NCBI GenBank assembly: GCA_000953695.1
Contig: LN554847.1
Location: 248,001 to 312,000, forward strand
DNA from: Aliivibrio wodanis
GTDB taxonomy: Bacteria; Pseudomonadota; Gammaproteobacteria; Enterobacterales; Vibrionaceae
DNA: 64,000 bases
Reading direction: 5' to 3'
The notes beneath the pieces are model-generated. The model had not been told where the DNA came from, made no database searches, and saw only the letters and a program-made list of their open reading frames with translations. The position numbers and the translations under genes are program-made. Shown in pieces: positions 1 to 64,000 of this stretch (its first letter is position 1; each line of letters begins with the position of its first letter).

Positions 1-2
1 AT

Positions 3-290
3 TCCTTTCATTGGGGAGAAGGTCAAGTATCTGTTGGCCCTGAATACATTACATTAACTGGAAACCTTGCCCCCGGTCCTGATTACAAACTGTACCTATC
101 AACTGAATTTGTCGAAACAGAATTTGATTTTAATCGTTTGAAAGCCACTATGGTTCGCATTGGTGATGTTAAAACGTTTGAAAACTTTGCAATTAAAATA
201 CCGCAAGGTATCAATGCCTCTAAATACAATACCGTTATTATATGGTGCGAGACCTTTGGCGAATTTATTACGTCAGCTAAGTATCAATAA
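3..290 (+). CDS. DM13-domain protein, 3' part only
   Basis: An open frame runs in from the left edge and ends at TAA 288-290, leaving the last 95 residues. The sequence begins SFHWGEGQV, continues through LTGNLAPGPDYKLYLS and ends with VIIWCETFGEFITSAKYQ. This is the pattern of the DM13 domain: a beta-sandwich with a conserved cysteine in a WC-x-x-F context, proposed in the family to take part in redox or electron transfer at the cell surface. The N-terminus, and any signal peptide, lies outside the window. The next gene starts only 14 bases after the stop, so the two were probably cotranscribed before an IS66 element entered the second. Family assignment is from recognised pattern; the role is unknown. 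Confidence 0.7.
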   Translation, partial: SFHWGEGQVSVGPEYITLTGNLAPGPDYKLYLSTEFVETEFDFNRLKATMVRIGDVKTFENFAIKIPQGINASKYNTVIIWCETFGEFITSAKYQ

Positions 291-328
291 AAAACGAGAG
301 TGAAATGGTTCTAATTAGACATTATGCA

Positions 329-355
329 GAAGAAGAGTAAGCGCTCAATGAACTA
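329..355. repeat. Left target duplication and left inverted repeat of the IS66 element
   Basis: GAAGAAGA at 329-336 is the left copy of the target duplication. The left terminal repeat GTAAGCGCTCAATGAACTA runs from 337 to 355. Confidence 0.9.
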
Positions 356-363
356 GTGATGCT

Positions 364-1887
364 TTACTCTGCATCACTCATTTCAACGAGCCACGGCATA
401 AGATCCGACATATCATCAACTGGATCACGTTTAGGTAATTCCGTAAATAGATACTGGAAGTAATAATACGGGTTAATGTCATTGGCGCGGCACGTCATTA
501 CCAAGCTATACAAGTTAGCACTGGCCTTCGCTCCATCAACAGACGTTGAGAACATCCAGTTTTTTCTACCTGTGGTAAACGGCCTAATGTCTCTTTCTGT
601 GACATTATTATCGATGCTGATATCACCATCCTCAAGATAGGTGAGTAATTTAGGCCATTGCTTTTGAGTGTAGGCGATAGCTTTACCTAATGCCCCTTTG
701 GGTAAGACATTTTGAACATCAAGCCACGCTTTAAATTCACTCAATATTGGCTCAGCTTCCTGTTTTCTTATCTTCTGCCGTTCATTTGCGGATAATCCCT
801 TTGCCTTTCTTTCTACGCCGTAAAGTTTGGCGATGAAGTTGAGGGCTTTTTCAGGTTTTCCCGCTTTTTTAGAGGGTGACGCTTTTTGTGCATCGGTGAA
901 CTTTCTACGAGCATGCGCCATACATGCTGCTTGTGTCACTGCATCTAATGTGTCGTATACGCTGTAGCCATCAGAGAGTAAGTACCCTGAGTAATCACCT
1001 AAAAAGTCTTTTGCACACGTTGCTGCACGGCTTGGGTGATAATCATAGATAACAACAGGGGTTTTAATGAACTCACCACTACGGTAAACCCACATATAAG
1101 ATTTGGTTTGCGCTTTTCTATCTTCTTCGCGTAGCACTTGTACTGTGGTTTCATCTGCGCAGATAAGCTTTTCATTAAGCAGCCTTGATTTCATCTCATC
1201 AATGACTGGTTTCACTTTATTACCCAACTGAACACACCAATTAGCAAGCGTCGCTCGGCTTATATCAATATCAGACCGATTTAGGATATCTACTTGGCGA
1301 TACAGTGGCAGTGCATCTACGTATTTTGCTGTGACTACCGCCGCGAAAGCTCCTGCGCTTCCCATGCTTTTGGGGATCATACTAGCGGGCTTTGGTGCGG
1401 TGATAATTTTGGATTGGGTTTGCGTTTTTTCACATTGGCGACAAGCGTATTTAGTGCGTTCGTGGCGAATGACAGTGACCTTTTGAGGAATAATTTTAAG
1501 CTCTTCTGAGGTTTCAACGCCACATTCATGCAATGGTTCATCACAACATTCACAATAAGGTGCATTGAGTTCATGCTTGTGTATCTCACGCTCAAGCTCT
1601 TTTGGTAGAGGCTTGCGACCTGTTTTTTTCTTCTCATCATTCGATTTAGGGAGCGAGTTTTGCTGCTCAGCTTCATTGAAAGTACCTTTTGGTACTTTTT
1701 CACTTTGCGATGAGAAGCGCTTGGATTTATTTAGGTTTAATTGCTCAACCAAGAGTGCAACTTGAGTTTTTAATTCAGCGACTTCTTCTTGCTTGGCAAC
1801 AAGCAGCTTCTCTTTGGCTTCATTTTGATTATGAAGCTCAAGTAGCATCGCTTTTAGTTGCTCAATATCATTAGGAAGATCGGTCAT
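364..1887 (-). CDS. tnpC: IS66 family transposase TnpC
   Basis: This is the 507-residue DDE transposase that cuts and joins the element ends. Features in order are an N-terminal coiled coil (about residues 5-55), a basic linker, a zinc-binding block with paired cysteines (YCECCDEPLHECG and YACRQCE, about 110-155), and the catalytic core. The core has Asp in ICADETTVQVLRE, Asp in LLSDGYSVYD and Glu in NNVTERDIRPF near residue 433. The C-terminal FQYLFTELPK segment is typical of IS66 proteins. Length is normal for the family and no frameshift is visible. It lies 85 bases downstream of tnpB. Confidence 0.95.
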   Translation of the reverse strand: MTDLPNDIEQLKAMLLELHNQNEAKEKLLVAKQEEVAELKTQVALLVEQLNLNKSKRFSSQSEKVPKGTFNEAEQQNSLPKSNDEKKKTGRKPLPKELEREIHKHELNAPYCECCDEPLHECGVETSEELKIIPQKVTVIRHERTKYACRQCEKTQTQSKIITAPKPASMIPKSMGSAGAFAAVVTAKYVDALPLYRQVDILNRSDIDISRATLANWCVQLGNKVKPVIDEMKSRLLNEKLICADETTVQVLREEDRKAQTKSYMWVYRSGEFIKTPVVIYDYHPSRAATCAKDFLGDYSGYLLSDGYSVYDTLDAVTQAACMAHARRKFTDAQKASPSKKAGKPEKALNFIAKLYGVERKAKGLSANERQKIRKQEAEPILSEFKAWLDVQNVLPKGALGKAIAYTQKQWPKLLTYLEDGDISIDNNVTERDIRPFTTGRKNWMFSTSVDGAKASANLYSLVMTCRANDINPYYYFQYLFTELPKRDPVDDMSDLMPWLVEMSDAE

Positions 1888-1972
1888 GCTTTAGCTCAAG
1901 GTTGTTTAATTACCCTAAGTGTGACATCGAAAAAGGATCGTTCAAGTCCAATTTGATGATCATTATCAGCGA

Positions 1973-2317
1973 TCACACTTCTAGGTTAAATAACGGCTTA
2001 TGAGCTTTAGCATGATCTAAAGTCAGTCCAGATAAAAGCCAGTTGAGTTGTTGTCTGCTAATGTGGAGCGCACCATCAATATTGGGAGTTGGCCATTTGA
2101 ACGTCCCTTTTTCTAAGCGACGATAATAAAGCCAAAAACCATTGGTATCCCAAAACAAGATCTTGAGTTTATCTCGATTGCGGTTACAAAAAATAAACCA
2201 GGCTTCACTGAATGGGTCCATTTCCAGCGTTTCGGCGACAATGAGTGATAAGCCATCAATGGATTTTCTCATGTCGGTGACGCCAACGACGAGGTAAACC
2301 TTTCCTGACTGTATCAT
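1973..2317 (-). CDS. tnpB: IS66 accessory protein TnpB
   Basis: A 114-residue protein of the IS66 Orf2 family, required together with TnpA and TnpC for transposition of this family; its biochemical role is not settled. Diagnostic segments are YLVVGVTDMRKSIDGLS near the N-terminus, FIFCNRNRDKLKILFWD in the middle and GFWLYYRRLEKG. Its start overlaps the end of tnpA by four bases (ATGA), so translation is probably coupled. Confidence 0.95.
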   Translation of the reverse strand: MIQSGKVYLVVGVTDMRKSIDGLSLIVAETLEMDPFSEAWFIFCNRNRDKLKILFWDTNGFWLYYRRLEKGTFKWPTPNIDGALHISRQQLNWLLSGLTLDHAKAHKPLFNLEV

Positions 2318-2613
2318 TGCAATGCATCAACCCAATGTTTTATTTGTTTGGAATTAAGGTTTGCTGGTAACTCGGCACGAAGGCCATTATTACATGTCAG
2401 CACCACAATATTTGACGGCTCTTGTGTTGGCTCTGTCACGATAATGGGGTGAATTTTTGTTGTGACTTCTAACTCGCTGAGCTTCTTTGACCAGTAATAA
2501 AGGGTTTGGTAGCTTATTTCATTATCAATACAAAATTGCTTGATAGATAGGTTACTCTCTTTCTGTTGATCTAAAATATTAGCCCAATGGTCGCGCTTAC
2601 TTTGTTGATTCAT
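2314..2613 (-). CDS. tnpA: IS66 accessory protein TnpA (helix-turn-helix)
   Basis: A 99-residue protein starting at ATG 2613, chosen because GGAGG precedes it at good spacing; an upstream in-frame ATG at 2649 has no such site and lies near the element end. The N-terminal half, with NLSIKQFCIDNEISYQTLYYW, is a helix-turn-helix that most likely binds the element ends. The C-terminal half ends LPANLNSKQIKHWVDAL. It is the first gene of the element's transcript. Confidence 0.9.
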   Translation of the reverse strand: MNQQSKRDHWANILDQQKESNLSIKQFCIDNEISYQTLYYWSKKLSELEVTTKIHPIIVTEPTQEPSNIVVLTCNNGLRAELPANLNSKQIKHWVDALQ

Positions 2614-2667
2614 AATACCTCCGATTAAAAAGATACTATGGCAAAGCATGCTTAATATTGATATGTG

Positions 2668-2694
2668 TGGTTAGTTAAGCGCTTACGAAGAAGA
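2668..2694. repeat. Right inverted repeat and right target duplication of the IS66 element
   Basis: The right terminal repeat occupies 2668-2686 (inward reading GTAAGCGCTTAACTAACCA). The right copy of GAAGAAGA is at 2687-2694. Confidence 0.9.
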
Positions 2695-3155
2695 TGCCGA
2701 GGCCCTTTGGCATCTATTTTTTAACACTATTCGGCTTATTAATTCTCGTGACTATTCTCAGTTGCAAGTTGAAGCGTGGGCTCCCGAGAGCTTTGATTTT
2801 AACGTGTGGCAAAAGAAAATGAGGGCGATAAAGCCGTTTGTTGCAGAGCTTAATGGTGTCATCGTTGGGTATACGGATTTGCAAAGCAGTGGATTAATAG
2901 ATCATTTCTTTTGTCATCATGAGTACCAAGGTAAAGGGGTGGGGCGCGCTTTAATGAAACACGTAATGCAGCAAGGAAAGTCTCAAAACATTACGCGGTT
3001 TTATTCTGAGGTCAGCATTACAGCGAAACCTTTTTATCAGCATTTTGGCTTTTCAGTGGTTAATGAGCAAACCATTGAAGTTCGTGGTGAAAAGCTCGTA
3101 AATTATGTAATGGAGAGATTGAATTAACGAGCGGTATGTTATTTTAATAAATTAG

Positions 3156-5015
3156 TTATCTGTTTATGGTAATAGCCGCCTCAAGACTTTCACTTAACTC
3201 GTTTTCTTTATGGTAAGTGGTTAAAAGATTGTGAGTTGCCCTTGTCATTCCCACATATAGGCGACGAATATCTTCTGATCTATCAGAGCTTTTTTTGGGA
3301 ATATTAGAAGCATTTAGAATCACAACCGTCTTAAATTCTAGCCCTTTACTACTTGGAATAGGCAGAACGTTAACAACATTTTTGTTCGGATTGTATTGTT
3401 TTTTATATTCTGATTTGGCCAGTAAGATATGAGGGATTTCTTTTGATTTTAGTGCTTCAGCGACTTTGGTTCCAATATGTTTACACGGATAGATTATCGC
3501 AATATCGCTCCATGAATAACCATTTTTCTTCCAATGAACTAAACATTTTATCGCGTATTCTACTTCTTGTTCTATTGTAGAAAACTTTTTAACGACAGGG
3601 TGCGTACCCGTAATTCCAGCTGATTCTGGATGAATTAATGGGATTTCTTTAGCGTCTGAATTTTCAAAATATTGTTTAGCGAACTGATAAGAAAAAGACA
3701 GGATCTCTCTTGTATTACGATAGTTTAAACGTAATACAGTTGTTCGCCCCTGAGCTTGAATACCAACACTCGCCAAACTAAAATCTAAGTTATTCTTCTT
3801 TTTATAGATTGACTGAGCATCATCATAAAGCAGTAATAGAGAGTTAGTATCTGGATCGATCATTTGAGTAATTAATGTCAGCCATTCAGCTTCAAAATCA
3901 TGGCCTTCATCAATTAATAATGCACCGTATTGTCCTTTTGGAATCTCCCCTTTTTCCACACCATTAATAACGGTTTCTACTTGTCGCTCCCAGTAAGGCG
4001 CTTCACCTTTTATTACATCTAAATGATAGGTTTTAATTTGTTGTCCGCACCAATCGTGAAAATGATAAACCTGAACTTGTCCTGAAATACCTTTATCATC
4101 AATAAAACTGCGTAACCTTGCAGCTAGCGTAATATTAAAACAGAGAACTAGAATTGGTTTTTGTAGCTGTTCGGCTAAATGTAAACAGCGATAACCTAGG
4201 ATGAGTGTTTTTCCAGAGCCTGCTACACCATGGATTACACGATGTCCGTCACCTAAACTTCGAGCTAATTGCTCCTGTTGAATATCCATGATTTTTATAA
4301 TGTCAGGGATATGGGCATTGGTATTTACTGACTCGTCGTCATTATCTAAAGGTAATAGAGTTTGTTGTTCAGAGGTTGAAATACGAATTTCAGGGAAAAG
4401 GTGCCAACGAATACGATCAATTTGAGGTAATGTTAATTTGTTTCCAAACTGATAGTTAAACATATGCCATAGCTTAGATTGAAAACGCTCAGGATCTATT
4501 GTGCTTACCATTTCATCTTTACAGATAACCAAATGGTGAGGGAGTATTGAGTCTTGTGCCTCTAATGGAATCGCTCTGTCTAATTGCATTCGAGTAATAT
4601 TGGTGAGTACCACACCATAACCGTAAGGAAGACATAAGTTTCCTTTGTATTTCCCTTCTTGGTTAATGAGTAATTTATCACGTTTAAGTTTATCAATTAC
4701 TTGGTAGCTGCATTGACGAACTTGCTCAATAGGATTACTGGTTGTTTCTATTCCTTTAGGGGTCAGTAATTCAACACGGGCGGCATCAATATTTTTGATG
4801 GTATCAAGTTTCCAGTCTTTCACTTCAAGAAATAATAACCCACGAGCAGGATGCAAAATTATAAAGTCTGGATAGCGACGTAAACGGCCTACAGGAATGT
4901 CATACCAACATATATAATCATCTTCTAATAAGCTCTCTAGGCGCTGTGCAAAGCGTCTTTCACCTGATGTCATTTTTGATAAGCAGGTGTTTAATGTTGG
5001 TATTAACTCAGCCAT
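3156..5015 (-). CDS. NERD-domain superfamily 1 (UvrD/Rep-like) helicase
   Basis: A 619-residue protein. Residues about 15-130 form a NERD domain (nuclease-related, restriction-endonuclease-like fold) with SGERRFAQRLESL, YPDFIILHPARGLLFLEVK and a conserved E-x-K (LEVKDWK). A superfamily 1 motor follows: Walker A HGVAGSGKTLIL near residue 265, Walker B LLIDEGHDFEAEW near 365, motif IV-like LRLNYRNTREI, and motifs V/VI SSKGLEFKTVVIL and RLYVGMTRATHNL near the C-terminus. ATP-driven DNA unwinding with a possible nuclease is the family expectation; the DNA substrate is unknown. It diverges from two HNH endonuclease genes across a 222-bp gap, which suggests a defence or restriction role, but this is inference. 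Confidence 0.85.
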   Translation of the reverse strand: MAELIPTLNTCLSKMTSGERRFAQRLESLLEDDYICWYDIPVGRLRRYPDFIILHPARGLLFLEVKDWKLDTIKNIDAARVELLTPKGIETTSNPIEQVRQCSYQVIDKLKRDKLLINQEGKYKGNLCLPYGYGVVLTNITRMQLDRAIPLEAQDSILPHHLVICKDEMVSTIDPERFQSKLWHMFNYQFGNKLTLPQIDRIRWHLFPEIRISTSEQQTLLPLDNDDESVNTNAHIPDIIKIMDIQQEQLARSLGDGHRVIHGVAGSGKTLILGYRCLHLAEQLQKPILVLCFNITLAARLRSFIDDKGISGQVQVYHFHDWCGQQIKTYHLDVIKGEAPYWERQVETVINGVEKGEIPKGQYGALLIDEGHDFEAEWLTLITQMIDPDTNSLLLLYDDAQSIYKKKNNLDFSLASVGIQAQGRTTVLRLNYRNTREILSFSYQFAKQYFENSDAKEIPLIHPESAGITGTHPVVKKFSTIEQEVEYAIKCLVHWKKNGYSWSDIAIIYPCKHIGTKVAEALKSKEIPHILLAKSEYKKQYNPNKNVVNVLPIPSSKGLEFKTVVILNASNIPKKSSDRSEDIRRLYVGMTRATHNLLTTYHKENELSESLEAAITINR

Positions 5016-5237
5016 GTACTACTCGGAACAAGAATATTATCCGAATTATAGTTTAATATTCGATTAAAAAAAGTGATGAATAACTAAATAAAGTAACATT
5101 CTGATTTAGTGATATTTTCCATGTTTTTCCATGTTTATTTACGATAAAATCTAGTCATTATTAATGAGTTTTTAGAATGTATAGTATTACTAATCTTATG
5201 CTTTTATTCTAACTTAAATCTATTTATAGGATGAAGT
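5016..5237. promoter_or_regulatory. Divergent intergenic region between helicase and HNH gene
   Basis: This very AT-rich gap must hold promoters for both directions. A short tandem repeat, CCATGTTTTT followed by CCATGTTTAT at about 5120-5139, could be a regulator site but is unproven. The HNH gene is preceded by AGGATGAAGT, a reasonable ribosome site. Confidence 0.4.
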
Positions 5238-6365
5238 ATGTCTGTTGATTATTATCTAGACAAGTTCCGTAATTTAAACATGAATAGTAATAAGGGGAAG
5301 AAAAGCCCCCATAAAGTATGCATGTTACTTACTGTTATGGATTTAATACAAGCAGGATACATTTATGAGAATAAGATTAAACTCGATGTGACTTTGAAAG
5401 AGCGTTTCACTTATTTTTTTAATGAGCGTAAGCAAGGTCAGGATAGAGATACCCCAGAAAATCCTTTTTATCATTTAAAGACTGAAGGTTTCTGGCATCT
5501 AAATTATCAGGAAGGAATTGACGAATCCCTTGTCAAAGGCTATTCAAATAAAGCCATTAATTATGCTTATTTGGATGAGGAGTTGTTTGATTATTTAAAA
5601 AGTCCAATAGTGGTTAATAGTCTTAAAGATGCGTTAGTAGAAAGTTTATCAGACTTAACCGATCTTTATATTCAATGGCTTATTGATATTGGTAAGTCAG
5701 AAAGCACAGCTAAAAAATACTCTCAAGCAATTCGAGGCTCTATTTCTAATTGGATGGTACAAGAGAACCTTATAGATACGCCATTAACAGAAGTGAAGTC
5801 TTTTCGAAAGTTTTGTCGTCTTTCAGAAAGTGCTCATTCTCTTGAGCAGTTCAAACAATGTAATGCTAGAGGAAACAACATGTATAGTGCTGCATTAAAC
5901 TCATATAAACATTTTCTTTCTGATTTATCTCAAATAGATGTAAAAGCTGATATTCAAGACATTTTTCAAGATAAAAAATTAAGCCAAACTGAAAAGTCGA
6001 TAATGATTAATACCAGAATAGGACAGGGAACATTTAGAAAGCAGCTTATAGAGATGTGGAAGGGATGCTCGGTAACAGGGTATAAAAATACACAGATGCT
6101 AATTGCTTCACATATAAAACCTTGGCGAGATGCTAACAATGATGAAAGATTAGATAAATTTAATGGTCTATTATTACTTGCCAATTTAGATAGAGCATTT
6201 GATCTTGGGTTTATATCTTTTGATAATTCAGGACAATTAATGGTATCTAAGCAGCTAGAAAAACCAGAGGTTCTAGGCATTAGAGATGGAATGAGTGTGC
6301 ATATAAATAGAGAGCATAGTAAATATTTAAATCACCATCGGGCTATTTTGTTTAAAGGTCGATAA
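5238..6365 (+). CDS. HNH_2-type endonuclease with N-terminal recognition-like domain
   Basis: A 375-residue protein. The C-terminal third is an HNH_2 domain: CSVTGYKN, then ASHIKPWRDANNDERLDKFN, then GLLLLANLDRAFDLGFISFD (about residues 262-325), with the expected His, Asn and Asp residues. The N-terminal part contains KSPHKVCMLLTVMDLI, which resembles the PHKP-LLLL segment of N-terminal domains in HNH restriction enzymes, including ScoMcrA-type sulfur-binding domains; this match is from memory and weak. The middle (about 130-240) is helical, with STAKKYSQAIRGSISNW and a YSAALNSYKHFL helix often seen next to such nucleases. It is likely a restriction-type nuclease and probably shares a transcript with the next gene 60 bases on. 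Confidence 0.8.
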   Translation: MSVDYYLDKFRNLNMNSNKGKKSPHKVCMLLTVMDLIQAGYIYENKIKLDVTLKERFTYFFNERKQGQDRDTPENPFYHLKTEGFWHLNYQEGIDESLVKGYSNKAINYAYLDEELFDYLKSPIVVNSLKDALVESLSDLTDLYIQWLIDIGKSESTAKKYSQAIRGSISNWMVQENLIDTPLTEVKSFRKFCRLSESAHSLEQFKQCNARGNNMYSAALNSYKHFLSDLSQIDVKADIQDIFQDKKLSQTEKSIMINTRIGQGTFRKQLIEMWKGCSVTGYKNTQMLIASHIKPWRDANNDERLDKFNGLLLLANLDRAFDLGFISFDNSGQLMVSKQLEKPEVLGIRDGMSVHINREHSKYLNHHRAILFKGR

Positions 6366-6425
6366 TATTAATCATCCCTTTAAACCGAAATTACCATAAG
6401 GCAAACAAGGCAGTACACAGCAGTC

Positions 6426-8126
6426 ATGAAAAATATTCAATTTTATAATCAACATTCAGAAGAACTACTTCAAAATTACACATCAGTAACGTTTGAGAAA
6501 GTTCACGCCAGTTGGAAGCTATTTTGGCCACTTTCTGGTGAAAAAGTTTTGGATGTGGGTGCAGGTGTTGGTCGAGATGCCAAATGGTTTTTAGATCAAA
6601 AGTGTACGGTTATTGCTTTAGAACCTGCAAAGGAAATGCGAGATTTAGGCAAAAAACACACTGGCAAGCAAGTGCAATGGTTAGATGATACTTTACCTGA
6701 ATTGAGTCACACTATCGGATTAGGGATGCGCTTTGATGTAATTTTGGTTAGTGCTGTTTGGATGCACATTCCACCTAGTTCCCGTGCTCGTGCTTTTCGA
6801 AAGCTTTCTAATCTTCTTGCTCCAAATGGGCGTTTGGTTATCACTTTACGTCATGGTGATTTCACTGATGGTAGAAGTTCATACTTATGTTCAACTGATG
6901 AATTAGCTCAATTTTCAAAAGATGCTTGTTTACATACTCGATTAGTTACTGAAGTTGAACCTGATGCATTAAAGCGTGGTGAGGTTCAATGGCAAACTGT
7001 GGTGATGAGTTTACCTGATGATGGTTTTGGTGATCTTAATAAAGTTCGTCGTATCATTGTTAATGACAGCAAAAGCTCAACCTATAAATTAGCACTATTA
7101 CGTGTGTTATTGCGTATTGCAGATGCTCATTCTGGTTGTGTTATGGATCGCACTGATGGTGAAGTTTCAATTCCATTAGGGTTAGTCGCTCTGTATTGGA
7201 TTAAAGCGTATAAACGGTTAATTGATGTCGGAAATATCCAACAAAACAGTAATACCAAAAAAGGCCTAGCGTTTATCACTGAAGATGGATGGGAGAAATT
7301 GACTCATTTATCGGCTGATGATTTAGCTATTGGCGCTGTATTTTGTAATGAAGATGCCAAAGCCTTACAAAAAGCGATGCAAGCGACGATAAAAACAATG
7401 AAAGATGGGCCTATTAAGTTTATTTATTCAGGATCTTTAAAAGATAATAATCAAGAGTTTTCTACAGTAGCTCCTTCTAAAAGGCGTAAAGTAGAATCAA
7501 GTATTGTGCTCGATTCTGATTTTTTTGAGAGCTTTGGTTCGTTTGTATTAAAGCTAAATCTTTGGGAGTGTTTCCGTCTTTATTATTCGTGGATTGAGCC
7601 ATTAGTCGTGAACCAATGGGTTTCTGAAATGCAGCGATTTGAGGCGAACAGAGAGAATAATATAACATTACAAACGTATCATGATTGTTTAGTTTGGATA
7701 GATAAAAAGCATGATACCAATAGAGTACGCGCTAAAGTCGAGCTGCTGAGAAGTAAAAATCAAGCTATTCACTGTGTTTGGAGCCATCACAAGTTGAAAG
7801 GTGAGTATCATGTCGACCACTGTTTGCCTTTTGCTCATTGGCCGAATAATGATCATTGGAATTTATTACCGACGTGTAGCAAATCAAATTTAGAGAAGCG
7901 AGATCGTGTTCCTTCTTTAGCAAGATTAGACAAGGCCAAACCTGCGATTTTGGAGTGGTGGAAACAAGCGTGGGATGAGTCTAGTGAGCAACAACGGTTC
8001 TTTAATGAAGCTGCTCTTTCATTACCAAATATTCCTCCTCAATGCCGAGATTTTGAAGAGGTGTTTGATGCGATGGGGTTTCAAATTAAAGGGGTACAAA
8101 CTCGCTTACTTGTTAGAGAGTGGTAA
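6426..8126 (+). CDS. SAM-dependent methyltransferase fused to an HNH endonuclease
   Basis: A 566-residue fusion. Residues about 1-190 are a class I methyltransferase: SAM-binding VLDVGAGVGRDAKWF (about 38-52), acidic motif VIALEP, and motif IV/V region VILVSAVWMHIPP and GRLVITLRHGDF. The catalytic DPPY/NPPY of DNA amino-methyltransferases is absent, so it looks like a small-molecule or protein methyltransferase fold. The central part has SSTYKLALLRVLL and VSIPLGLVALYWIKAY, a domain I cannot name. The C-terminal HNH motif is EYHVDHCLPFAHWPNNDHWN followed by LLPTCSKSNLEKR (about 455-500). The natural start is ATG 6426 although its ribosome site is weak. Whether the methyl group acts on DNA, on a nucleotide or on a partner is unknown. 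It lies 60 bases after another HNH gene. Confidence 0.8.
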   Translation: MKNIQFYNQHSEELLQNYTSVTFEKVHASWKLFWPLSGEKVLDVGAGVGRDAKWFLDQKCTVIALEPAKEMRDLGKKHTGKQVQWLDDTLPELSHTIGLGMRFDVILVSAVWMHIPPSSRARAFRKLSNLLAPNGRLVITLRHGDFTDGRSSYLCSTDELAQFSKDACLHTRLVTEVEPDALKRGEVQWQTVVMSLPDDGFGDLNKVRRIIVNDSKSSTYKLALLRVLLRIADAHSGCVMDRTDGEVSIPLGLVALYWIKAYKRLIDVGNIQQNSNTKKGLAFITEDGWEKLTHLSADDLAIGAVFCNEDAKALQKAMQATIKTMKDGPIKFIYSGSLKDNNQEFSTVAPSKRRKVESSIVLDSDFFESFGSFVLKLNLWECFRLYYSWIEPLVVNQWVSEMQRFEANRENNITLQTYHDCLVWIDKKHDTNRVRAKVELLRSKNQAIHCVWSHHKLKGEYHVDHCLPFAHWPNNDHWNLLPTCSKSNLEKRDRVPSLARLDKAKPAILEWWKQAWDESSEQQRFFNEAALSLPNIPPQCRDFEEVFDAMGFQIKGVQTRLLVREW

Positions 8127-8132
8127 TCTTTT

Positions 8133-8154
8133 GTGGGAGTTTCTTTACTCCCAC
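8133..8154. terminator. Bidirectional hairpin between convergent genes
   Basis: GTGGGAGT and ACTCCCAC form an 8-bp stem with a 6-base loop just after the methyltransferase-HNH stop. The stop codon of the convergent hydrolase gene (8145-8147) spans the loop and second arm of this hairpin. Confidence 0.6.
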
Positions 8155-9191
8155 TCTTTAATTCTACGTTTTTGTTTCTTTTCAATAATATTACTCTTGC
8201 TTCTTAAGCTTAGCTCACCATTGTTACGCTCTCTTGTTGGTATCGCTTGTCTATCAATATCGCCTTGTAGGGTGTGCGCCAAATCTTCGGCAAAGTGGCT
8301 GCAATGAAAGTGCCATGAGTGACTCCAATTACCAATGGTTTGGTCTTTGTGTGGCTCGGTAAGTTGCTGCCAGTGATCGCCACAGTGTACATTTACTACA
8401 TGGCTTGGGGCATCGTCAGGTAATCCAACTCGTCCGCATCGTGGGGCAAGCCCTGCACGTTTTATATTTGAGATCTTTAATGCATTATCAAAAGGGCTTT
8501 GATAGTTAGTAATACGGGTTGATTGAGCAAACAGCGGAGCCGATTTTCGGTCATCTTGGCTTAATGACTGTCTCGCAATATCTCCTCCAATAAAACATAC
8601 TTGGCTTACGTTCCAGTGAATACGTTGCAAAGTTCGGTTTTTACTCGCTTGATAAAATGCTTCACGAATAACGTAAGCGCCTGTCGAGTGCCCAAGTAAA
8701 TGGATATCAATATCACACTGGTTTTCATCTTCTTTTAATTGGTTAATCGCCAATGGTGTAATACCAGCCGTGACCAGTTTTAATGCGCTTTGGTAGGCAT
8801 CTATTCTGTCTTCTAAATAATTAAGAGTGTAAGTAGCACAAGGCCAATCAAAGCTAACAATGGTGCCTGTAAATCCATGTTGCTTTAAGTGTTTATCGAG
8901 TAATTTATGACGCTGTATCACCTCTTCTTGGCTATTGTTGTAACCATGAGCAAAGAAAAGAATGTTACCTGTTTTAAATTGAGCTAATGGGTGATGGCTA
9001 GGGTGAAGCCCTGTAGTGGCTTCTTGAGTTAACTGAGTTATCCACTTTTCAGCGTCTACATGGTGAAGGTTATGGTCTGGTACTGTCGCTTCATCTGGCA
9101 AGATAAGGTAATGCGCATCACCGGGTTCATTGCTGTATTGAGACTTTGCTGTACCACTTGTGAGTTGACGTGTGCTTAATATGAATATCAC
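8145..9191 (-). CDS. DUF900-type alpha/beta hydrolase
   Basis: A 348-residue protein with an alpha/beta-hydrolase fold of the DUF900 family. The oxyanion-side strand ILFFAHGYNNSQEEV (about residues 75-90), the segment IVSFDWPCATYTLNYLEDR and the nucleophile elbow HLLGHSTGAYVIREAF with Ser in GHSTG (about residue 170) are all present. A late His in the HSWHFHCSHFAEDLA stretch could complete the triad. The start is a GTG after GGGA. No signal peptide is visible, so it is probably cytoplasmic. The substrate is unknown. It converges on the methyltransferase-HNH gene and shares its terminator hairpin. Confidence 0.75.
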   Translation of the reverse strand: MIFILSTRQLTSGTAKSQYSNEPGDAHYLILPDEATVPDHNLHHVDAEKWITQLTQEATTGLHPSHHPLAQFKTGNILFFAHGYNNSQEEVIQRHKLLDKHLKQHGFTGTIVSFDWPCATYTLNYLEDRIDAYQSALKLVTAGITPLAINQLKEDENQCDIDIHLLGHSTGAYVIREAFYQASKNRTLQRIHWNVSQVCFIGGDIARQSLSQDDRKSAPLFAQSTRITNYQSPFDNALKISNIKRAGLAPRCGRVGLPDDAPSHVVNVHCGDHWQQLTEPHKDQTIGNWSHSWHFHCSHFAEDLAHTLQGDIDRQAIPTRERNNGELSLRSKSNIIEKKQKRRIKEWE

Positions 9192-9554
9192 TTAACATCC
9201 CTGTTACATATTTTGTGTGAGCAATAGGATAAAAGGTTTTAGAATGGTGAAAAGAGTAAATAAGAGAAGTTGCGAGTAGTCGTAAAAATAAATGAAATTT
9301 AATGATAAAAAGTCTCACTTTTAAGATAGGTTGTTTTTATATTTAATGTGTTTATTATCAGTAAGTTACATTTATTTGTATTTATGAATCAAGTTCGCTT
9401 ATTTGTAAATAAAATATTCAAATAAAAAGAAAAATACCGCATAATGTTAGTCATAAAAAGATAGGGTAAGTCCCTACAATAAAAACATCAGTAATGTGCA
9501 ATATAAAGTACAGCTGAGCTAGGTGAACATGGCTTAATTTGTGAGGTATACAAA
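9192..9554. other. AT-rich intergenic stretch
   Basis: About 360 bases of AT-rich sequence upstream of the DUF900 gene. It must contain that gene's promoter on the minus strand and the promoter of the small membrane-protein gene on the plus strand. I see no strong hairpin, repeat or longer coding frame in it. Confidence 0.4.
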
Positions 9555-9677
9555 ATGTTTTTTGGTAATAATCAAAGTACATTCATGATATTTATGGGTT
9601 TTTTGATTTCAGTTTTAGCTATAATTATTATACCTATGGCAATACAGACGCTACGTATATTAAGAGAAAAAGAATAG
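9555..9677 (+). CDS. Small predicted membrane protein (40 aa)
   Basis: ATG at 9555 follows a clear GTGAGGT ribosome site. The 40-residue product starts MFFGNNQST, has one hydrophobic helix (about residues 10-30, FMIFMGFLISVLAIIII) and ends with a charged tail RILREKE, which suggests a single-pass inner-membrane protein with the tail inside. It belongs to no family I know. It sits alone between the DUF900 gene and the next gene, which starts 69 bases downstream. Support rests on the ribosome site and the hydrophobic/charged layout. Confidence 0.5.
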   Translation: MFFGNNQSTFMIFMGFLISVLAIIIIPMAIQTLRILREKE

Positions 9678-9746
9678 TCCCCACTTTCTTTCTTAATATA
9701 AATTATGAGGTAACATAGGGTTTTCTTTTTTAGAACGGAAGCCCTA

Positions 9747-10700
9747 ATGTCTCACTATTCACTTATCGATATTCCTTTTAACCTCAGACACACCTGTTGG
9801 TTCTGCGGTGAGCCTTCGTTCGATCTCCTCTCTTTTCCTAAATCATCACATCAAGTAAGTAAAATTGTCCATCAACCGATTGAATTGCCTGCATGTAAAG
9901 AGTGTTTGGTGCTGCCATCGGCTGGGGTATCTGAATCTATCTGGTCGTTTCGTGATCAAATCAAACATGCATTAATGAATAAGTACGCTAAGCATTTGGG
10001 TATTGGCTTGCAGTGGACGAAAGAAGAGTTAGAAGAGTCTGAGTTTGATGGCGCTATTTTGGAAGGGTTTGGTAAAAGTGCCTGGCCAATGTATGAAATA
10101 GCGAAGGCACGGGTGGAATATGTTGGTTGGGATATCTCGGTCGATAACGAGCCATTAGAGGGTTACGATGAAAGTTATGGCTATGAATTCAATGGTGTAC
10201 GTTATTTGAGTATTCAAGCTTGTATTGAGTATCATGTAAAAGCCTTGTCGTTGGATTTGGTGTTATTAGAGACGGTTGTAGAAATTGTTGGATCTGAGCG
10301 TTTTGCTTATGCATTACGTATTGCAACGTTAAATCGTGAAGTCTCTTATCGAGATCGTCTGGCGATTATTGATGAGATAAAAAACCAAGAGCAAGATAAA
10401 GACGACCTTCGTGAGTTAAATGAGGCTGAAAAATCAAGTGTTATCCTTCCTCTTGTTACTGTTGTTATGAATGAGGCGATTGCTCAGCCAGAGGCTATCG
10501 AATGGGCTATTACACATTCATGCACTACATTAGAGATCTTAATTGAGCAAGAAGATGATTTTTTTGATGCATTTGAGCACTTGGGTGGGCCAACGGCATT
10601 TGCGCTGTTTGATGGTTTGCAATGGTATTTGGCGGCGCGTCGAGATAATACGTGGTGTGTAGAGAATGATCCTAATGATGAGTTTTGGCGTGAAGTTTAG
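9747..10700 (+). CDS. Conserved hypothetical protein with two CxxC pairs
   Basis: A 317-residue acidic, soluble protein that I do not recognise. Near the N-terminus it carries CWFCGEP (about residues 18-24) and, after about 32 residues, CKEC, which together could bind one zinc ion, as in treble-clef or HNH-associated knuckles. The remainder is rich in Glu, Trp and aromatic residues, with helices such as YHVKALSLDLVLLETVVEIV. No signal peptide or membrane segment is seen. It is flanked by a small membrane-protein gene and a convergent lipoprotein gene. No function is offered. Confidence 0.65.
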   Translation: MSHYSLIDIPFNLRHTCWFCGEPSFDLLSFPKSSHQVSKIVHQPIELPACKECLVLPSAGVSESIWSFRDQIKHALMNKYAKHLGIGLQWTKEELEESEFDGAILEGFGKSAWPMYEIAKARVEYVGWDISVDNEPLEGYDESYGYEFNGVRYLSIQACIEYHVKALSLDLVLLETVVEIVGSERFAYALRIATLNREVSYRDRLAIIDEIKNQEQDKDDLRELNEAEKSSVILPLVTVVMNEAIAQPEAIEWAITHSCTTLEILIEQEDDFFDAFEHLGGPTAFALFDGLQWYLAARRDNTWCVENDPNDEFWREV

Positions 10701-10714
10701 AGTGTTAAAGTGAG

Positions 10715-10765
10715 AAATGGCTGCGATTATCACTAAGGCAGTATAAGTGAGAAACGCGGCCATTA
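10715..10765. terminator. Long-looped hairpin between convergent genes
   Basis: AATGGCTGCG at 10717-10726 pairs with CGCGGCCATT at 10755-10764 across a long loop. It may end transcription between the convergent genes; it has no clean T-run, so confidence is low. Confidence 0.35.
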
Positions 10766-10794
10766 ATATTTATTGTAGGGTTAAATCAAGATGA

Positions 10795-12063
10795 TTAGAT
10801 ACGGTCATTAATGAAGTTAGTGATCGAATTTGCTGCTTCTTGACCTTCTGGGCAGTGTCCATCTGTTCCATAAAACTCAACCACACCTTGTGTTGATAGC
10901 GCAGCTGTTTTTTGCATGTCTTCTGCTGAGGCAACCATATCGCCAGAGGTGTTGATCACTAGCATTGGGGTGTCCATGCGAGCTTTTCCATCAAAGTAAC
11001 CTTTGGTTTTTAGTGATAGAGGTACAGTTAGCTCACCAAATGAATCTAATTTTGTAATGTCGGCACCAATGCGTTTACCAAAAGATTGTGATGTCATTAG
11101 TGGTAGTTTAGGGAATAAGAAAGGTTTCGTTAATACGCCATCTACAACGGCACAACGAGCAACAATGGCTTTCAATTCTGGATTATCTATCGCAAATTCC
11201 ATTAGTGGAATACCAGCGCCAGATTGTGAAAGCACAGCAATACGTGAGTTGTCTAGACGATCATCATTTAATACATAAGCTAATGCGGCATCGTGTGCTT
11301 CGGTTTCTTTATCTAGCTCTAAAATGATGTTGTTGTTTAAGCCTGCGCCTGGCATATCAAAGGTTAGTACCGCTGTGCCGTTGTTTACGGTATCAATAAG
11401 AGAACCGTGATGTTCTACTAATGCTTTATCTACGCCACCTGTCCATAAAGTAATTGGTGCTTTTTTGTTAGCTTCAATTTTTGGTAAATGAAGTAAGCCG
11501 ATAATATATGATGGTGAGATTGATTTATCTTCTAGGGGTAATTTTACCTTTTCTACATTTTCACCGCGTAATGTAGCTGCTTGAACATATGCATCAACAG
11601 ATTTGTTTAGTGCAACTAATTCATTGGCTTGGTGTAAATTAGGGTAGCTCGCAATTAACCAAAATGTAGATGCTTTTTGATATAAAGTGGCAGCAGCAAT
11701 ACCAGTTACGTGATTTGCTTGTAGGTTAAAGTGTTGTGCTTCTTTTGAGAATTCAAACGTCCAGTGACCTTCTGTATCTTCATTGCTCTCATCACGCAGT
11801 TTTTTGTCTGAATCAATACGAGTAAGTACTGCTGCAATTTCTGCCTCAGTAACGCCCATCTCAACCCAGCTATTTAAACGTAATTCGCGATACCAATTTT
11901 CTTGCCCTTCTACAATAAGCTCCGCGCCACGAAAGTTTTGATGGCCTTCGATGTTTGTCGCTGTATTGCTTGGAGTATCATTTGATGCTTCTGTTATTGT
12001 AGAAGAGGTGCCACACGCAGAAAGTGAAGCGGCAATAAGTAGAGCAAGAAGTGGTTTTTTCAT
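10795..12063 (-). CDS. FrsA-like alpha/beta hydrolase lipoprotein
   Basis: A 422-residue protein with a lipoprotein signal, MKKPLLALLIAASLSAC, giving a lipidated Cys at residue 17. The mature part resembles the FrsA (DUF1100) esterase family along its length: NWYRELRLNSWVEMGV early, HWTFEFSKEAQHF, YPNLHQANELVALNKSVDAY, then a hydrolase core with nucleophile-elbow-like VLSQSGAGIPLMEFA (about residue 280) and a late DGHCP that could supply His. Classical FrsA is cytoplasmic and was described as binding IIA-Glc in Vibrio; this one is predicted to be anchored in the envelope, so the role probably differs. The IS30 element inserted about 110 bases upstream of its start and may affect its promoter. 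Confidence 0.75.
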   Translation of the reverse strand: MKKPLLALLIAASLSACGTSSTITEASNDTPSNTATNIEGHQNFRGAELIVEGQENWYRELRLNSWVEMGVTEAEIAAVLTRIDSDKKLRDESNEDTEGHWTFEFSKEAQHFNLQANHVTGIAAATLYQKASTFWLIASYPNLHQANELVALNKSVDAYVQAATLRGENVEKVKLPLEDKSISPSYIIGLLHLPKIEANKKAPITLWTGGVDKALVEHHGSLIDTVNNGTAVLTFDMPGAGLNNNIILELDKETEAHDAALAYVLNDDRLDNSRIAVLSQSGAGIPLMEFAIDNPELKAIVARCAVVDGVLTKPFLFPKLPLMTSQSFGKRIGADITKLDSFGELTVPLSLKTKGYFDGKARMDTPMLVINTSGDMVASAEDMQKTAALSTQGVVEFYGTDGHCPEGQEAANSITNFINDRI

Positions 12064-12175
12064 GATGATGCTTCCTATATGAGATTAGACTTAGTATAGG
12101 AAGTTTAATGTGAAAAAATTGTCAGATAGGATCCTATAATTTCTATTTTATTTAAAGGTGTGATACGCAGTAATA

Positions 12176-13229
12176 CCTAGATCCCAAGAATAACCGACAC
12201 ACTTTGGTATAGATTAGAGAGTCAGTTGCCTATAAGCTTCAAGCTCTCACACAATCAACTAAGGTAACCACATGGGACACCAATATAAGCAACTGACACT
12301 AAGTGAAAGATACCAGATTGAAGCTTGGAATACACATAGTATTTCTGCTCGGGAAATAGGACAAAAATTAAAACGGAGCAATGGCTCCATTTCAAGGGAA
12401 TTACGACGCTGTCCTGTTGGAAGTTATTCTGCCGAGCAAGCGCATAAACATGCTTTTCAAAAAAGAACACTTTCAATTAAGCACACAAAGTGTGGCCAAA
12501 AGAATAAGAAAATAATTCAAATATACCTACAACTTGGTTGGAGCCCAGAGCAAATATCTGGACGAATGCATAAAGAAAAAATAGAAAATACAATATGTTG
12601 CAGTACTATTTACAATGTAGTTAAAAGAGAGCATTGGCAAAGAATGCTTGCTCGAAAAGGTAAAAAATACAAACAGCGTAAAGGTGTAGAAGCTGGAGCA
12701 AGACTAATTCCCAACCGCGCTGATATCTCTCTCCGGCCTGCTATTGTTGACGATAACTCAGAAATTGGCCACTGGGAAGGTGATACTGTTTATGGTCAAG
12801 ATGGGTATTTAGTCACTATGGTAGAGCGAGTATCTAAGCTATTAGTTACTTGCAAAGTACGTAGCAAGTCTAAAAAAGCAGTCACTCGTGGGATAAATCG
12901 CATGATGAAGCCCTTTAAAGAACTTTGCAAAACAATCACATTTGATAATGGCGGAGAGTTTGCGGGTCATGCTAAGATAGCTAAGCATCTGAACTGTGAC
13001 ATTTATTTTGCTAAACCTTACCATTCCTGGCAACGAGGTTTGAATGAAAATACCAATGGTTTACTAAGGCGTTTTTTCCCAAAGGGAATGGCCATTGGAG
13101 AACTTGCTGCAAAAGAGGTTAAACAGGCAGAGTTTTTGATTAATTCGAGACCTAGAAAGGCATTAAATTTTCTGAGTCCGAGTGAGTTTTTAAGCGGTAA
13201 GCGTGTGTCGGTTATTGTTACGATCTAGC
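12176..13229 (+). mobile_element. IS30-family insertion sequence, copy 1 (1054 bp)
   Basis: The ends are CCTAGATCCCAAGAATAACC on the left and, read inward from the right, GCTAGATCGTAACAATAACC, with ACCGACACAC shared by both inverted repeats. A 3-bp duplication ATA flanks it (12173-12175 and 13230-13232). The transposase stop codon lies within the right terminal repeat. Comparison with the copy at 36203-37256 gives the same length and the same boundary bases. It sits in the gap between the FrsA-like gene and the permease gene and breaks no obvious gene. Confidence 0.95.
12272..13228 (+). CDS. IS30 family transposase, copy 1
   Basis: A 318-residue DDE transposase. The N-terminal helix-turn-helix is [20 protein letters not shown] and on to [15 protein letters not shown] (about residues 8-50). 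The catalytic triad is visible as Asp in [10 protein letters not shown] (about 172), Asp in [12 protein letters not shown] (about 230) and Glu in [18 protein letters not shown] (about 264). Length and motif order are normal for IS30 transposases and nothing is broken. Start ATG 12272 follows AAGGTAACCAC. The protein is identical to that at 36204-37160. Confidence 0.95.
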   Translation: MGHQYKQLTLSERYQIEAWNTHSISAREIGQKLKRSNGSISRELRRCPVGSYSAEQAHKHAFQKRTLSIKHTKCGQKNKKIIQIYLQLGWSPEQISGRMHKEKIENTICCSTIYNVVKREHWQRMLARKGKKYKQRKGVEAGARLIPNRADISLRPAIVDDNSEIGHWEGDTVYGQDGYLVTMVERVSKLLVTCKVRSKSKKAVTRGINRMMKPFKELCKTITFDNGGEFAGHAKIAKHLNCDIYFAKPYHSWQRGLNENTNGLLRRFFPKGMAIGELAAKEVKQAEFLINSRPRKALNFLSPSEFLSGKRVSVIVTI

Positions 13230-13340
13230 ATACCATTGCCATTAATTAAATGGTCTATTTATTACGCAGGAAAACCACTTAAGAGCAAGGCAAAAATTCT
13301 GATAAGTAGTTATTCTACTTAAATAACTTTTAACGAAGCT

Positions 13341-13391
13341 ATTATGTGATTTAACCAGTAATAATGATTAGAGAATTACTGGAATTGGTAT
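13341..13391 (-). repeat. 51-bp dispersed intergenic repeat, copy A
   Basis: On the minus strand this reads ATACCAATTCCAGTAATTCT and so on to CACATAAT. It matches 39719-39769 on the plus strand at 48 of 51 positions by direct comparison. Both copies lie between genes beside terminators. It belongs to a looser TACCAA-N4-AGTAA pattern also seen near 28690 and 42740. Confidence 0.75.
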
Positions 13392-13423
13392 AAAGTCAGG
13401 GGAGATGAATTGGGCAATAAAAA

Positions 13424-13453
13424 ATGACCTTGGCGGTAAATAGCCAAGGTCAT
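13424..13453 (-). terminator. Rho-independent terminator of the permease gene
   Basis: ATGACCTTGGC pairs with GCCAAGGTCAT (11-bp stem, 8-base loop), followed on the minus strand by a run of T. Confidence 0.85.
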
Positions 13454-13495
13454 GCTGTTATTCATACTGTAGATCTTAATTAAGTGTGGTCTAGG

Positions 13496-14899
13496 TTATG
13501 CCCAGAAAATTGAAGCAAACGCCGTTAAGATAACAATACACACTAGGTTTAGATAAATACCTACGCGCATCATCTCAGATTGTTTTATGTGACCCGAGCC
13601 AAACACAATTGCATTTGGTGGTGTAGCAACGGGTAGCATAAAGGCACAAGAGGCTGAGATAGCTATCATGGCTGAAAGCACCACCGGCGAGATACCAAGC
13701 ACTTCGGCAACACTAGCAAATACAGGAATAAGCAGCGCAGCACTGGCTGTGTTACTGGCAAATTCGGTTAAGAACACAACAAAAGCGGCAACGGCAAGAA
13801 TGGTAAATATAATCCCCGCTTGAGATAAAATATCACTTAAGCTGTGAGCTAAGAAGCTACTCGTTCCTGTCGCTTTTAGGATGTTACTTAAACAAATACC
13901 ACCACCAAATAACAGCAATACACCCCAATCTGTGGTTTTTTCAACGTCTTTCCATTGTACGACACGAGCAAAACCAAGTAGGACAATCGCCATTAAAGCA
14001 ACCAGAGTATCGAATTTTGAAAAGCCGCCTAGCATGGCATTGATTGGTTTACTGAAGATCCATAATGTAACCGTTAATGCGAAGATCATTAGGGTAACGA
14101 CTTTTCCTTTATCCCAAGTGACTGGCTCATGATTCAGTTCAAATAATTCATTAAGGTTTGGTTTTAGCATTACGTATAATAAACCAACAGTAACGGGTAA
14201 TAGAATGAGGGTCATTGGTACGCCAAACGACATCCATTCTGTGAAACTTAGACCTACTTCTGCCGCAGCAATGGCGTTAGGAGGGCTGCCGACGATGGTC
14301 GATATTCCACCAATACTTGCACAATAAGCGATACCTAAAAGCACAAAAACGTAAGTATTATGACCTGTTTTTGAGTTTACTTTACTTAGCACACCCAAAA
14401 CCAATGGCAACATCATTGCTGTAGTGGCAGTATTACTTATCCACATTGATAAGCCAGCAGTTACCCCAAATAGCATATAGACTGCGGTGCTCATTTTTCC
14501 CTTAGCTAATATCAATACTTTATCAGCAATGACTTTATCAAGCTCTTGTCTGTGTAAAGCAGCAGCTAAAGCAAATCCCCCTAAGAATAAGAAGATGATT
14601 GGGTTAGCAAAGTTACTTAATGCTTTTGTGGTGTCAAATATTCCAAAGCCTACCGCTAAAATAGGAACAAGCAGAGCGGTGATACTGACGTGTAAGGCTT
14701 CGGTTAACCATAAGATAGCGATAAAAGCTAAGATACTTAAACCAAGAACGACGTTTTGTTCGAATGGTAAAAAATTATATAGAAGAGCAAAGAGGATAAT
14801 ATCAATGAGAATGATAAAACTGTTTTTATTCAGAAACCATTCCTTGGTATTGGTGGGTAGAGGCATATATTCATTTTTATCTATTTCATTTTTGTGCAT
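13496..14899 (-). CDS. SLC13/DASS family anion (dicarboxylate) permease
   Basis: A 467-residue inner-membrane transporter with about 11-12 hydrophobic segments. The SLC13 signature near the C-terminus, [17 protein letters not shown] (about residue 430), and the matching N-terminal half motif [17 protein letters not shown] show the internal repeat of the DASS fold, which carries sodium and dicarboxylate in the two SNT/TPPN motifs. Likely substrates are C4-dicarboxylates or related anions; the exact one cannot be read. ATG 14899 is chosen over the further upstream 14947 because GGAG precedes it and it gives the usual MHKNE... cytoplasmic start. A strong terminator follows. The gene stands alone. 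Confidence 0.85.
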
Positions 14900-15170
14900 G
14901 ACGAGCTCCATTCTAACGATGAATTTCAGACTTAACTTGATCGCCATTGTTACAGAATATTAACCTGAGTAAATAAAAGGTTATTAAGATTGTCGTTTTG
15001 ATCGTTTTGCTGTTTTCATAATTATGCGGACACTCACCTTTTAAACAGATTTACATCCAAAGTTGTTGTTTTTGTGTTAATTGTTATTTGTGGAATGGTA
15101 CTGAGTTGAGAGGTTTTTTGGGGTTGTGTGGGGTGGTGTTTTTATCAATTTACAGTAGGTTAAATCAAAA

Positions 15171-15207
15171 AAAACCAACGTCATCATAAATAATGAACGC
15201 TGGTTTT
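15171..15207 (-). terminator. Rho-independent terminator of pflB
   Basis: AAAACCAGCGT and ACGTTGGTTTT on the minus strand form a stem with one mismatch around a 15-base loop, followed by a T-run, just downstream of the pflB stop. Confidence 0.8.
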
Positions 15208-15232
15208 AATTCATAAAAACAGTAATTCTGTT

Positions 15233-17530
15233 TTACATGTGGTTTGTAAATGTACGGGTAATCACGTCTTGCTGTTGTTCACGAGTCAGTGAGTTAAAAC
15301 GCACTGCATAACCTGATACACGAATGGTTAATTGTGGGTATTTTTCTGGGTGATCAACAGCATCTAATAATGTATCGCGGTTTAGCACGTTAACATTAAG
15401 ATGTTGGCCACCTTCAACCCCGTCATTAATATTTGCAGCTTCGTGGTGGAAGTAACCATCCATAAGAGCAGCAAGGTTTTGTTTTTGTGCTTCGTCATCT
15501 TTACCTAATGCACTTGGTACGATTGAGAAGGTGTAAGAAATACCATCTTTAGCATAAGCAAACGGCAGTTTAGAGACTGATGTTAGTGACGCGACAGCAC
15601 CGTTCTCATCACGACCGTGCATTGGGTTTGCACCAGGTCCAAAAGGCATACCAGCACGGCGACCATCCGGAGTGTTACCTGTTTTCTTACCGTACACAAC
15701 GTTTGAGGTAATGGTAAGAATCGATTGTGTTGGTATGGCTTCACGGTACATACTCATTTTCTGAATTTTTTTCATGAAGCGTTCAACAAGATCACAAGCA
15801 ATGTCATCAACACGGTCATCGTTGTTACCGAATTTAGGGTAATCCCCTTCGATGTTAAAATCGATGGCAACGCCGTCTTCATCACGAACTGGCGTGACTT
15901 TCGCAAACTTGATAGCCGCTAATGAATCAGCAACCACTGATAGACCAGCAATACCACAAGCCATAGTGCGGCGCACATCGCGATCCATTAATGCCATTAG
16001 TGACGCTTCGTAGCTATAACGGTCATGTGAGTAATGAATGATGTTTAATGCAGTTACGTATTGGGTCGCTAACCAATCTAGCATTGAATCAAAACGTGGC
16101 ATTAAATTATCAAAGTCAAGAACCTCATCGGTTACTTTGGCTACTTTTGGTCCAACTTGTGATTTTGATTTTTCATCGACACCGCCATTGATGGTATAAA
16201 GCAATGCTTTTGCTAGGTTGGCACGAGCTCCAAAGAATTGCATGTGCTTACCTACTACTTGTGGGCTTACACAACAGGCAATAGCGTAGTCATCGTTATC
16301 GAAATCTGGACGCATTAAATCGTCGTTTTCATATTGAACTGATGAGGTATCAATAGACACTTTTGCTGCGTATTTTTTAAAGGCGATAGGCAATTGTTCT
16401 GACCAAAGAATGGTCATGTTTGGCTCTGGTGCTGGGCCCATTGTGTGTAGTGTATGTAGATAACGGAATGTGGTTTTCGTTACTAATGTACGGCCATCAA
16501 CCCCCATACCCGCCATTGCTTCTGTCGCCCAAATTGGGTCTCCAGAGAACAGTGAATCGTATTCTGGTGTACGTAGGAAGCGAACCATACGCAATTTCAT
16601 GATGAAGTGATCAACCATTTCTTGCGCTTGTTCTTCAGTGATCAATCCATTGGCAATATCACGCTCTACATAAACATCAATAAAGGTAGACGTACGGCCT
16701 AGTGACATTGCTGCCCCATTTTGTGATTTAACCGCAGCAAGATAACCAAAGTAGGTAAATTGAATCGCTTCTTGGGCTGTTTTAGCCGGTAAAGACATAT
16801 CAATACCGTATTTTAGGCCCATCTGAAGAATGTCTTCTAAGGCTTGAATTTGGTCTGCTAATTCTTCACGAAGACGCATTGTTTTTTCAAGATCTTGACC
16901 TTGTTCAAGGAAAGCTTGAGTTGAGTTGTATTGCTCTTTTTTGTCAGCTTTTAAAAAATCAATGCCGTAAAGCGCTAAACGACGGTAGTCACCAATGATA
17001 CGGCCACGACCATAAGCATCTGGAAGCCCTGTGATAATGCCTGACTTACGGCATGCAAGGATGTCTTTAGTATAAAGATCAAAACACGCTTTGTTGTGTG
17101 TTTTGCGATATTCCGTGAATATTTTTTCTACGCTTGGATCCAATTCACGACCGTAAACTTCACATGAACTTTTCACCATACGAATACCACCATTAGCGAT
17201 AATAGATCGTTTTAGTGGCTTATCTGTTTGTAGGCCGACGATTTTTTCGAGATCTTTATTAATGTAACCCGCATCATGAGAAATGATGGTTGAAGGTAAG
17301 CTGGTATCAAAGTCAACAGGAGCATGAGTTCGGCTCTCTTGTTTAATACCTTCTAATACATTGTTCCAAAGAGAGGTTGTTGACTCGGTTACCTCAGCAA
17401 GAAAAGATTCATCACCTTCATAAGGAGTGTAGTTGGTTTGAATAAAATCACGAGTGTTAACATTCTTTTGCCATTCACCGTTATTAAAACCGTGCCATGC
17501 TTCTATCATACCAGTAGTTGGAATAGTCAT
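15233..17530 (-). CDS. pflB: Pyruvate formate-lyase (formate C-acetyltransferase)
   Basis: A 765-residue glycyl-radical enzyme that converts pyruvate and CoA to acetyl-CoA and formate during anaerobic growth. The double-cysteine active site is in [19 protein letters not shown] (about residue 420) and the glycyl-radical loop is [20 protein letters not shown] near the C-terminus, with the radical Gly about 30 residues from the end. The sequence follows E. coli PflB closely throughout, with a short insert after FHHEA (NINDGV). It must be activated by the radical-SAM enzyme PflA, whose gene is not adjacent here; neither is a focA formate channel. Start ATG follows AGGTAAGCATT. Confidence 0.95.
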
Positions 17531-17985
17531 AATGCTTACCTATCTTTAATTATTTTTAATCGGGCATGATATTTTAAGAAATAAATAACAAGCCGTTTTT
17601 TGTCTGGAAATGATCTTATTCCTAAGAGCTGCATGAGTAAAATGAATGCTTTTCATTTTTAAAATGCATTTTGTGCATATATTAAAAGGGGGATTTACTG
17701 TCTTAATTAACTGATTCATCTAATAATTACGTTGTTTTTATGTGAATTTATACCTTGCTTTGGTTTCATTTGGATAAATATATAGGCGATGTTTGTTTCA
17801 AATTTGTTGATTTATAAAATAAGTAATGGAGTTTTATGAATGGATGTATGAACAAATTGTAACGAGGTTTGTATGGCTATTTTGTTTTGTGATTTGACTT
17901 CCAATTAGTAATTATATCAGTCGTTTATATTCTTATTATCGACTAAGTTTTCGTGAGAAAAACAATAATACTCAAAGGAATAATT
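17531..17985. promoter_or_regulatory. Divergent control region between pflB and gbpA
   Basis: This 455-base, very AT-rich gap must carry promoters for both genes. A palindrome-like AAAATGCATTTTGTGCATAT lies at about 17657-17678. I could not find a clean FNR box (TTGAT-N4-ATCAA), which is often expected ahead of pfl genes. AAAGGAATAATT precedes the gbpA ATG. An earlier in-frame GTG at 17953 exists but would add residues before the signal peptide. Confidence 0.4.
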
Positions 17986-19461
17986 ATGAATAAATGCTCA
18001 ACAAAAACAATATTAGCATTGTCATTAATGGCGGCTAGTGCTGGTGTTTCTGCCCATGGTTATGTTTCTGAAAAAAATGGTGGCATTGCTGGATCTCGTG
18101 CGGCACTGTGTAAGTTCCTAACCTCTGATACTCAAGAAAAAAATACAAAATGTGGCTCTGTGCAATGGGAGCCTCAAAGTGTTGAAGGCCCTGAAGGTTT
18201 TCCTGAAAAAGGACCAGCAGATGGTCAAATCGCAGGAGCAGGCTTGATTCAGTTCTCTGAGCTAAATGAACAAACGTCTGATCGTTGGGTAAAGCGTCCA
18301 ATAACAGCAGGACAACAAACGTTTGAATGGACGTTTACGGCTAACCACGTGACAAGAGGGTGGAAGTACTACATGACAAAACAGAACTGGAATCAAAATT
18401 CAGTATTAACGCGTGACTCTTTTGATTTGACGCCGTTCTGTGAACTTGATTACAACATGGCAAAGCCGCCGCTATATCCACAAACATTCTCTCATGAGTG
18501 TGTGGTTCCTGAGCGTGAAGGCTATCAAGTGATCCTTGCGGTTTGGGATGTGGGCGATACCGCTGCGGCATTCTATAATGTAATTGATGTAAAATTTGAA
18601 GGTGACGGCGGTGTGGTTGACCCAACTTGGACTCAAGGTGGCCAAATTAACCCAACGCGTGATCTAAATGTGGGCGACCGTGTGTTTACTCGTGTATTTG
18701 ATGCATCTGGCGAAAACAATCGTTTATCGACAAGCGTAACGATTGAGAATGCTACTCAAGGCCAAGCAAATAACTGGACGCATGCATTAGCAACTAAGGT
18801 TAACCAAGAACACACGAATATGGGTGCTGGCCAGCTAAACGATAAAGGTGAATTTGTACCGGTATTTGGTTCAAACCCTGTGTACTTAAAAGCAGGCAGT
18901 GGCCTAAAGAGTGTTGAGATTGGTTACCAAATTGAAACGCCAGAGCCAACGTATGAGTTAGATATTCAAGGTCTAGAGTCTATGTATACCATTGGTGATA
19001 CAGCGACAGAATTGGATCTTAGCCTATATGCTGTGGGTGATATGAATGTAGAGCTAACGGTTTATAACCATGCAAAAGAAGCGTTATCGAACGCGGTTGT
19101 TGATTTAAAAGATGGTGATACTAAGTCAGTATTAATGACATTGTCTAAATCAGAAAAAGGGCATCATATGCTTGTTTCTCGCATCAAAAATACAGAGGGT
19201 GAGTTAATTGAACAGACCACGTCTGATTTTCATTTGATGGAAGAACAAACACCACCACCAGCAGGTGATTATGATTTCGTGTTCCCTGAGAATGTGAAAA
19301 ATTACACAGCAGGAACAAAAGTGTTAGCGGAAGATGGCGCTATCTACCAGTGTAAACCATTCCCTTATTCTGGTTACTGTTCACAATGGTCAGAAGTAGC
19401 AACTCAATATTCTCCAGCGGTGGGTTCTCACTGGACAATGGCATGGGATAAAGTGAAGTAA
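17986..19461 (+). CDS. gbpA: GbpA-like chitin/GlcNAc-binding protein with AA10 LPMO domain
   Basis: A 491-residue secreted protein. The signal peptide ends after GVSA so that the mature chain starts with His ([10 protein letters not shown]), the first ligand of the copper histidine brace. The second His is in [13 protein letters not shown] (about residue 120) and the axial Phe in [14 protein letters not shown]10 enzymes cleave crystalline chitin oxidatively. Two middle domains of the GbpA type (about 220-420) follow, including [22 protein letters not shown]-terminal chitin-binding module rich in Cys, Tyr and Trp ([17 protein letters not shown]) ends the protein. In Vibrio, GbpA promotes attachment to chitin and mucin. 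Start ATG 17986 was chosen for its AAGGA site. Confidence 0.92.
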
Positions 19462-19510
19462 TTATTTCACTATAACTGTCTATATAGCTATTTATATAAC
19501 TAAGATAATA

Positions 19511-19545
19511 ATCAGGCCTATTCATTCATAATGAGTAGGCCTGAT
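19511..19545. terminator. Strong bidirectional terminator
   Basis: ATCAGGCCTA pairs with TAGGCCTGAT (10-bp stem, 15-base loop), followed by TTTTTTT on the plus strand. It separates gbpA from the convergent chemoreceptor gene. Confidence 0.85.
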
Positions 19546-19567
19546 TTTTTTGTATTGTAGCGGCTGT

Positions 19568-21196
19568 TTACACTAAGCGAAAACGTGCCAGAAGGGTTTC
19601 TAACTCGGTTACTTTATCTTCTAGGCTGTGAATGTTGTTTGAGCTTTGTGCGGCAAGCTCTAGAGATTGCTCTGAAATATCACTGATGATGGTGATGTCC
19701 ATGGCGATTTCTCTGGTTACGGCGGTTTGCTCTTCGGTTGCAGTCGCAATGGCTTGGATCATATGCTGCACATCATCGGTACTTGATACGATCAAATTAA
19801 GCGCGTCACTTGCACCTGCACTTTGTGCTGAACCAGCTTCAACCAATTGTAGGCTTTCTTGCGTTACGCTTACTGCATCTCGCGTACCTGATTGAATCGC
19901 TTGAATGATGGCTCCGACTTCTTGAGTTGCTTTAGTCGTTCTTTCTGCAAGAGCACGCACTTCATCAGCAACGACGGCAAATCCTCGACCTGTTTCACCT
20001 GCTCGTGCGGCTTCTATCGCTGCATTTAGAGCCAGTAAGTTCGTTTGACCTGCAATGTCTTCAATCACTTTAATGACGCTACCAATCTCATCACTGCGTT
20101 GGTCAAGTTCACTCATTTTTATCGACATTTGTTCCATCTGAACGGACACTTGGGTGATGTTTCCTACCATCTCTCCAATAACATGACGGCCATGATGAGC
20201 CGATTCTCCAGATTGCTTAGCTAGATCAGAGGTTGAAACACTTTGTTGAGCCACTTCGCCAATGGTTAAGCTTAACTCTTCAGATGCGGTTGCAATAAGC
20301 GTGGCTTTGTTTGCTTGCTCTGTGGCGCCTTTAACGACGTTTTGACTAACTTGTGATAGATCGTTTGTGACCACTTTTACTTGAGAGCCAACAGAAGAGA
20401 TTGAACCAAGTAGTTCACGCAGTGAGTTTTGCATGCTATTGACTGAAACAGCTAAGTTAGCAAGCTCATCGCCAGAGTTGTCTTCTATTGGGGCTAAAGT
20501 TAAGTCGCCTTCTGCAATACGTTTGGAAACATGATCAAGGGTAGTAAGGCGGTTAGTGATAGAGTTTGATAATACATAAGCAATAATGGATGCAAAAATG
20601 GCAGTAATAATCGTTAATGCTATCAAAACCACTTCCATCCAATCAAAAAGGTAGACAAGGTGAGTTAATGATTGTTCTGCGTCTTCTTTTTCTATTTGAG
20701 ATTGAGTATCTAATAGTGATTCAAGAGGAGTAAGTGTAGTGGCAACGATTTGAGCAAACTCAGCGTATATTTTCTTTTGGTCTTCAAGGGTTTGGACATC
20801 ACTTAATTTAGGCGTGATGTCCTGAGTAACGCGCTGTTGAAATTGAGACATGTATTGCTCAATTTGGCGCATGTTTTCACGATCACTTGCTTTGGCACTT
20901 TCTAGAGGGATCAATGCTTGTAATGCAGTATTAAATTCATTGACGTTGGCATTAAAGGCTTGTTGTGCGCCATTGATACCTGCGACCATTTTTAATGTAT
21001 CTCGATAGACATCACCCGCTTCATCGATAAGGATTAAATACAGTTGTACAGCAGGTACATCATCATATTGGATTTCTTTAGCGACACTTTCTGCTTTGGT
21101 TAATTGAAACGAGATAATGACACCCGTTAATATAATAAGAGCAACAATGGCACTGAAGGCGGATAATAATTTTTTCTTAACACTCATTTTAAACAT
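19568..21196 (-). CDS. Methyl-accepting chemotaxis protein
   Basis: A 542-residue inner-membrane chemoreceptor that signals to CheA/CheW. ATG 21196 follows GGGAG at suitable spacing. The first membrane segment is [21 protein letters not shown] periplasmic helical sensor (about 35-185) resembles a four-helix-bundle type, and the second membrane segment is [25 protein letters not shown] linker ([20 protein letters not shown]) leads to the signalling domain. The CheA-contact hairpin tip is [20 protein letters not shown] with [18 protein letters not shown]. The ligand is unknown. It is convergent with gbpA; a link to chitin sensing is only a neighbourhood guess. Confidence 0.9.
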
Positions 21197-21341
21197 GAAT
21201 GGCTCTCCCAATAAGATGTAAGGTGGACAAATTTGGTCCGAATAAGCCCACTATACAGCATCCTATATAATGATGCATTATTGTTAATCTTATTAGTTAG
21301 ATGTTGGTCGTAAGGTTGAGTTGTATCTAAAATCAAGCTAA

Positions 21342-22397
21342 CTATTTTTTTGCTAAGAATAGTATGTTGTCTGGTTTTTTATTAAATTCAAAGCAAAACT
21401 CATGATTATCAGTAAGTTGAGAGCGACGTTGAGCGTTGAACATTTGTTCATTAGCTAGCCCTGTTAAGTCCTCAAGAGTGGCGTCTTCCCCTGAGGTATA
21501 TGACGAGCCCCCGACACTTAAACTGATGGGAATATCACAACTTTCATCAAATAATTCGACCATTCGTTCGCAAACAAGACGGGCGTTTTCAATTGGGGTG
21601 TTTGGCATAATGATACAGAAATGATCATCATGAATTCGAGCGATAGAGTCAGATTTTCTTAACTGCTCTACACAAACATCGGTAAAGAGGGTAAGAACAT
21701 TATCCCCTTGTTCATATCCGTAAATTGAGTTGATGTCTTTAAAGTTATTGATATTGATATACAGCAGGGTAACTGTTGAGTTACTGCGTTTAGTGATGGC
21801 GATGGTTCTGTCTAATTCTGCTGAAAAAGCGCGTTTGTTCATGATTTGAGTGAGCGAATCAATTAGGGCATTTTGCTGTTGTTTATGCTCTGCAACGGCT
21901 TGTTTAGCCACAAAGTAGGATTCAGAAATAAGCTGAATATCTAAATAGAAGAGCTTTTGTATTGCGTTAATTAATACTTGTGTCTCGCTCTGTTCTCGCT
22001 CTACTGTTTTATTTTGAATAGTATCAATAATTGATAGGTGTAATGGCCCTAAACTCGATAAGAATGACGTGATTGGAATGTTAAGCTCTTGGTAACGTTT
22101 GCCTATGTGCAAGCGACTTTCAATATAGCCATGTGTGTATTCACCACTAAAAAGAGATTTTAGGTATTGGTAAATGAAAAACAGCAGTTCGGTTCTGTCG
22201 GTTCCTTGAATTTGGGTATCCGATAGAGAATAAAGTTGCTTATGATGTTGGCTCATTAATGTAGAAGCCGTTGTGGTAAGCCAAGCTGAATGGTGACGTA
22301 AACAGGCGGCATCATCAGAGCTAAATTGCAACAAGTGTAATCGGTGTTCGATATCTTGCTCTGTAATTCGCATGTTTTCTAATAGGGTATAAGACAT
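21342..22397 (-). CDS. Globin-coupled-sensor-like protein with a degenerate GGDEF domain
   Basis: A 351-residue soluble protein. The N-terminal 160 residues look like a sensor globin: a helical layout with ESRLHIGKRYQELNIPITSF. Where globin-coupled sensors usually have the haem-binding proximal His (IG-x-x-H), this has Tyr (IGKRY). The C-terminal GGDEF domain (about 185-335) is altered at key sites: the metal-binding D-x-D-x-FK reads NINNFKDINS, and the GGDEF loop is RIHDDHF. Both changes should remove diguanylate cyclase activity. It probably acts as a binding or regulatory protein rather than an enzyme. Assignment of the globin fold is from pattern and is less certain than the GGDEF call. 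Confidence 0.75.
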   Translation of the reverse strand: MSYTLLENMRITEQDIEHRLHLLQFSSDDAACLRHHSAWLTTTASTLMSQHHKQLYSLSDTQIQGTDRTELLFFIYQYLKSLFSGEYTHGYIESRLHIGKRYQELNIPITSFLSSLGPLHLSIIDTIQNKTVEREQSETQVLINAIQKLFYLDIQLISESYFVAKQAVAEHKQQQNALIDSLTQIMNKRAFSAELDRTIAITKRSNSTVTLLYININNFKDINSIYGYEQGDNVLTLFTDVCVEQLRKSDSIARIHDDHFCIIMPNTPIENARLVCERMVELFDESCDIPISLSVGGSSYTSGEDATLEDLTGLANEQMFNAQRRSQLTDNHEFCFEFNKKPDNILFLAKK

Positions 22398-22472
22398 AAA
22401 TACGGTCCATCACTTGGCTAAGAGTATCTCAGTATAGTTACAAATTACTAACAATATATCAATCTGTAAATT

Positions 22473-22757
22473 CTATTTTACACGAATGAGACGATGCTCT
22501 ACGTTATTAAGTATTAGCACGATAACTTGTGAACGCTTCATCATGTCGACTTTATCTATCATTTCTGTACTGTATTTTCTTTTTACCATCCACTGCATTG
22601 GTTCTTGAAAACTGTCTTCATTAATAATGAAAGATTCATCATTTAACGTGCCTTCATGAATATTTATAATCCAAATACGTGACTGAAATTCGATGACTTC
22701 ACCTACTGCTTTAGCTATGCGTTTAAACGTGTGGGAAAGAGAGGTGGAAATGCTCAT
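22473..22757 (-). CDS. Small conserved hypothetical protein (94 aa)
   Basis: Starting at ATG 22757, the product begins MSISTSLSHTFKRIAKAV and contains RIWIINIHEGTLNDESFII and IVLILNNVEHRLIRVK. It is soluble, with mixed strands and helices. An upstream in-frame start at 22829 would add a hydrophobic, Phe-rich stretch without a good ribosome site, so I prefer the shorter form. It diverges from the metallopeptidase-like gene, with 111 bases between the starts. I recognise no family. Confidence 0.55.
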   Translation of the reverse strand: MSISTSLSHTFKRIAKAVGEVIEFQSRIWIINIHEGTLNDESFIINEDSFQEPMQWMVKRKYSTEMIDKVDMMKRSQVIVLILNNVEHRLIRVK

Positions 22758-22868
22758 GTTGTGCCTATAAATAGAAGAAGGAAAGAAAAAAGTAACAGGA
22801 AGAGTAGCGAGAAAGAATCTCGGGTACAATAGATGAAGACGGTAGAATAAGAATATGAGTAAAGAAGA

Positions 22869-23360
22869 ATGACAACACTGCGTTATTTAAAAGGCTATCC
22901 TGAGCATATTTTGGCACAAGTTGAGCCTATGATTGCTAATGGTAAATTAGCAGAATGGGTGAAGAATAAATACCCAAAGATGCATGATATTACCTCTGAA
23001 AAGGCGCTGTTTGAATACACTCAAGCGCTAAAGAATAAGTACATTAAAAAGTCTTCACCATTAAGTAAGGTGGTGTACGATCCTAAAATTCACATTGTGA
23101 ATAATGCACTAGGGTTGCATACGTTCGTTTCTCGTATTCATGGCAATAAGCTAAAAGCCAAAAATGAAATCCGAATTTCGAGTGTGTTTCGTAAAGCGCC
23201 TGAGCCTTTGTTACGTATGCTGGTGGTGCATGAGCTAGCTCATATTAAAGAAAAAGCTCATAACAAGGCATTCTATGCGTTGTGTTGCCATATGGAGCCT
23301 GATTACCACCAGCTAGAGTTTGATGCGCGTTTGTATTTAACGTATTTAGAAACGCTTTAG
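22869..23360 (+). CDS. YgjP-like zinc metallopeptidase-fold protein (DUF45)
   Basis: A 163-residue protein with the zinc motif VVHELAHIKEKAH (HExxH plus a third His, about residues 120-132), preceded by LLRMLV and followed by CCHMEPDYHQLEFDARL. This is the YgjP/WLM-type DUF45 family. The E. coli relative YgjP has been linked to nucleotide pyrophosphatase activity in some databases, but the family role is unsettled. It has no signal peptide, so it is likely cytoplasmic. Confidence 0.8.
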   Translation: MTTLRYLKGYPEHILAQVEPMIANGKLAEWVKNKYPKMHDITSEKALFEYTQALKNKYIKKSSPLSKVVYDPKIHIVNNALGLHTFVSRIHGNKLKAKNEIRISSVFRKAPEPLLRMLVVHELAHIKEKAHNKAFYALCCHMEPDYHQLEFDARLYLTYLETL

Positions 23361-23389
23361 ATTTGATGTTGGCTAGCAAGTCGGGGTGT

Positions 23390-23755
23390 CTATTTATCGA
23401 TGCCCTGTTCTTTGCGTTCTTCTTCACATTCGTAAGAGGCCATTTCAAACTCACGGCAGATCCATGGACGATTTTCATAAATTGTACACATTAGCGTTTC
23501 ACGATCAACAGCAGCACACCAACCATCATCCAGTCGTAACATAACCTCGCCACCCCAATCATCATGATCAATGTATTCTTCTGGTACACCAGTATCGGTA
23601 ATGATCATCACTTCTAATTTACAGCAGCACGCTTGGCAATTCTCGCAAGTAATGCCAGAAGCGGTATTAGAGGATGCTGTGGTTAACAGTGATTCTGTTG
23701 AAGATGACTCGGTAAGAACCGTAATGTCGATAGCGTTGATGGTCATAGGTATCAT
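23390..23755 (-). CDS. YkgJ-family cysteine-cluster protein
   Basis: About 121 residues with the YkgJ pattern: ITCENCQACCCKLEVM (C-x2-C-x2-CCC), CAAVDRETLMCTIYENRPWICREFE, and a final Cys in SYECEEE. These cysteines likely bind zinc or an iron-sulfur centre. The conserved part begins about 35 residues in, so the start is uncertain; ATG 23755 is given, with ATG 23746 and TTG 23767 as alternatives. It is convergent with the DUF45 gene. Function unknown. Confidence 0.7.
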   Translation of the reverse strand: MIPMTINAIDITVLTESSSTESLLTTASSNTASGITCENCQACCCKLEVMIITDTGVPEEYIDHDDWGGEVMLRLDDGWCAAVDRETLMCTIYENRPWICREFEMASYECEEERKEQGIDK

Positions 23756-24052
23756 TATTTTTATCAATATATGACCTAGGATAACTCAGAACTGGAGATA
23801 TCTCGAACGATAAAATCAAATAGTGCAAAAAAGAAGTGATGAAAAATAAGGGAGCTAAAAAGTGATGTCGCGCAGTGAGTTTTCTCTAGGGTAGAACCTT
23901 AAATGTAGACCAACTGATATAATTAAAGATAGTGTTTTTTTAGAAATAAATGACAAATCTAGCTTGGATCACATTATCGACTAAATAGGATTAACAAGTG
24001 TAATCGGCTTTGCTAAACATAGGTCTGAAGGCTATGGACTTAGGAGGTTATT

Positions 24053-24247
24053 ATGTCTATTAATTCTATTGATCACGGTGAAATCACCGACATGAAAGGC
24101 AAGTACGAAATTGTTGATGAAGTAGCAACAAATATTCCAGAGTGTCAGAAAAAAGCAGCAGCGCGTCGTCGCATTGAAGCAATGCGAGAAATTAGAGAGA
24201 GTGGTCTTACGCTTGATGAAGCGAAAGACTTGGGTCTTATCCATTAA
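24053..24247 (+). CDS. Small conserved hypothetical protein (64 aa)
   Basis: An excellent ribosome site, TTAGGAGGTTATT, precedes the ATG. The product starts MSINSIDHGEITDMKGKYEI and has a basic helix KKAAARRRIEAMREIRESGL followed by an acidic helix LDEAKDLGL. It is soluble and highly charged. A hairpin terminator follows, so it is a single-gene unit. No function is recognised. Confidence 0.75.
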   Translation: MSINSIDHGEITDMKGKYEIVDEVATNIPECQKKAAARRRIEAMREIRESGLTLDEAKDLGLIH

Positions 24248-24287
24248 TTTTTGATTTCTACCTCCATACCTTCAAAAGAAACTAATT

Positions 24288-24313
24288 AATGCGCCAATTA
24301 TGGCGCATTTTTG
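24288..24313 (+). terminator. Rho-independent terminator
   Basis: AATGCGCCA and TGGCGCATT form a 9-bp stem with a 4-base loop, followed by TTTT. Confidence 0.85.
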
Positions 24314-24431
24314 TTGCCTATCATTAATTATATTAGGCTTTAGGGGCTGTTTTAGTGCTAGAAAAGAGAACGGCGAAGCATTACACTTTAATTCTTAATG
24401 AAATGCGAATAATTAAGTAAGTGAGTTTGTG

Positions 24432-24638
24432 ATGAATAACCTGTCGTTATTACCTCCAAAAGAAAAAAATCAAATTGAACTTGATAAGCAAGCCGCGTTC
24501 TTTGTATGGAAGGTAAAAAATGCTAAGGCAGGTCCAGATCTTTGGTGGAAAGAAGCTGAAAAGCTAGAAGACGAGAACGAGCGCTTGTTTTTTCAGCAAT
24601 CTATCGAAAAATATAAATTAAAAATGGGCGTAGCGTAA
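24432..24638 (+). CDS. Small conserved vibrio protein (68 aa), DUF3283-like
   Basis: The product begins MNNLSLLPPKEKNQIELDKQ, has AAFFVWKVKNAKAGPDLWW and ends QQSIEKYKLKMGVA. It looks like the short DUF3283 proteins of Vibrionaceae, recalled from memory. ATG 24432 is immediately preceded by an in-frame GTG (24429) that could also start it; the ribosome site is weak. It is soluble and largely helical. Role unknown. It lies 91 bases upstream of the YebC/YeeN-like gene and might share its transcript. Confidence 0.65.
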   Translation: MNNLSLLPPKEKNQIELDKQAAFFVWKVKNAKAGPDLWWKEAEKLEDENERLFFQQSIEKYKLKMGVA

Positions 24639-24729
24639 GGTTCCTTGATCTTTACTAGCCTATCCCCTGCGTAATTTGGTAGAATCTGCCGATAATTTTA
24701 AGTCCATAAACAAAAAAGAGAGAATTCCG

Positions 24730-25452
24730 ATGGGAAGAAGTTTTGAAGTGCGCAAGTCTTCAATGGCTAAAACACAAGGCGCAAAAATCAAAGTTTATTC
24801 TAAATACGGTAAAGAAATTTACATGTGTGCTAAGAATGGCGGTCCTGATCCAGACATGAATTTGTCTCTAAAGCATCTTATTTCAAAAGCGAAAAAAGAT
24901 CAGGTACCTACACACATCATTGATAAAGCAATCGACAAAGCAAATGGCGGTGGCGGTGAAGATTACCAACACGCTCGTTATGAAGGTTTTGCTCCTGGCG
25001 GCGCAAGCGTAATCGTTGACTGTTTAACAGATAATGGTAACCGTACTTTCCAAGACGTTCGTCAATGCTTCGTTAAGACTGGTGCTAAAATTGGTAGCCC
25101 AGGCACAAGTGCTCATATGTTTGATCACCAAGCTGTATTCCAGTTTAAAGGTGAAGATGAGGAAGCAGTACTTGAAGCTCTAATGATGCAAGATGCTGAC
25201 GTGACTGATATCGAACTTGAAGATGGCGTAATCACTGTATTTGCACCACACACTGAGTTCTTTAAAGTGAAAACAGCTCTAGGTGCAGAGTTTCCTGAGT
25301 TAGTGGTTGATGTGGAAGAGATTACATTTGTTCCTCAAAACCCAATGGCTATCACAGGTGAAGATGCTGAGAAGTTCCAAAAATTCTTAGACTTACTAGA
25401 CGATTGTGATGATGTTCAGCAGGTTTATCATAACGCTGAATTAGAAGATTAA
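24730..25452 (+). CDS. YebC/PmpR-family protein, YeeN type
   Basis: A 240-residue protein starting at [19 protein letters not shown] (ATG 24730, after AGAGAGAATTCC). An extension back to 24676 is possible but lacks a site. It matches the YeeN branch along its length: [59 protein letters not shown] and [12 protein letters not shown] at the end. YebC-type proteins bind DNA or the ribosome; recent work on the family points to help with difficult peptide sequences in translation. It is cytoplasmic. A strong terminator follows. Confidence 0.9.
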
Positions 25453-25474
25453 TTAATTCGTCGCAATTGATACG

Positions 25475-25507
25475 AAAAAAACCGAGCTATAATGCTCGGT
25501 TTTTTTA
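25475..25507 (+). terminator. Rho-independent terminator
   Basis: AAAAAACCGAGC and GCTCGGTTTTTT form a strong stem around a short TATAAT loop, ending in a T-run. Confidence 0.9.
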
Positions 25508-25620
25508 TAAAGGCACTTTATAGGTTATGGTAATCAAAGATTGAGTAATCTCTCAGTTGCTGTATCCTACAGCGCTCGCAGTTTTGCGCTTAATGAACAT
25601 TTATTAGAGAACATTTTAGT

Positions 25621-27159
25621 ATGGGTTTTACCTCTCTGGGCTTATCTGCCCCAATTTTAAAAGCTGTAGAAGCACAAGGTTACAACACGCCTTCACCAAT
25701 CCAATTACAAGCGATTCCAGCGGTAATTGAAGGGAAGGACGTTATGGCGGCAGCTCAAACGGGGACAGGTAAAACAGCAGGCTTTACTCTTCCTCTTCTT
25801 GAGCGCCTCTCAAATGGCCCTAAACGTAAGTTTAACCAAGTACGTGCTTTAGTATTAACTCCAACACGTGAGTTAGCTGCACAGGTTCATGAGAGTGTTG
25901 AAAAATACAGTGTAAACCTTCCTCTTACTTCTGATGTGGTTTTTGGTGGCGTTAAAGCTAACCCACAAATGCAACGCCTTCGTAAAGGGGTTGATGTATT
26001 AGTCGCAACACCTGGCCGTTTATTGGATCTTGCTAATCAAAATGCAATCAGATTTGATCAATTAGAAATTCTAGTGTTGGATGAAGCAGACCGTATGTTA
26101 GATATGGGCTTTATTCATGACATCAAAAAAATCTTAGCTAAATTGCCTAAGAATCGTCAGAATCTTCTGTTTTCTGCAACGTTTTCTGATGAAATCCGTC
26201 AGTTAGCAAAAGGGCTTGTAAATAACCCGGTAGAGATCTCAGTAGCAACGCGTAACACAACAGCAGAAACAGTTGAACAATCAGTTTATGTTGTAGATAA
26301 GACTAAAAAAGCACGTGTACTTACTAAGCTAATTAAAGACAATGATTGGAAGCAGGTATTGGTTTTCAGCAAAACTAAACATGGTGCAAACCGTTTAGCG
26401 AAAACACTTGAAGAGAAAGGCATTAGCTCTGCGGCTATCCATGGTAATAAGAGCCAAGGTGCACGTACTAAAGCATTGGCTAACTTCAAGAGTGGTCAAG
26501 TTCGTGTATTAGTCGCGACAGATATTGCTGCTCGTGGTTTAGATATTGAGCAGCTTCCGCAAGTGATTAACGTAGACTTACCAAAAGTGCCTGAAGATTA
26601 TGTTCACCGTATTGGCCGTACAGGTCGTGCTGGTGCAACAGGTAAAGCGGTTTCTTTTGTGAGTGAAGATGAAGCTAGTGAGTTATTTGCAATTGAGCGT
26701 TTAATTAAAAAAATATTGCCTCGTCATACGCTTGAAGGTTTTGAACCTGAAATGAAAGTGCCAGAATCTAGATTAGATACTCGCCCTATTAAAGCAAAGA
26801 AACCAAAGAAAACACACGCGCCACGTGTAGAGCATAAAGATGGTCAACGTTCTGGTGAAAACCGTAATGGTCATAAGCAAGGTGCTAAGCCAGGTCAACG
26901 TCGCAATACTGAAAACAGTACAGGCGGCGCAAAGAATGAAGGCGGTAATAGCAGTAAGAAGCGTACTATAGACGGCGGAAAGCCTTCAGGTAAACCATCA
27001 GTATCTGGTAAACCAAGATCGAAAGGTAATGGTGAAAATCGAGGTAATGGCAGTAACTTTGGTGGTGGAAAGCCAAAGACTGGTGGTTCATCAACAAGTA
27101 ACACAAAGCCACGTCGTCAAGGTCCACGCCCTGCACGTAAGCCTCAACCACAGCAATAA
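25621..27159 (+). CDS. rhlE: DEAD-box ATP-dependent RNA helicase RhlE
   Basis: A 512-residue RNA helicase. The Q motif region is [14 protein letters not shown]; Walker A is [15 protein letters not shown] (about residue 45). Other motifs are [27 protein letters not shown] (DEAD, about 155), SAT (FSATFSDE), and in the second lobe [16 protein letters not shown] and [10 protein letters not shown]. From about residue 385 the tail is a basic, Gly/Asn/Lys-rich low-complexity extension, normal for RhlE and probably RNA-binding. It takes part in RNA remodelling, ribosome assembly or decay. It is a monocistronic gene between two terminators. Confidence 0.93.
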
Positions 27160-27486
27160 TGGTTAGGTAAAAAAATCAAATAGAAGCCAGCTCATGTAGC
27201 TGGCTTTTTTGTGCCTGTCGTGCCCCTTTTTTGTCAGGGAATTGCAAATAACAATAGGGAAGTAATTTTATTTTGCATTATAAAAACTAATCCAAAATAT
27301 GCAAAAAATCTCTCCTGAAATTAGCATGAATTAGATTGCCTGTTTTATATAATCGCCTTATTATCTCGCGATATAAGAGCTAGGTATATTCGTACATACT
27401 TGCTCTATTTTATTATTAATTATTAATAAACGTTAATTGAATTAACATATCTTATTAATATCTTGCTGTTTTTTTGGAGAGCAGTC
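27160..27486. other. Gap between rhlE and emrD with a terminator
   Basis: A terminator lies at 27184-27210. The rest is AT-rich and should hold the emrD promoter; I see no other gene or repeat in it. Confidence 0.4.
27184..27210 (+). terminator. Rho-independent terminator of rhlE
   Basis: AAGCCAGCT and AGCTGGCTT form a hairpin with a short loop, followed by TTTTTT. Confidence 0.9.
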
Positions 27487-28689
27487 ATGCAAAAGTCATA
27501 TTCACTTGCGACGTTCAGTTTCTTGATCGTTATTTTAGTTGCTGTTGGTCAAATGAGCCAAACTATGTATGTACCATCAATTGGTTACATGGCAAGTGAA
27601 TTCAAAGTAAGCCCAGCATCATTACAAGCAGTAATGGCTGTATATTTAATTCCTTATGGTTTATCTCAGTTTTTTTATGGCCCAATCTCTGATCGTATTG
27701 GTCGTCGAGTAGTGATCTTGTCAGGATTGACTCTATATATTGTTGGTACAATATTAGCGTTATTTGCTCATGATTATTCGCTATTTTTAGCGGGCTGTTT
27801 TGTGCAAGGCTTAGGTATTGGTGCGGCGGGTGTGATGTGTCGTACTCTTCCTCGTGACTGCTTCTCTGGTGATGAGCTGCATAGAACTAATAGTATTATT
27901 AGTATGTGTATGATGTTTTCACCTTTACTTGCACCAGTATTAGGTGGCTACTTAACTGAAGCATTTGGTTGGCGTTCAAGTTACTTATTTTTGGCTTTGT
28001 TCAGTATTGCGGTATTGATCATAATGACAACATCAATGAAAGAAACCTTGCCACTAGAAGTTCGTCGTAAAGAGCCAGTATTGAAGAGTTACCGTCACGT
28101 ATTATCAGAGCACCGCTTTCAAGGGTATTTGATTTGCTTGGTTGCTACATTTGCAGGTGTTGCAGTGTTTGAAGCGGCAGCAGGTGTACTATTGGGTGGT
28201 AAACTTAAATTGGCGGCGACCACAGTAAGTATTCTGTTTATTTTACCTATCCCGGGTTACTTAGCGGGTGCAGCTCTATCAAGTGTGATTGCAAAACGTT
28301 GGTCTGAGAAAAAATCATTAGATGTAGGTCTTGTGTCTATTGTTTTAGGGTCGGCGATTGTATTGGTTCCTGGTGTTATGGGATTAACAACAGCACCAAC
28401 ATTGATTGGCGGCGCGGTATTGTATTTCTTGGGCTCAGGGATTTTATTCCCAGCAGCAACAACAGGGGCGTTATCACCTTTCCCACAACATGCAGGAACA
28501 GCAGGCGCATTACTGGGCGGCATGCAAAACTTGGGTGCGGGTTTAGCGACAATGGTAGCATCTATGATCCCTGCTAATAGCCAAATGCCTGTCGGGTTAA
28601 TTATGTTTTTAATGGCGTTACTTGCGGTGTATGGCTTACGTAAAGTGCATTCAATTCCACCATCAAGTGAGATGCCATTAGCGGTGTAA
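27487..28689 (+). CDS. emrD: Multidrug efflux MFS transporter EmrD
   Basis: A 400-residue, 12-helix major facilitator protein of the inner membrane. ATG 27487 follows GGAG. It matches E. coli EmrD segment by segment: LVAVGQMSQTMYVPSIGYMA, YGLSQFFYGPISDRIGRR (the MFS motif A), GVMCRTLPRD, SPLLAPVLGGYL, VSILFILPIPGYLAG and GTAGALLGGMQNLGAG. EmrD pumps out uncouplers, detergents and other amphipathic compounds using the proton gradient. It stands alone, closed by a terminator. Confidence 0.92.
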   Translation: MQKSYSLATFSFLIVILVAVGQMSQTMYVPSIGYMASEFKVSPASLQAVMAVYLIPYGLSQFFYGPISDRIGRRVVILSGLTLYIVGTILALFAHDYSLFLAGCFVQGLGIGAAGVMCRTLPRDCFSGDELHRTNSIISMCMMFSPLLAPVLGGYLTEAFGWRSSYLFLALFSIAVLIIMTTSMKETLPLEVRRKEPVLKSYRHVLSEHRFQGYLICLVATFAGVAVFEAAAGVLLGGKLKLAATTVSILFILPIPGYLAGAALSSVIAKRWSEKKSLDVGLVSIVLGSAIVLVPGVMGLTTAPTLIGGAVLYFLGSGILFPAATTGALSPFPQHAGTAGALLGGMQNLGAGLATMVASMIPANSQMPVGLIMFLMALLAVYGLRKVHSIPPSSEMPLAV

Positions 28690-28721
28690 TACCAATCGTA
28701 GTAAATAATTGATTGCAATTA

Positions 28722-28757
28722 AAAAAGGCCGAGTAGAAATATCTACTCGGCCTTTTT
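28722..28757 (+). terminator. Strong terminator between emrD and dbpA (bidirectional)
   Basis: GGCCGAGTAGA pairs with TCTACTCGGCC, extended by A-run and T-run arms. It serves emrD and possibly the convergent dbpA. A TACCAAT-type repeat remnant lies just before it at 28690. Confidence 0.88.
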
Positions 28758-28817
28758 GTATGTAACGCCAACTAAACCATATAGTAGTAGTTAACGTTAC
28801 TTATTTTATATTCGCTA

Positions 28818-30206
28818 TTAACCGCGCATACGGCTTACACGAAATGTACGGCCTTTCATTTTGCCTGTTGCCATTTTATCTAATGCCGCTTTAGCAATAG
28901 AGCTGTGAACCGCAACATAAGCGTGAAAATCAAATACATTGATTTTACCTACTTTTTTACCATCAATGCCGTCTTTACCAGTTAATGCACCAAGGATATC
29001 ACCAGGGCGTAGTTTGTTTTTCTTACCGCCATCAATCCAAAGTGTTACCATTTCAGGGTAATGAGGCTGTTCACTTAAGTGATCTTCACTTGGTAGTGGT
29101 TCATCATTAATAGTAATGCTCATGTAATCTTCGACTTGAGCAATGCTGTTAGTTTCTTTATTGTTAAATAAGCTTAGTGCGATACCTTTATTACCAGCAC
29201 GGCCAGTACGACCAATACGGTGAACATGAACTTCAGGATCACGAGATATTTCAAAGTTGATTACCGCATCTAGTGAATCAATATCTAGACCACGAGCCGC
29301 AACATCGGTAGCAACTAAGATAGAAGTACTTTTGTTGGCAAAGCGAACTAACGCTTTATCACGGTCACGTTGCTCTAAATCACCATGAAGTGCAGTTACG
29401 CTGAAATCAAAATGACGTAATTCGTCAGCAACTTCTTGAGTAACACGCTTTGTATTACAGAAGATAACTGTCGATTCTGGGCGGTGCTTAAGAAGAAGTA
29501 GTTGAAGTGCCTTTAAGCGGTCTTCAAAATCATCTACTTTGTAAAAATGTTGTTCAATAGATGTGTTTTCAACTTTATCTTCAGCTTTTGCCATGATTGG
29601 ATCGTTCATGATGCGATCGGCAATAGACTTAATTTGCGGTGGGAAAGTTGCACTGAACAGTAAATTTTGACGTTTAGCCGGAGCGTGATCCAATACCATA
29701 TCAATCGCGTCTTGGAAGCCCATTTCTAGCATACGATCAGCTTCATCAAGAACAAACGTATTTAGATTGTCTAGGTTTAAGTAACCTTTACGTAAGTGCT
29801 CTTCAACACGGCCAGGAGTACCAACAATGATGTGCGCGCCGTGCTCAAGTGATCCGATTTGTGGACCAAATGGAACCCCACCGCATAGTGTTAGTACTTT
29901 GATGTTATGGATAGAGCGAGCAAGTTTACGAATTTCTACCGCAACTTGATCTGCTAATTCACGTGTTGGGCATAATACTAATGATTGAACACGAAAACGT
30001 TTTACATTTAGGTTTGCTAGTAGACCTAAACCAAATGCAGCAGTCTTACCTGAGCCCGTTTTTCCTTGGGCAATGAGATCTTTCCCTTTCAGCATGAATG
30101 GTAAGCTTTGTGCTTGAATTGGTGTCATCTCGTTGTAGCCTAAAGTTTCTAGGTTTTGAAGAAGAGATGGGTTTAGATCTAATGATGAGAAAGATGTTTG
30201 GCTCAA
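28818..30206 (-). CDS. dbpA: ATP-dependent RNA helicase DbpA
   Basis: A 462-residue DEAD-box helicase that acts on 23S rRNA hairpin 92 in 50S subunit assembly. Motifs are AQGKTGSGKTAAFGLG (Walker A), [55 protein letters not shown] and [13 protein letters not shown]. From about residue 385 comes the DbpA RNA-binding domain (VTLWIDGGKKNKLRPGDILG and KINVFDFHAYVAV), which distinguishes DbpA from other DEAD proteins. Length is normal. Confidence 0.95.
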   Translation of the reverse strand: MSQTSFSSLDLNPSLLQNLETLGYNEMTPIQAQSLPFMLKGKDLIAQGKTGSGKTAAFGLGLLANLNVKRFRVQSLVLCPTRELADQVAVEIRKLARSIHNIKVLTLCGGVPFGPQIGSLEHGAHIIVGTPGRVEEHLRKGYLNLDNLNTFVLDEADRMLEMGFQDAIDMVLDHAPAKRQNLLFSATFPPQIKSIADRIMNDPIMAKAEDKVENTSIEQHFYKVDDFEDRLKALQLLLLKHRPESTVIFCNTKRVTQEVADELRHFDFSVTALHGDLEQRDRDKALVRFANKSTSILVATDVAARGLDIDSLDAVINFEISRDPEVHVHRIGRTGRAGNKGIALSLFNNKETNSIAQVEDYMSITINDEPLPSEDHLSEQPHYPEMVTLWIDGGKKNKLRPGDILGALTGKDGIDGKKVGKINVFDFHAYVAVHSSIAKAALDKMATGKMKGRTFRVSRMRG

Positions 30207-30434
30207 GGTGATGTCCTATAAACAAGTAGCAGCAAAATAAGAATTGCCTAATGGGGGCAGAGTAAAGAGAAGAGGCGTAAAAAGCAAGAGAGATCACACT
30301 TTTTCTGTCTATAAAAACATCAAGCTGGATAGGATGACTGGTTTTAGATTATCGTGAGCTTCTACTAGTGATTTTTTAGTGGAATGCTATACTGAGTAGT
30401 AAGTGAATAATGATATTATTAAAAGGATTATTTT

Positions 30435-31367
30435 ATGTCTGAAACAAAATTCCGCTTGATTACACGAAGTGATTTTGATGGGTTGGTATGCGCTGTTTTA
30501 TTGAAAGAATTGAACTTAATTGATGACATTAAATTTGTGCATCCGAAAGACATGCAAGATGGCATTATTGAGATTACTGAAAGAGATATTGTCACTAACC
30601 TTCCTTATGTTAAAGAAGCACATTTAACTTTTGATCACCATTTATCAGAGACAATTCGTAACACCGGTGAACGTCCAAATCATATCATTGATCCTGACGC
30701 TCCTTCTGCTGCTCGTGTTGTATGGGATTACTACGGAGGCTTTGAGCGTTTCCCACAAGCATGGGGAGATATGATGGAGGCGGTAGATAAAGGAGACTCC
30801 GCACAATTTAATCAAGAAGAAGTGTTGAATGCGACAGGATGGAATTTATTAAATTTCTTAATGGATGCTCGTACCGGTTTAGGCCGATTCCGTGAATTTC
30901 GCGTTTCTAATTATGCATTGATGATGGATTTGATTGATTACTGTAAAGAGCATTCGATTGAACAAATCTTAGAATTACCAGACGTGAAAGAACGAATCGA
31001 TCTTTATTTTGAACATGAAGAGAAGAGTAAAGAGCAAATTTTACGCTGTGCGACACAATACGAGAATTTGGTCTTTCTGGACTTGACTGGTGAAGAAACG
31101 ATTTATGCGTCAAACCGCTTTAGTATTTATGCATTATTCCCTCAATGTAATATTTCAATTCACAAAATGTGGGGCTTCCAAAAACAAAACATTGTATTTG
31201 CAACTGGAAAATCTATCTTTGATCGTTCTTCGAAAACTAACATAGGTGAGCTGATGCTAGCATACGGTGGTGGTGGCCATCATGCTGCTGGTACGTGTCA
31301 GATTTCAAGAGAAAAAGCGGATGAAGTGCAAAAAATATTGATTAAAACAATTACTCAAGATGGTTAA
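30435..31367 (+). CDS. DHH-family phosphoesterase (exopolyphosphatase-like)
   Basis: A 310-residue cytoplasmic protein. The N-terminal DHH domain has the metal ligands in RSDFDGLVCAVLL (D-x-D, about residues 13-15) and TFDHHLSETIRN (DHH, about 66-69). The C-terminal DHHA1 domain carries the substrate-binding loop AYGGGGHHAAGTCQIS (about 277-292). Relatives hydrolyse oligoribonucleotides, cyclic dinucleotides, pAp or polyphosphate; the substrate here is not determined. An AAAGGATTATTTT site precedes the start. It diverges from dbpA and ends at a clear terminator. Confidence 0.85.
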   Translation: MSETKFRLITRSDFDGLVCAVLLKELNLIDDIKFVHPKDMQDGIIEITERDIVTNLPYVKEAHLTFDHHLSETIRNTGERPNHIIDPDAPSAARVVWDYYGGFERFPQAWGDMMEAVDKGDSAQFNQEEVLNATGWNLLNFLMDARTGLGRFREFRVSNYALMMDLIDYCKEHSIEQILELPDVKERIDLYFEHEEKSKEQILRCATQYENLVFLDLTGEETIYASNRFSIYALFPQCNISIHKMWGFQKQNIVFATGKSIFDRSSKTNIGELMLAYGGGGHHAAGTCQISREKADEVQKILIKTITQDG

Positions 31368-31405
31368 GATCTACTTTTAGCTCTTATGAATACCGTTGTT
31401 TAATA

Positions 31406-31440
31406 AAAAGTCTAGATAAGTAATTATCTAGACTTTTTTT
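31406..31440 (+). terminator. Rho-independent terminator
   Basis: AAAAAGTCTAGATAA and TTATCTAGACTTTTT form a long stem with a short loop and end in T8. Confidence 0.9.
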
Positions 31441-31544
31441 CAAAATAAATAAAAGTAATCATTTACTCATTAATTTTACAAGATGGTCAGTTGTGTTATA
31501 TTCGCGCGTCAAATGCATAAGTAAGACAGTATTATAGAGATAGT

Positions 31545-32990
31545 ATGAAGAATGGAAGCGCTTTTTTTTATAGTTCAATGGTGATTGGTTTACTTCTGTT
31601 TTTCTTATCCATTTTCTATGTTTATGATTCTTATAAAAGTGATCATGATCGTATTAATGCTCGCCTTCACTTTAATGCAAGCTTTGTTGAACTTTGGTTA
31701 ATTAAGTCATTTAGTGATTCAGAAAGAGCCTTAGAAGACATGGTGGCTGATTTATCTCGCAATGGCCCTAATAAAAAAGAAGATAATCCATCTGCTTATC
31801 AAGTCGAAATAGCCTATTTAGCAGAAAAAGAAGATGTACTCCCTAATGCTATTTCAGCATTTATTATTGATGAAAACTGCCTTATTACCCATAATCGAAT
31901 TATACATAATGTAGATGTTTCTCATCGAGAATACTGCCGTGTTTTAAAAAAGGAATTAGAGAAAGAAAGAGTAGTTACCTTACCATTTGTTGATCTTTTA
32001 GGACGTGATGTAGTAGTTCAGGGGCATAAGCTTAAAAGTGATGATGGAGAATTTTCAGGAATGGTTGGTTTCTCAACTAGTTTGAAATTCTTTAACTCAA
32101 CATTGCGTCATTTAGATCTTCCCCCATCAATGGGAATAGCGATCTTGAGCTCTAATTTAAGGCTTCTTTCTGTGGTTCCGAAAGGAGGCGATTCGATTGG
32201 TAAAACAATTGATTCATCAAATATTGAGCCTTATATTTTAGATAAATTGCACGCCAATAATGAGGTTAGTTTCGCTTCTGATATATATAAGAATGGTAAT
32301 ACTGATACTGTTTATGCTCGCAAAGTCGAAGGATTACCTTTTATTGTTGTGGTTACCAAGCAGCAAGATTATTGGCAAACGATGATATCTATTTCCTTAT
32401 TAAGCGTGATTGGCATCTGTTTTGTGATCATGCTTTTGCTGATATTTAATCTCCATTATGTAAAGCGAACTAAAGCGCAAAAAGAAAAATATTCTGAATT
32501 AGCGTATAACGATTACCTTACTGGAGTGAATAATCGCCGAGCCGTTGAGATTAAAGTTGGAGAAGCATTAGAAAGGTATAATGCTAGTAAACAACCTTTT
32601 ACAGTGATCATGTGTGATATTGATAATTTTAAAGAATATAATGACCAATACGGGCATCATATTGGTGATTTAATGATTACGGCATTTACTGATGGCTGTA
32701 TATTGAACCTCGAAGACGGTGAGATAGTTGGACGTTTTGGTGGGGATGAATTTATTATTCTTTTACCAAATAAAAACCAACAACAAGCAAAAGTAATTGC
32801 GGAAAAATTGCAAAAAGTAATCAGAAGGATCTCCGTTCCGGTTGGTGAAAAACGGTTAACGATGACATGTAGTATGGGGATTAGCGCAGTGACAGATACT
32901 ACATATACAGTTCAAGATATATTTAGTCATGCTGATCGCCAATTGTATAAAGCAAAAGAATCAGGACGTGATTGCATTGGTTGCCACTAA
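31545..32990 (+). CDS. Membrane diguanylate cyclase with periplasmic Cache-like sensor
   Basis: A 481-residue protein. It has an N-terminal membrane helix (VIGLLLFFLSIFYVY), a periplasmic sensor of about 245 residues with Cache/PDC-like content (VFAxx-type sheet segments such as GREYC/VVVQGHKLKSDDGEFSG), then a second membrane helix (ISLLSVIGICFVIMLLLIF). The GGDEF domain follows (about 320-480) with intact D-x-D-x-FK (CDIDNFKEYNDQYGH) and RFGGDEF, so it should make cyclic di-GMP. The RxxD inhibitory site is replaced by NLED, so product inhibition is probably lost. The sensed ligand is unknown. Terminators bound the gene on both sides. Confidence 0.88.
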   Translation: MKNGSAFFYSSMVIGLLLFFLSIFYVYDSYKSDHDRINARLHFNASFVELWLIKSFSDSERALEDMVADLSRNGPNKKEDNPSAYQVEIAYLAEKEDVLPNAISAFIIDENCLITHNRIIHNVDVSHREYCRVLKKELEKERVVTLPFVDLLGRDVVVQGHKLKSDDGEFSGMVGFSTSLKFFNSTLRHLDLPPSMGIAILSSNLRLLSVVPKGGDSIGKTIDSSNIEPYILDKLHANNEVSFASDIYKNGNTDTVYARKVEGLPFIVVVTKQQDYWQTMISISLLSVIGICFVIMLLLIFNLHYVKRTKAQKEKYSELAYNDYLTGVNNRRAVEIKVGEALERYNASKQPFTVIMCDIDNFKEYNDQYGHHIGDLMITAFTDGCILNLEDGEIVGRFGGDEFIILLPNKNQQQAKVIAEKLQKVIRRISVPVGEKRLTMTCSMGISAVTDTTYTVQDIFSHADRQLYKAKESGRDCIGCH

Positions 32991-33062
32991 TAACTACCTG
33001 ATTATATTACCCCTATTTATGAACTATCAGTGACGTTCAGGTTTTGATACTTAAATTTATTT

Positions 33063-33097
33063 AATAAGACTATTTCGTAAGAGGTAGTCTTATTTTT
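33063..33097 (+). terminator. Rho-independent terminator
   Basis: AATAAGACTA and TAGTCTTATT form a 10-bp stem with a 12-base loop, followed by TTT. Confidence 0.85.
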
Positions 33098-33219
33098 CAT
33101 TAATACTGCGGAATGCGCCCATACATTTATAATAAAATTAGGTATGATTGAAAAATAAACGTTTATTTGTAAAGTACAGATATATTTAGATAATTATCAA
33201 TTATACAAGGAAGAAAATA

Positions 33220-34143
33220 ATGGCATATGATACGTTAATAACAATTGGAGTACTGGTTTTTCTTGTACTCATATTAATTGCTCTGGGTGTAAAAACCGTA
33301 CCTCAAGGTCACAACTGGACGGTAGAACGATTTGGTCGATATACCCAGACGTTACAACCGGGTCTGAATTTGATCATTCCATTTATTGATACGATTGGCC
33401 ATAAAATAAATATGATGGAGCAGGTACTAGATATTCCTGCGCAAGAAGTTATTTCAAAAGATAACGCGAATGTAACCATTGATGCTGTATGTTTTGTTCA
33501 AGTCGTTGATGCCGCAAAAGCTGCTTATGAAGTGAGCGATCTTCAGCATGCTATTCGTAATTTAACATTAACGAATATGCGTACTGTGTTAGGTTCTATG
33601 GAGCTTGATGAAATGCTGAGCCAACGTGACATGATTAACGTGAAGCTTTTAGCTATTGTTGATGCGGCAACCAATCCATGGGGCGTAAAAATCACACGTA
33701 TTGAGATTAAAGATGTACAGCCACCAGCAGATCTAACAGCAGCGATGAACGCACAAATGAAGGCTGAGCGCCATAAGCGTGCCGATGTACTAGAAGCTGA
33801 GGGCAAACGTCAGGCTGAAATACTAAAAGCAGAAGGGCATAAACAAGGTGAGATCCTAAAAGCTGAAGGTGACAAGCAAGCTGCAATTCTTCAAGCCGAA
33901 GCCCGTGAACGTGCGGCAGAAGCAGAAGCAAATGCAACAAGAATGGTATCAGAAGCGATTTCTCAAGGTGATATGCAAGCGGTCAATTACTTTATTGCGC
34001 AAGGCTATACCGAAGCATTAAAATCAATAGGACAGGCAGAAAACAGCAAAATTATTATGCTGCCTTTAGAAGCATCGGGCTTAATGGGATCAGTTGCGGG
34101 TATTGCTGAAATGTTTAAAGTCGATAAAGAGGGTTCTAAATAG
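33220..34143 (+). CDS. qmcA: SPFH/band-7 protein QmcA
   Basis: A 307-residue protein anchored by an N-terminal membrane helix ([17 protein letters not shown]). An SPFH domain follows ([41 protein letters not shown]), then a coiled region of 11-residue repeats ([33 protein letters not shown], about 195-235), and the conserved end [20 protein letters not shown]. This matches E. coli QmcA. SPFH proteins form ring-like membrane microdomains that scaffold proteases such as FtsH. An NfeD gene follows 9 bases on, the usual pairing. Confidence 0.92.
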
Positions 34144-34152
34144 GAGTTCATA

Positions 34153-34605
34153 ATGGAATTTTTTGAGCAAATGAATCACTGGCATTGGTTAACTCTTGGT
34201 TTATTACTACTTGCTGGTGAGTTACTAGGAACTGCGGGTTACTTTTTGTGGATAGGACTATCCGCCGTAACTGTCGGTGTATTGTATGCCGTTATTCCAC
34301 TCAGTTGGCAATTGCAGTGGGTGAGTTTTGCTGTATTTTCTCTTTTTGCAACGTGGTTGTGGTGGAGATATCAGCATAAAAAAGATGAAACATCGGATGC
34401 TAAGCGAGCATTGAATCAAAAAGATAAGCAATTAATTGGACAAACATCTCGTTTGGAAGAAAATATTATTGCAGGTTCTTGCCGAATTGTTTTAGGCGAT
34501 ACCACTTGGTCTGCAAAAAGTTTTCAAAATATTCCAAAGGGTACACTAGTTCATGTTGTATCTGTTGACGGTATTATTTTGACCATTGAGCCAGTTAAGA
34601 AATAA
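34153..34605 (+). CDS. NfeD-family membrane protein (YbbJ type)
   Basis: A 150-residue protein with two or three N-terminal hydrophobic segments (LTLGLLLLAGELLGTAGYF, LSAVTVGVLYAVIPL, VSFAVFSLFATWLWW) and a C-terminal OB-fold domain (QLIGQTSRLEENIIAGSCRI ... GTLVHVVSVDGIILTIEPV). NfeD proteins partner with SPFH proteins in the membrane, and this gene lies 9 bases after qmcA, so the two form an operon. Confidence 0.9.
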   Translation: MEFFEQMNHWHWLTLGLLLLAGELLGTAGYFLWIGLSAVTVGVLYAVIPLSWQLQWVSFAVFSLFATWLWWRYQHKKDETSDAKRALNQKDKQLIGQTSRLEENIIAGSCRIVLGDTTWSAKSFQNIPKGTLVHVVSVDGIILTIEPVKK

Positions 34606-34623
34606 ATATACATTTTAAATACA

Positions 34624-34670
34624 AAGGTTGCCATTTTTCGCTTATATTTGAGTCCGAAATGGTAACCTGA
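34624..34670. terminator. Hairpin downstream of the qmcA-nfeD operon
   Basis: AGGTTGCCATTT and AAATGGTAACCT form an imperfect stem around a 20-base loop. It has no strong T-run, so it is a likely but weak terminator. Confidence 0.45.
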
Positions 34671-36202
34671 TTTACATAGAGAAAGCATAGGCCCTCAAAT
34701 TACCCACCAAACATCACATTCTCGTATCTTTATTATCACTTCTCTCTAATATAAAATATGTGACATTTAATATTTTTTATAATATTTTATTTATAAACCG
34801 CTATTAAATTAGAGCGGATGGGTATTTAATTTATCCAATAATTATTTTATAAATGGTCAATTACAACATATCAAGGTTATATAAATCATGAGTTATAAAG
34901 ATCTAGCAGTACGAAAAAAAATTGCCGTTGTATTTTCTACAATTGGATTAGTAATGATAGCGTTTGCTATTTTTTTATTACAAGAATTAAATAAAGTAGA
35001 AGCAGAGGTCATTAACTTTACAGATTCTACTGTTCCAAGTGTGCTAGCTGTTGAAGATATTTATTTTGATATGAATGCGTACCGCCGAAATCAATATGCA
35101 GCATTAAGTTATCAAGAAAAAGATTTACCCCGTTTGTTTTCTACTCTTTCTGAACAAGGCAATTCGATTAAAGCAGAATTAGCCGCTTATGAAGCGACAG
35201 TTGTTAGTAATGAAGAACGTCGAATATTTGATCGAGTAGCAAATGGATGGTCTGAATACCAACGTGTTTTAAAAGGGTTTACTCAAAAAATACAAAATGG
35301 TGAAAAAAATATAGCGATAATGGATCTTGTGAATGCTTTAAGCCAATTTGAAGAGGTTGGTGCCGCGATGGACGTACTAGCAGAGGCCAATGTTGCTTTT
35401 GTAACGAATAATCGTACAACAATTATGGCTAGTGTAAATAACGTGACTATGGCGACTAAGGTGTCATTCACTGCTCTTATTGGTTTTATGATATTTATTA
35501 CTTTCTTTTTAGCCCGTCAAATCTGTCGTCCATTAAATCTAGTTGTTGAACAATCTAAAGCAATTGCTTCAGGCGACTTAACTTTCCGTCTTCAACGTGA
35601 AGAAATTGGTAACGATGAATTAGGTGAGTTAGCGGATACTAACATTGAAATGCAAAATCAGCTGCGTATGTTGATAGAAGACACTATTTCAGCAGTAACT
35701 CAACTCTCTGCTGCTGTAGAAGAGATGAGCGCCATCTCTGAGCAATCATCACGCGGTATGCAGCAGCAACAGTCTGATATTACGACGGTAGCCGCAGCGA
35801 TGGAAGAGATGAAGGCAACGGTAGCTGAAGTAGCAAATAACACTGAAACAGCCTCTACATCAGCGCTAGAAGCGTCTGAAGAAGCGAAACAAGGCAATCA
35901 AGATGTTCAATCGAATATTGATCAGATTCAAATTGTTTCTCGTGATATCGAACAAGCCGGTGAATTGGTTGAAGAGTTAGAGCGTGAATCAAATAATATT
36001 AGTCTTGTAGTTGAAGTTATTCGTGGTATTGCTGATCAAACGAACTTGTTAGCACTGAATGCAGCAATTGAAGCAGCACGAGCAGGTGAACAAGGTCGTG
36101 GTTTTGCTGTTGTTGCTGACGAGGTTCGCTCTTTAGCGGGTCGAACTCAGTCATCAACCAGTGAAATTGTTGAGATCATCGAGAAGCTACAAGCAAGTGC
36201 AA

Positions 36203-37256
36203 GCTAGATCGTAACAATAACCGACACACGCTTACCGCTTAAAAACTCACTCGGACTCAGAAAATTTAATGCCTTTCTAGGTCTCGAATTAATCAAAAAC
36301 TCTGCCTGTTTAACCTCTTTTGCAGCAAGTTCTCCAATGGCCATTCCCTTTGGGAAAAAACGCCTTAGTAAACCATTGGTATTTTCATTCAAACCTCGTT
36401 GCCAGGAATGGTAAGGTTTAGCAAAATAAATGTCACAGTTCAGATGCTTAGCTATCTTAGCATGACCCGCAAACTCTCCGCCATTATCAAATGTGATTGT
36501 TTTGCAAAGTTCTTTAAAGGGCTTCATCATGCGATTTATCCCACGAGTGACTGCTTTTTTAGACTTGCTACGTACTTTGCAAGTAACTAATAGCTTAGAT
36601 ACTCGCTCTACCATAGTGACTAAATACCCATCTTGACCATAAACAGTATCACCTTCCCAGTGGCCAATTTCTGAGTTATCGTCAACAATAGCAGGCCGGA
36701 GAGAGATATCAGCGCGGTTGGGAATTAGTCTTGCTCCAGCTTCTACACCTTTACGCTGTTTGTATTTTTTACCTTTTCGAGCAAGCATTCTTTGCCAATG
36801 CTCTCTTTTAACTACATTGTAAATAGTACTGCAACATATTGTATTTTCTATTTTTTCTTTATGCATTCGTCCAGATATTTGCTCTGGGCTCCAACCAAGT
36901 TGTAGGTATATTTGAATTATTTTCTTATTCTTTTGGCCACACTTTGTGTGCTTAATTGAAAGTGTTCTTTTTTGAAAAGCATGTTTATGCGCTTGCTCGG
37001 CAGAATAACTTCCAACAGGACAGCGTCGTAATTCCCTTGAAATGGAGCCATTGCTCCGTTTTAATTTTTGTCCTATTTCCCGAGCAGAAATACTATGTGT
37101 ATTCCAAGCTTCAATCTGGTATCTTTCACTTAGTGTCAGTTGCTTATATTGGTGTCCCATGTGGTTACCTTAGTTGATTGTGTGAGAGCTTGAAGCTTAT
37201 AGGCAACTGACTCTCTAATCTATACCAAAGTGTGTCGGTTATTCTTGGGATCTAGG
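36203..37256 (-). mobile_element. IS30-family insertion sequence, copy 2 (1054 bp)
   Basis: This has the same length and terminal bases as the copy at 12176-13229, in opposite orientation. The flanking 3-bp duplication is CAA (36200-36202 and 37257-37259). The uninterrupted paralogue downstream confirms the target as GCAAGTGC(A/G)A-CACATGC. The insertion is probably recent because the two element copies appear identical where I compared them. Confidence 0.95.
36204..37160 (-). CDS. IS30 family transposase, copy 2
   Basis: A 318-residue DDE transposase identical to that at 12272-13228: helix-turn-helix near the N-terminus, catalytic Asp in [10 protein letters not shown], Asp in [10 protein letters not shown] and Glu in [11 protein letters not shown]. 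It is intact and transcribed against the interrupted chemoreceptor gene. Its TAG stop lies in the terminal inverted repeat. Confidence 0.95.
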
Positions 37257-37611
37257 CAACACATGCGAAAGCTGCAACCGACCAAAGCTGTTCTAAAATT
37301 CGCGTTTGTGTAGAACAAAGCGTTCAAACAGGTCAATCAATTCAAATGATTGAAGAGACAATGATGAGAGTGGCTGATACCGGTATTCAAATAGCAAGTG
37401 CATGTAGTCAGCAAGATTCAGTAACAGAAGAGCTAGGTCGTAATATTCAAAGTATGAGTTTATCTGCAAGTGAAGTAGCGTTAGGTGCAGATCAAACGGC
37501 ACAATCAAGTGTGGAGTTAGCTCAACTTGCAACAACACTACAAACCTCACTATCACGCTTTAAGGTATAGAATAACTTTAAATACACTATATTCTAACAT
37601 TTAAAACTAAT

Positions 37612-37641
37612 AAAAAAGGAGGCTAACTAGTCTCCTTTTTT
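37612..37641 (+). terminator. Rho-independent terminator after the broken chemoreceptor gene
   Basis: AAAAAAGGAG and CTCCTTTTTT form a 10-bp stem with a 10-base loop and a T-run. Confidence 0.88.
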
Positions 37642-38087
37642 AGTGCTCAAATAAAATAAACAGCATGGTAAACTCATTGTTAATTTGTATTTTTAACTCC
37701 AATAATAAATTTATTTTAAATATTTTTTTGCATTAATAACTATCAGATTCTATCGATATAGGAAGTATTTTTTTATTATTGAGCTATTTAGAAAAAAGAT
37801 AGGTTACTTTTTAAAGTTAAACAGTTGATTGGTTAACATAAAAGATCAGGCTATTAGCATAAATTACTGAATTTAATTAAATCCTCAAGTCTAAAGTCGT
37901 TTTTTATCACGAATGGTCAATGGTGTTAACATATTGATGGTTTATAAAAATGTGTGACTTTTGGTTTAAATTATTTTACTTTCTCGACGATTGGCCGTTA
38001 CCTAAGGCTAGGAGATAAAATCATCTCTAATAATATCGTTATGCTCATGGAGTGAGTTACAAAAATAATCTAAAGGTTGTTAAAAAC
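37642..38087. promoter_or_regulatory. Upstream region of the second chemoreceptor gene
   Basis: About 445 bases of AT-rich sequence without a gene, holding the promoter of the next chemoreceptor gene. An AAAGGTTGTTAAAAAC stretch ahead of ATG 38088 resembles the AAGGTTATATAAATC before the first chemoreceptor, so the leader was duplicated with the gene. I see no clear operator. Confidence 0.4.
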
Positions 38088-39719
38088 ATGAGTTATAAAA
38101 ATCTAGTAGTACGTAATAAAATTGCCGTTGTATTTGCGGCAATTTCTCTAGTAATGATAGCGTTTGCTATTTTCCTATTACAAGAACTAAATAAAGTAGA
38201 ATCAGAAGTTATTAATTTTGCTGACTCTACAGTCCCAAGTGTTATCTCTGTTGAAAATTTATATTTTGAAATGTCAGTATTACGCCGTAGTCAATATGCG
38301 TCATTAACTTACTCTGATTATAATGATGGATTAAAAGCATTGTTTAATCGTCAAACGATGACAGAGCAAAAAATTAAAAATATGCTTGAGAGTTATGATA
38401 GAACGGTAGCTGGTGGCAATGAGCGTAGAGTATTCGATACTGTATTGCGCTCGTGGAAAAACTATTCGAGTATTTTATCTGATTTTAATCAACTAGTGAA
38501 AAGCCGTAACTTAGATAAAGCACATAAAGAATTAGTGACGTCTTTAGATGAGTTTGAGGCAGTAGGTGCAGCAATGGATGCTCTAGTTGAGATCAACTTA
38601 GGCTTTATTGCTAATAACCGAACCGAAATAATAAGAAGTGTAGATAGTGTAACGACAGCAACTAAAGTGTCTTTTTCTGCATTAATACTATTTATGATTG
38701 CCATTACTTTTTTCTTGGCTCGCCAAATTTGTCGCCCTTTGAATTTAGTGGTTGAGCAGTCTAAAGCGATTGCTGCGGGTGATTTAACTTTCTGTCTTCA
38801 ACGTGATGAAATTGGTAATGATGAGCTAGGTGAATTAGCAGATACTAACATTGAAATGCAAAATCAACTTCGAGTATTGATCGAAGATACGATTTCTGCG
38901 GTTACTCAATTATCTGCTGCTGTAGAAGAAATGAGCGCGATTTCAGAGCAATCTGCGCGTGGTATGCAACAGCAACAATCTGACATTACAACGGTAGCTG
39001 CTGCAATGGAAGAGATGAAAGCAACTGTCGCGGAAGTAGCAAACAATACTGAAACTGCCTCTACATCAGCTCTAGAAGCATCTGAAGAAGCAAAGCAAGG
39101 TAACCAAGATGTTCAGTCTAACATTGAACAAATTCAAATCGTGTCTCGTGATATTGAGCAAGCAGGTGAGCTAGTTGAAGAGCTAGAGCGTGAGTCAAAT
39201 AACATCAGTGTTGTGGTTGAAGTTATCCGCGGTATTGCTGATCAAACTAACTTATTAGCATTGAATGCAGCAATTGAAGCGGCGCGTGCTGGTGAGCAAG
39301 GTCGTGGTTTTGCAGTTGTTGCTGATGAAGTTCGTTCTCTTGCGGGTCGCACTCAATCATCAACCACTGAAATTGTTGAAATTATCGAGAAACTTCAAGC
39401 AAGTGCGACACATGCAAAAGCGGCAACAGATCAAAGTTGTTCTAAAATCCGTATCTGTGTAGAGCAAAGCGTTCAAACTGGTAATTCAATCCAAATGATT
39501 GAAGAGACCATGATGAAAGTAACAGATACGAGTATTCAAATTGCGAGTGCATGTAGCCAACAAGATTCAGTAACCGAAGAGCTTGGTCGTAACATTCAAA
39601 GCATGAGTTTATCAGCGAGTGAAGTGGCATTAGGAGCAGAGCAAACCGCACAATCGAGTGTTGAATTAGCTCAACTTGCAACAACACTACAAGCTTCTTT
39701 ATCGCGTTTTAAAGTGTAA
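38088..39719 (+). CDS. Methyl-accepting chemotaxis protein (intact paralogue)
   Basis: A 543-residue chemoreceptor. The first membrane helix ([20 protein letters not shown]) is followed by a periplasmic four-helix sensor (about 35-190), a second membrane helix ([20 protein letters not shown]), a HAMP domain ([20 protein letters not shown]) and a signalling domain with the tip [23 protein letters not shown] 38088 is used, not the GTG at 38052, because it aligns with the paralogue's MSYK start. It is a tandem duplicate of the gene broken by IS30, nearly identical in the signalling half and more diverged in the sensor. Ligand unknown. Confidence 0.9.
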
Positions 39720-39769
39720 TACCAATTCCAGTAACTCTTTAGTCATTATTACTGGTTAAATCACATAAT
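39719..39769 (+). repeat. 51-bp dispersed intergenic repeat, copy B
   Basis: It matches the reverse complement of 13341-13391 at 48 of 51 positions. Its first base is the last base of the chemoreceptor stop codon, and a terminator follows directly. Confidence 0.75.
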
Positions 39770-39785
39770 ATTAATCTAAATAATA

Positions 39786-39812
39786 AAAGGAGATCATCTG
39801 ATCTCCTTTTTT
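39786..39812 (+). terminator. Rho-independent terminator of the second chemoreceptor gene
   Basis: AAAAGGAGAT and ATCTCCTTTT form a 10-bp stem with a 6-base loop and T-run. Confidence 0.88.
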
Positions 39813-39847
39813 ATATTTGTTAATTAATTGAGTATATCTCTTACTTG

Positions 39848-39872
39848 AACTAACTAACTAACTAACTAACTA
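39848..39872. repeat. AACT tetranucleotide tandem repeat (about six units)
   Basis: Six consecutive AACT units end one base before the stop codon of the LysR gene (39874-39876). Slippage could change spacing here, but the coding frame is not affected unless the stop is bypassed. Confidence 0.85.
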
Positions 39873-39873
39873 T

Positions 39874-40815
39874 CTATTTATTAGAAATCCCATTTATTTG
39901 AGGATTGTTTTTAATGAGTTCTTTAAAGGTATTGAGAAGATCCATACTTTGTTTATTTTGTTGTCCATCTTTATGTAAATATGCGCCTATAGTCGCTTTA
40001 CTAAAACACTCTTTCATTTTTAGAGGCACAATATCAAAGCGAGAGAAATACTCCCTCATCGTAATGGGATAAGGCAAAATAGCATCACTATCTTGTAATA
40101 AATCAATGGCGGTTAGTAAAGAATTAGTATTGTAGATGACTTTTTCTTGTAAGTAGTGACGTTTTTGAAAAGAATTGAGCTCAGCATTTTGTTTTTGAAC
40201 TAAATGTGAAAAACGTTTTTTAGCAGCGCCTAAATCAACTGATGGAAAACGAGCAATATCTTCATTACTGCAAGTTATTTCTAGTAAAGGATGCCCTTTT
40301 CTTACATAAACCTCTTCGCTACAACGGAACAGAGGGTGAAATAGAATATCTTCATATTGTGCTAGACCTAATATTTCATGACCCACGAAGATGCTGATCT
40401 CATCACTGAGTAAAAGGTTCATTAATTGTAGGTGATTACCAACGTCAATTGAGATATTACTATGAGGATAGGTATCTTTAAATTCCTGAACATAATCGCG
40501 AATAAATAGTTGCCACCATGCATCACCGCAACCTATTTTTAATTCGGTCTGATGCCTTAGTTTATTTTGTTCTAATTTGTTGAGGGTGTTTTCATAGAGG
40601 TTTTGCATCATTTTGGCTTGTTCATAAAGTAACTCTCCGCTAGAGGTTAGCGTGATCCCTTTAGAGTTACGGTTAAACAATTTACTGCCTAATTTTTCTT
40701 CTAACTTCTGCATGTTATGGCTTAAGGTTGGCTGGCTTAAGCAGAGATTATTTGCCGCTTGGGTTACGTTTTGAGTTTTAGCTACTTGAATGAATTGAAT
40801 CATTAATTTAAACAT
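39874..40815 (-). CDS. LysR-family transcriptional regulator
   Basis: A 313-residue regulator. The N-terminal winged helix-turn-helix (about residues 5-62) contains FIQVAKTQNVTQAANNLCLS and SQPTLSHNMQKLEEKLGSKL. The effector-binding domain follows (about 92-300) with ELKIGCGDAWWQLFIRDYV. It lies 66 bases downstream of the GH13 gene of the maltodextrin operon on the same strand, but LysR genes usually act on a divergent neighbour, so its target is not evident. An AACT tandem repeat abuts its stop codon. Confidence 0.88.
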   Translation of the reverse strand: MFKLMIQFIQVAKTQNVTQAANNLCLSQPTLSHNMQKLEEKLGSKLFNRNSKGITLTSSGELLYEQAKMMQNLYENTLNKLEQNKLRHQTELKIGCGDAWWQLFIRDYVQEFKDTYPHSNISIDVGNHLQLMNLLLSDEISIFVGHEILGLAQYEDILFHPLFRCSEEVYVRKGHPLLEITCSNEDIARFPSVDLGAAKKRFSHLVQKQNAELNSFQKRHYLQEKVIYNTNSLLTAIDLLQDSDAILPYPITMREYFSRFDIVPLKMKECFSKATIGAYLHKDGQQNKQSMDLLNTFKELIKNNPQINGISNK

Positions 40816-40881
40816 AATAGCTCTTTACTTAAATAAGAAAGAGCTATTTTATGTTGCTTACAGTCTAATTTCTAGTGGTTA

Positions 40882-42717
40882 CTACTCGTTTTGATACATA
40901 GCGAAGCCAAACGGTGGCAATGTTATTGTTTTTTCTAATTTACAAGTCACTTCATTATAAATATCAATAACATTATGGTTTGCCAATGTATTAGGAAGGG
41001 GCAGATTTACTGTACTCGCACTGTTATTGATAACAATAGTAATGCACTCATCATTTAAGACTTTTTGGTAGATAAGGCATTGCTGCTCATCATCTGTTGT
41101 TAGCCAGTTAATATTATGAGCACGCAATGCAGGGTGTAGCTTACGTAATTTAATGATCTGCATGATGTGCTGTTTCATATTCATATCATGCTGGCTTTCT
41201 TCCCAAATCATACACTTACGATTTAATGGGTCTGATCCGCCATCTAAACCTATCTCACTGCCATAATAAATACAGGGTGTGCCACTGTGAGTGAACTGGA
41301 ATAAATAAGCCAATTTAACTTTTTCTTTATTGCCAGAACAACGGTGAATAATACGAGCGGTATCATGGCTATCTAATAATGAAAATGCCACTTCATTAAC
41401 CCCAATCGGGTAACTTGCATTAACATCATTTACGGCATATTTGAACTGATTAGCGCTGAGATTTTCATTAGCAAAAAAGCCTATCATGGCATCTGATAAT
41501 GGATAATTCATTACGGCATCAAATTGGTCACCAGCAAGCCAATTCATCGAGTCATGCCATGCTTCACCTAGAATATAGATCTCGGGTTTTATGGCTTTTA
41601 ATTCATCTCGGAAGCGTCGCCAGAAACGTTGGTCAACTTCGTTTGCTACGTCTAAGCGCCATGCATCAATATCAAAATCACGAACCCAGTATCGACCGAC
41701 TTCAAGTAAATATTCCATCACTTCTGGATTTTCGGTATTTAACTTTGGCATGTTCTGCGCAAAGGCAAAAGCGCGATAGTTGAGATACTCTTTACTGTGC
41801 TGATCTTTTTTAGACTCATCTATAAGTGGGAATTGTTCAACATAGAACCAATCAATAAATTTGGAATCTTTGCCGTTTTTGATGACATCTTGCCACTGAA
41901 TAGAATCGGCACCGATATGATTGAATACGGCATCTAACATGACTTTCATGCCACGTTTATGAGCTTCTTCAATTAAGGTTCTTACGGTATCGTTGTCACC
42001 AAAGGCAGGGTCAACTTTTAGATAATCAACAGTATCGTATTTGTGATTAGTCTTGCCTTGAGTTATTGGCGTAAAATACAATCCGGTAATACCGAGATCT
42101 TGCAAGTAATCAAGGTGGTCAATTACGCCTTGTAAATCGCCACCAAAAAAACTATTGGTCTTTGGATCTTCTGAGCCCCAAGGAAGTGTATTGTTAGGTG
42201 AGATTGATGGATCACCATTGGCAAAGCGTTCAGGGAATATTTGATACCAAATCGTATCTTTTACCCACTCAGGTGGGCTAAATACATCAATAGGGTTCAT
42301 GTATGGGAAGCAGTAAAAATTGAGTAATTGACTTAATACTGGATCTGAATCATCTGTGATGGTGAAAATTTGTTTTTCAGTGACAAGTAGTTTTTCGTTC
42401 TCTTTGCTCTCTAGAATAAAAGCATAACGAGCACGGAGAAATCGTGGCTGCGCTTCGCAGAACCAGTAATCAAATAATTCTGTTTCACACTCCTTTTTCA
42501 TGACAAAGTTTTCGCCGCCACTCCAACCCATTGCATCTTCTGCATTGAGGTTGCCGCCACCGCCACCGGATGTCCAATCGTATGGGTCACCAATTCTTAG
42601 CGTAGCATTATCGACTTCGCCTTTTGCGGTGCGAATACGTAAGTGAAGTGTATCCTTATCATAAGTATAAGAATAACTTGAATGAGACCTATGGTAGATC
42701 GCTGCTTTTGTAATCAT
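40882..42717 (-). CDS. GH13 alpha-glycosidase (cyclomaltodextrinase/neopullulanase type)
   Basis: A 611-residue cytoplasmic enzyme. An N-terminal CBM34-like beta domain (about residues 1-125, with LHLRIRTAKGEVDNATLRIGD) precedes a GH13 barrel: DTIWYQIFPERFANGDP, conserved region I VMLDAVFNHIG, region II DAWRLDVANE (catalytic Asp), region III ILGEAWHD (catalytic Glu) and region IV SLLDSHDTARI. It hydrolyses maltodextrins or cyclodextrins. No signal peptide is seen, which fits action on imported sugars. It is the last enzyme of the maltodextrin operon. Confidence 0.9.
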   Translation of the reverse strand: MITKAAIYHRSHSSYSYTYDKDTLHLRIRTAKGEVDNATLRIGDPYDWTSGGGGGNLNAEDAMGWSGGENFVMKKECETELFDYWFCEAQPRFLRARYAFILESKENEKLLVTEKQIFTITDDSDPVLSQLLNFYCFPYMNPIDVFSPPEWVKDTIWYQIFPERFANGDPSISPNNTLPWGSEDPKTNSFFGGDLQGVIDHLDYLQDLGITGLYFTPITQGKTNHKYDTVDYLKVDPAFGDNDTVRTLIEEAHKRGMKVMLDAVFNHIGADSIQWQDVIKNGKDSKFIDWFYVEQFPLIDESKKDQHSKEYLNYRAFAFAQNMPKLNTENPEVMEYLLEVGRYWVRDFDIDAWRLDVANEVDQRFWRRFRDELKAIKPEIYILGEAWHDSMNWLAGDQFDAVMNYPLSDAMIGFFANENLSANQFKYAVNDVNASYPIGVNEVAFSLLDSHDTARIIHRCSGNKEKVKLAYLFQFTHSGTPCIYYGSEIGLDGGSDPLNRKCMIWEESQHDMNMKQHIMQIIKLRKLHPALRAHNINWLTTDDEQQCLIYQKVLNDECITIVINNSASTVNLPLPNTLANHNVIDIYNEVTCKLEKTITLPPFGFAMYQNE

Positions 42718-42739
42718 GATTAATACCGTTTAATGAAAG

Positions 42740-42786
42740 TACCAACCCAAATAACTATCTGACGTAATAGTTACTCAGGTTGGTAT
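42740..42786. repeat. Intercistronic hairpin of the TACCAA repeat family
   Basis: TACCAACC...TAACTAT pairs with ATAGTTA...GGTTGGTA around CTGACGTA, forming a long hairpin between the debranching-enzyme and GH13 genes. It could tune the level or stability of the downstream message. Confidence 0.65.
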
Positions 42787-42808
42787 AATTTTATTTAAAT
42801 ATGAAATT

Positions 42809-44782
42809 CTATTTTTGATGCGTTTGTTCGTAATATTTCACGACGCGTAATACTTCACTGACGCTCCACGCTTGCGCGAAACAACCACGAGATTGACTTG
42901 GTGCATAGCCATCATAGATTTCAGCGAGTTGACCAATACAACCTTCATAAAGACCGTCTTGGTTATGTTCAATAAATTGTTCAACAATACGTGTTAAATC
43001 AGTATCGTGTGGGAATTGACGCAATATACCCATTAAGAATTGACCAATCATAAAACCCCAAACGGTGCCTTGGTGATAAGCCATATCACGGTCAAAATGA
43101 GAGCCAGTGCATACGTTTTTAAATTCAGGATCATCCATAGATAGAGATCGTAAACCTAGTGGTGAATACAGCTCTTTGTAGATGGTTAGAATGACAGTAC
43201 GGGCCCTTTCTTGACTTAATATTGGGAAAGGGAGGCCAACCGCATAAGCTTGGTTTGGACGGATTTGTTGGTTTATTTCACCCTCTTTAATCCAATCATT
43301 TAGATAGCCTGCATCGTTGTAGAATTCTTGATTAAATGTTGCTTTTACTTGCTCTACTAGTGCTGGTAACTCTGGCATCGATTTATTCAATTTTTGATTG
43401 AAGAAATCTAAAATTGAAAGTGAATTAAACCACAGTGCATTGATCTCTACTGCACAACCATGTCTTGGGGTTGGTACGATATCGCCATAACGAATGTCCA
43501 TCCAAGTAAGCTGATCAAAACCGCTGCCGCCACTGATTAAGCCATTATCAAGCATCTTGATTTCAAAATCAGTGCCGTTACGATAATGCTGATAGATGTT
43601 CATCATACACTCGTACGCTTCGTCACGAATGAATTCTAAATCACCACTAGCTTGGTAGTATTCATATAGGCTAACAATAAACAACAGCGATGCATCAATG
43701 GTGTTATACATTGGCTCAACCCCAGCTTCAGGGAAGAGATTTGGTAGCACACCACGTTGTTCATAACGGATAAATGTGCGGAAGATTTGCCTTGCATCTT
43801 CAAACTGATTGGTTGATAAATTACAGCCCCAAAGCGCAATCATGGTATCGCGACCCCAATCGGCAAAAAATGGGTAACCTGCAATAATTGATTTCGATTC
43901 GGTAGAGTCACGATCAACAACAAATTGTTCACTGGCTCGAACTAATTGCTGACCAAATATGCTCTTTAGTTTAGCTTGACCAATATAGGCTTTTTGGCGT
44001 TCAATTTCAGTGTTGATCATAACATCAACGGATTGTGTCGGTAGCGAGGTTGCACGTTTTTCTTCAGCCTCAAAGAGAACGTAAAATTGCTCATTGGTTT
44101 CAGTGCCAACGAACGCAATAGTATGAAGCGCCATTTGTGCATCAGTAGCAGGGCGACCATCTCGTGCATCATAAGAGAAATAAAGCCCTGATTCATAGCG
44201 AGGCGTGTCTAGTGCTGAGTTTGCACCATTATGACGATATGTTAGGTGCTGACCATTACTACTGATCTTTCCTTCATGATGTGAAAACACTTGTTCTCTT
44301 GATAGATTTTGTCCTTTTGAACAGAACTGATATTTTGGCGTCACATGCAGAGTAAATGCTTGTTGTAGTGGGTTAAACACATGATATTTTACTGCAAGGC
44401 GGTTAACCCCTTGTTCCATAACAATGGTTTTTGTAATTTCAATCCCACGGATACGATAAGTAAAAGTTGGAAGATAAGTTTGAGTGAAATTATCAAATAA
44501 TAGAGTTGAATCAACCGTGTCATATGGATTTACATTGGCCTGTGATGACAATGGATAAGACTCTCCACTTGCTAAGGTAATACGGTCATCCAAATGGCGA
44601 ACAAAACTGAAACGATTGTTTGGCGCAACAAGGCTTGCCATAAACAACGCATGATCACTTCGGCTACAAGAGCCAGCAAGGGTAAGAGAAGAATAACCAC
44701 CTAATCCATTAGTTAGTAGGTAATTTGATTCTTCAAGGCGATTCATATCGCGAAAATTAGCTTTAGAAAGAGAGATTTTCAT
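42809..44782 (-). CDS. Glycogen debranching enzyme (amylo-alpha-1,6-glucosidase, GH133)
   Basis: A 657-residue cytoplasmic enzyme. The N-terminal domain starts NYLLTNGLGGYSSLTLAGSC, typical of GDE proteins. The (alpha/alpha)6 catalytic barrel has GYPFFADWGRDTMIALWG (about residue 310) and LTWMDIRYGDIVPTPRHGC with the acid residues expected in GH133, and ends with QGTVWGFMIGQFL and GCFAQAWSVSEVLRV. It removes alpha-1,6 branches from glycogen or maltodextrins. ATG 44782 is chosen over 44806 because AAGG lies just upstream at the right spacing. It is in the maltodextrin operon between an unknown gene and the GH13 gene. Confidence 0.9.
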   Translation of the reverse strand: MKISLSKANFRDMNRLEESNYLLTNGLGGYSSLTLAGSCSRSDHALFMASLVAPNNRFSFVRHLDDRITLASGESYPLSSQANVNPYDTVDSTLLFDNFTQTYLPTFTYRIRGIEITKTIVMEQGVNRLAVKYHVFNPLQQAFTLHVTPKYQFCSKGQNLSREQVFSHHEGKISSNGQHLTYRHNGANSALDTPRYESGLYFSYDARDGRPATDAQMALHTIAFVGTETNEQFYVLFEAEEKRATSLPTQSVDVMINTEIERQKAYIGQAKLKSIFGQQLVRASEQFVVDRDSTESKSIIAGYPFFADWGRDTMIALWGCNLSTNQFEDARQIFRTFIRYEQRGVLPNLFPEAGVEPMYNTIDASLLFIVSLYEYYQASGDLEFIRDEAYECMMNIYQHYRNGTDFEIKMLDNGLISGGSGFDQLTWMDIRYGDIVPTPRHGCAVEINALWFNSLSILDFFNQKLNKSMPELPALVEQVKATFNQEFYNDAGYLNDWIKEGEINQQIRPNQAYAVGLPFPILSQERARTVILTIYKELYSPLGLRSLSMDDPEFKNVCTGSHFDRDMAYHQGTVWGFMIGQFLMGILRQFPHDTDLTRIVEQFIEHNQDGLYEGCIGQLAEIYDGYAPSQSRGCFAQAWSVSEVLRVVKYYEQTHQK

Positions 44783-44866
44783 GTGAACCTTACAATTAAA
44801 TGTCAAATGTTGGTCTGTATTTACACGGCTTTTAATTAAGTGTAAATTTAACAGGGGACTATATAG

Positions 44867-45490
44867 TTAGCTTTTTATTTCGTTATAAACAAGTAACAGC
44901 TTTTGTACTTCCCCTTGGGTATACGCGAGATCTTTGCTCTCTTCGTATCCCCAAAGAGGTGTTATTTTTACATCATCTTTAGTAGGGATAACTTTAATCG
45001 CAACAATGCGTTCTTGTTCGTTATCTGAGATAAAAAATAGATACGGCTGGGGTTGCTTAAGTAAAGCGTTGTATTGGGATGGGGTGGTATAAACGGCATT
45101 TACAGCTTTGACGTTTTTTGAGCCATAAAAGCGTTGAGCCTCAGCTAATACAGGAAGTGCCATCTCTTGTAATTGCTCGTAGCTGCTCTCTACATGAAAA
45201 GAGCCACAATTGCTTGGGATCTGCTCACGCAGGGTGTTGTATTCGGTATTAATGGTTTCTAGAGGAAGCGTCAGGTAACTGTTTTCAAAACGCTTAGCAG
45301 AAAGAAATAGGGCATCATTATTTACACATTGTGCAAAGTTATTTTGTTGTTCAGAAAAGGTTGAATAGTCGAATGTTGGCTTAGGAAGGCTACTGTATGC
45401 AATGATGAAACCAGTAATAAAAATAACGACAGCAACAGCAATATGAAGCATGTAGTCGTGAATGCGTTGAAGTTGGCCGCGAAAATTCAA
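44867..45490 (-). CDS. Membrane-anchored protein of unknown function in the maltodextrin operon
   Basis: A 207-residue protein. After MNFRGQLQRIHDYML comes one hydrophobic helix (HIAVAVVIFITGFIIAYSS, about residues 16-34), then a periplasmic domain of about 170 residues with NFAQCVNNDALFLSAKRFEN and a second Cys in QIPSNCGSFHVE, which could form a disulfide. No known family is recognised. It lies between the ATPase gene and the debranching-enzyme gene, all on the same strand, so it is probably cotranscribed and may act at the membrane in sugar uptake or its regulation. Confidence 0.7.
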   Translation of the reverse strand: MNFRGQLQRIHDYMLHIAVAVVIFITGFIIAYSSLPKPTFDYSTFSEQQNNFAQCVNNDALFLSAKRFENSYLTLPLETINTEYNTLREQIPSNCGSFHVESSYEQLQEMALPVLAEAQRFYGSKNVKAVNAVYTTPSQYNALLKQPQPYLFFISDNEQERIVAIKVIPTKDDVKITPLWGYEESKDLAYTQGEVQKLLLVYNEIKS

Positions 45491-45548
45491 AGTGTAACTC
45501 CTCTATTATCAATACCAGTTCTGTAATGGTTTGTTTTTATGTATGCTA

Positions 45549-45573
45549 TTACCCTCTTAATTTAAGAGGGTAA
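45549..45573 (-). promoter_or_regulatory. Intercistronic hairpin after the ATPase gene
   Basis: TTACCCTCTTA and TAAGAGGGTAA form an 11-bp stem with a 3-base loop, without a clean T-run. It lies inside the operon and may attenuate or stabilise the message. Confidence 0.6.
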
Positions 45574-45604
45574 TTAGCTATTTTGTTAGAAACTTGTTTT
45601 GAGA

Positions 45605-46741
45605 TTATTTGTTAAACTCAGCTGATTTTATTGAGTACTTGATGGACTCTTCCGTCTCAGTATCAAAGAAATGTAGTTTGGTATTGTCGATAACTAAGGT
45701 GATCTTTTCATCGATATCAACATCAGGTTCACCAGTGCCTAAAGTACCAACAAACATATTCATTGGCGCTGCATTGAAGAACACATTAATCGCATCACCT
45801 AGGTATTCACTGTTCATTGCTGTGACTTCAAAACAACAATCAGGGAATGCTTCTCGATATTTTTTCCCAGAACGAATCGCACTAGAACGAGCGCCTAACG
45901 TAACTGATTTACCGTTATAGCCTGCGTCATTTAAGATTTTTTGATCACTCTCATTTAAGGTAATAGTAAAAGAGTGACACATGAACTGGCCGCCTTCGTA
46001 GGTTCCCTCAATCAAATTCATTGATGGCATACCCATAAAAGTAGCGACAAAACAGTTTTTAGGATTAGTAAATAACTCTTTTGGCGAGCCAATTTGTTGA
46101 ACCTCACCCATCGACATTAATACGATACGATCCGCCATGGTCATTGCTTCGACTTGATCATGGGTTACATAAATCGTAATCGCACCTTTAGCTCTGTGCA
46201 TGCGAGAAATTTCTGTTCGTGTCGTGGTTCGTAATTTTGCGTCTAAATTACTTAATGGTTCATCCATTAGATACAGTTTAGGAGTACGAACCATGGCACG
46301 GCCTAGAGCAACACGTTGACGTTGACCGCCTGAAAGTTCTTTAGGTTTACGCTCAAGATATTCCTTTAAGAATAGATCTTCAGAAATGTTATCAACAGAT
46401 TCCTTAATTTCGTCACTTGGGTAATTACGCAGCTTTAAGCCATAACCAACGTTATCTCGAACTGACATGTGTGGATAAAGCGCATAGCTTTGGAATACCA
46501 TCGCAATATCACGATCTTTTGAGCTGACATCGTTTACGACTTCACCGTCAATAATGAATTCGCCGTCAGTAATATCTTCTAATCCTGCAATCATTCGTAA
46601 AGTGGTTGATTTACCACAACCCGATGGACCAACTAAGACAATAAATTCGCCTTCTTCAATATCGAGATTAAAATCACGTACTGAACAGGTATCAGCATTT
46701 GGATATTTTTTATTGATGTTTCTTAATGAAATCTTGCTCAT
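45605..46741 (-). CDS. Maltodextrin ABC transporter ATPase (MalK/UgpC type)
   Basis: A 378-residue ATPase of the sugar ABC importer class. It has Walker A LVGPSGCGKSTTLRMIAG (about residue 36), Q-loop MVFQSYALYPHMSV, signature LSGGQRQRVALGRAM (about 135), Walker B KLYLMDEPLSNLD and the switch His in YVTHDQVEAM. A C-terminal regulatory OB domain (about 240-378) is present, as in MalK. It powers uptake with the two permeases upstream; its start overlaps the end of the upstream permease gene by one base. Substrate is inferred from the neighbouring alpha-glucan enzymes. Confidence 0.9.
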   Translation of the reverse strand: MSKISLRNINKKYPNADTCSVRDFNLDIEEGEFIVLVGPSGCGKSTTLRMIAGLEDITDGEFIIDGEVVNDVSSKDRDIAMVFQSYALYPHMSVRDNVGYGLKLRNYPSDEIKESVDNISEDLFLKEYLERKPKELSGGQRQRVALGRAMVRTPKLYLMDEPLSNLDAKLRTTTRTEISRMHRAKGAITIYVTHDQVEAMTMADRIVLMSMGEVQQIGSPKELFTNPKNCFVATFMGMPSMNLIEGTYEGGQFMCHSFTITLNESDQKILNDAGYNGKSVTLGARSSAIRSGKKYREAFPDCCFEVTAMNSEYLGDAINVFFNAAPMNMFVGTLGTGEPDVDIDEKITLVIDNTKLHFFDTETEESIKYSIKSAEFNK

Positions 46742-47655
46742 TAGCCTTTTACTCCACCAGACGTTAAGCCGCCCACGATATAATCTTGAAATTTATAGAA
46801 CACAATAACAGGCGGAATTGCTGCTAAGACCGCGCCTGCTGCGAATACGTTGTAGCTAGATTCTTTGATATTGTTTATAAGACCCATAAGGCCTACTGCT
46901 AATGTTTTCGCCTCTGAATCCATGCTTGCAATCAGGAATTTTGGCATGATGATGTCGCCAATTGGACCTAAGAAACAGAAGATAGCGATAACCATGATCA
47001 TCGGTTTTACTAATGGCAGCAGTATTTCTTTAAAGATCTGCATTTGTGTTGCACCATCAATCTTGGCTGATTCATCTAACGCACGAGGGATAGAATCGTA
47101 GTAACCCTTCATTAAAATAGTATTCATTGTGATACCACCTGTTGTATAGATGAGGATCATAAAAATATACGTATAAAGTGTGGCATTAGCAGAGCTGTAA
47201 ATACCGATAGAGTTCGCAATCGCATACAGAGCAATTAAGCCACTGCCTGATGGAATGATTTGAATGATCAGTAATGACATTAATGCACTCTTACGAGATT
47301 GGTAACGATAACGAGAGTAAACAAACCCCGAAATAGTTACGATAAACGTAGAGAGGATCATAGTGATTATTGACACTAAGAAGGTATTTCGGTACCAACT
47401 TAAATAAGGCGTATTATTGAAAAGTTGAACAAAGTTTTCCGTTAGACTGAAATTTTCAGGGAAAAATGAGGTTGAATACAGTGAATTACTGACATTAAAC
47501 GCACTCATTAAGGTAACTAAGATTGGGTAAAGAATGATCACAGCCATCGAGATCAGAAACGCATAACAACAAGCCACACCCATGTTCTTCGTGATGATAT
47601 GACGATTAAAACGTTTCGCTTTGGTTTGGCGTGCTAAAGGGATTGCTTTGTCCAT
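46741..47655 (-). CDS. Sugar ABC transporter permease (MalG type)
   Basis: A 304-residue inner-membrane permease with six hydrophobic segments. The EAA loop that contacts the ATPase is DSIPRALDESAKIDGATQMQ (about residues 185-205), with GGITMNTILMKGYY before it. The start region (FLISMAVIILYPILVTLMSA) and end match MalG-type proteins. It overlaps its neighbours by one base on each side, showing tight coupling in the operon. Confidence 0.9.
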   Translation of the reverse strand: MDKAIPLARQTKAKRFNRHIITKNMGVACCYAFLISMAVIILYPILVTLMSAFNVSNSLYSTSFFPENFSLTENFVQLFNNTPYLSWYRNTFLVSIITMILSTFIVTISGFVYSRYRYQSRKSALMSLLIIQIIPSGSGLIALYAIANSIGIYSSANATLYTYIFMILIYTTGGITMNTILMKGYYDSIPRALDESAKIDGATQMQIFKEILLPLVKPMIMVIAIFCFLGPIGDIIMPKFLIASMDSEAKTLAVGLMGLINNIKESSYNVFAAGAVLAAIPPVIVFYKFQDYIVGGLTSGGVKG

Positions 47656-48953
47656 TACATGACCTCCTCATTTTTAAAGGCACCAGCTTTAAGCCATGAA
47701 TACAAGACTACGGCACCAACAATAGTACTGGTGATTAAGGTATATACCGCCGCTTCGTTGTATTTAGCATCCATCATTAAGCGGAAACCAAGAGATGAAA
47801 TCGTATCGAGTGGTTTGTAGATTGACCCTACGGTTTGAACCGTTGCTTCACCCAACATATAAACGATGGTGACGTTATTAAAGTTGAAGGTAAATTGGGT
47901 AATAAATACTGGAGCGACACTAATTAATATTAAAGGTAATGTAATATCGAAGAAGTTGGTCCATGCGTTACCGCCGTCAATCGCACTGGCTTCATACAAG
48001 TCATCAGGGATCGTTTGTAGTACGCCCGTGACCAGAATGAATACGTAAGGGAAACCAAGCCATGCTTGAATTAATATGATGGTGATTTTGGCGTAGTCTG
48101 CGTTTAGGAAGAAGCCAATAGCTGTGCTTACATCGTATTCGTTACCTGTGAAAAACGGGATAACCATGGTGTTCATGCCGCCAATCTTTGAGAAGAAAAG
48201 TTGGAAAACAAGAATGGTTAAAAAAGCAGGAACCGCCCAAGGTAAAATGTACACAGTACGGAAGAATTTTTTCCCTCTGATGTGTTTATTGTTTGCTACA
48301 ACGGCAAGGACTGTACCTAAAACAATAGTCAAGGCAGAAGCACAGAAGGTCCAGGTTAGTGTCCATGACAAGGTTTCTTGGAATGCAGCAGCAGTACGTT
48401 CGTTCGTGAACAAACGCTCAAAGTTAGTGAAGCCTTTCCACTCAATTAGAAATGCTGGTGGTAAGACGGGACGTTTAAAGTTAGTAAAAGCAACGACAAT
48501 GGAAACGATTGCTGGTAATAAAGCAAATACAAACAGTAATATGAATTTAGGTGCTGTAATTAGATTCGGTACGATTTCGTGTGATAATCCACGTACCTTT
48601 TCTGTAAACGTAATTGCAAAACCAGTTTCATCAATTTGTCGTTTAACGTCTTTTGCATCACGAGCGAAAGCGTAGTGCAGTGCAAAAAAGACCAAAATCA
48701 TCATTGCGCCAACGGTTGAACCAACCATGATAAGAAATGAATCATCAACAAAGCGCTCAGCACCAATGGTGATTTTTCCATTGGGTTGTTCGACAGCTAA
48801 CAGACGAAAATTTGGAAGGGTGAATTGAATAAAAACCAATATCTCTAAAGCCAGTATTGAGAACCCGAATAAAGCTTCTCTTGTTCGGCGCAATAGAAGG
48901 TGCCCACTGCCCGGTATAAGCATAGAGAGCCAGAATACAAACTGTTGACTCAT
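47655..48953 (-). CDS. Sugar ABC transporter permease (MalF type)
   Basis: A 432-residue inner-membrane permease with about eight hydrophobic segments, including an N-terminal pair (LSMLIPGSGHLLLRRT, ALFGFSILALEILVFIQF) and a core starting IVSIVVAFTNFKRP. The EAA loop is TIPDDLYEASAIDGGNAWTN (about residues 315-335). It is larger than the MalG partner, as usual for MalF. The layout resembles maltodextrin-type systems more than the classical E. coli MalF with its large periplasmic loop. Confidence 0.88.
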   Translation of the reverse strand: MSQQFVFWLSMLIPGSGHLLLRRTREALFGFSILALEILVFIQFTLPNFRLLAVEQPNGKITIGAERFVDDSFLIMVGSTVGAMMILVFFALHYAFARDAKDVKRQIDETGFAITFTEKVRGLSHEIVPNLITAPKFILLFVFALLPAIVSIVVAFTNFKRPVLPPAFLIEWKGFTNFERLFTNERTAAAFQETLSWTLTWTFCASALTIVLGTVLAVVANNKHIRGKKFFRTVYILPWAVPAFLTILVFQLFFSKIGGMNTMVIPFFTGNEYDVSTAIGFFLNADYAKITIILIQAWLGFPYVFILVTGVLQTIPDDLYEASAIDGGNAWTNFFDITLPLILISVAPVFITQFTFNFNNVTIVYMLGEATVQTVGSIYKPLDTISSLGFRLMMDAKYNEAAVYTLITSTIVGAVVLYSWLKAGAFKNEEVM

Positions 48954-49006
48954 GTAAATAACCTACTTATTTATTAGTGTTGTGTAGATACGTCATGTCT
49001 TTGTAT

Positions 49007-49035
49007 TGCACAGTGCCATTATTAAGCACTGTGCA
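49007..49035 (-). promoter_or_regulatory. Intercistronic hairpin after the binding-protein gene
   Basis: TGCACAGTGC pairs with GCACTGTGCA (10-bp stem, 9-base loop) between the binding-protein gene and the first permease gene. In many ABC operons such a hairpin protects or partly terminates the message so that the binding protein is made in excess. Confidence 0.7.
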
Positions 49036-49062
49036 GTTAAGTGAAGAAGGTGTAAATATTGA

Positions 49063-50196
49063 TTACATATCTTCGATATCAATTTCGATAGTATCAACGG
49101 CTGCATCTAGTACCGCTTTTACATCTTGACCTTGTGCAATTTGTGCAAGACCCGTTTTCATTGGTCCCCAAACCTTCATGAATTCTGGGATACTTGGCAT
49201 AGGTTGGCCAATGTTTGTCGCATCAAAGATAGCTTTGTGTAGTGAACCTTCTTTGTAGCTTACAGACAGGCTAGGTGATACTTCGCGAGTTTCTGCATAC
49301 CATTTGTTTGCATTTTCAGGTGTAGCAAGGAATTTGATGAATGCGCGAGCACCTTCTTTATTATCGCTATAGCCGTTAACTGTCATCCCTTTTGTGCCTG
49401 TTAGCGCTTTATATGGATGGCTGCCATCCCAGCTTGGGATTGGTGCAGCACCAACGTTAATACCTGCTTTTTCAATGTCAGCAATTGCCCATGGACCGTT
49501 GATGATTGCTTTTAGTTTTCCTTCCATGAAGTACTTCATCATGATGTCGTAAGCAACGGTATCATCTTGCATTAGTGTCCAGTGGCTCACTCCACTTTTA
49601 TATAAACCTTGAGCAGCCAAACCTGCTTTGATTGAATCAGGTGTGTTTAGGCCAATGTCTTGAGGATTGTGGTCTTTAAAAATGTAGCCGCCATTAGACA
49701 TAAATAGGCCGCCAGTGAAATAGAAATCAGTAAATTTAGCAGCCCACTCTGAAGGTGGGATCTCTTTCAGTGTTTTTGGTGCTTCTTTTAGCATGTCTTT
49801 GTTGTACAAAAATAGTGTTGTATCTGTAGACATTGGTAGCATATAAGCTTGATTATTGTAAGTTGATGCGTTGGTTGCTGCATCGGTATAACCATTAACA
49901 GTAAAGTTGGTTGGAGCGATTAAATGTTGGTCTGCTAGTTCACCAATACGGTCATTTGGGATCATGAAAATATCAGCAATATTGCCTTTTTGAGTCGGTA
50001 GGGCAGCCAGTAAATCAAACATACTTGTTGCAGCGACTTCAACTTTAAAGTCTTTACCTTTGTTGAATTGCTCAGCCAGTTCGGTGAAGTAAGGCACATA
50101 GCTTTTTTCTACACCGATAACAATATTTTCTGCAGCCATTGCTGTGTTGCTTAGTAGTAGGGCTGCTGAAACGGCAAGCGATATTTTCTTAATCAT
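49063..50196 (-). CDS. Periplasmic maltodextrin-binding protein (MalE-like)
   Basis: A 377-residue secreted solute-binding protein. The signal peptide is MIKKISLAVSAALLLSNTAMA, cleaved after AMA. The mature chain opens IVIGVEKSYVPYFTELAEQF and contains the family-typical YMLPMSTDTTLFLYNKDML, KLKAIINGPWAI (the INGPWA strand of MalE proteins) and GAPIPSWDG. It delivers maltodextrin or a related alpha-glucan to the two permeases. It is the first gene of a seven-gene operon. Confidence 0.9.
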   Translation of the reverse strand: MIKKISLAVSAALLLSNTAMAAENIVIGVEKSYVPYFTELAEQFNKGKDFKVEVAATSMFDLLAALPTQKGNIADIFMIPNDRIGELADQHLIAPTNFTVNGYTDAATNASTYNNQAYMLPMSTDTTLFLYNKDMLKEAPKTLKEIPPSEWAAKFTDFYFTGGLFMSNGGYIFKDHNPQDIGLNTPDSIKAGLAAQGLYKSGVSHWTLMQDDTVAYDIMMKYFMEGKLKAIINGPWAIADIEKAGINVGAAPIPSWDGSHPYKALTGTKGMTVNGYSDNKEGARAFIKFLATPENANKWYAETREVSPSLSVSYKEGSLHKAIFDATNIGQPMPSIPEFMKVWGPMKTGLAQIAQGQDVKAVLDAAVDTIEIDIEDM

Positions 50197-50634
50197 TTGA
50201 TTTTCCTTAATAAGGGATAGAGTTTTAAACCGATAAAATCACGTTGGTATAAATTAATGGTATCAACAGTTTATATAGTTAACTTGGTATCTCTAAAGGT
50301 GCTTCCTGCGATACATATTTATCTTGTTATTAGACTAACGTCATTGGATTTATCATAGGCCGTCGGAGAGGGGGCGTGAAATGCAATTTATAAAGGCCAG
50401 CCATAGAAAAAAGACATATCACATAGATAAATGTTATCTACCGCAACGATATCCATGGTATTCATGCTCTTTGATAAGTTAAAAATGTGAAATTGGTAAC
50501 ACTCTGTAGGACGAGACGAGGTGAGATAGCAGAAAGTGTAGGGTAAACAAAAGTAATCCAAGATCACAGGTTTACCTAAATAGGTCGCAATAAATGGGAA
50601 TGTAGAGGGGAATAATAGTTGTTTTTTTGAGGGT
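50197..50634. promoter_or_regulatory. Control region of the maltodextrin operon
   Basis: About 440 bases without a gene. It holds the operon promoter on the minus strand, one good CRP-like site (50486-50501), and G-rich stretches such as GGAGAGGGGGCG near 50366 that only loosely resemble MalT boxes. The long distance suggests an extended leader or distal activation. Confidence 0.45.
50486..50501. promoter_or_regulatory. CRP-like binding site
   Basis: TGTGA-AATTGG-TAACA differs from the CRP consensus TGTGA-N6-TCACA at one core position. It lies about 290 bases upstream of the binding-protein gene, which fits catabolite control of sugar uptake. Binding is inferred. Confidence 0.5.
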
Positions 50635-50664
50635 AAAAAGGGCGAATTAATCTTTCGCCCTTTT
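50635..50664 (-). terminator. Rho-independent terminator
   Basis: AAAAGGGCGAA and TTCGCCCTTTT form a stem around a short loop, followed on the minus strand by T residues. It ends the dehydrogenase gene at 50689. Confidence 0.85.
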
Positions 50665-50688
50665 AAATTATTTTAGATTGTTATGAGA

Positions 50689-51567
50689 TTAACTCTTTTC
50701 TTTAATGGCCTTAATGAGCACTGATGTATCCATTCGACCTAAGCCTTGTTCTTGTAGGCTTTGGTATTCTTGGTCTACTTCTTCGGTTAATGGTAATCTA
50801 ACACCATTGGCTTTCGCTTCATCTAAGCAAATACCTAGATCTTTCCGCATCCAATCAATAGCAAAACCAAAATCAAATTTATCTTGTGCCATCGTACTTG
50901 CACGGTTCTCCATTTGCCATGAACCCGCAGCTCCGTGTTTTAGCGTATCAACCACAAGATCGATATCTAGATTTGATTTTTCAGCTAAGATGAGAGCTTC
51001 ACTTAAGCCTTTTAATACACCAGCAATACAGATTTGGTTTGCCATTTTACAGCGTTGACCTTGGCCGTTTTCACCAAGAAGAGTAATTGCTTTTGCAAAG
51101 CTTTGAATTACAGGTTTAGCGGTATTGAAGGCAGTTTCATTACCACCACACATTACGGTTAATACACCGTTTTCAGCACCGGCTTGACCACCAGAAACAG
51201 GAGCATCAATAAATTGATTGCCTTGTGCTTTACATGCTTTTGCTAGTTCAATTGCTAAAGTGGCAGATGTGGTGGTGTTATCGATTAAGATTGCACCTGG
51301 CTTTAAGCTAGCAAGAACCCCATCTTCACCATAAATAACGCTGCGCACATCGTCATCATTACCAACACAAACAAAAACGATGTCAGAGCCTTCTGATGCT
51401 TCGCGAGGAGTTGAAGCAAATTGACCTTTATATTCAGCAGCCCATTGCTTTGCTTTAGCTTCTGTACGGTTATAAACCGTTGTTGAGAAACCGGCATTTT
51501 GCAGATGGCGAGCCATTGGGTAGCCCATCACACCTAAGCCGATGAAGCTAACATTAGTGATTTCCAT
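50689..51567 (-). CDS. 3-hydroxyisobutyrate dehydrogenase-family oxidoreductase
   Basis: A 292-residue beta-hydroxyacid dehydrogenase. The NAD(P)-binding motif FIGLGVMGYPMARHL is at the N-terminus. The family substrate loop DAPVSGGQAGAENGVL (about residue 120) and the catalytic Lys in RCKMANQICIAG (about 170) are present. Relatives include GarR (tartronate semialdehyde reductase) and MmsB; the substrate here is not resolved. A terminator follows, so it is separate from the maltodextrin operon. Confidence 0.85.
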   Translation of the reverse strand: MEITNVSFIGLGVMGYPMARHLQNAGFSTTVYNRTEAKAKQWAAEYKGQFASTPREASEGSDIVFVCVGNDDDVRSVIYGEDGVLASLKPGAILIDNTTTSATLAIELAKACKAQGNQFIDAPVSGGQAGAENGVLTVMCGGNETAFNTAKPVIQSFAKAITLLGENGQGQRCKMANQICIAGVLKGLSEALILAEKSNLDIDLVVDTLKHGAAGSWQMENRASTMAQDKFDFGFAIDWMRKDLGICLDEAKANGVRLPLTEEVDQEYQSLQEQGLGRMDTSVLIKAIKEKS

Positions 51568-51686
51568 GTCATTCCTTATTTATGTACTGTTGTTATTGAT
51601 GATTAAAACACAGCTTGTAACTATTTGACATAGATCAATATTGAGATTTATTAATAGGTAATGATGAAATTAATTAATGTTGATAT

Positions 51687-52205
51687 TTAATCAAGCAATC
51701 TCACATCAAAGTCCTCAAGATTAAGAGATAAATTTACCTTAGTTGCTTGTTCATAAACACGAGTTATGTTTTTTTGTACATCAGTAATGGTGAGTGTGTT
51801 GTTATCTAAATTAAATACCTGTTTTTGTGTAGAGTAATAGAAAGCAAGGATTAGCAGGGAATCATGATCATTTCTTTCTGCTTTGGCATTAATTTGTGCG
51901 ATCTTTCGATAAATACGGTTATGGATTTGTTTGAGCCTCCATACATACATGATCTCATTAAAATAAGAATGGTTTTTAATTTTACTTACCATAAAAGCAC
52001 AAGTTATGACCGCTAAAATCACACCGGTCATGTTCAGGTGGAAATTGCCAGTAGATCCTGATTCTGTAACACTTTGTGAGCCAAATAGTGCAATCAGTAT
52101 TGAACCAAATAGCAGAGATAAAACGGCAAGAAAACCAACAAAACAAACCATAACAAGGTTGGTTTTTCTACGGTATGTTTCTTTGTCTATATCAATAATT
52201 GTCAT
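51687..52205 (-). CDS. DUF3087-family membrane protein
   Basis: A 172-residue protein with two membrane helices (NLVMVCFVGFLAVLSLLFG and GVILAVITCAFMVSKI) and a cytoplasmic helical tail with EIMYVWRLKQIHNRIYRK and AFYYSTQKQVFNLDNNTLT. The start IDIDKETYRRKTN and these motifs match DUF3087 proteins of Vibrionaceae and other gammaproteobacteria, recalled from memory. Role unknown. It diverges from the porin gene. Confidence 0.75.
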   Translation of the reverse strand: MTIIDIDKETYRRKTNLVMVCFVGFLAVLSLLFGSILIALFGSQSVTESGSTGNFHLNMTGVILAVITCAFMVSKIKNHSYFNEIMYVWRLKQIHNRIYRKIAQINAKAERNDHDSLLILAFYYSTQKQVFNLDNNTLTITDVQKNITRVYEQATKVNLSLNLEDFDVRLLD

Positions 52206-52484
52206 TTTTTCTTCATATTCCTTATTTATATTCTGTGAGTATTCTTAATGTGTTTTTAGTTATTAGTCTATGACGAATGCCTCATAAATTACTAAAAATA
52301 CATTTTTTTACTTACTTATACCCATAAATGTTGAAACTTTTAAAAAAGGCAAAAAGTTCAAAATTTATATGAGACTCACATCTCATTTATCTGCTTCTAT
52401 ACTTTTCATTTTACACAAGAAGTAGATATTAACCTGGTTAATGATAATTGAATAATTATACTAATTTAAAATAAGGATATAAAA
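52206..52484. promoter_or_regulatory. Divergent region ahead of the porin-nuclease cluster
   Basis: It holds two inverted repeats: TTGAAACTTTT...AAAAAGTTCAA at about 52331-52361, and ATGAGA-CTCACA-TCTCAT at 52369-52386. Either could be a regulator site for the porin gene. AATAAGGATATAAAA precedes its ATG. Confidence 0.45.
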
Positions 52485-53561
52485 ATGACAAAGAGAACTG
52501 CGATAGCGATAGCGTTATCATCCCTTTTTGTTGCTGGCGGTGCGAGTGCAGCTACGATCTATGAAAATGACAATGGTGATTTTTTAAAATTGTACGGTGA
52601 AGTAGGCGTTGGTGGTCACTTTGGTGCCGATTACGATTATGGCGAATTCTACACTGATGAAGAAAGCTATATCGATGACTCATTTGCGACCTTAGGCGTA
52701 AAGGGTATGAATGGAAAAATGCATTATCGGTTAGAGCTAGATTATGAACGTGAGAACTGGAAATACGGTTCTGGCGATATGGTATTAGCGATTGATAAAT
52801 TGTTTATTGGTTACGATGTCGCTGAAAACCAGTATATAGAAGTAGGTCTAACCGATACTGCTTTAGATGATTATGATAAGTGGGGTGATTTCACTTTTGA
52901 TACTACCGTTGAAACAGGCGAAGCGGGAGACCAAGCAAAAACATTTAAATATGAAGGTCGTTACTTCGAGGTAGTAAAAGTAGGTGCGTCATACTCTTAT
53001 AATGCACAATCTTCTTCGGGTGCAGAAGTCGGCGATGTGGTAAATGGTTATGTGGGCTATTTTGGTGAAGACTTCTCGGCGGTATTAGGTCTTGAAGGCC
53101 GTGCTGGTGCAGATGGTAAATCAAAATATGGTGAACAGCGTTTGATTGGTTTTGGTATGCGTTATGCGATTACAGAGTCTATCCACGTTGGTGCTAATGC
53201 TTTCTTAGAGCAAGAAGACGTTTCTCAAAGCAAAACACTTATCGACAATACTGATCCTGAAAACCCAGTATACGTATATAACGAATTTGAAACAGAAGAG
53301 AACAAAGGTGGACTTGTATCTGCTAAATATATCTTCAATCCTCAGTGGGAAATTGTAGGTTCAGCGAACTACGAAGAGTATGAGAAGTGGGATAAAAATG
53401 GCGATGTATGGGACGGTAAAGACAACAAATGGGGCTCAAGCCGCACTTGGGGTACTGTGGGTGTAAACCACAAGCCAACCTCTTCTACGATTATCGCGGT
53501 TGAATTCAACATGGGCGAAGCGGCTCAAGATGCATACGCTTATGCTCGCGTGTACTTCTAA
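52485..53561 (+). CDS. Outer-membrane porin
   Basis: A 358-residue beta-barrel protein. The signal peptide MTKRTAIAIALSSLFVAGGASA is followed by a barrel rich in alternating strands (LKLYGEVGVGGHFGADY, YRLELDYERENWKY, NGYVGYFGEDFSAVLGLEGR) and ends with Tyr-Ala-Arg-Val-Tyr-Phe; the C-terminal Phe is the usual outer-membrane insertion signal. It is similar in layout to vibrio OmpU/OmpL-type trimeric porins. It lies 23 bases ahead of an exported nuclease gene, so the two are likely cotranscribed, and it may admit nuclease products such as nucleotides. That function is inference. Confidence 0.85.
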   Translation: MTKRTAIAIALSSLFVAGGASAATIYENDNGDFLKLYGEVGVGGHFGADYDYGEFYTDEESYIDDSFATLGVKGMNGKMHYRLELDYERENWKYGSGDMVLAIDKLFIGYDVAENQYIEVGLTDTALDDYDKWGDFTFDTTVETGEAGDQAKTFKYEGRYFEVVKVGASYSYNAQSSSGAEVGDVVNGYVGYFGEDFSAVLGLEGRAGADGKSKYGEQRLIGFGMRYAITESIHVGANAFLEQEDVSQSKTLIDNTDPENPVYVYNEFETEENKGGLVSAKYIFNPQWEIVGSANYEEYEKWDKNGDVWDGKDNKWGSSRTWGTVGVNHKPTSSTIIAVEFNMGEAAQDAYAYARVYF

Positions 53562-53584
53562 TTAAACCACTAAGGATATTTACC

Positions 53585-56500
53585 ATGAACAAAAAAGTAA
53601 CGATTTTAGCTGGTGCAATCAGCAGTATTTTAAGCGGCGCGGCATTAGCAAATATTAACGATATTGTGATTACAGAATACGTTGAAGGCTCATCAAATAA
53701 TAAAGCCGTTGAAATTAGTAATGTAGGCTCAACAGATCATGTGTTTGATTCTTCTGTTGGTTTATATTACAGCTCATATAAAAATATGGTTGAAAAACCA
53801 ACGGGTGGCAATGTTTTAGAAGGCATAACACTTCCTTCAGGAAAAAGCATTGTTGTGCTTAATGGTGAAGCTGGCGCTGAAATCCGCCAGTACATTGAGC
53901 GTTTAGGTGGTAGTGAAGCTCTAGTTGTTGCGGGTACTTACGATGAAGTTAAGTACGGTGCATTAAGCTTTAGTGGTGATGATGCTGTTTGGCTTGGCAC
54001 TTCAGCAGATGAAGCTGATATTCACGATATTATGGGTGTTTATGGCCAGTCTAAACAAGATGATTGGAAAGATATAACATTACGTCGTGATGCGGCCAAA
54101 TTGACACCAGCAAAAACTTATACAGCATCTGATTGGACTACTGCAGAAAAAGACGATTTTGGTGGATTAGGGCATCCAACGGATGTGAATAATGATCCAG
54201 TAACTCCTCCAGCAAATACTCCGTGTCTTGATGCAACGGATTTAGAATCGCAATTAATTGGTGCAGTACAAGGTGAAGGTAAATTCTCACCTCTTATTCC
54301 AAGCGGTGCTTATGAATCTGATGTGAACTACAAAATCACTGGTGTGGTATCAGCAGTTACTGCTTATCCTGCAAGTGGTTTCTACCTGTTTGATGATAAT
54401 GCTGATGGAAAAGAGCGCAGTTCTGATGGTATTTTTGTTGCAACGAAGACTGCGACAGAAGCTATGGTTGGCCAAACAATATGTGTGGTTGCGAAAGTTA
54501 AAGAAAACTACGGCTTAACTCAGTTAGTTCCAGAAGGCGATACGTGGGAAGTTGTTGATTCAACAGCTAAATCAGTAACCCCTGTAGAGTTGAAGCGTAT
54601 TGAAAGTGATACAACGTTCGAGTCAACACTAGAACGTTACGAAGGAATGCTAGTTAAAACTGTTTCTGATATGGATGGAACAGAAAGTGGCGCTCAAACT
54701 ATGCGAGTATCTCGAAGCTTTAGCTTTGACTATGATTCGTTCCGCAATAACATGGTACTGGCGTATAAGCGTCCAAATACCCAACCAAACCAAGACCATA
54801 TTGCAGGGTCGATTGAATCAATGATGCAATCGGAAGAAAACAGTGATTTCCGTGTATACCTTGAATCAGATGGTAAAGCACCAAATGGTCAAATTCCATA
54901 TTACCCAGCATTCTTTGCTGACCCTGAAAAAAATTATGTTCGTATTGATGATAGTGTTACTGGGCTAACTGGTGTTGTTGATTACTCTTATGGCGACTTC
55001 CGTATTATTGTGCCAAAAGCATTAGAGAACGCGAATACAATTAATTTTGACCATAATACTGACCGTACTGAATCACCAGTTATTGATACTGATTACGGTA
55101 CAGATGGCTTTACGGTAAAAGTCGCAACACAAAACGTTTTAAACTACTTCAACTCTCCATTTGGTGGTTCAGATAATAACTTTGGTGATAACCGTGGTGC
55201 TGAATCTCAGCAAGAGTTTGAGCGTCAGCAAGCGAAAATCGTAGAAGCGGTATACGGCCTAGATTCAGATATCATTGGCCTGATGGAAATTGAAAATAAT
55301 GGCTTTGGTGATTTCAGTGCAATTAATGAATTACTGGCTGCGATTAACGCAAAATATTACGATGAAGACTACGGCGATAGAAATAATAAAAACTCTATCC
55401 ATAATCGTTATGTTTTTGTGGGTTTTGACAAAAATGCTGATGTGATCCTTGATGATCAAGATACGGTAGGCAGTGATGCTATTACAACTGGTATTATTTA
55501 TCGTCCATCAAAAGTAGCTGTAGTTTCTGGTAAGGTCATTCCAATGCCAGAGCAACATGCACCAATGATTGTTGATGAAAACGGTGCTCCAATTATTGAT
55601 GGTAAAGGTGAGATCCGTGAAAGTGGTGATAACTACCAACGTAGTACAGTTGCTGCGACCTTTAATATTCTAAATACAGGTAAACGTCTGACTGTTGCTG
55701 TTAACCACTTGAAATCTAAAGGTTCAACGTGTTACGAAGATTGGTTAGGATGGGAAACATGGTCTAATTTCGATCCAGCTGAAGATGACGTAAGAAATGA
55801 TGATTTCCAAGGTTCGTGTGAAAATTTCCGAGTAGCCGCTGCTTACCATTTAGGTGCCGAAATGGCGAAAATTGGTGGTGATCAAGTTGTTCTTGGAGAC
55901 ATGAACTCTTATGCAAATGAAGACCCAATGCTAGTATTAACGAGTAATCCAACTCAAAAAGATATTTATGCAGCAGGGTATACTTTCTTAGGTAAAGAGC
56001 CTCAGTTTGGGGCAAACGGTCAGAAAATCACAACAACTTACGGATACCTGAATGCGGTTGATTTAAAAACAGCAGAAGGGAAAACAGCGTGGAGTTATTC
56101 ATACAATGATGAAGTGGGTTCATTGGATCACCTTCTTATTACTGGAGCACTAGAAGATCGTTTAGTTGATGCGGTAGATTGGCATATCAATGCTCCTGAG
56201 TCATCGTTGTATGATTATAATCATAAATATAAAGGTGGCGATACTAACGAGCCGAATCCATTTTATGCTGAAACGGCTTATCGCTCATCAGATCATGATC
56301 CAGCTTTAGTTTCACTTGGATATAAATACGGTGAAGCGGGCGAAAATATGGTGACAATAGCAACGAAGAGTGGTCGTGCAGATATTCCATTTGCATTGTC
56401 TTCAGAAGCTAAATCGGGTGATATTGCTAAAATCACAATCTCACCAGCACCAGCAGGTGTCGCTTTATCTCAAGTAACTTTGGCTAAAGATGGTGCTCAA

Positions 56501-56770
56501 ACGGTTAAGTTTGATGCGGCTGGTTTATCTACAGGAGCTTATACTTTCACGATGAAGCTTACTCGTGCTAGTGGAGATGTATCAGCGCAAGCTGCTGTTG
56601 AAACTTCATCAGTTGTTGAAAGCAAATCAATGGCAGTAAACTTAATTAAGCGTGATTCAAATAATGTGAAACCAACAACACCTGTATATGATGGTTCAGG
56701 TGGTTCATTTGGATTTGGCGCATTACTTTCTGTTCTAGGTTTAGGCTTCTTACGCCGTCGCCGTTCTTAA
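53585..56770 (+). CDS. ExeM/NucH-type extracellular nuclease with GlyGly-CTERM
   Basis: A 1061-residue secreted nuclease. After a signal peptide (...LSGAALA) come a lamin-tail domain (about 25-200, IVITEYVEGSSNNKAVEISN), an OB-like domain (about 215-330) and an endonuclease/exonuclease/phosphatase domain (about 500-915). Catalytic residues are Glu in GLMEIENNGFG, His in VNHLKSKGS, Asp-x-Asn in LGDMNSYANEDP (about 771), Asp in SLDHLLITG and Asp-His in RSSDHDPALV (about 902). The C-terminus is a GlyGly-CTERM signal (GSGGSFGFGALLSVLGLGFL then RRRRS) processed by a rhombosortase for type II secretion-linked anchoring. ExeM of Shewanella degrades extracellular DNA. A strong terminator follows. Confidence 0.9.
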   Translation: MNKKVTILAGAISSILSGAALANINDIVITEYVEGSSNNKAVEISNVGSTDHVFDSSVGLYYSSYKNMVEKPTGGNVLEGITLPSGKSIVVLNGEAGAEIRQYIERLGGSEALVVAGTYDEVKYGALSFSGDDAVWLGTSADEADIHDIMGVYGQSKQDDWKDITLRRDAAKLTPAKTYTASDWTTAEKDDFGGLGHPTDVNNDPVTPPANTPCLDATDLESQLIGAVQGEGKFSPLIPSGAYESDVNYKITGVVSAVTAYPASGFYLFDDNADGKERSSDGIFVATKTATEAMVGQTICVVAKVKENYGLTQLVPEGDTWEVVDSTAKSVTPVELKRIESDTTFESTLERYEGMLVKTVSDMDGTESGAQTMRVSRSFSFDYDSFRNNMVLAYKRPNTQPNQDHIAGSIESMMQSEENSDFRVYLESDGKAPNGQIPYYPAFFADPEKNYVRIDDSVTGLTGVVDYSYGDFRIIVPKALENANTINFDHNTDRTESPVIDTDYGTDGFTVKVATQNVLNYFNSPFGGSDNNFGDNRGAESQQEFERQQAKIVEAVYGLDSDIIGLMEIENNGFGDFSAINELLAAINAKYYDEDYGDRNNKNSIHNRYVFVGFDKNADVILDDQDTVGSDAITTGIIYRPSKVAVVSGKVIPMPEQHAPMIVDENGAPIIDGKGEIRESGDNYQRSTVAATFNILNTGKRLTVAVNHLKSKGSTCYEDWLGWETWSNFDPAEDDVRNDDFQGSCENFRVAAAYHLGAEMAKIGGDQVVLGDMNSYANEDPMLVLTSNPTQKDIYAAGYTFLGKEPQFGANGQKITTTYGYLNAVDLKTAEGKTAWSYSYNDEVGSLDHLLITGALEDRLVDAVDWHINAPESSLYDYNHKYKGGDTNEPNPFYAETAYRSSDHDPALVSLGYKYGEAGENMVTIATKSGRADIPFALSSEAKSGDIAKITISPAPAGVALSQVTLAKDGAQTVKFDAAGLSTGAYTFTMKLTRASGDVSAQAAVETSSVVESKSMAVNLIKRDSNNVKPTTPVYDGSGGSFGFGALLSVLGLGFLRRRRS

Positions 56771-56782
56771 TCAAGAAAATTA

Positions 56783-56812
56783 AAATAAGGCTAGTATTTA
56801 CTAGCCTTATTT
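56783..56812 (+). terminator. Strong terminator after the first ExeM gene
   Basis: AAATAAGGCTAGTA and TACTAGCCTTATTT are perfectly complementary around TT, though the real loop is larger. The second ExeM gene therefore probably has its own promoter in the following 165 bases. Confidence 0.85.
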
Positions 56813-56978
56813 CTTTCTAAAACTCCCTCTTAATATATTTCTTTCTATTTCGTGTATGCGATGCTTATTTCTGCACGTCAGAGATCTCATTAATAGAGTG
56901 AAATATAATTTTCATCATATCGTTCTACATCTACTGCACAACGTCAGTTGATTTGATTGGTATTATTAAGGTTTATTT

Positions 56979-59918
56979 ATGAAAAAGAGTTTAATTGCAC
57001 TTTCTATTAGTTCCATTTTATCAGCTAGTGCTTATGCAGATATTGTCATTACTGAATATGTTGAAGGTAGCTCAAGTAATAAAGCTATTGAATTATTTAA
57101 CAATGGCAGTGACGTTGAAAGTCTAGATGGATATTCATTAGCCCGATTTAAAGATGGTAATGAAACTGAATCAACTATGGTTGATCTTTCTGGTAATGTT
57201 TTAAAACCAAGTGAAGTTGTAGTCGTTCGTAATAATGAAACGGATACGCCACTATCAAGCTCAATTAAAGTGATTACTAGTAGCTCATTAGTACATAACG
57301 GTGGTGATGCGGTTGCATTGATGCACAATGGCAGTGTGATGGATATTGTTGGTGATGTTCCAACCACTAAAAATTGGGGTAAAGATAAAACATTACGTCG
57401 ATTAAATACCACACCATCAGCATTATATAATGAAGCTGAATGGGAAGAGTTTCCTAAAAATACCAATGATGGATTAGGGCTTGTAGATGGAGTAACGCCT
57501 CCTGAACCAACACCAGATCCTGAACCGAGTATTAAAATTAGTGAGCTTCAAGGCTCAGGTTGGGCATCTCCTTATACTGATCCTGCTAATAATAAATTTA
57601 TTTCAGATGAAAAATTTACCGTTGTCGGCATTATTACTGCAGTTCAAACAGAAGCACTAGATGGTGATTTACCTGTTGGCTTCTTTATGCAAGATGAAAC
57701 ACCAGATAATGATCCAAAAACATCAGATGGTATCTTTGTCGTATCTGATGTTAGTGGTATCACTATTGGAGATAAAATTGAAGTTACAGGTCTGGTAGAA
57801 GAGCACTATGGCTGGACTCGATTACTTGCTAATGAATCGAAAGTGGTTGGTACAGGAACGGTTACAGCAACAGAGTTAGAGACATCTTTTAGCGACACAG
57901 ATTTTGACTTTACCTTAGAGCGTCATGAAGGAATGTTGGTTAAATTAACCTCAGTATCAGACATGAAAGTGACACGTAGCTATGCGTTAGATAGCGGCCC
58001 AAAACGTTTTAATATGGTGTTATCAAATGCCGTATTAAGTGAGCATCCAAATGAACACGCGTTTCCTAGCTCTGATGAATCACTTAAACAAGCCGACTGC
58101 ATTACAGATAAGCGTTTAGTTGTAGAGTCATTTGAAAAAGTGACATCAGGCACGCCACCATGGTATCCAGAATTTGGTGCAACTGATGTTGATCAAAATG
58201 GATCAACTGATGACTATATTCGAGTTGCAGATACAGTTAACAATATGGAAGGTGTGATTGGCTATTCTTATTCTGATTACCGTTTTTATGTTACTGAAAA
58301 TGCAAATAAAGACAGTTTTGTTAGTGATACCGATCGTGATAATTTATTGACATTAAATGAGGGTGATATTCGTATTGCTACATTTAATACTCAGCAATAT
58401 TTTAATAGTTTGCAGGGTGGTGGCAGTAATAATCCTCATCTATCTTCTGATATTGAATATGGCGCACAAAGCTCTGAGGCGTTTACTCTTCAAACGGAAA
58501 AACTGGTTACAGCTTTGAAAACATTAAACGCAGATATTGTGGGTTTGATGGAAATTGAAAATAATGGGTTTGATGAAAGTTCAGCAATATCATACTTAGT
58601 AACTCAATTGAACTTAGAGTTGGATGAAGCTGATCAATACCATATTGCAAGCAATGAAGGACTAACTTATGTTGGTTCTTTAGCGACAAGTAACCAAGTA
58701 ATTTATCGTGCTAGTAAAGTTGGGTTAGATTCGTTGAAAGTGTGGTCAATGCCAGAGCAACGTGGAGAAAATATAGGTGAAACGTTCTCTCAGCATGACA
58801 CACTTATTCCAACTTTTACGTTTAAAGATCGCGAGGAAAAACTAACCGTTGCTGTCAGCCATTTAAAAGATAAGCAGACACCATGTTTAGATGATATGGC
58901 GACAAATGAGCAGCTTTTAGATAGTGATTATCAAGGTTCTTGTGAGAATTTACGTGTTTCTGCTGCTGATTACTTAGGACAGAAATTGGCGGAGATTGAA
59001 GGCGAGAAAATTATCCTAGGTAGTTTAAACTCGTACGCTAGTGAAGACCCAATGTTAGTACTTACTCAGCGTGAGGGTATTAACGAAGAATATCAAATTC
59101 ATGCCGCTATCAACACCTATGTTGATGATAAAAAGCTACATGGCGAAGCGGGAGGTGTGATTGAAACAAGTTATGGTTATGATAATCCATTACAGATTTT
59201 ACACCCTAACTCTTATAATACAGTAAGCAATGATGCAGTTGGAAGCTTAGATTATATTCTTACCTCTGCGGGCCTGAAGTCTAAGATTATTGATGCTATG
59301 CAATGGAATATTAACGCGGGAGAGTCAGCGTTACTTTCCTACGAAAATGCAGCGGCTTTAGGTCAAGAATACCGTGATGAATTCCGTTCGGCAGTTCATG
59401 ATCCTGTCGTCATTTCAATTTCATTTGATGGTAAACCGATTGAACCTGTTGATCCTATTTATCCTGAAAACCCAGATCAACCAATTGTACCAGGTACACC
59501 CGTTAAGCTTCCTTCTGAACCTCTGAATGAGCCTCGCCCAATCACTCCTGTTGATGGTCAAGGTTTTGAGCATTTTGTAGATTTAACGGCGGCAGGTGCT
59601 GGCACGTATCTTAAAGTGGGAGATGAGGTGGTTGTCAGTATCACTAATGCTAATGGCGCTTACGTAGCAACAGCCTCTAATGTTGCTAAAGATACATTAA
59701 ATGAGTTTGAGATTGCATTAGGTTGGACAGAAGTTACTTTTAATCAAGGCTTATCAACTGGTGAGTATGCTGTGACGACAACGGTAGATGGTGAAATGAT
59801 TGACTCATCAACATTAGTGGTTGCTAAAAATAGTGAAAGCGATGGTGGTAGTGCAGGAGTTAGTGGGTTATTAGCACTGCTTGGATTTGGTTTTTTGCGT
59901 AGTAAGCAAAATAAATAA
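56979..59918 (+). CDS. ExeM/NucH-type paralogue with altered catalytic residues
   Basis: A 979-residue paralogue of the preceding nuclease with the same order: signal peptide (ending SAYA), lamin-tail domain (ITEYVEGSSSNKAIELFN), OB-like domain, nuclease domain, Ig-like stretch and GlyGly-CTERM (GGSAGVSGLLALLGFGFL). Glu (GLMEIENNGFDES), His (VSHLKDKQT) and Asp (SLDYILTSAG) are kept. Two other catalytic positions are changed: the GDxN motif reads GSLN (about residue 680), and the final SDHDP reads SAVHDP (about 804), so both of those aspartates are missing. It may still bind nucleic acid but probably cuts poorly or not at all. It is followed 51 bases later by endonuclease I. Confidence 0.87.
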   Translation: MKKSLIALSISSILSASAYADIVITEYVEGSSSNKAIELFNNGSDVESLDGYSLARFKDGNETESTMVDLSGNVLKPSEVVVVRNNETDTPLSSSIKVITSSSLVHNGGDAVALMHNGSVMDIVGDVPTTKNWGKDKTLRRLNTTPSALYNEAEWEEFPKNTNDGLGLVDGVTPPEPTPDPEPSIKISELQGSGWASPYTDPANNKFISDEKFTVVGIITAVQTEALDGDLPVGFFMQDETPDNDPKTSDGIFVVSDVSGITIGDKIEVTGLVEEHYGWTRLLANESKVVGTGTVTATELETSFSDTDFDFTLERHEGMLVKLTSVSDMKVTRSYALDSGPKRFNMVLSNAVLSEHPNEHAFPSSDESLKQADCITDKRLVVESFEKVTSGTPPWYPEFGATDVDQNGSTDDYIRVADTVNNMEGVIGYSYSDYRFYVTENANKDSFVSDTDRDNLLTLNEGDIRIATFNTQQYFNSLQGGGSNNPHLSSDIEYGAQSSEAFTLQTEKLVTALKTLNADIVGLMEIENNGFDESSAISYLVTQLNLELDEADQYHIASNEGLTYVGSLATSNQVIYRASKVGLDSLKVWSMPEQRGENIGETFSQHDTLIPTFTFKDREEKLTVAVSHLKDKQTPCLDDMATNEQLLDSDYQGSCENLRVSAADYLGQKLAEIEGEKIILGSLNSYASEDPMLVLTQREGINEEYQIHAAINTYVDDKKLHGEAGGVIETSYGYDNPLQILHPNSYNTVSNDAVGSLDYILTSAGLKSKIIDAMQWNINAGESALLSYENAAALGQEYRDEFRSAVHDPVVISISFDGKPIEPVDPIYPENPDQPIVPGTPVKLPSEPLNEPRPITPVDGQGFEHFVDLTAAGAGTYLKVGDEVVVSITNANGAYVATASNVAKDTLNEFEIALGWTEVTFNQGLSTGEYAVTTTVDGEMIDSSTLVVAKNSESDGGSAGVSGLLALLGFGFLRSKQNK

Positions 59919-59949
59919 TCTTCAACTTTCTTATAGGAGAGAGGCCTAA

Positions 59950-59973
59950 ATGCCTCTAATCAAAAAGTTATGA
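59950..59973 (+). CDS. Seven-codon leader peptide overlapping the endonuclease start
   Basis: A strong ribosome site, AGGAGAGAGG, stands before ATG 59950, not before the endonuclease ATG at 59970. The short frame encodes MPLIKKL and stops in TGA, which overlaps the endonuclease ATG as ATGA. A small hairpin, AGAGGC-CTAAAT-GCCTCT, spans the same place. Translation of the nuclease is thus probably coupled to this leader. No protein evidence exists. Confidence 0.45.
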   Translation: MPLIKKL

Positions 59974-60854
59974 AAAAAATAGTATTAACCTTATTGATAT
60001 CATGTGCTTTTAACGCTAATGCCGCTTATGAACAAGCTCATGATCCTCATGTTGTTGGTGGTTTACCGACATTAACTTGCCAAACTATGATTGTAGATCC
60101 ACCTGTAGAACCTGGAGAGATTTATAATCCAAATGGCTATTATGATAGTGCGTTAAATAAATCAGGTGATGAGCTTAAATCAGCATTAAACCATATTATT
60201 TCGACGGGTATCACTAAGTTACCATACTCTTCAAGTAGCTTTGATGTGTGGGATGCGTTAGATATTACGGATGAAGATCCAAATAATCCGAATAACGTTA
60301 TTCTAATATATACTGGGCGTTCTCAAGAGAAAGGTCAAAAATCAGGACAAGGTAATTTAGGTCAGGATAACTGGAACAGAGAGCATAGCTACCCTAAATC
60401 TAACGGTGGTTTTAATGATAAAAGTGCTTACGGTTATACTGATATCCATCATTTAAGACCAAGTGATGAATCAGTAAATGGTGCTCGTGGGAATTTAGAG
60501 TTCGATAACGGTGGCACTGAACTATCTGAAGCTCCAGGGAATAAAAGAGACAGCGATTCTTTTGAGCCTCGTGATGAAGTTAAAGGTGATGTAGCACGAA
60601 TGATGTTCTACATGGCAACTCGTTATGAAGGACAGGACCCAAAAACTCCAGATCTAGAATTGGTTCCTTCGGTAACAGATAATGGAAATGCACTTGGTAA
60701 TGTGTGTGCCTTATTAGAGTGGCATAAACAAGATAGTGTAGATACATTTGAATTTAATCGTAATAGTAAGATTCAAAATATTCAAGGAAATCGCAACCCG
60801 TTTGTTGATAATCCACAGTGGGTAGAAAGTATTTTTAATAAAGACTGTAAATAA
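59970..60854 (+). CDS. endA: Endonuclease I (periplasmic/extracellular DNase, EndA/Dns family)
   Basis: A 294-residue secreted nuclease with a signal peptide (MKKIVLTLLISCAFNANA). The catalytic core has NREHSYPKSNGGFN (Glu-His, about residue 140) and DIHHLRPSDESVNGARGN (HH, about 160), typical of the endonuclease I/Dns family, with a closing VARMMFYMATRYEGQD and FNRNSKIQNIQGNRNPFVD. It cleaves double-stranded DNA outside the cytoplasm. Family enzymes are usually 210-240 residues; this one has extra N-terminal sequence with paired Cys. It is probably cotranscribed with the second ExeM gene. Confidence 0.9.
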   Translation: MKKIVLTLLISCAFNANAAYEQAHDPHVVGGLPTLTCQTMIVDPPVEPGEIYNPNGYYDSALNKSGDELKSALNHIISTGITKLPYSSSSFDVWDALDITDEDPNNPNNVILIYTGRSQEKGQKSGQGNLGQDNWNREHSYPKSNGGFNDKSAYGYTDIHHLRPSDESVNGARGNLEFDNGGTELSEAPGNKRDSDSFEPRDEVKGDVARMMFYMATRYEGQDPKTPDLELVPSVTDNGNALGNVCALLEWHKQDSVDTFEFNRNSKIQNIQGNRNPFVDNPQWVESIFNKDCK

Positions 60855-60867
60855 TAGAAACATTAAA

Positions 60868-60889
60868 GCGGCTTTCGTGAGAAAGCCGC
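60868..60889. terminator. Hairpin terminator after endonuclease I
   Basis: GCGGCTTTC and GAAAGCCGC form a 9-bp stem with a GTGA tetraloop. Confidence 0.75.
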
Positions 60890-60933
60890 AATTATTGTTT
60901 AATGATTAGGATGACTACTTGTTTTAATTAATG

Positions 60934-62637
60934 TTACAGACATTTCTTACGTTTTCTTTTATTGATATACATCTGCTTATCAGCTGTTTCTAATGCAGAT
61001 TTTATATCATTATCCAGTAGAGCTGAGCCAAAAGAAAATGATAATTCTAAATTATGTTGTTTAAAATGTTGCTCAAAATTAGAACGGATAGTATACATTT
61101 TTTGATTAATATCTTTGATTGAGTGTGAATTTAAGCAAAGTACAAATTCATCTCCTCCGAATCGAATTAATAGATCTTCTTTCCTCAGTGATTGGTTGAT
61201 AAATTGAGCGGACTTTCTTAATTGCTGATCTCCAAATTGATGACCATATTTATCATTAATATTTTTAAAACCATCTAAGTCAATGAAAACCATGGTGTTA
61301 TATGCATCCATATTAATGTGGTCTAATTTTTCTTTTGTAAAACATGAGGTTAGGCTATCAATTGATATTTTAGCAGCGGTATCATCTTCATAAATAAAAA
61401 TCACAATAAAGGTGTTATTAAAGTATTGTATTTTTTGACGATATGTGTGGAAATGAGTTGTTTGTGAATCAACTTCAACAGTTTCATTAGATATTAAAAT
61501 ATCCGACGATTTATTTAATAGCTGCTGATCAAGCTGTAAACATGTTTGATAATCAGGAAATCGAGCTAATACTTCCTGAACTGGCATACCAATGAGATCA
61601 CAGCCTAAATAATCAATGTGCTTTTTGTTATTGTATATAGCTACACCATGTTCATCTCTTAAAATAAAGAGACAATTACAATGCTTCATTAGATTTGTAG
61701 TGAAGAGTATAGAAGGGGATTTAATTCCTTCTAGTAATTCTTGATATTTTTTGTTTAATACATCTAAATTGAAGTCATTATAATCGATAGCTAATAAGTT
61801 AAACGGGTCTTGAGGCTTTAATTTTTCTAGTGCTTTTGTTAATTCTTTTTCATTTTTTGCGATGTTAACGTTATAAATAAACCTATCAATAGGTTGAGCT
61901 TGAGGTGATAAATCAGTTTTTGACAATATATTTTTTATGTTACGATTGTTATCGAGTTCCGATAAAGGCAGTGGATATGAAAGGTGATAGCCTTGAGAAA
62001 TAACAGAGCCAAAAGAATTAATTAAATTAAGTTGGTTTATATTTTCCACACCTTTAATTACAACTGTATTTCCTAAAAATGTATTTAACTTGTGATAAAG
62101 TGAGCGTAAAAAACAAAAGGATAGATAATCATCACTAATTGTACTAATGAGAGAGCGATCTATTTTTATATAATCAAAATTTAATTCTAGTAATGGGTCT
62201 GAATAAACACATTCAGTACCATAATCATCTAATGTTAAGAATATTCCTAGCTTCCTTAAACGTTTCATATTTATTTTAACTTTATTTATATCAAACGTCT
62301 TCTTATTGAAATTAAACTCTAAAGTAAATCCTTTATGTTCTTTAAAAATGGTTTCGCAATAAGTGAGGAAATCATCAGACTCTAAACTTTCTACTGAGAT
62401 GTTAATCGATATATGAATATTATGTTGATAGCGTAAACTTAGTTTATCTGCAATCACATGAGTAATAACATCTTTATCAAATCTTACTTTGTCTTTAATG
62501 GTTGAAATAAAGTGCTGAGGTAATTCATTAGAGTGTTTGAACCTCAGTAGTGCTTCATAAGAGACAATAGAGCCCTTGAAGTAGTTTGGTTGATAAATAA
62601 AGTAGTTGTTCTCAAGCATATTATTGATGATATCCAT
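60934..62637 (-). CDS. EAL-PAS-GGDEF protein (reversed domain order)
   Basis: A 567-residue soluble protein. The EAL domain comes first (about residues 1-235): YEALLRF, SINISVES, LEFNFNKK, TLDDYGTECVYSD, FDYIKIDRSLI and QGYHLSYP are recognisable. The usual EGVE motif reads KGVE (about 193), replacing a proposed catalytic Glu by Lys, and DDFGTG is DDYGTE. A PAS-like region (about 310-420, LFILRDEHGVAIYNNKKHID) is followed by a GGDEF domain (about 430-567) with intact FIDLDGFKNINDKYGH, RFGGDEF and an RKED inhibitory site. It likely makes cyclic di-GMP, while phosphodiesterase activity is doubtful. Most bifunctional proteins have GGDEF before EAL. Confidence 0.87.
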   Translation of the reverse strand: MDIINNMLENNYFIYQPNYFKGSIVSYEALLRFKHSNELPQHFISTIKDKVRFDKDVITHVIADKLSLRYQHNIHISINISVESLESDDFLTYCETIFKEHKGFTLEFNFNKKTFDINKVKINMKRLRKLGIFLTLDDYGTECVYSDPLLELNFDYIKIDRSLISTISDDYLSFCFLRSLYHKLNTFLGNTVVIKGVENINQLNLINSFGSVISQGYHLSYPLPLSELDNNRNIKNILSKTDLSPQAQPIDRFIYNVNIAKNEKELTKALEKLKPQDPFNLLAIDYNDFNLDVLNKKYQELLEGIKSPSILFTTNLMKHCNCLFILRDEHGVAIYNNKKHIDYLGCDLIGMPVQEVLARFPDYQTCLQLDQQLLNKSSDILISNETVEVDSQTTHFHTYRQKIQYFNNTFIVIFIYEDDTAAKISIDSLTSCFTKEKLDHINMDAYNTMVFIDLDGFKNINDKYGHQFGDQQLRKSAQFINQSLRKEDLLIRFGGDEFVLCLNSHSIKDINQKMYTIRSNFEQHFKQHNLELSFSFGSALLDNDIKSALETADKQMYINKRKRKKCL

Positions 62638-63020
62638 ATTAACGTTAACTCTAATTTATCACGCTTTACTAGACTGAGCCTACATGAACACCTGAAAATA
62701 ACGAGATGAATGTCACATATATGTATGGCGTTGTTGATCAAATCAGCTAGAGATTTGGTCATTCCCATTTTTCTGGAAATCTAAATACTTGTGTTTCTTT
62801 CAGACATACCTAGTTGAATAATTGGGACTACGCAGTGGTATATTTATCAATGATAATGATTTGGCCATAAGATTTACGAAAGGTTCCCTGATTTAATCAA
62901 TAAAACCATGATATATTGACCAATTTGTGGTGTGGCTCTGGGGGAAGATAACCAAAATATCTAACTATTTTTTAAATGCTAAATATTTTGGTTTTATTAT
63001 TGATAACTATATTTAGATAA
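62638..63020. other. Intergenic region between the EAL-GGDEF gene and the toxin gene
   Basis: This 383-base gap carries a candidate insertion-sequence end (62727-62763) and a hairpin AACCAAAATAT...ATATTTTGGTT (62950-62992) that may act as a weak terminator for the toxin gene. No convincing coding frame is seen. Confidence 0.4.
62727..62763 (+). repeat. Possible IS5-family (IS903-like) terminal remnant
   Basis: GGCGTTGTTGATCAAATCAG resembles the GGCTTTGTTGAATAAATC ends of IS903-type elements, and the next bases are AT-rich non-coding sequence. There is no transposase or second end in the gap, so it would be a decayed or solo end. The similarity is from memory. Confidence 0.3.
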
Positions 63021-64000
63021 TTAATCTAAATTACTATCACTCTTCTTAACTGAGACATTCACTTCTTTTAAGCCTGCATCTTCAAGTTGTTGTTTAATAT
63101 TTTTTGCCATCAAGACTTCATTACTTTCATCTTGTGATAGTGGTATTTCTTCAAAATACAATTCACCAGTGTACTGGTCCTCCGCATAAAACATTCCTTT
63201 TACTCGTGCTTTTTTAGGTGACAATACTTTACCTAGCCAATAACGCGTGGCTTTAGATCCTGAATTTTGGGAAACCCAACTCCAATCCCATTTTTGATTA
63301 ACGCCAGGGATATCACGGTGATCCCACTGAAAATCAAGGCTTTTTTGTTCACCCGCAAAATGACCAATGGCAAAAGTAGCAGTTTCTTCTGGTCTATCTT
63401 CTGGGTGAGATAATAAACCATTACCACTCCAGCGCATGAAGCCTGAAAAGCCAAGCTCATAAGAAACATCAGCATCAAACACGTATGGGTAAGAAACATC
63501 AGCTCGATAAACGTTTAATAATACCTTTAATGCACTATTTGCAGGCACTAATGGGCGAGCTTGAATCGTTACAGTATTACTTTCATCTCCTCCATTGTTT
63601 TCTCCCCAGCCTTGAGTTGCCCCTATTGTAACTTGAATCGATTTATCTACACCTCCTGTAACTTGTGGGCTTTTAAATGAAGTGCTTACAGCAATGCTCT
63701 CACTAAAGCTATAATCATTATGCTGAGACCAGTTAGTTGATGTTTTATAATTAATATCAATTACATATTGTTGAGGGATACTCGTTTTATTAATAGCACT
63801 TGATGAAATAGTGTTAATTAATTTCTTATTAGAATTTACAATATTACCATCAACATGGAAGGATTTAGGGTCCATTGTATAAGAAAAGTTTGTCACACTG
63901 ATTGTACTTTTTTCGTTACAACGATACCCATTACAAGGTCCATCATTACCACGGATCTTCCAACTTTGTTCTGCTGAATCCCACCATACTTTCATATCTT
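63021..64000 (-). CDS. Aerolysin-family pore-forming toxin, C-terminal part
   Basis: The gene enters from the right edge; at least 326 C-terminal residues are visible, ending with TAA at 63021. It follows aerolysin segment by segment: KVWWDSAEQSWKIRGNDGPC, TNFSYTMDPKSFHVDGNIVN, the pore-forming loop region SFKSPQVTGGVDKSIQVTIG, ADVSYPYVFDADVSYELGF, SGFMRWSGNGLLSHPEDRPE and WDHRDIPGVNQKWDWSW. Such toxins are secreted as soluble proforms, bind cell-surface glycans or GPI-anchored proteins and assemble into heptameric beta-barrel pores. The dibasic activation loop of Aeromonas aerolysin (KVRRAR) is not seen at the matching place. The N-terminal lobe and signal peptide are outside the window. Confidence 0.88.
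   Translation of the reverse strand, partial: DMKVWWDSAEQSWKIRGNDGPCNGYRCNEKSTISVTNFSYTMDPKSFHVDGNIVNSNKKLINTISSSAINKTSIPQQYVIDINYKTSTNWSQHNDYSFSESIAVSTSFKSPQVTGGVDKSIQVTIGATQGWGENNGGDESNTVTIQARPLVPANSALKVLLNVYRADVSYPYVFDADVSYELGFSGFMRWSGNGLLSHPEDRPEETATFAIGHFAGEQKSLDFQWDHRDIPGVNQKWDWSWVSQNSGSKATRYWLGKVLSPKKARVKGMFYAEDQYTGELYFEEIPLSQDESNEVLMAKNIKQQLEDAGLKEVNVSVKKSDSNLD

Follow-up and report, generated by a model that had tools for sequence, protein, structure and literature searches.

Three defence-type cassettes at a candidate chromosomal exchange site of Aliivibrio wodanis, with a putative phosphorothioate-dependent nuclease and a methyltransferase-HNH fusion

Three genes within 5 kb of the Aliivibrio wodanis genome encode a helicase with a nuclease-like domain, a restriction-type HNH enzyme and a methyltransferase joined to another HNH nuclease, raising the question of whether they act as one anti-phage system, as the initial annotation proposed. 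In the window, the whole 64,000-nucleotide stretch of DNA that was analysed, all three ORFs are intact: NERD-UvrD (3156..5015, minus strand, 619 aa), the SBD-HNH nuclease (5238..6365, plus strand, 375 aa) and the fusion MTHNH (6426..8126, plus strand, 566 aa). The SBD-HNH and MTHNH genes run in the same direction with a 60-bp gap, and NERD-UvrD, 222 bp from the SBD-HNH gene, is divergent from both, so that the three genes do not form one operon. The left flank is occupied by an IS66 transposase and two small ORFs (364..2649, minus strand); the transposase ORF itself spans 364-1887, bearing out the earlier placement of the cluster beside a transposon, and the small ORFs, which reach 2649, are presumably parts of the IS66 element. 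On the right, a terminator-like hairpin lies 3' of MTHNH (8133..8154, plus strand, from a consensus scan only), and a DUF900 alpha/beta hydrolase gene (8145..9191, minus strand), assigned by profile match, marks the edge of an exchange site in neighbourhood comparisons and is probably outside the system. The best explanation, given a probability of about 0.5 on sequence comparison, is that three cassettes, namely a phosphorothioate-dependent SBD-HNH, a methyltransferase-nuclease MTHNH and a separate NERD-UvrD, lie together at a defence-exchange site.

Among 14 Aliivibrio genomes searched, the site is found in 13, the exception being a lower-quality assembly without the marker. Nuclease or restriction-type genes occupy it in 13/13, as does a methyltransferase of the MTHNH kind, and DUF900 is present in 11/13. 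The complete trio is seen, in syntenic order, in three of the 13 (the host G000, G010 and G011). Other cassettes at the site carry a LlaJI-type restriction pair, an MzaB-like protein, a PLD-helicase or Dnd genes; the LlaJI-type pair of locus L003 is so termed because an AAA_5 protein adjoins an RE_LlaJI nuclease, and L260, where AAA_5 alone was checked, has an AAA_5 protein. DNA homology between the genomes ends at the cassette borders. These comparisons support a chromosomal defence-type exchange spot in Aliivibrio, in keeping with the defence-island setting first suggested; the three cassettes would share this one site, with NERD-UvrD as a separate helicase-nuclease that may have joined it.

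The SBD-HNH protein matches HNH_2 in Pfam (2e-10), and to the restriction-type HNH reading of the initial annotation is added an N-terminal sulfur-binding domain that had gone unnamed. The protein consists of this domain (residues 1-139; 5238..5654), a middle domain (residues 140-230; 5655..5927), also present in short relatives that lack the SBD, and an HNH domain (residues 231-375; 5928..6362), all on the plus strand. In profile searches, residues 1-139 match SBDHga1 (PDB 8h0l, 8e-44), and the protein also matches PDB 6yex (7e-39). H25, K26, P76 and W86 are invariant in 17/17 homologues, as are H292, N309 and N316 of the HNH domain. The sulfur pocket in ScoMcrA numbering comprises H116, R/K117, P165 and the lid Y164, according to an excerpt of PMC6224610; H25, K26 and P76 are equated with it by our mapping of motif spacing. 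The lid tyrosine is N, T or L in 17/17 homologues, and SBDHga1 has L there in our reading of the alignment. The score for NF045808 (phosphorothioate-dependent enzymes) is 60.7 bits, below the 180 cut-off, so the protein is not filed under that family. From the homology to SBDs and the conserved pocket, a phosphorothioate-restriction role is suggested: SBD-HNH is probably a modification-dependent restriction nuclease, whose SBD would recognise phosphorothioated incoming DNA for the nuclease to cut. The host genome has no DndC match, so that a Dnd modification system is not indicated there and self-cutting is not expected. Across the order sample, DndC occurs in 0/9 genomes with SBD-HNH versus 13/247 overall, a difference that is not significant (0.47 expected). 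Among 80 viral-contig loci listed, no match spans the whole protein and most cover the HNH part. An open PMC literature search for SBDHga found nothing.

MTHNH carries a class I methyltransferase domain, MT_I (6426..7022), a middle domain (7023..7625) and an HNH_4 motif (7788..7913), all on the plus strand. Profile matches to methyltransferase families (down to 2e-11) and to HNH_4 (1.4e-5) fall in one 566-aa chain, as first annotated, and D464, H465, N479 and N488 of the motif are invariant in 36/36 aligned sequences. A relation of the middle domain to the SBD, suggested by eye, gained no support from hhalign (probability <1%). The methyltransferase is found in 57/247 genomes of the order. Among 30 loci retrieved from the order sample, 29 have an HNH nuclease in fusion with it or next to it, with 19 HNH-fused, 7 beside SBD-HNH and 3 beside a separate HNH_4, and the remaining one is in a Dnd locus (of 39 long-frame matches, 20 were checked for the HNH part, namely the 19 and L260, and the others were judged by frame length). 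Approached from the nuclease side, 13/15 full-length SBD-HNH genes not found via the methyltransferase adjoin a methyltransferase gene (MT_I or MT_II), with the host, G010, G011, L043 and L052 excluded. When non-redundant methyltransferases are pooled, 60/96 are fused in frame to HNH. The 53 related loci found with the fused protein are biased toward fusions, and one of them, L019, gave no focal ORF. Of the 36 unfused methyltransferases, 24 have such a nuclease within 1.2 kb and another 2 have only Dnd genes there, against 24/490 with such a nuclease nearby for control ORFs taken from these loci at a distance of 3-9 kb; the genomes are related, so these counts are not independent. The upstream ORF of L132 is not a methyltransferase and is excluded from all partner counts. 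The association of methyltransferase and nuclease is observed directly in these loci; its chemistry is a proposal. The family is widespread and apparently unnamed, and an open PMC search on a methyltransferase joined to an HNH nuclease found nothing. In two phage records only the methyltransferase part is present; in phi458 it adjoins an integrase and no annotated HNH nuclease lies beside it.

A hotspot that collects unrelated genes could produce such neighbours as independent passengers, the methyltransferase and nucleases having no joint function. The variety of cassettes at the Aliivibrio site is consistent with this, as are the 10/36 stand-alone methyltransferases with neither such a nuclease nor a Dnd gene within 1.2 kb, five of which sit among metabolic or housekeeping genes. 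Set against the in-frame fusions and the excess over control ORFs, this explanation is unlikely. MTHNH is better seen as a self-contained methyltransferase-plus-nuclease enzyme, from a family whose non-canonical class I methyltransferase would stay constant as the nuclease changes. It most likely works, we infer, in restriction-modification fashion: the methyltransferase would set a mark with little sequence specificity, and the HNH fused to it would cut DNA lacking or carrying that mark.

The exchange of partners is seen between close relatives, in which swaps occur at the end of a nearly unchanged methyltransferase gene. Between G210 and G230, DNA homology breaks there, with SBD-HNH following in one and HNH_4 in the other. 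With SBD-HNH, HNH_4, PLD-helicase, Dnd and none as partner states, parsimony counts 27 changes (minimum 5), on a tree with long branches and weak forks and with 'no partner' treated as a state. Because a near-constant methyltransferase adjoins different nucleases, sequence-matched protection is a poor fit. A more speculative and rather improbable extension is a widespread, unnamed defence family whose constant methyltransferase would create or alter one common mark, perhaps on the DNA backbone, phosphorothioate sulfur included. Each partner nuclease would read or avoid this mark, which would allow new nucleases to be placed behind the methyltransferase; the interchangeable partners would be HNH_4 (fused or separate), SBD-HNH, the PLD-SF2 helicase and Dnd-linked HNH.

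Type IIG-like enzymes carry methyltransferase and nuclease in one chain. MTHNH, with methyltransferase, middle domain and nuclease in a single protein, might on that architecture be an ordinary enzyme of this kind, with a fixed sequence in which it methylates a base. However, a DNA-methyltransferase motif, [DNS]PP[YFW] or PCQ-type, occurs in 0/36 sequences of the family, the best matches of the methyltransferase are small-molecule, tRNA and tellurite methyltransferases, and the partners swap behind it, which together make a type IIG-like enzyme quite unlikely.

DNA phosphorothioation could instead be the common theme of the partners, the methyltransferase acting on a sulfur-containing or modified DNA group. 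SBD nucleases are indeed among its partners, and so are Dnd loci (G001, G144 and G119, of 13 DndC-positive genomes of the order, and Mesorhizobium L049); in G001 and G144 an HNH lies with the methyltransferase gene, and in G119 there are HNH pieces with the methyltransferase gene further along. The methyltransferase also has weak similarity to TehB/TPMT. However, it resembles S-methyltransferases no more than other class I enzymes, no SBD is detected in MTHNH, and in 10/13 DndC-positive loci the stretch read contains no methyltransferase of this kind. A sulfur-directed role is accordingly judged improbable.

In NERD-UvrD, D50, E64, K66, residues 266-270 (the Walker A motif) and the DEGH at 369-372 are each at least 95% conserved in an alignment of 22 homologues. 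Pfam matches to NERD (2e-11), UvrD_C (4e-22) and UvrD-helicase (1e-8) agree with the initial description of a helicase with a nuclease-like domain, as does PADLOC C3a187 'NERD+UvrD', which covers residues 1-613 (E 4e-170). Linkage to the neighbours is found in some genomes: besides the syntenic trio, NERD and SBD-HNH occur together in G058, of the host's family, and in three further Aliivibrio genomes, in one of which NERD is broken; G462 pairs NERD with a short HNH relative. NERD-UvrD stands without these HNH and methyltransferase families in 13/14 class-level relatives, with flanks of 3.2 kb in all for L266 and 0.9 kb on the left for L269 and with the relative in G517 left out of the count, and in 4/4 plasmid-collection records examined (six regions read in detail); one of the 14 has an HNH nearby. 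ORF calling drops overlapping ORFs in GC-rich loci, and a six-frame search was added for the NERD set only; the NERD of L273, missed by ORF calling, was recovered this way. NERD is absent from the site in 3/9 Aliivibrio SBD-HNH carriers and from the genomes of 7/8 other order-sample carriers (E 1e-60), and among the 53 loci found with the fused protein it appears only in two trio relatives. The co-occurrence envisaged for all three genes thus recurs for the HNH and methyltransferase genes and mostly fails for NERD-UvrD, and a single system in which the helicase unwinds, two HNH proteins cut and the methyltransferase protects is very improbable. An open PMC search uniting methyltransferase, HNH endonuclease, NERD domain and anti-phage found no paper.

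A functional coupling would mean that a methyltransferase present in nearly a quarter of the order's genomes has a defence role beyond the protect-own-site model, which is insufficient because the nuclease partner is exchanged while the methyltransferase stays nearly the same. The coupling would also give a lead on whether phosphorothioated DNA is a target of enzymes outside the known Dnd and Ssp systems.

Among known systems, Dnd loci recruit HNH/HKD nucleases, as described in the excerpted text of PMC10853773, and similarly place varying nucleases beside a modification module; the constant part there is DndDE, whereas here it is a small class I methyltransferase, and a methyltransferase-HNH pair like this one is not described in that excerpt. 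The match to MADS is confined to the methyltransferase part (mad2, 290-427 of 492 positions only) and was rejected; an open PMC search for MADS/MAD2 found nothing. MTHNH shares its one-chain architecture with type IIG-like enzymes and differs in lacking a DNA-methyltransferase motif, in its C-terminal HNH_4 and in having a methyltransferase that also occurs with other nucleases. Gabija was rejected for NERD-UvrD: GajB models match partly, no GajA partner lies by the UvrD helicase, and the neighbours are HNH and GNAT proteins. From PADLOC C3a187, matched at near full length, nothing decisive differs, and the addition on the host side is the linkage to SBD-HNH in some Vibrionaceae. SBD-HNH has the N-terminal SBD and C-terminal HNH of SprMcrA and EcoWI; ScoMcrA has an extra SRA domain. 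With the known SBD-HNH nucleases it shares the H-K/R and P of the sulfur pocket and a host without a DndC match. The word 'methyltransferase' occurs 0 times in PMC7461809. The host protein is set apart from the known nucleases by the replaced lid tyrosine and the recurrent neighbouring methyltransferase gene, and perhaps by its middle domain of ~90 residues between SBD and HNH.

The three open reading frames that the initial annotation joined into one candidate anti-phage cluster are intact: a NERD-UvrD helicase gene (3156-5015, minus strand), divergent from an SBD-HNH nuclease gene (5238-6365, plus strand) and from the methyltransferase-HNH fusion MTHNH (6426-8126, plus strand). The window sits on contig C2 of a 4.6-Mb genome, and the closest named relatives at the locus are Aliivibrio (A. 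sifiae, A. fischeri and Aliivibrio sp.). The 619-aa helicase carries NERD and UvrD domains (Pfam) and matches PADLOC C3a187 across residues 1-613. HNH_2 is present in the 375-aa protein, and the 566-aa protein combines a class I methyltransferase (family MT_I) with HNH_4.

Close NERD-UvrD relatives occur in 16 of 369 class-sample genomes, host included. In the 14 whose surroundings were read (host and G517 left out), neither MT_I nor MT_II, a second methyltransferase family, lies near the helicase, and an HNH_2-type gene lies within 3 kb in one (G462). The SBD-HNH and methyltransferase families are likewise missing nearby in all four plasmid-collection records read, out of 21 found. On a Vibrio harveyi plasmid, an annotated N-6 DNA methylase adjoins NERD-UvrD, and an annotated HNH endonuclease, unmatched by the HNH profiles used, lies 5.5 kb away. 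Since its neighbourhoods are mostly without these families, NERD-UvrD is a separate gene, linked to SBD-HNH in some Vibrionaceae, and its proposed place as a fixed member of a three-gene unit is not sustained.

With a profile from 17 homologues, residues 1-139 of the 375-aa protein match PDB 8h0l 'SBDHga1' (8e-44), and residues 228-374 match PDB 6yex 'HNH endonuclease' (7e-39), which we take to be the EVE-HNH enzyme VcaM4I. From these matches, the second gene is predicted to encode an SBD-HNH nuclease; its NCBIfam NF045808 score is 60.7 bits, under the cut-off of 180. The sulfur pocket of ScoMcrA is described as consisting of H116, R117 (usually replaced by K in homologues), Y164, P165 and A168, with W175 in the core (PMC6224610). 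Our own mapping by spacing places these at H25, K26, N75, P76, H79 and W86; H25, K26, P76 and W86 are invariant in 17/17 homologues, while position 75 (Y164 in ScoMcrA) is N, T or L. Five SBD-HNH enzymes are described as active on phosphorothioated DNA, and EcoWI as restricting modified plasmid in vivo, in PMC7461809. No DndC match was found in the host; DndC scores above cut-off in 13/247 order genomes and in 0 of the 9 full-length SBD-HNH carriers, a zero that carries no information with 0.47 expected. A methyltransferase gene adjoins full-length SBD-HNH in 13 of 15 genomes, counting SBD-HNH genes not found via the methyltransferase and leaving the host out: Aliivibrio 6/6, other genomes of the same family 4/4 and family f12 3/3, with G206 and G318 lacking it.

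The third gene is a member of a METHYLTRANSFERASE-nuclease family. The fused query returns 53 related loci in GTDB contigs, ranging from Aliivibrio to a cyanobacterium; four contain an SBD-HNH gene (L002, L008, L043, L052) and two of them NERD (L002, L008). The MT_I domain is also found alone, without fusion. Its profile gives 61 matches in 57 of 247 order-sample genomes, 39 in frames of at least 529 aa and 22 in short frames. Neighbours of the short frames are SBD-HNH (7), HNH_4 (6) and PLD-SF2 helicase (3), and the remaining six comprise a Dnd locus, a locus with MzaB-/MzaC-type genes, three without such a partner and one lying at the limit of the sequence read. The 30 returned MT_I loci divide into 19 HNH fusions, 7 genes adjoining SBD-HNH, 3 adjoining an unfused HNH_4 gene and a single one within a Dnd locus. 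Pooling gives 96 distinct copies, of which 60 are fused; 24 of the 36 unfused copies have such a nuclease within 1.2 kb (24/490 for control ORFs 3-9 kb off), and two more have Dnd genes only. The ten partnerless copies include three that lie where a contig or the read stretch ends (one of these next to an FtsK-type ATPase), one adjoining a Lamassu LmuA-type gene, one adjoining MzaB/MzaC-type genes and five with metabolic or housekeeping neighbours (L009, L047, L320, L324, L327).

In locus L259 (2-2464), MT_I stands in one row with an unfused HNH_4 gene and a short HNH_2 gene. PLD/SF2-helicase proteins occur near the family at L001 (6783-9980), L318, L322, L323 and L325, and all three scanned (L001, L323, L325) are PADLOC mREase_IV. 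Escherichia phage phi458 (L336, 2917-3519) carries an MT_I relative at 36% identity, which sits next to an integrase together with a 194-aa hypothetical gene that has no match in Pfam or PADLOC.

On the 96-domain MT_I tree, the partner label requires 27 changes against a minimum of 5 ('none' counted as a label) and a shuffled mean of 34.7, so that partners are exchanged and also clustered. The fused state requires 15 changes, 11 of them forced by well-supported branches. Between genomes G210 and G230, the methyltransferase gene and those upstream of it are 88-89% identical in DNA; homology stops 5-11 bp short of the methyltransferase gene end, followed by SBD-HNH in one and HNH_4 in the other. 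In G151 and G089, the methyltransferase region is 92% identical up to 21-33 bp before the gene end, beyond which just 191 bp of the downstream SBD-HNH gene matches. Aliivibrio G012 matches the window at 87% identity across NERD and SBD-HNH, then diverges into a convergent 194-aa MT_II methyltransferase where the window has MTHNH; the match resumes from the end of DUF900 (8145-9191, minus strand).

The marker gene W9747 (9747-10700) is present in 13/14 Aliivibrio genomes, and all 13 carry restriction-type genes at the site. NERD, SBD-HNH and MTHNH, the proposed cluster, occur together at three of the 13; the other ten hold different sets, namely NERD + SBD-HNH + MT_II (three, one with a broken NERD), SBD-HNH + MT_II (three), PLD-helicase + MTHNH (two, one PLD-helicase in two pieces), an LlaJI-type AAA/nuclease pair with MzaB-like and SNF2-helicase genes and MTHNH (one), and DndBCD + HNH + MT_II with TIGR04096, a Dnd-associated putative methyltransferase (one). 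An MT_I or MT_II gene is therefore in each of the 13. The W9747 product (317 aa) has no Pfam, PADLOC or NCBIfam match, and a relative also adjoins a fused methyltransferase-HNH in G127.

Elsewhere in the window, two IS30-family copies (12272-13228, plus strand; 36204-37160, minus strand) are a sign of recent transposition because their transposase ORFs are identical over all 957 bases. The second copy lies directly against the end of a chemotaxis receptor gene (34888-36207), which encodes a truncated signalling domain; a longer paralogue lies at 38052-39719. A GbpA-like lytic polysaccharide mono-oxygenase with GbpA domains 2 and 3 is encoded at 17953-19461, and an aerolysin-family protein (Pfam 2.8e-70) at the window end (63021-63995, minus strand). 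The stretch 53585-60854 encodes two large proteins, of which one weakly matches endonuclease/exonuclease/phosphatase and the other contains a lamin-tail domain, and then endonuclease I; it looks like a secreted nuclease cluster.

Protection by a matched, sequence-specific methyltransferase is difficult to square with the partner exchange described above, because the nuclease partners change behind a nearly unchanged methyltransferase region. The [DNS]PP[YFW] and PCQ-type motifs, which we take to be marks of DNA methyltransferases, are absent from all 36 METHYLTRANSFERASE domains checked. MT_I matches are scattered over small-molecule, tRNA, tellurite and thiol methyltransferases, a spread from which no particular substrate follows. 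The most economical putative role is a restriction-modification-like enzyme whose mark is unusual or of low specificity. The boldest is a common mark, on the backbone or on sulfur, that every partner reads. For the MTHNH middle domain, hhalign gave no support for a match to SBD.

MT_I or MT_II is in the Dnd locus in 3 of 13 DndC-positive order genomes (G001, G144, G119); in G144, MT_II and HNH lie upstream of the Dnd operon, and both G119 and Mesorhizobium (L049) have an MT_I gene inside the Dnd locus. By name, the methyltransferase-nuclease pair was not found in open PMC papers. The available part of PMC10853773, which also gives [DNS]PP[YFW] as marking DNA methyltransferases, describes many nucleases at Dnd loci, among them HNH enzymes that carry SBD/wHTH and SRA domains, and places stand-alone NERD proteins at the edges of these loci; a pair of the present kind is absent from that part of the description. 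In conclusion, the three-gene observation is real, SBD-HNH and NERD-UvrD are its ordinary part, and the methyltransferase-nuclease pairing is where the novelty sits, as a variant.
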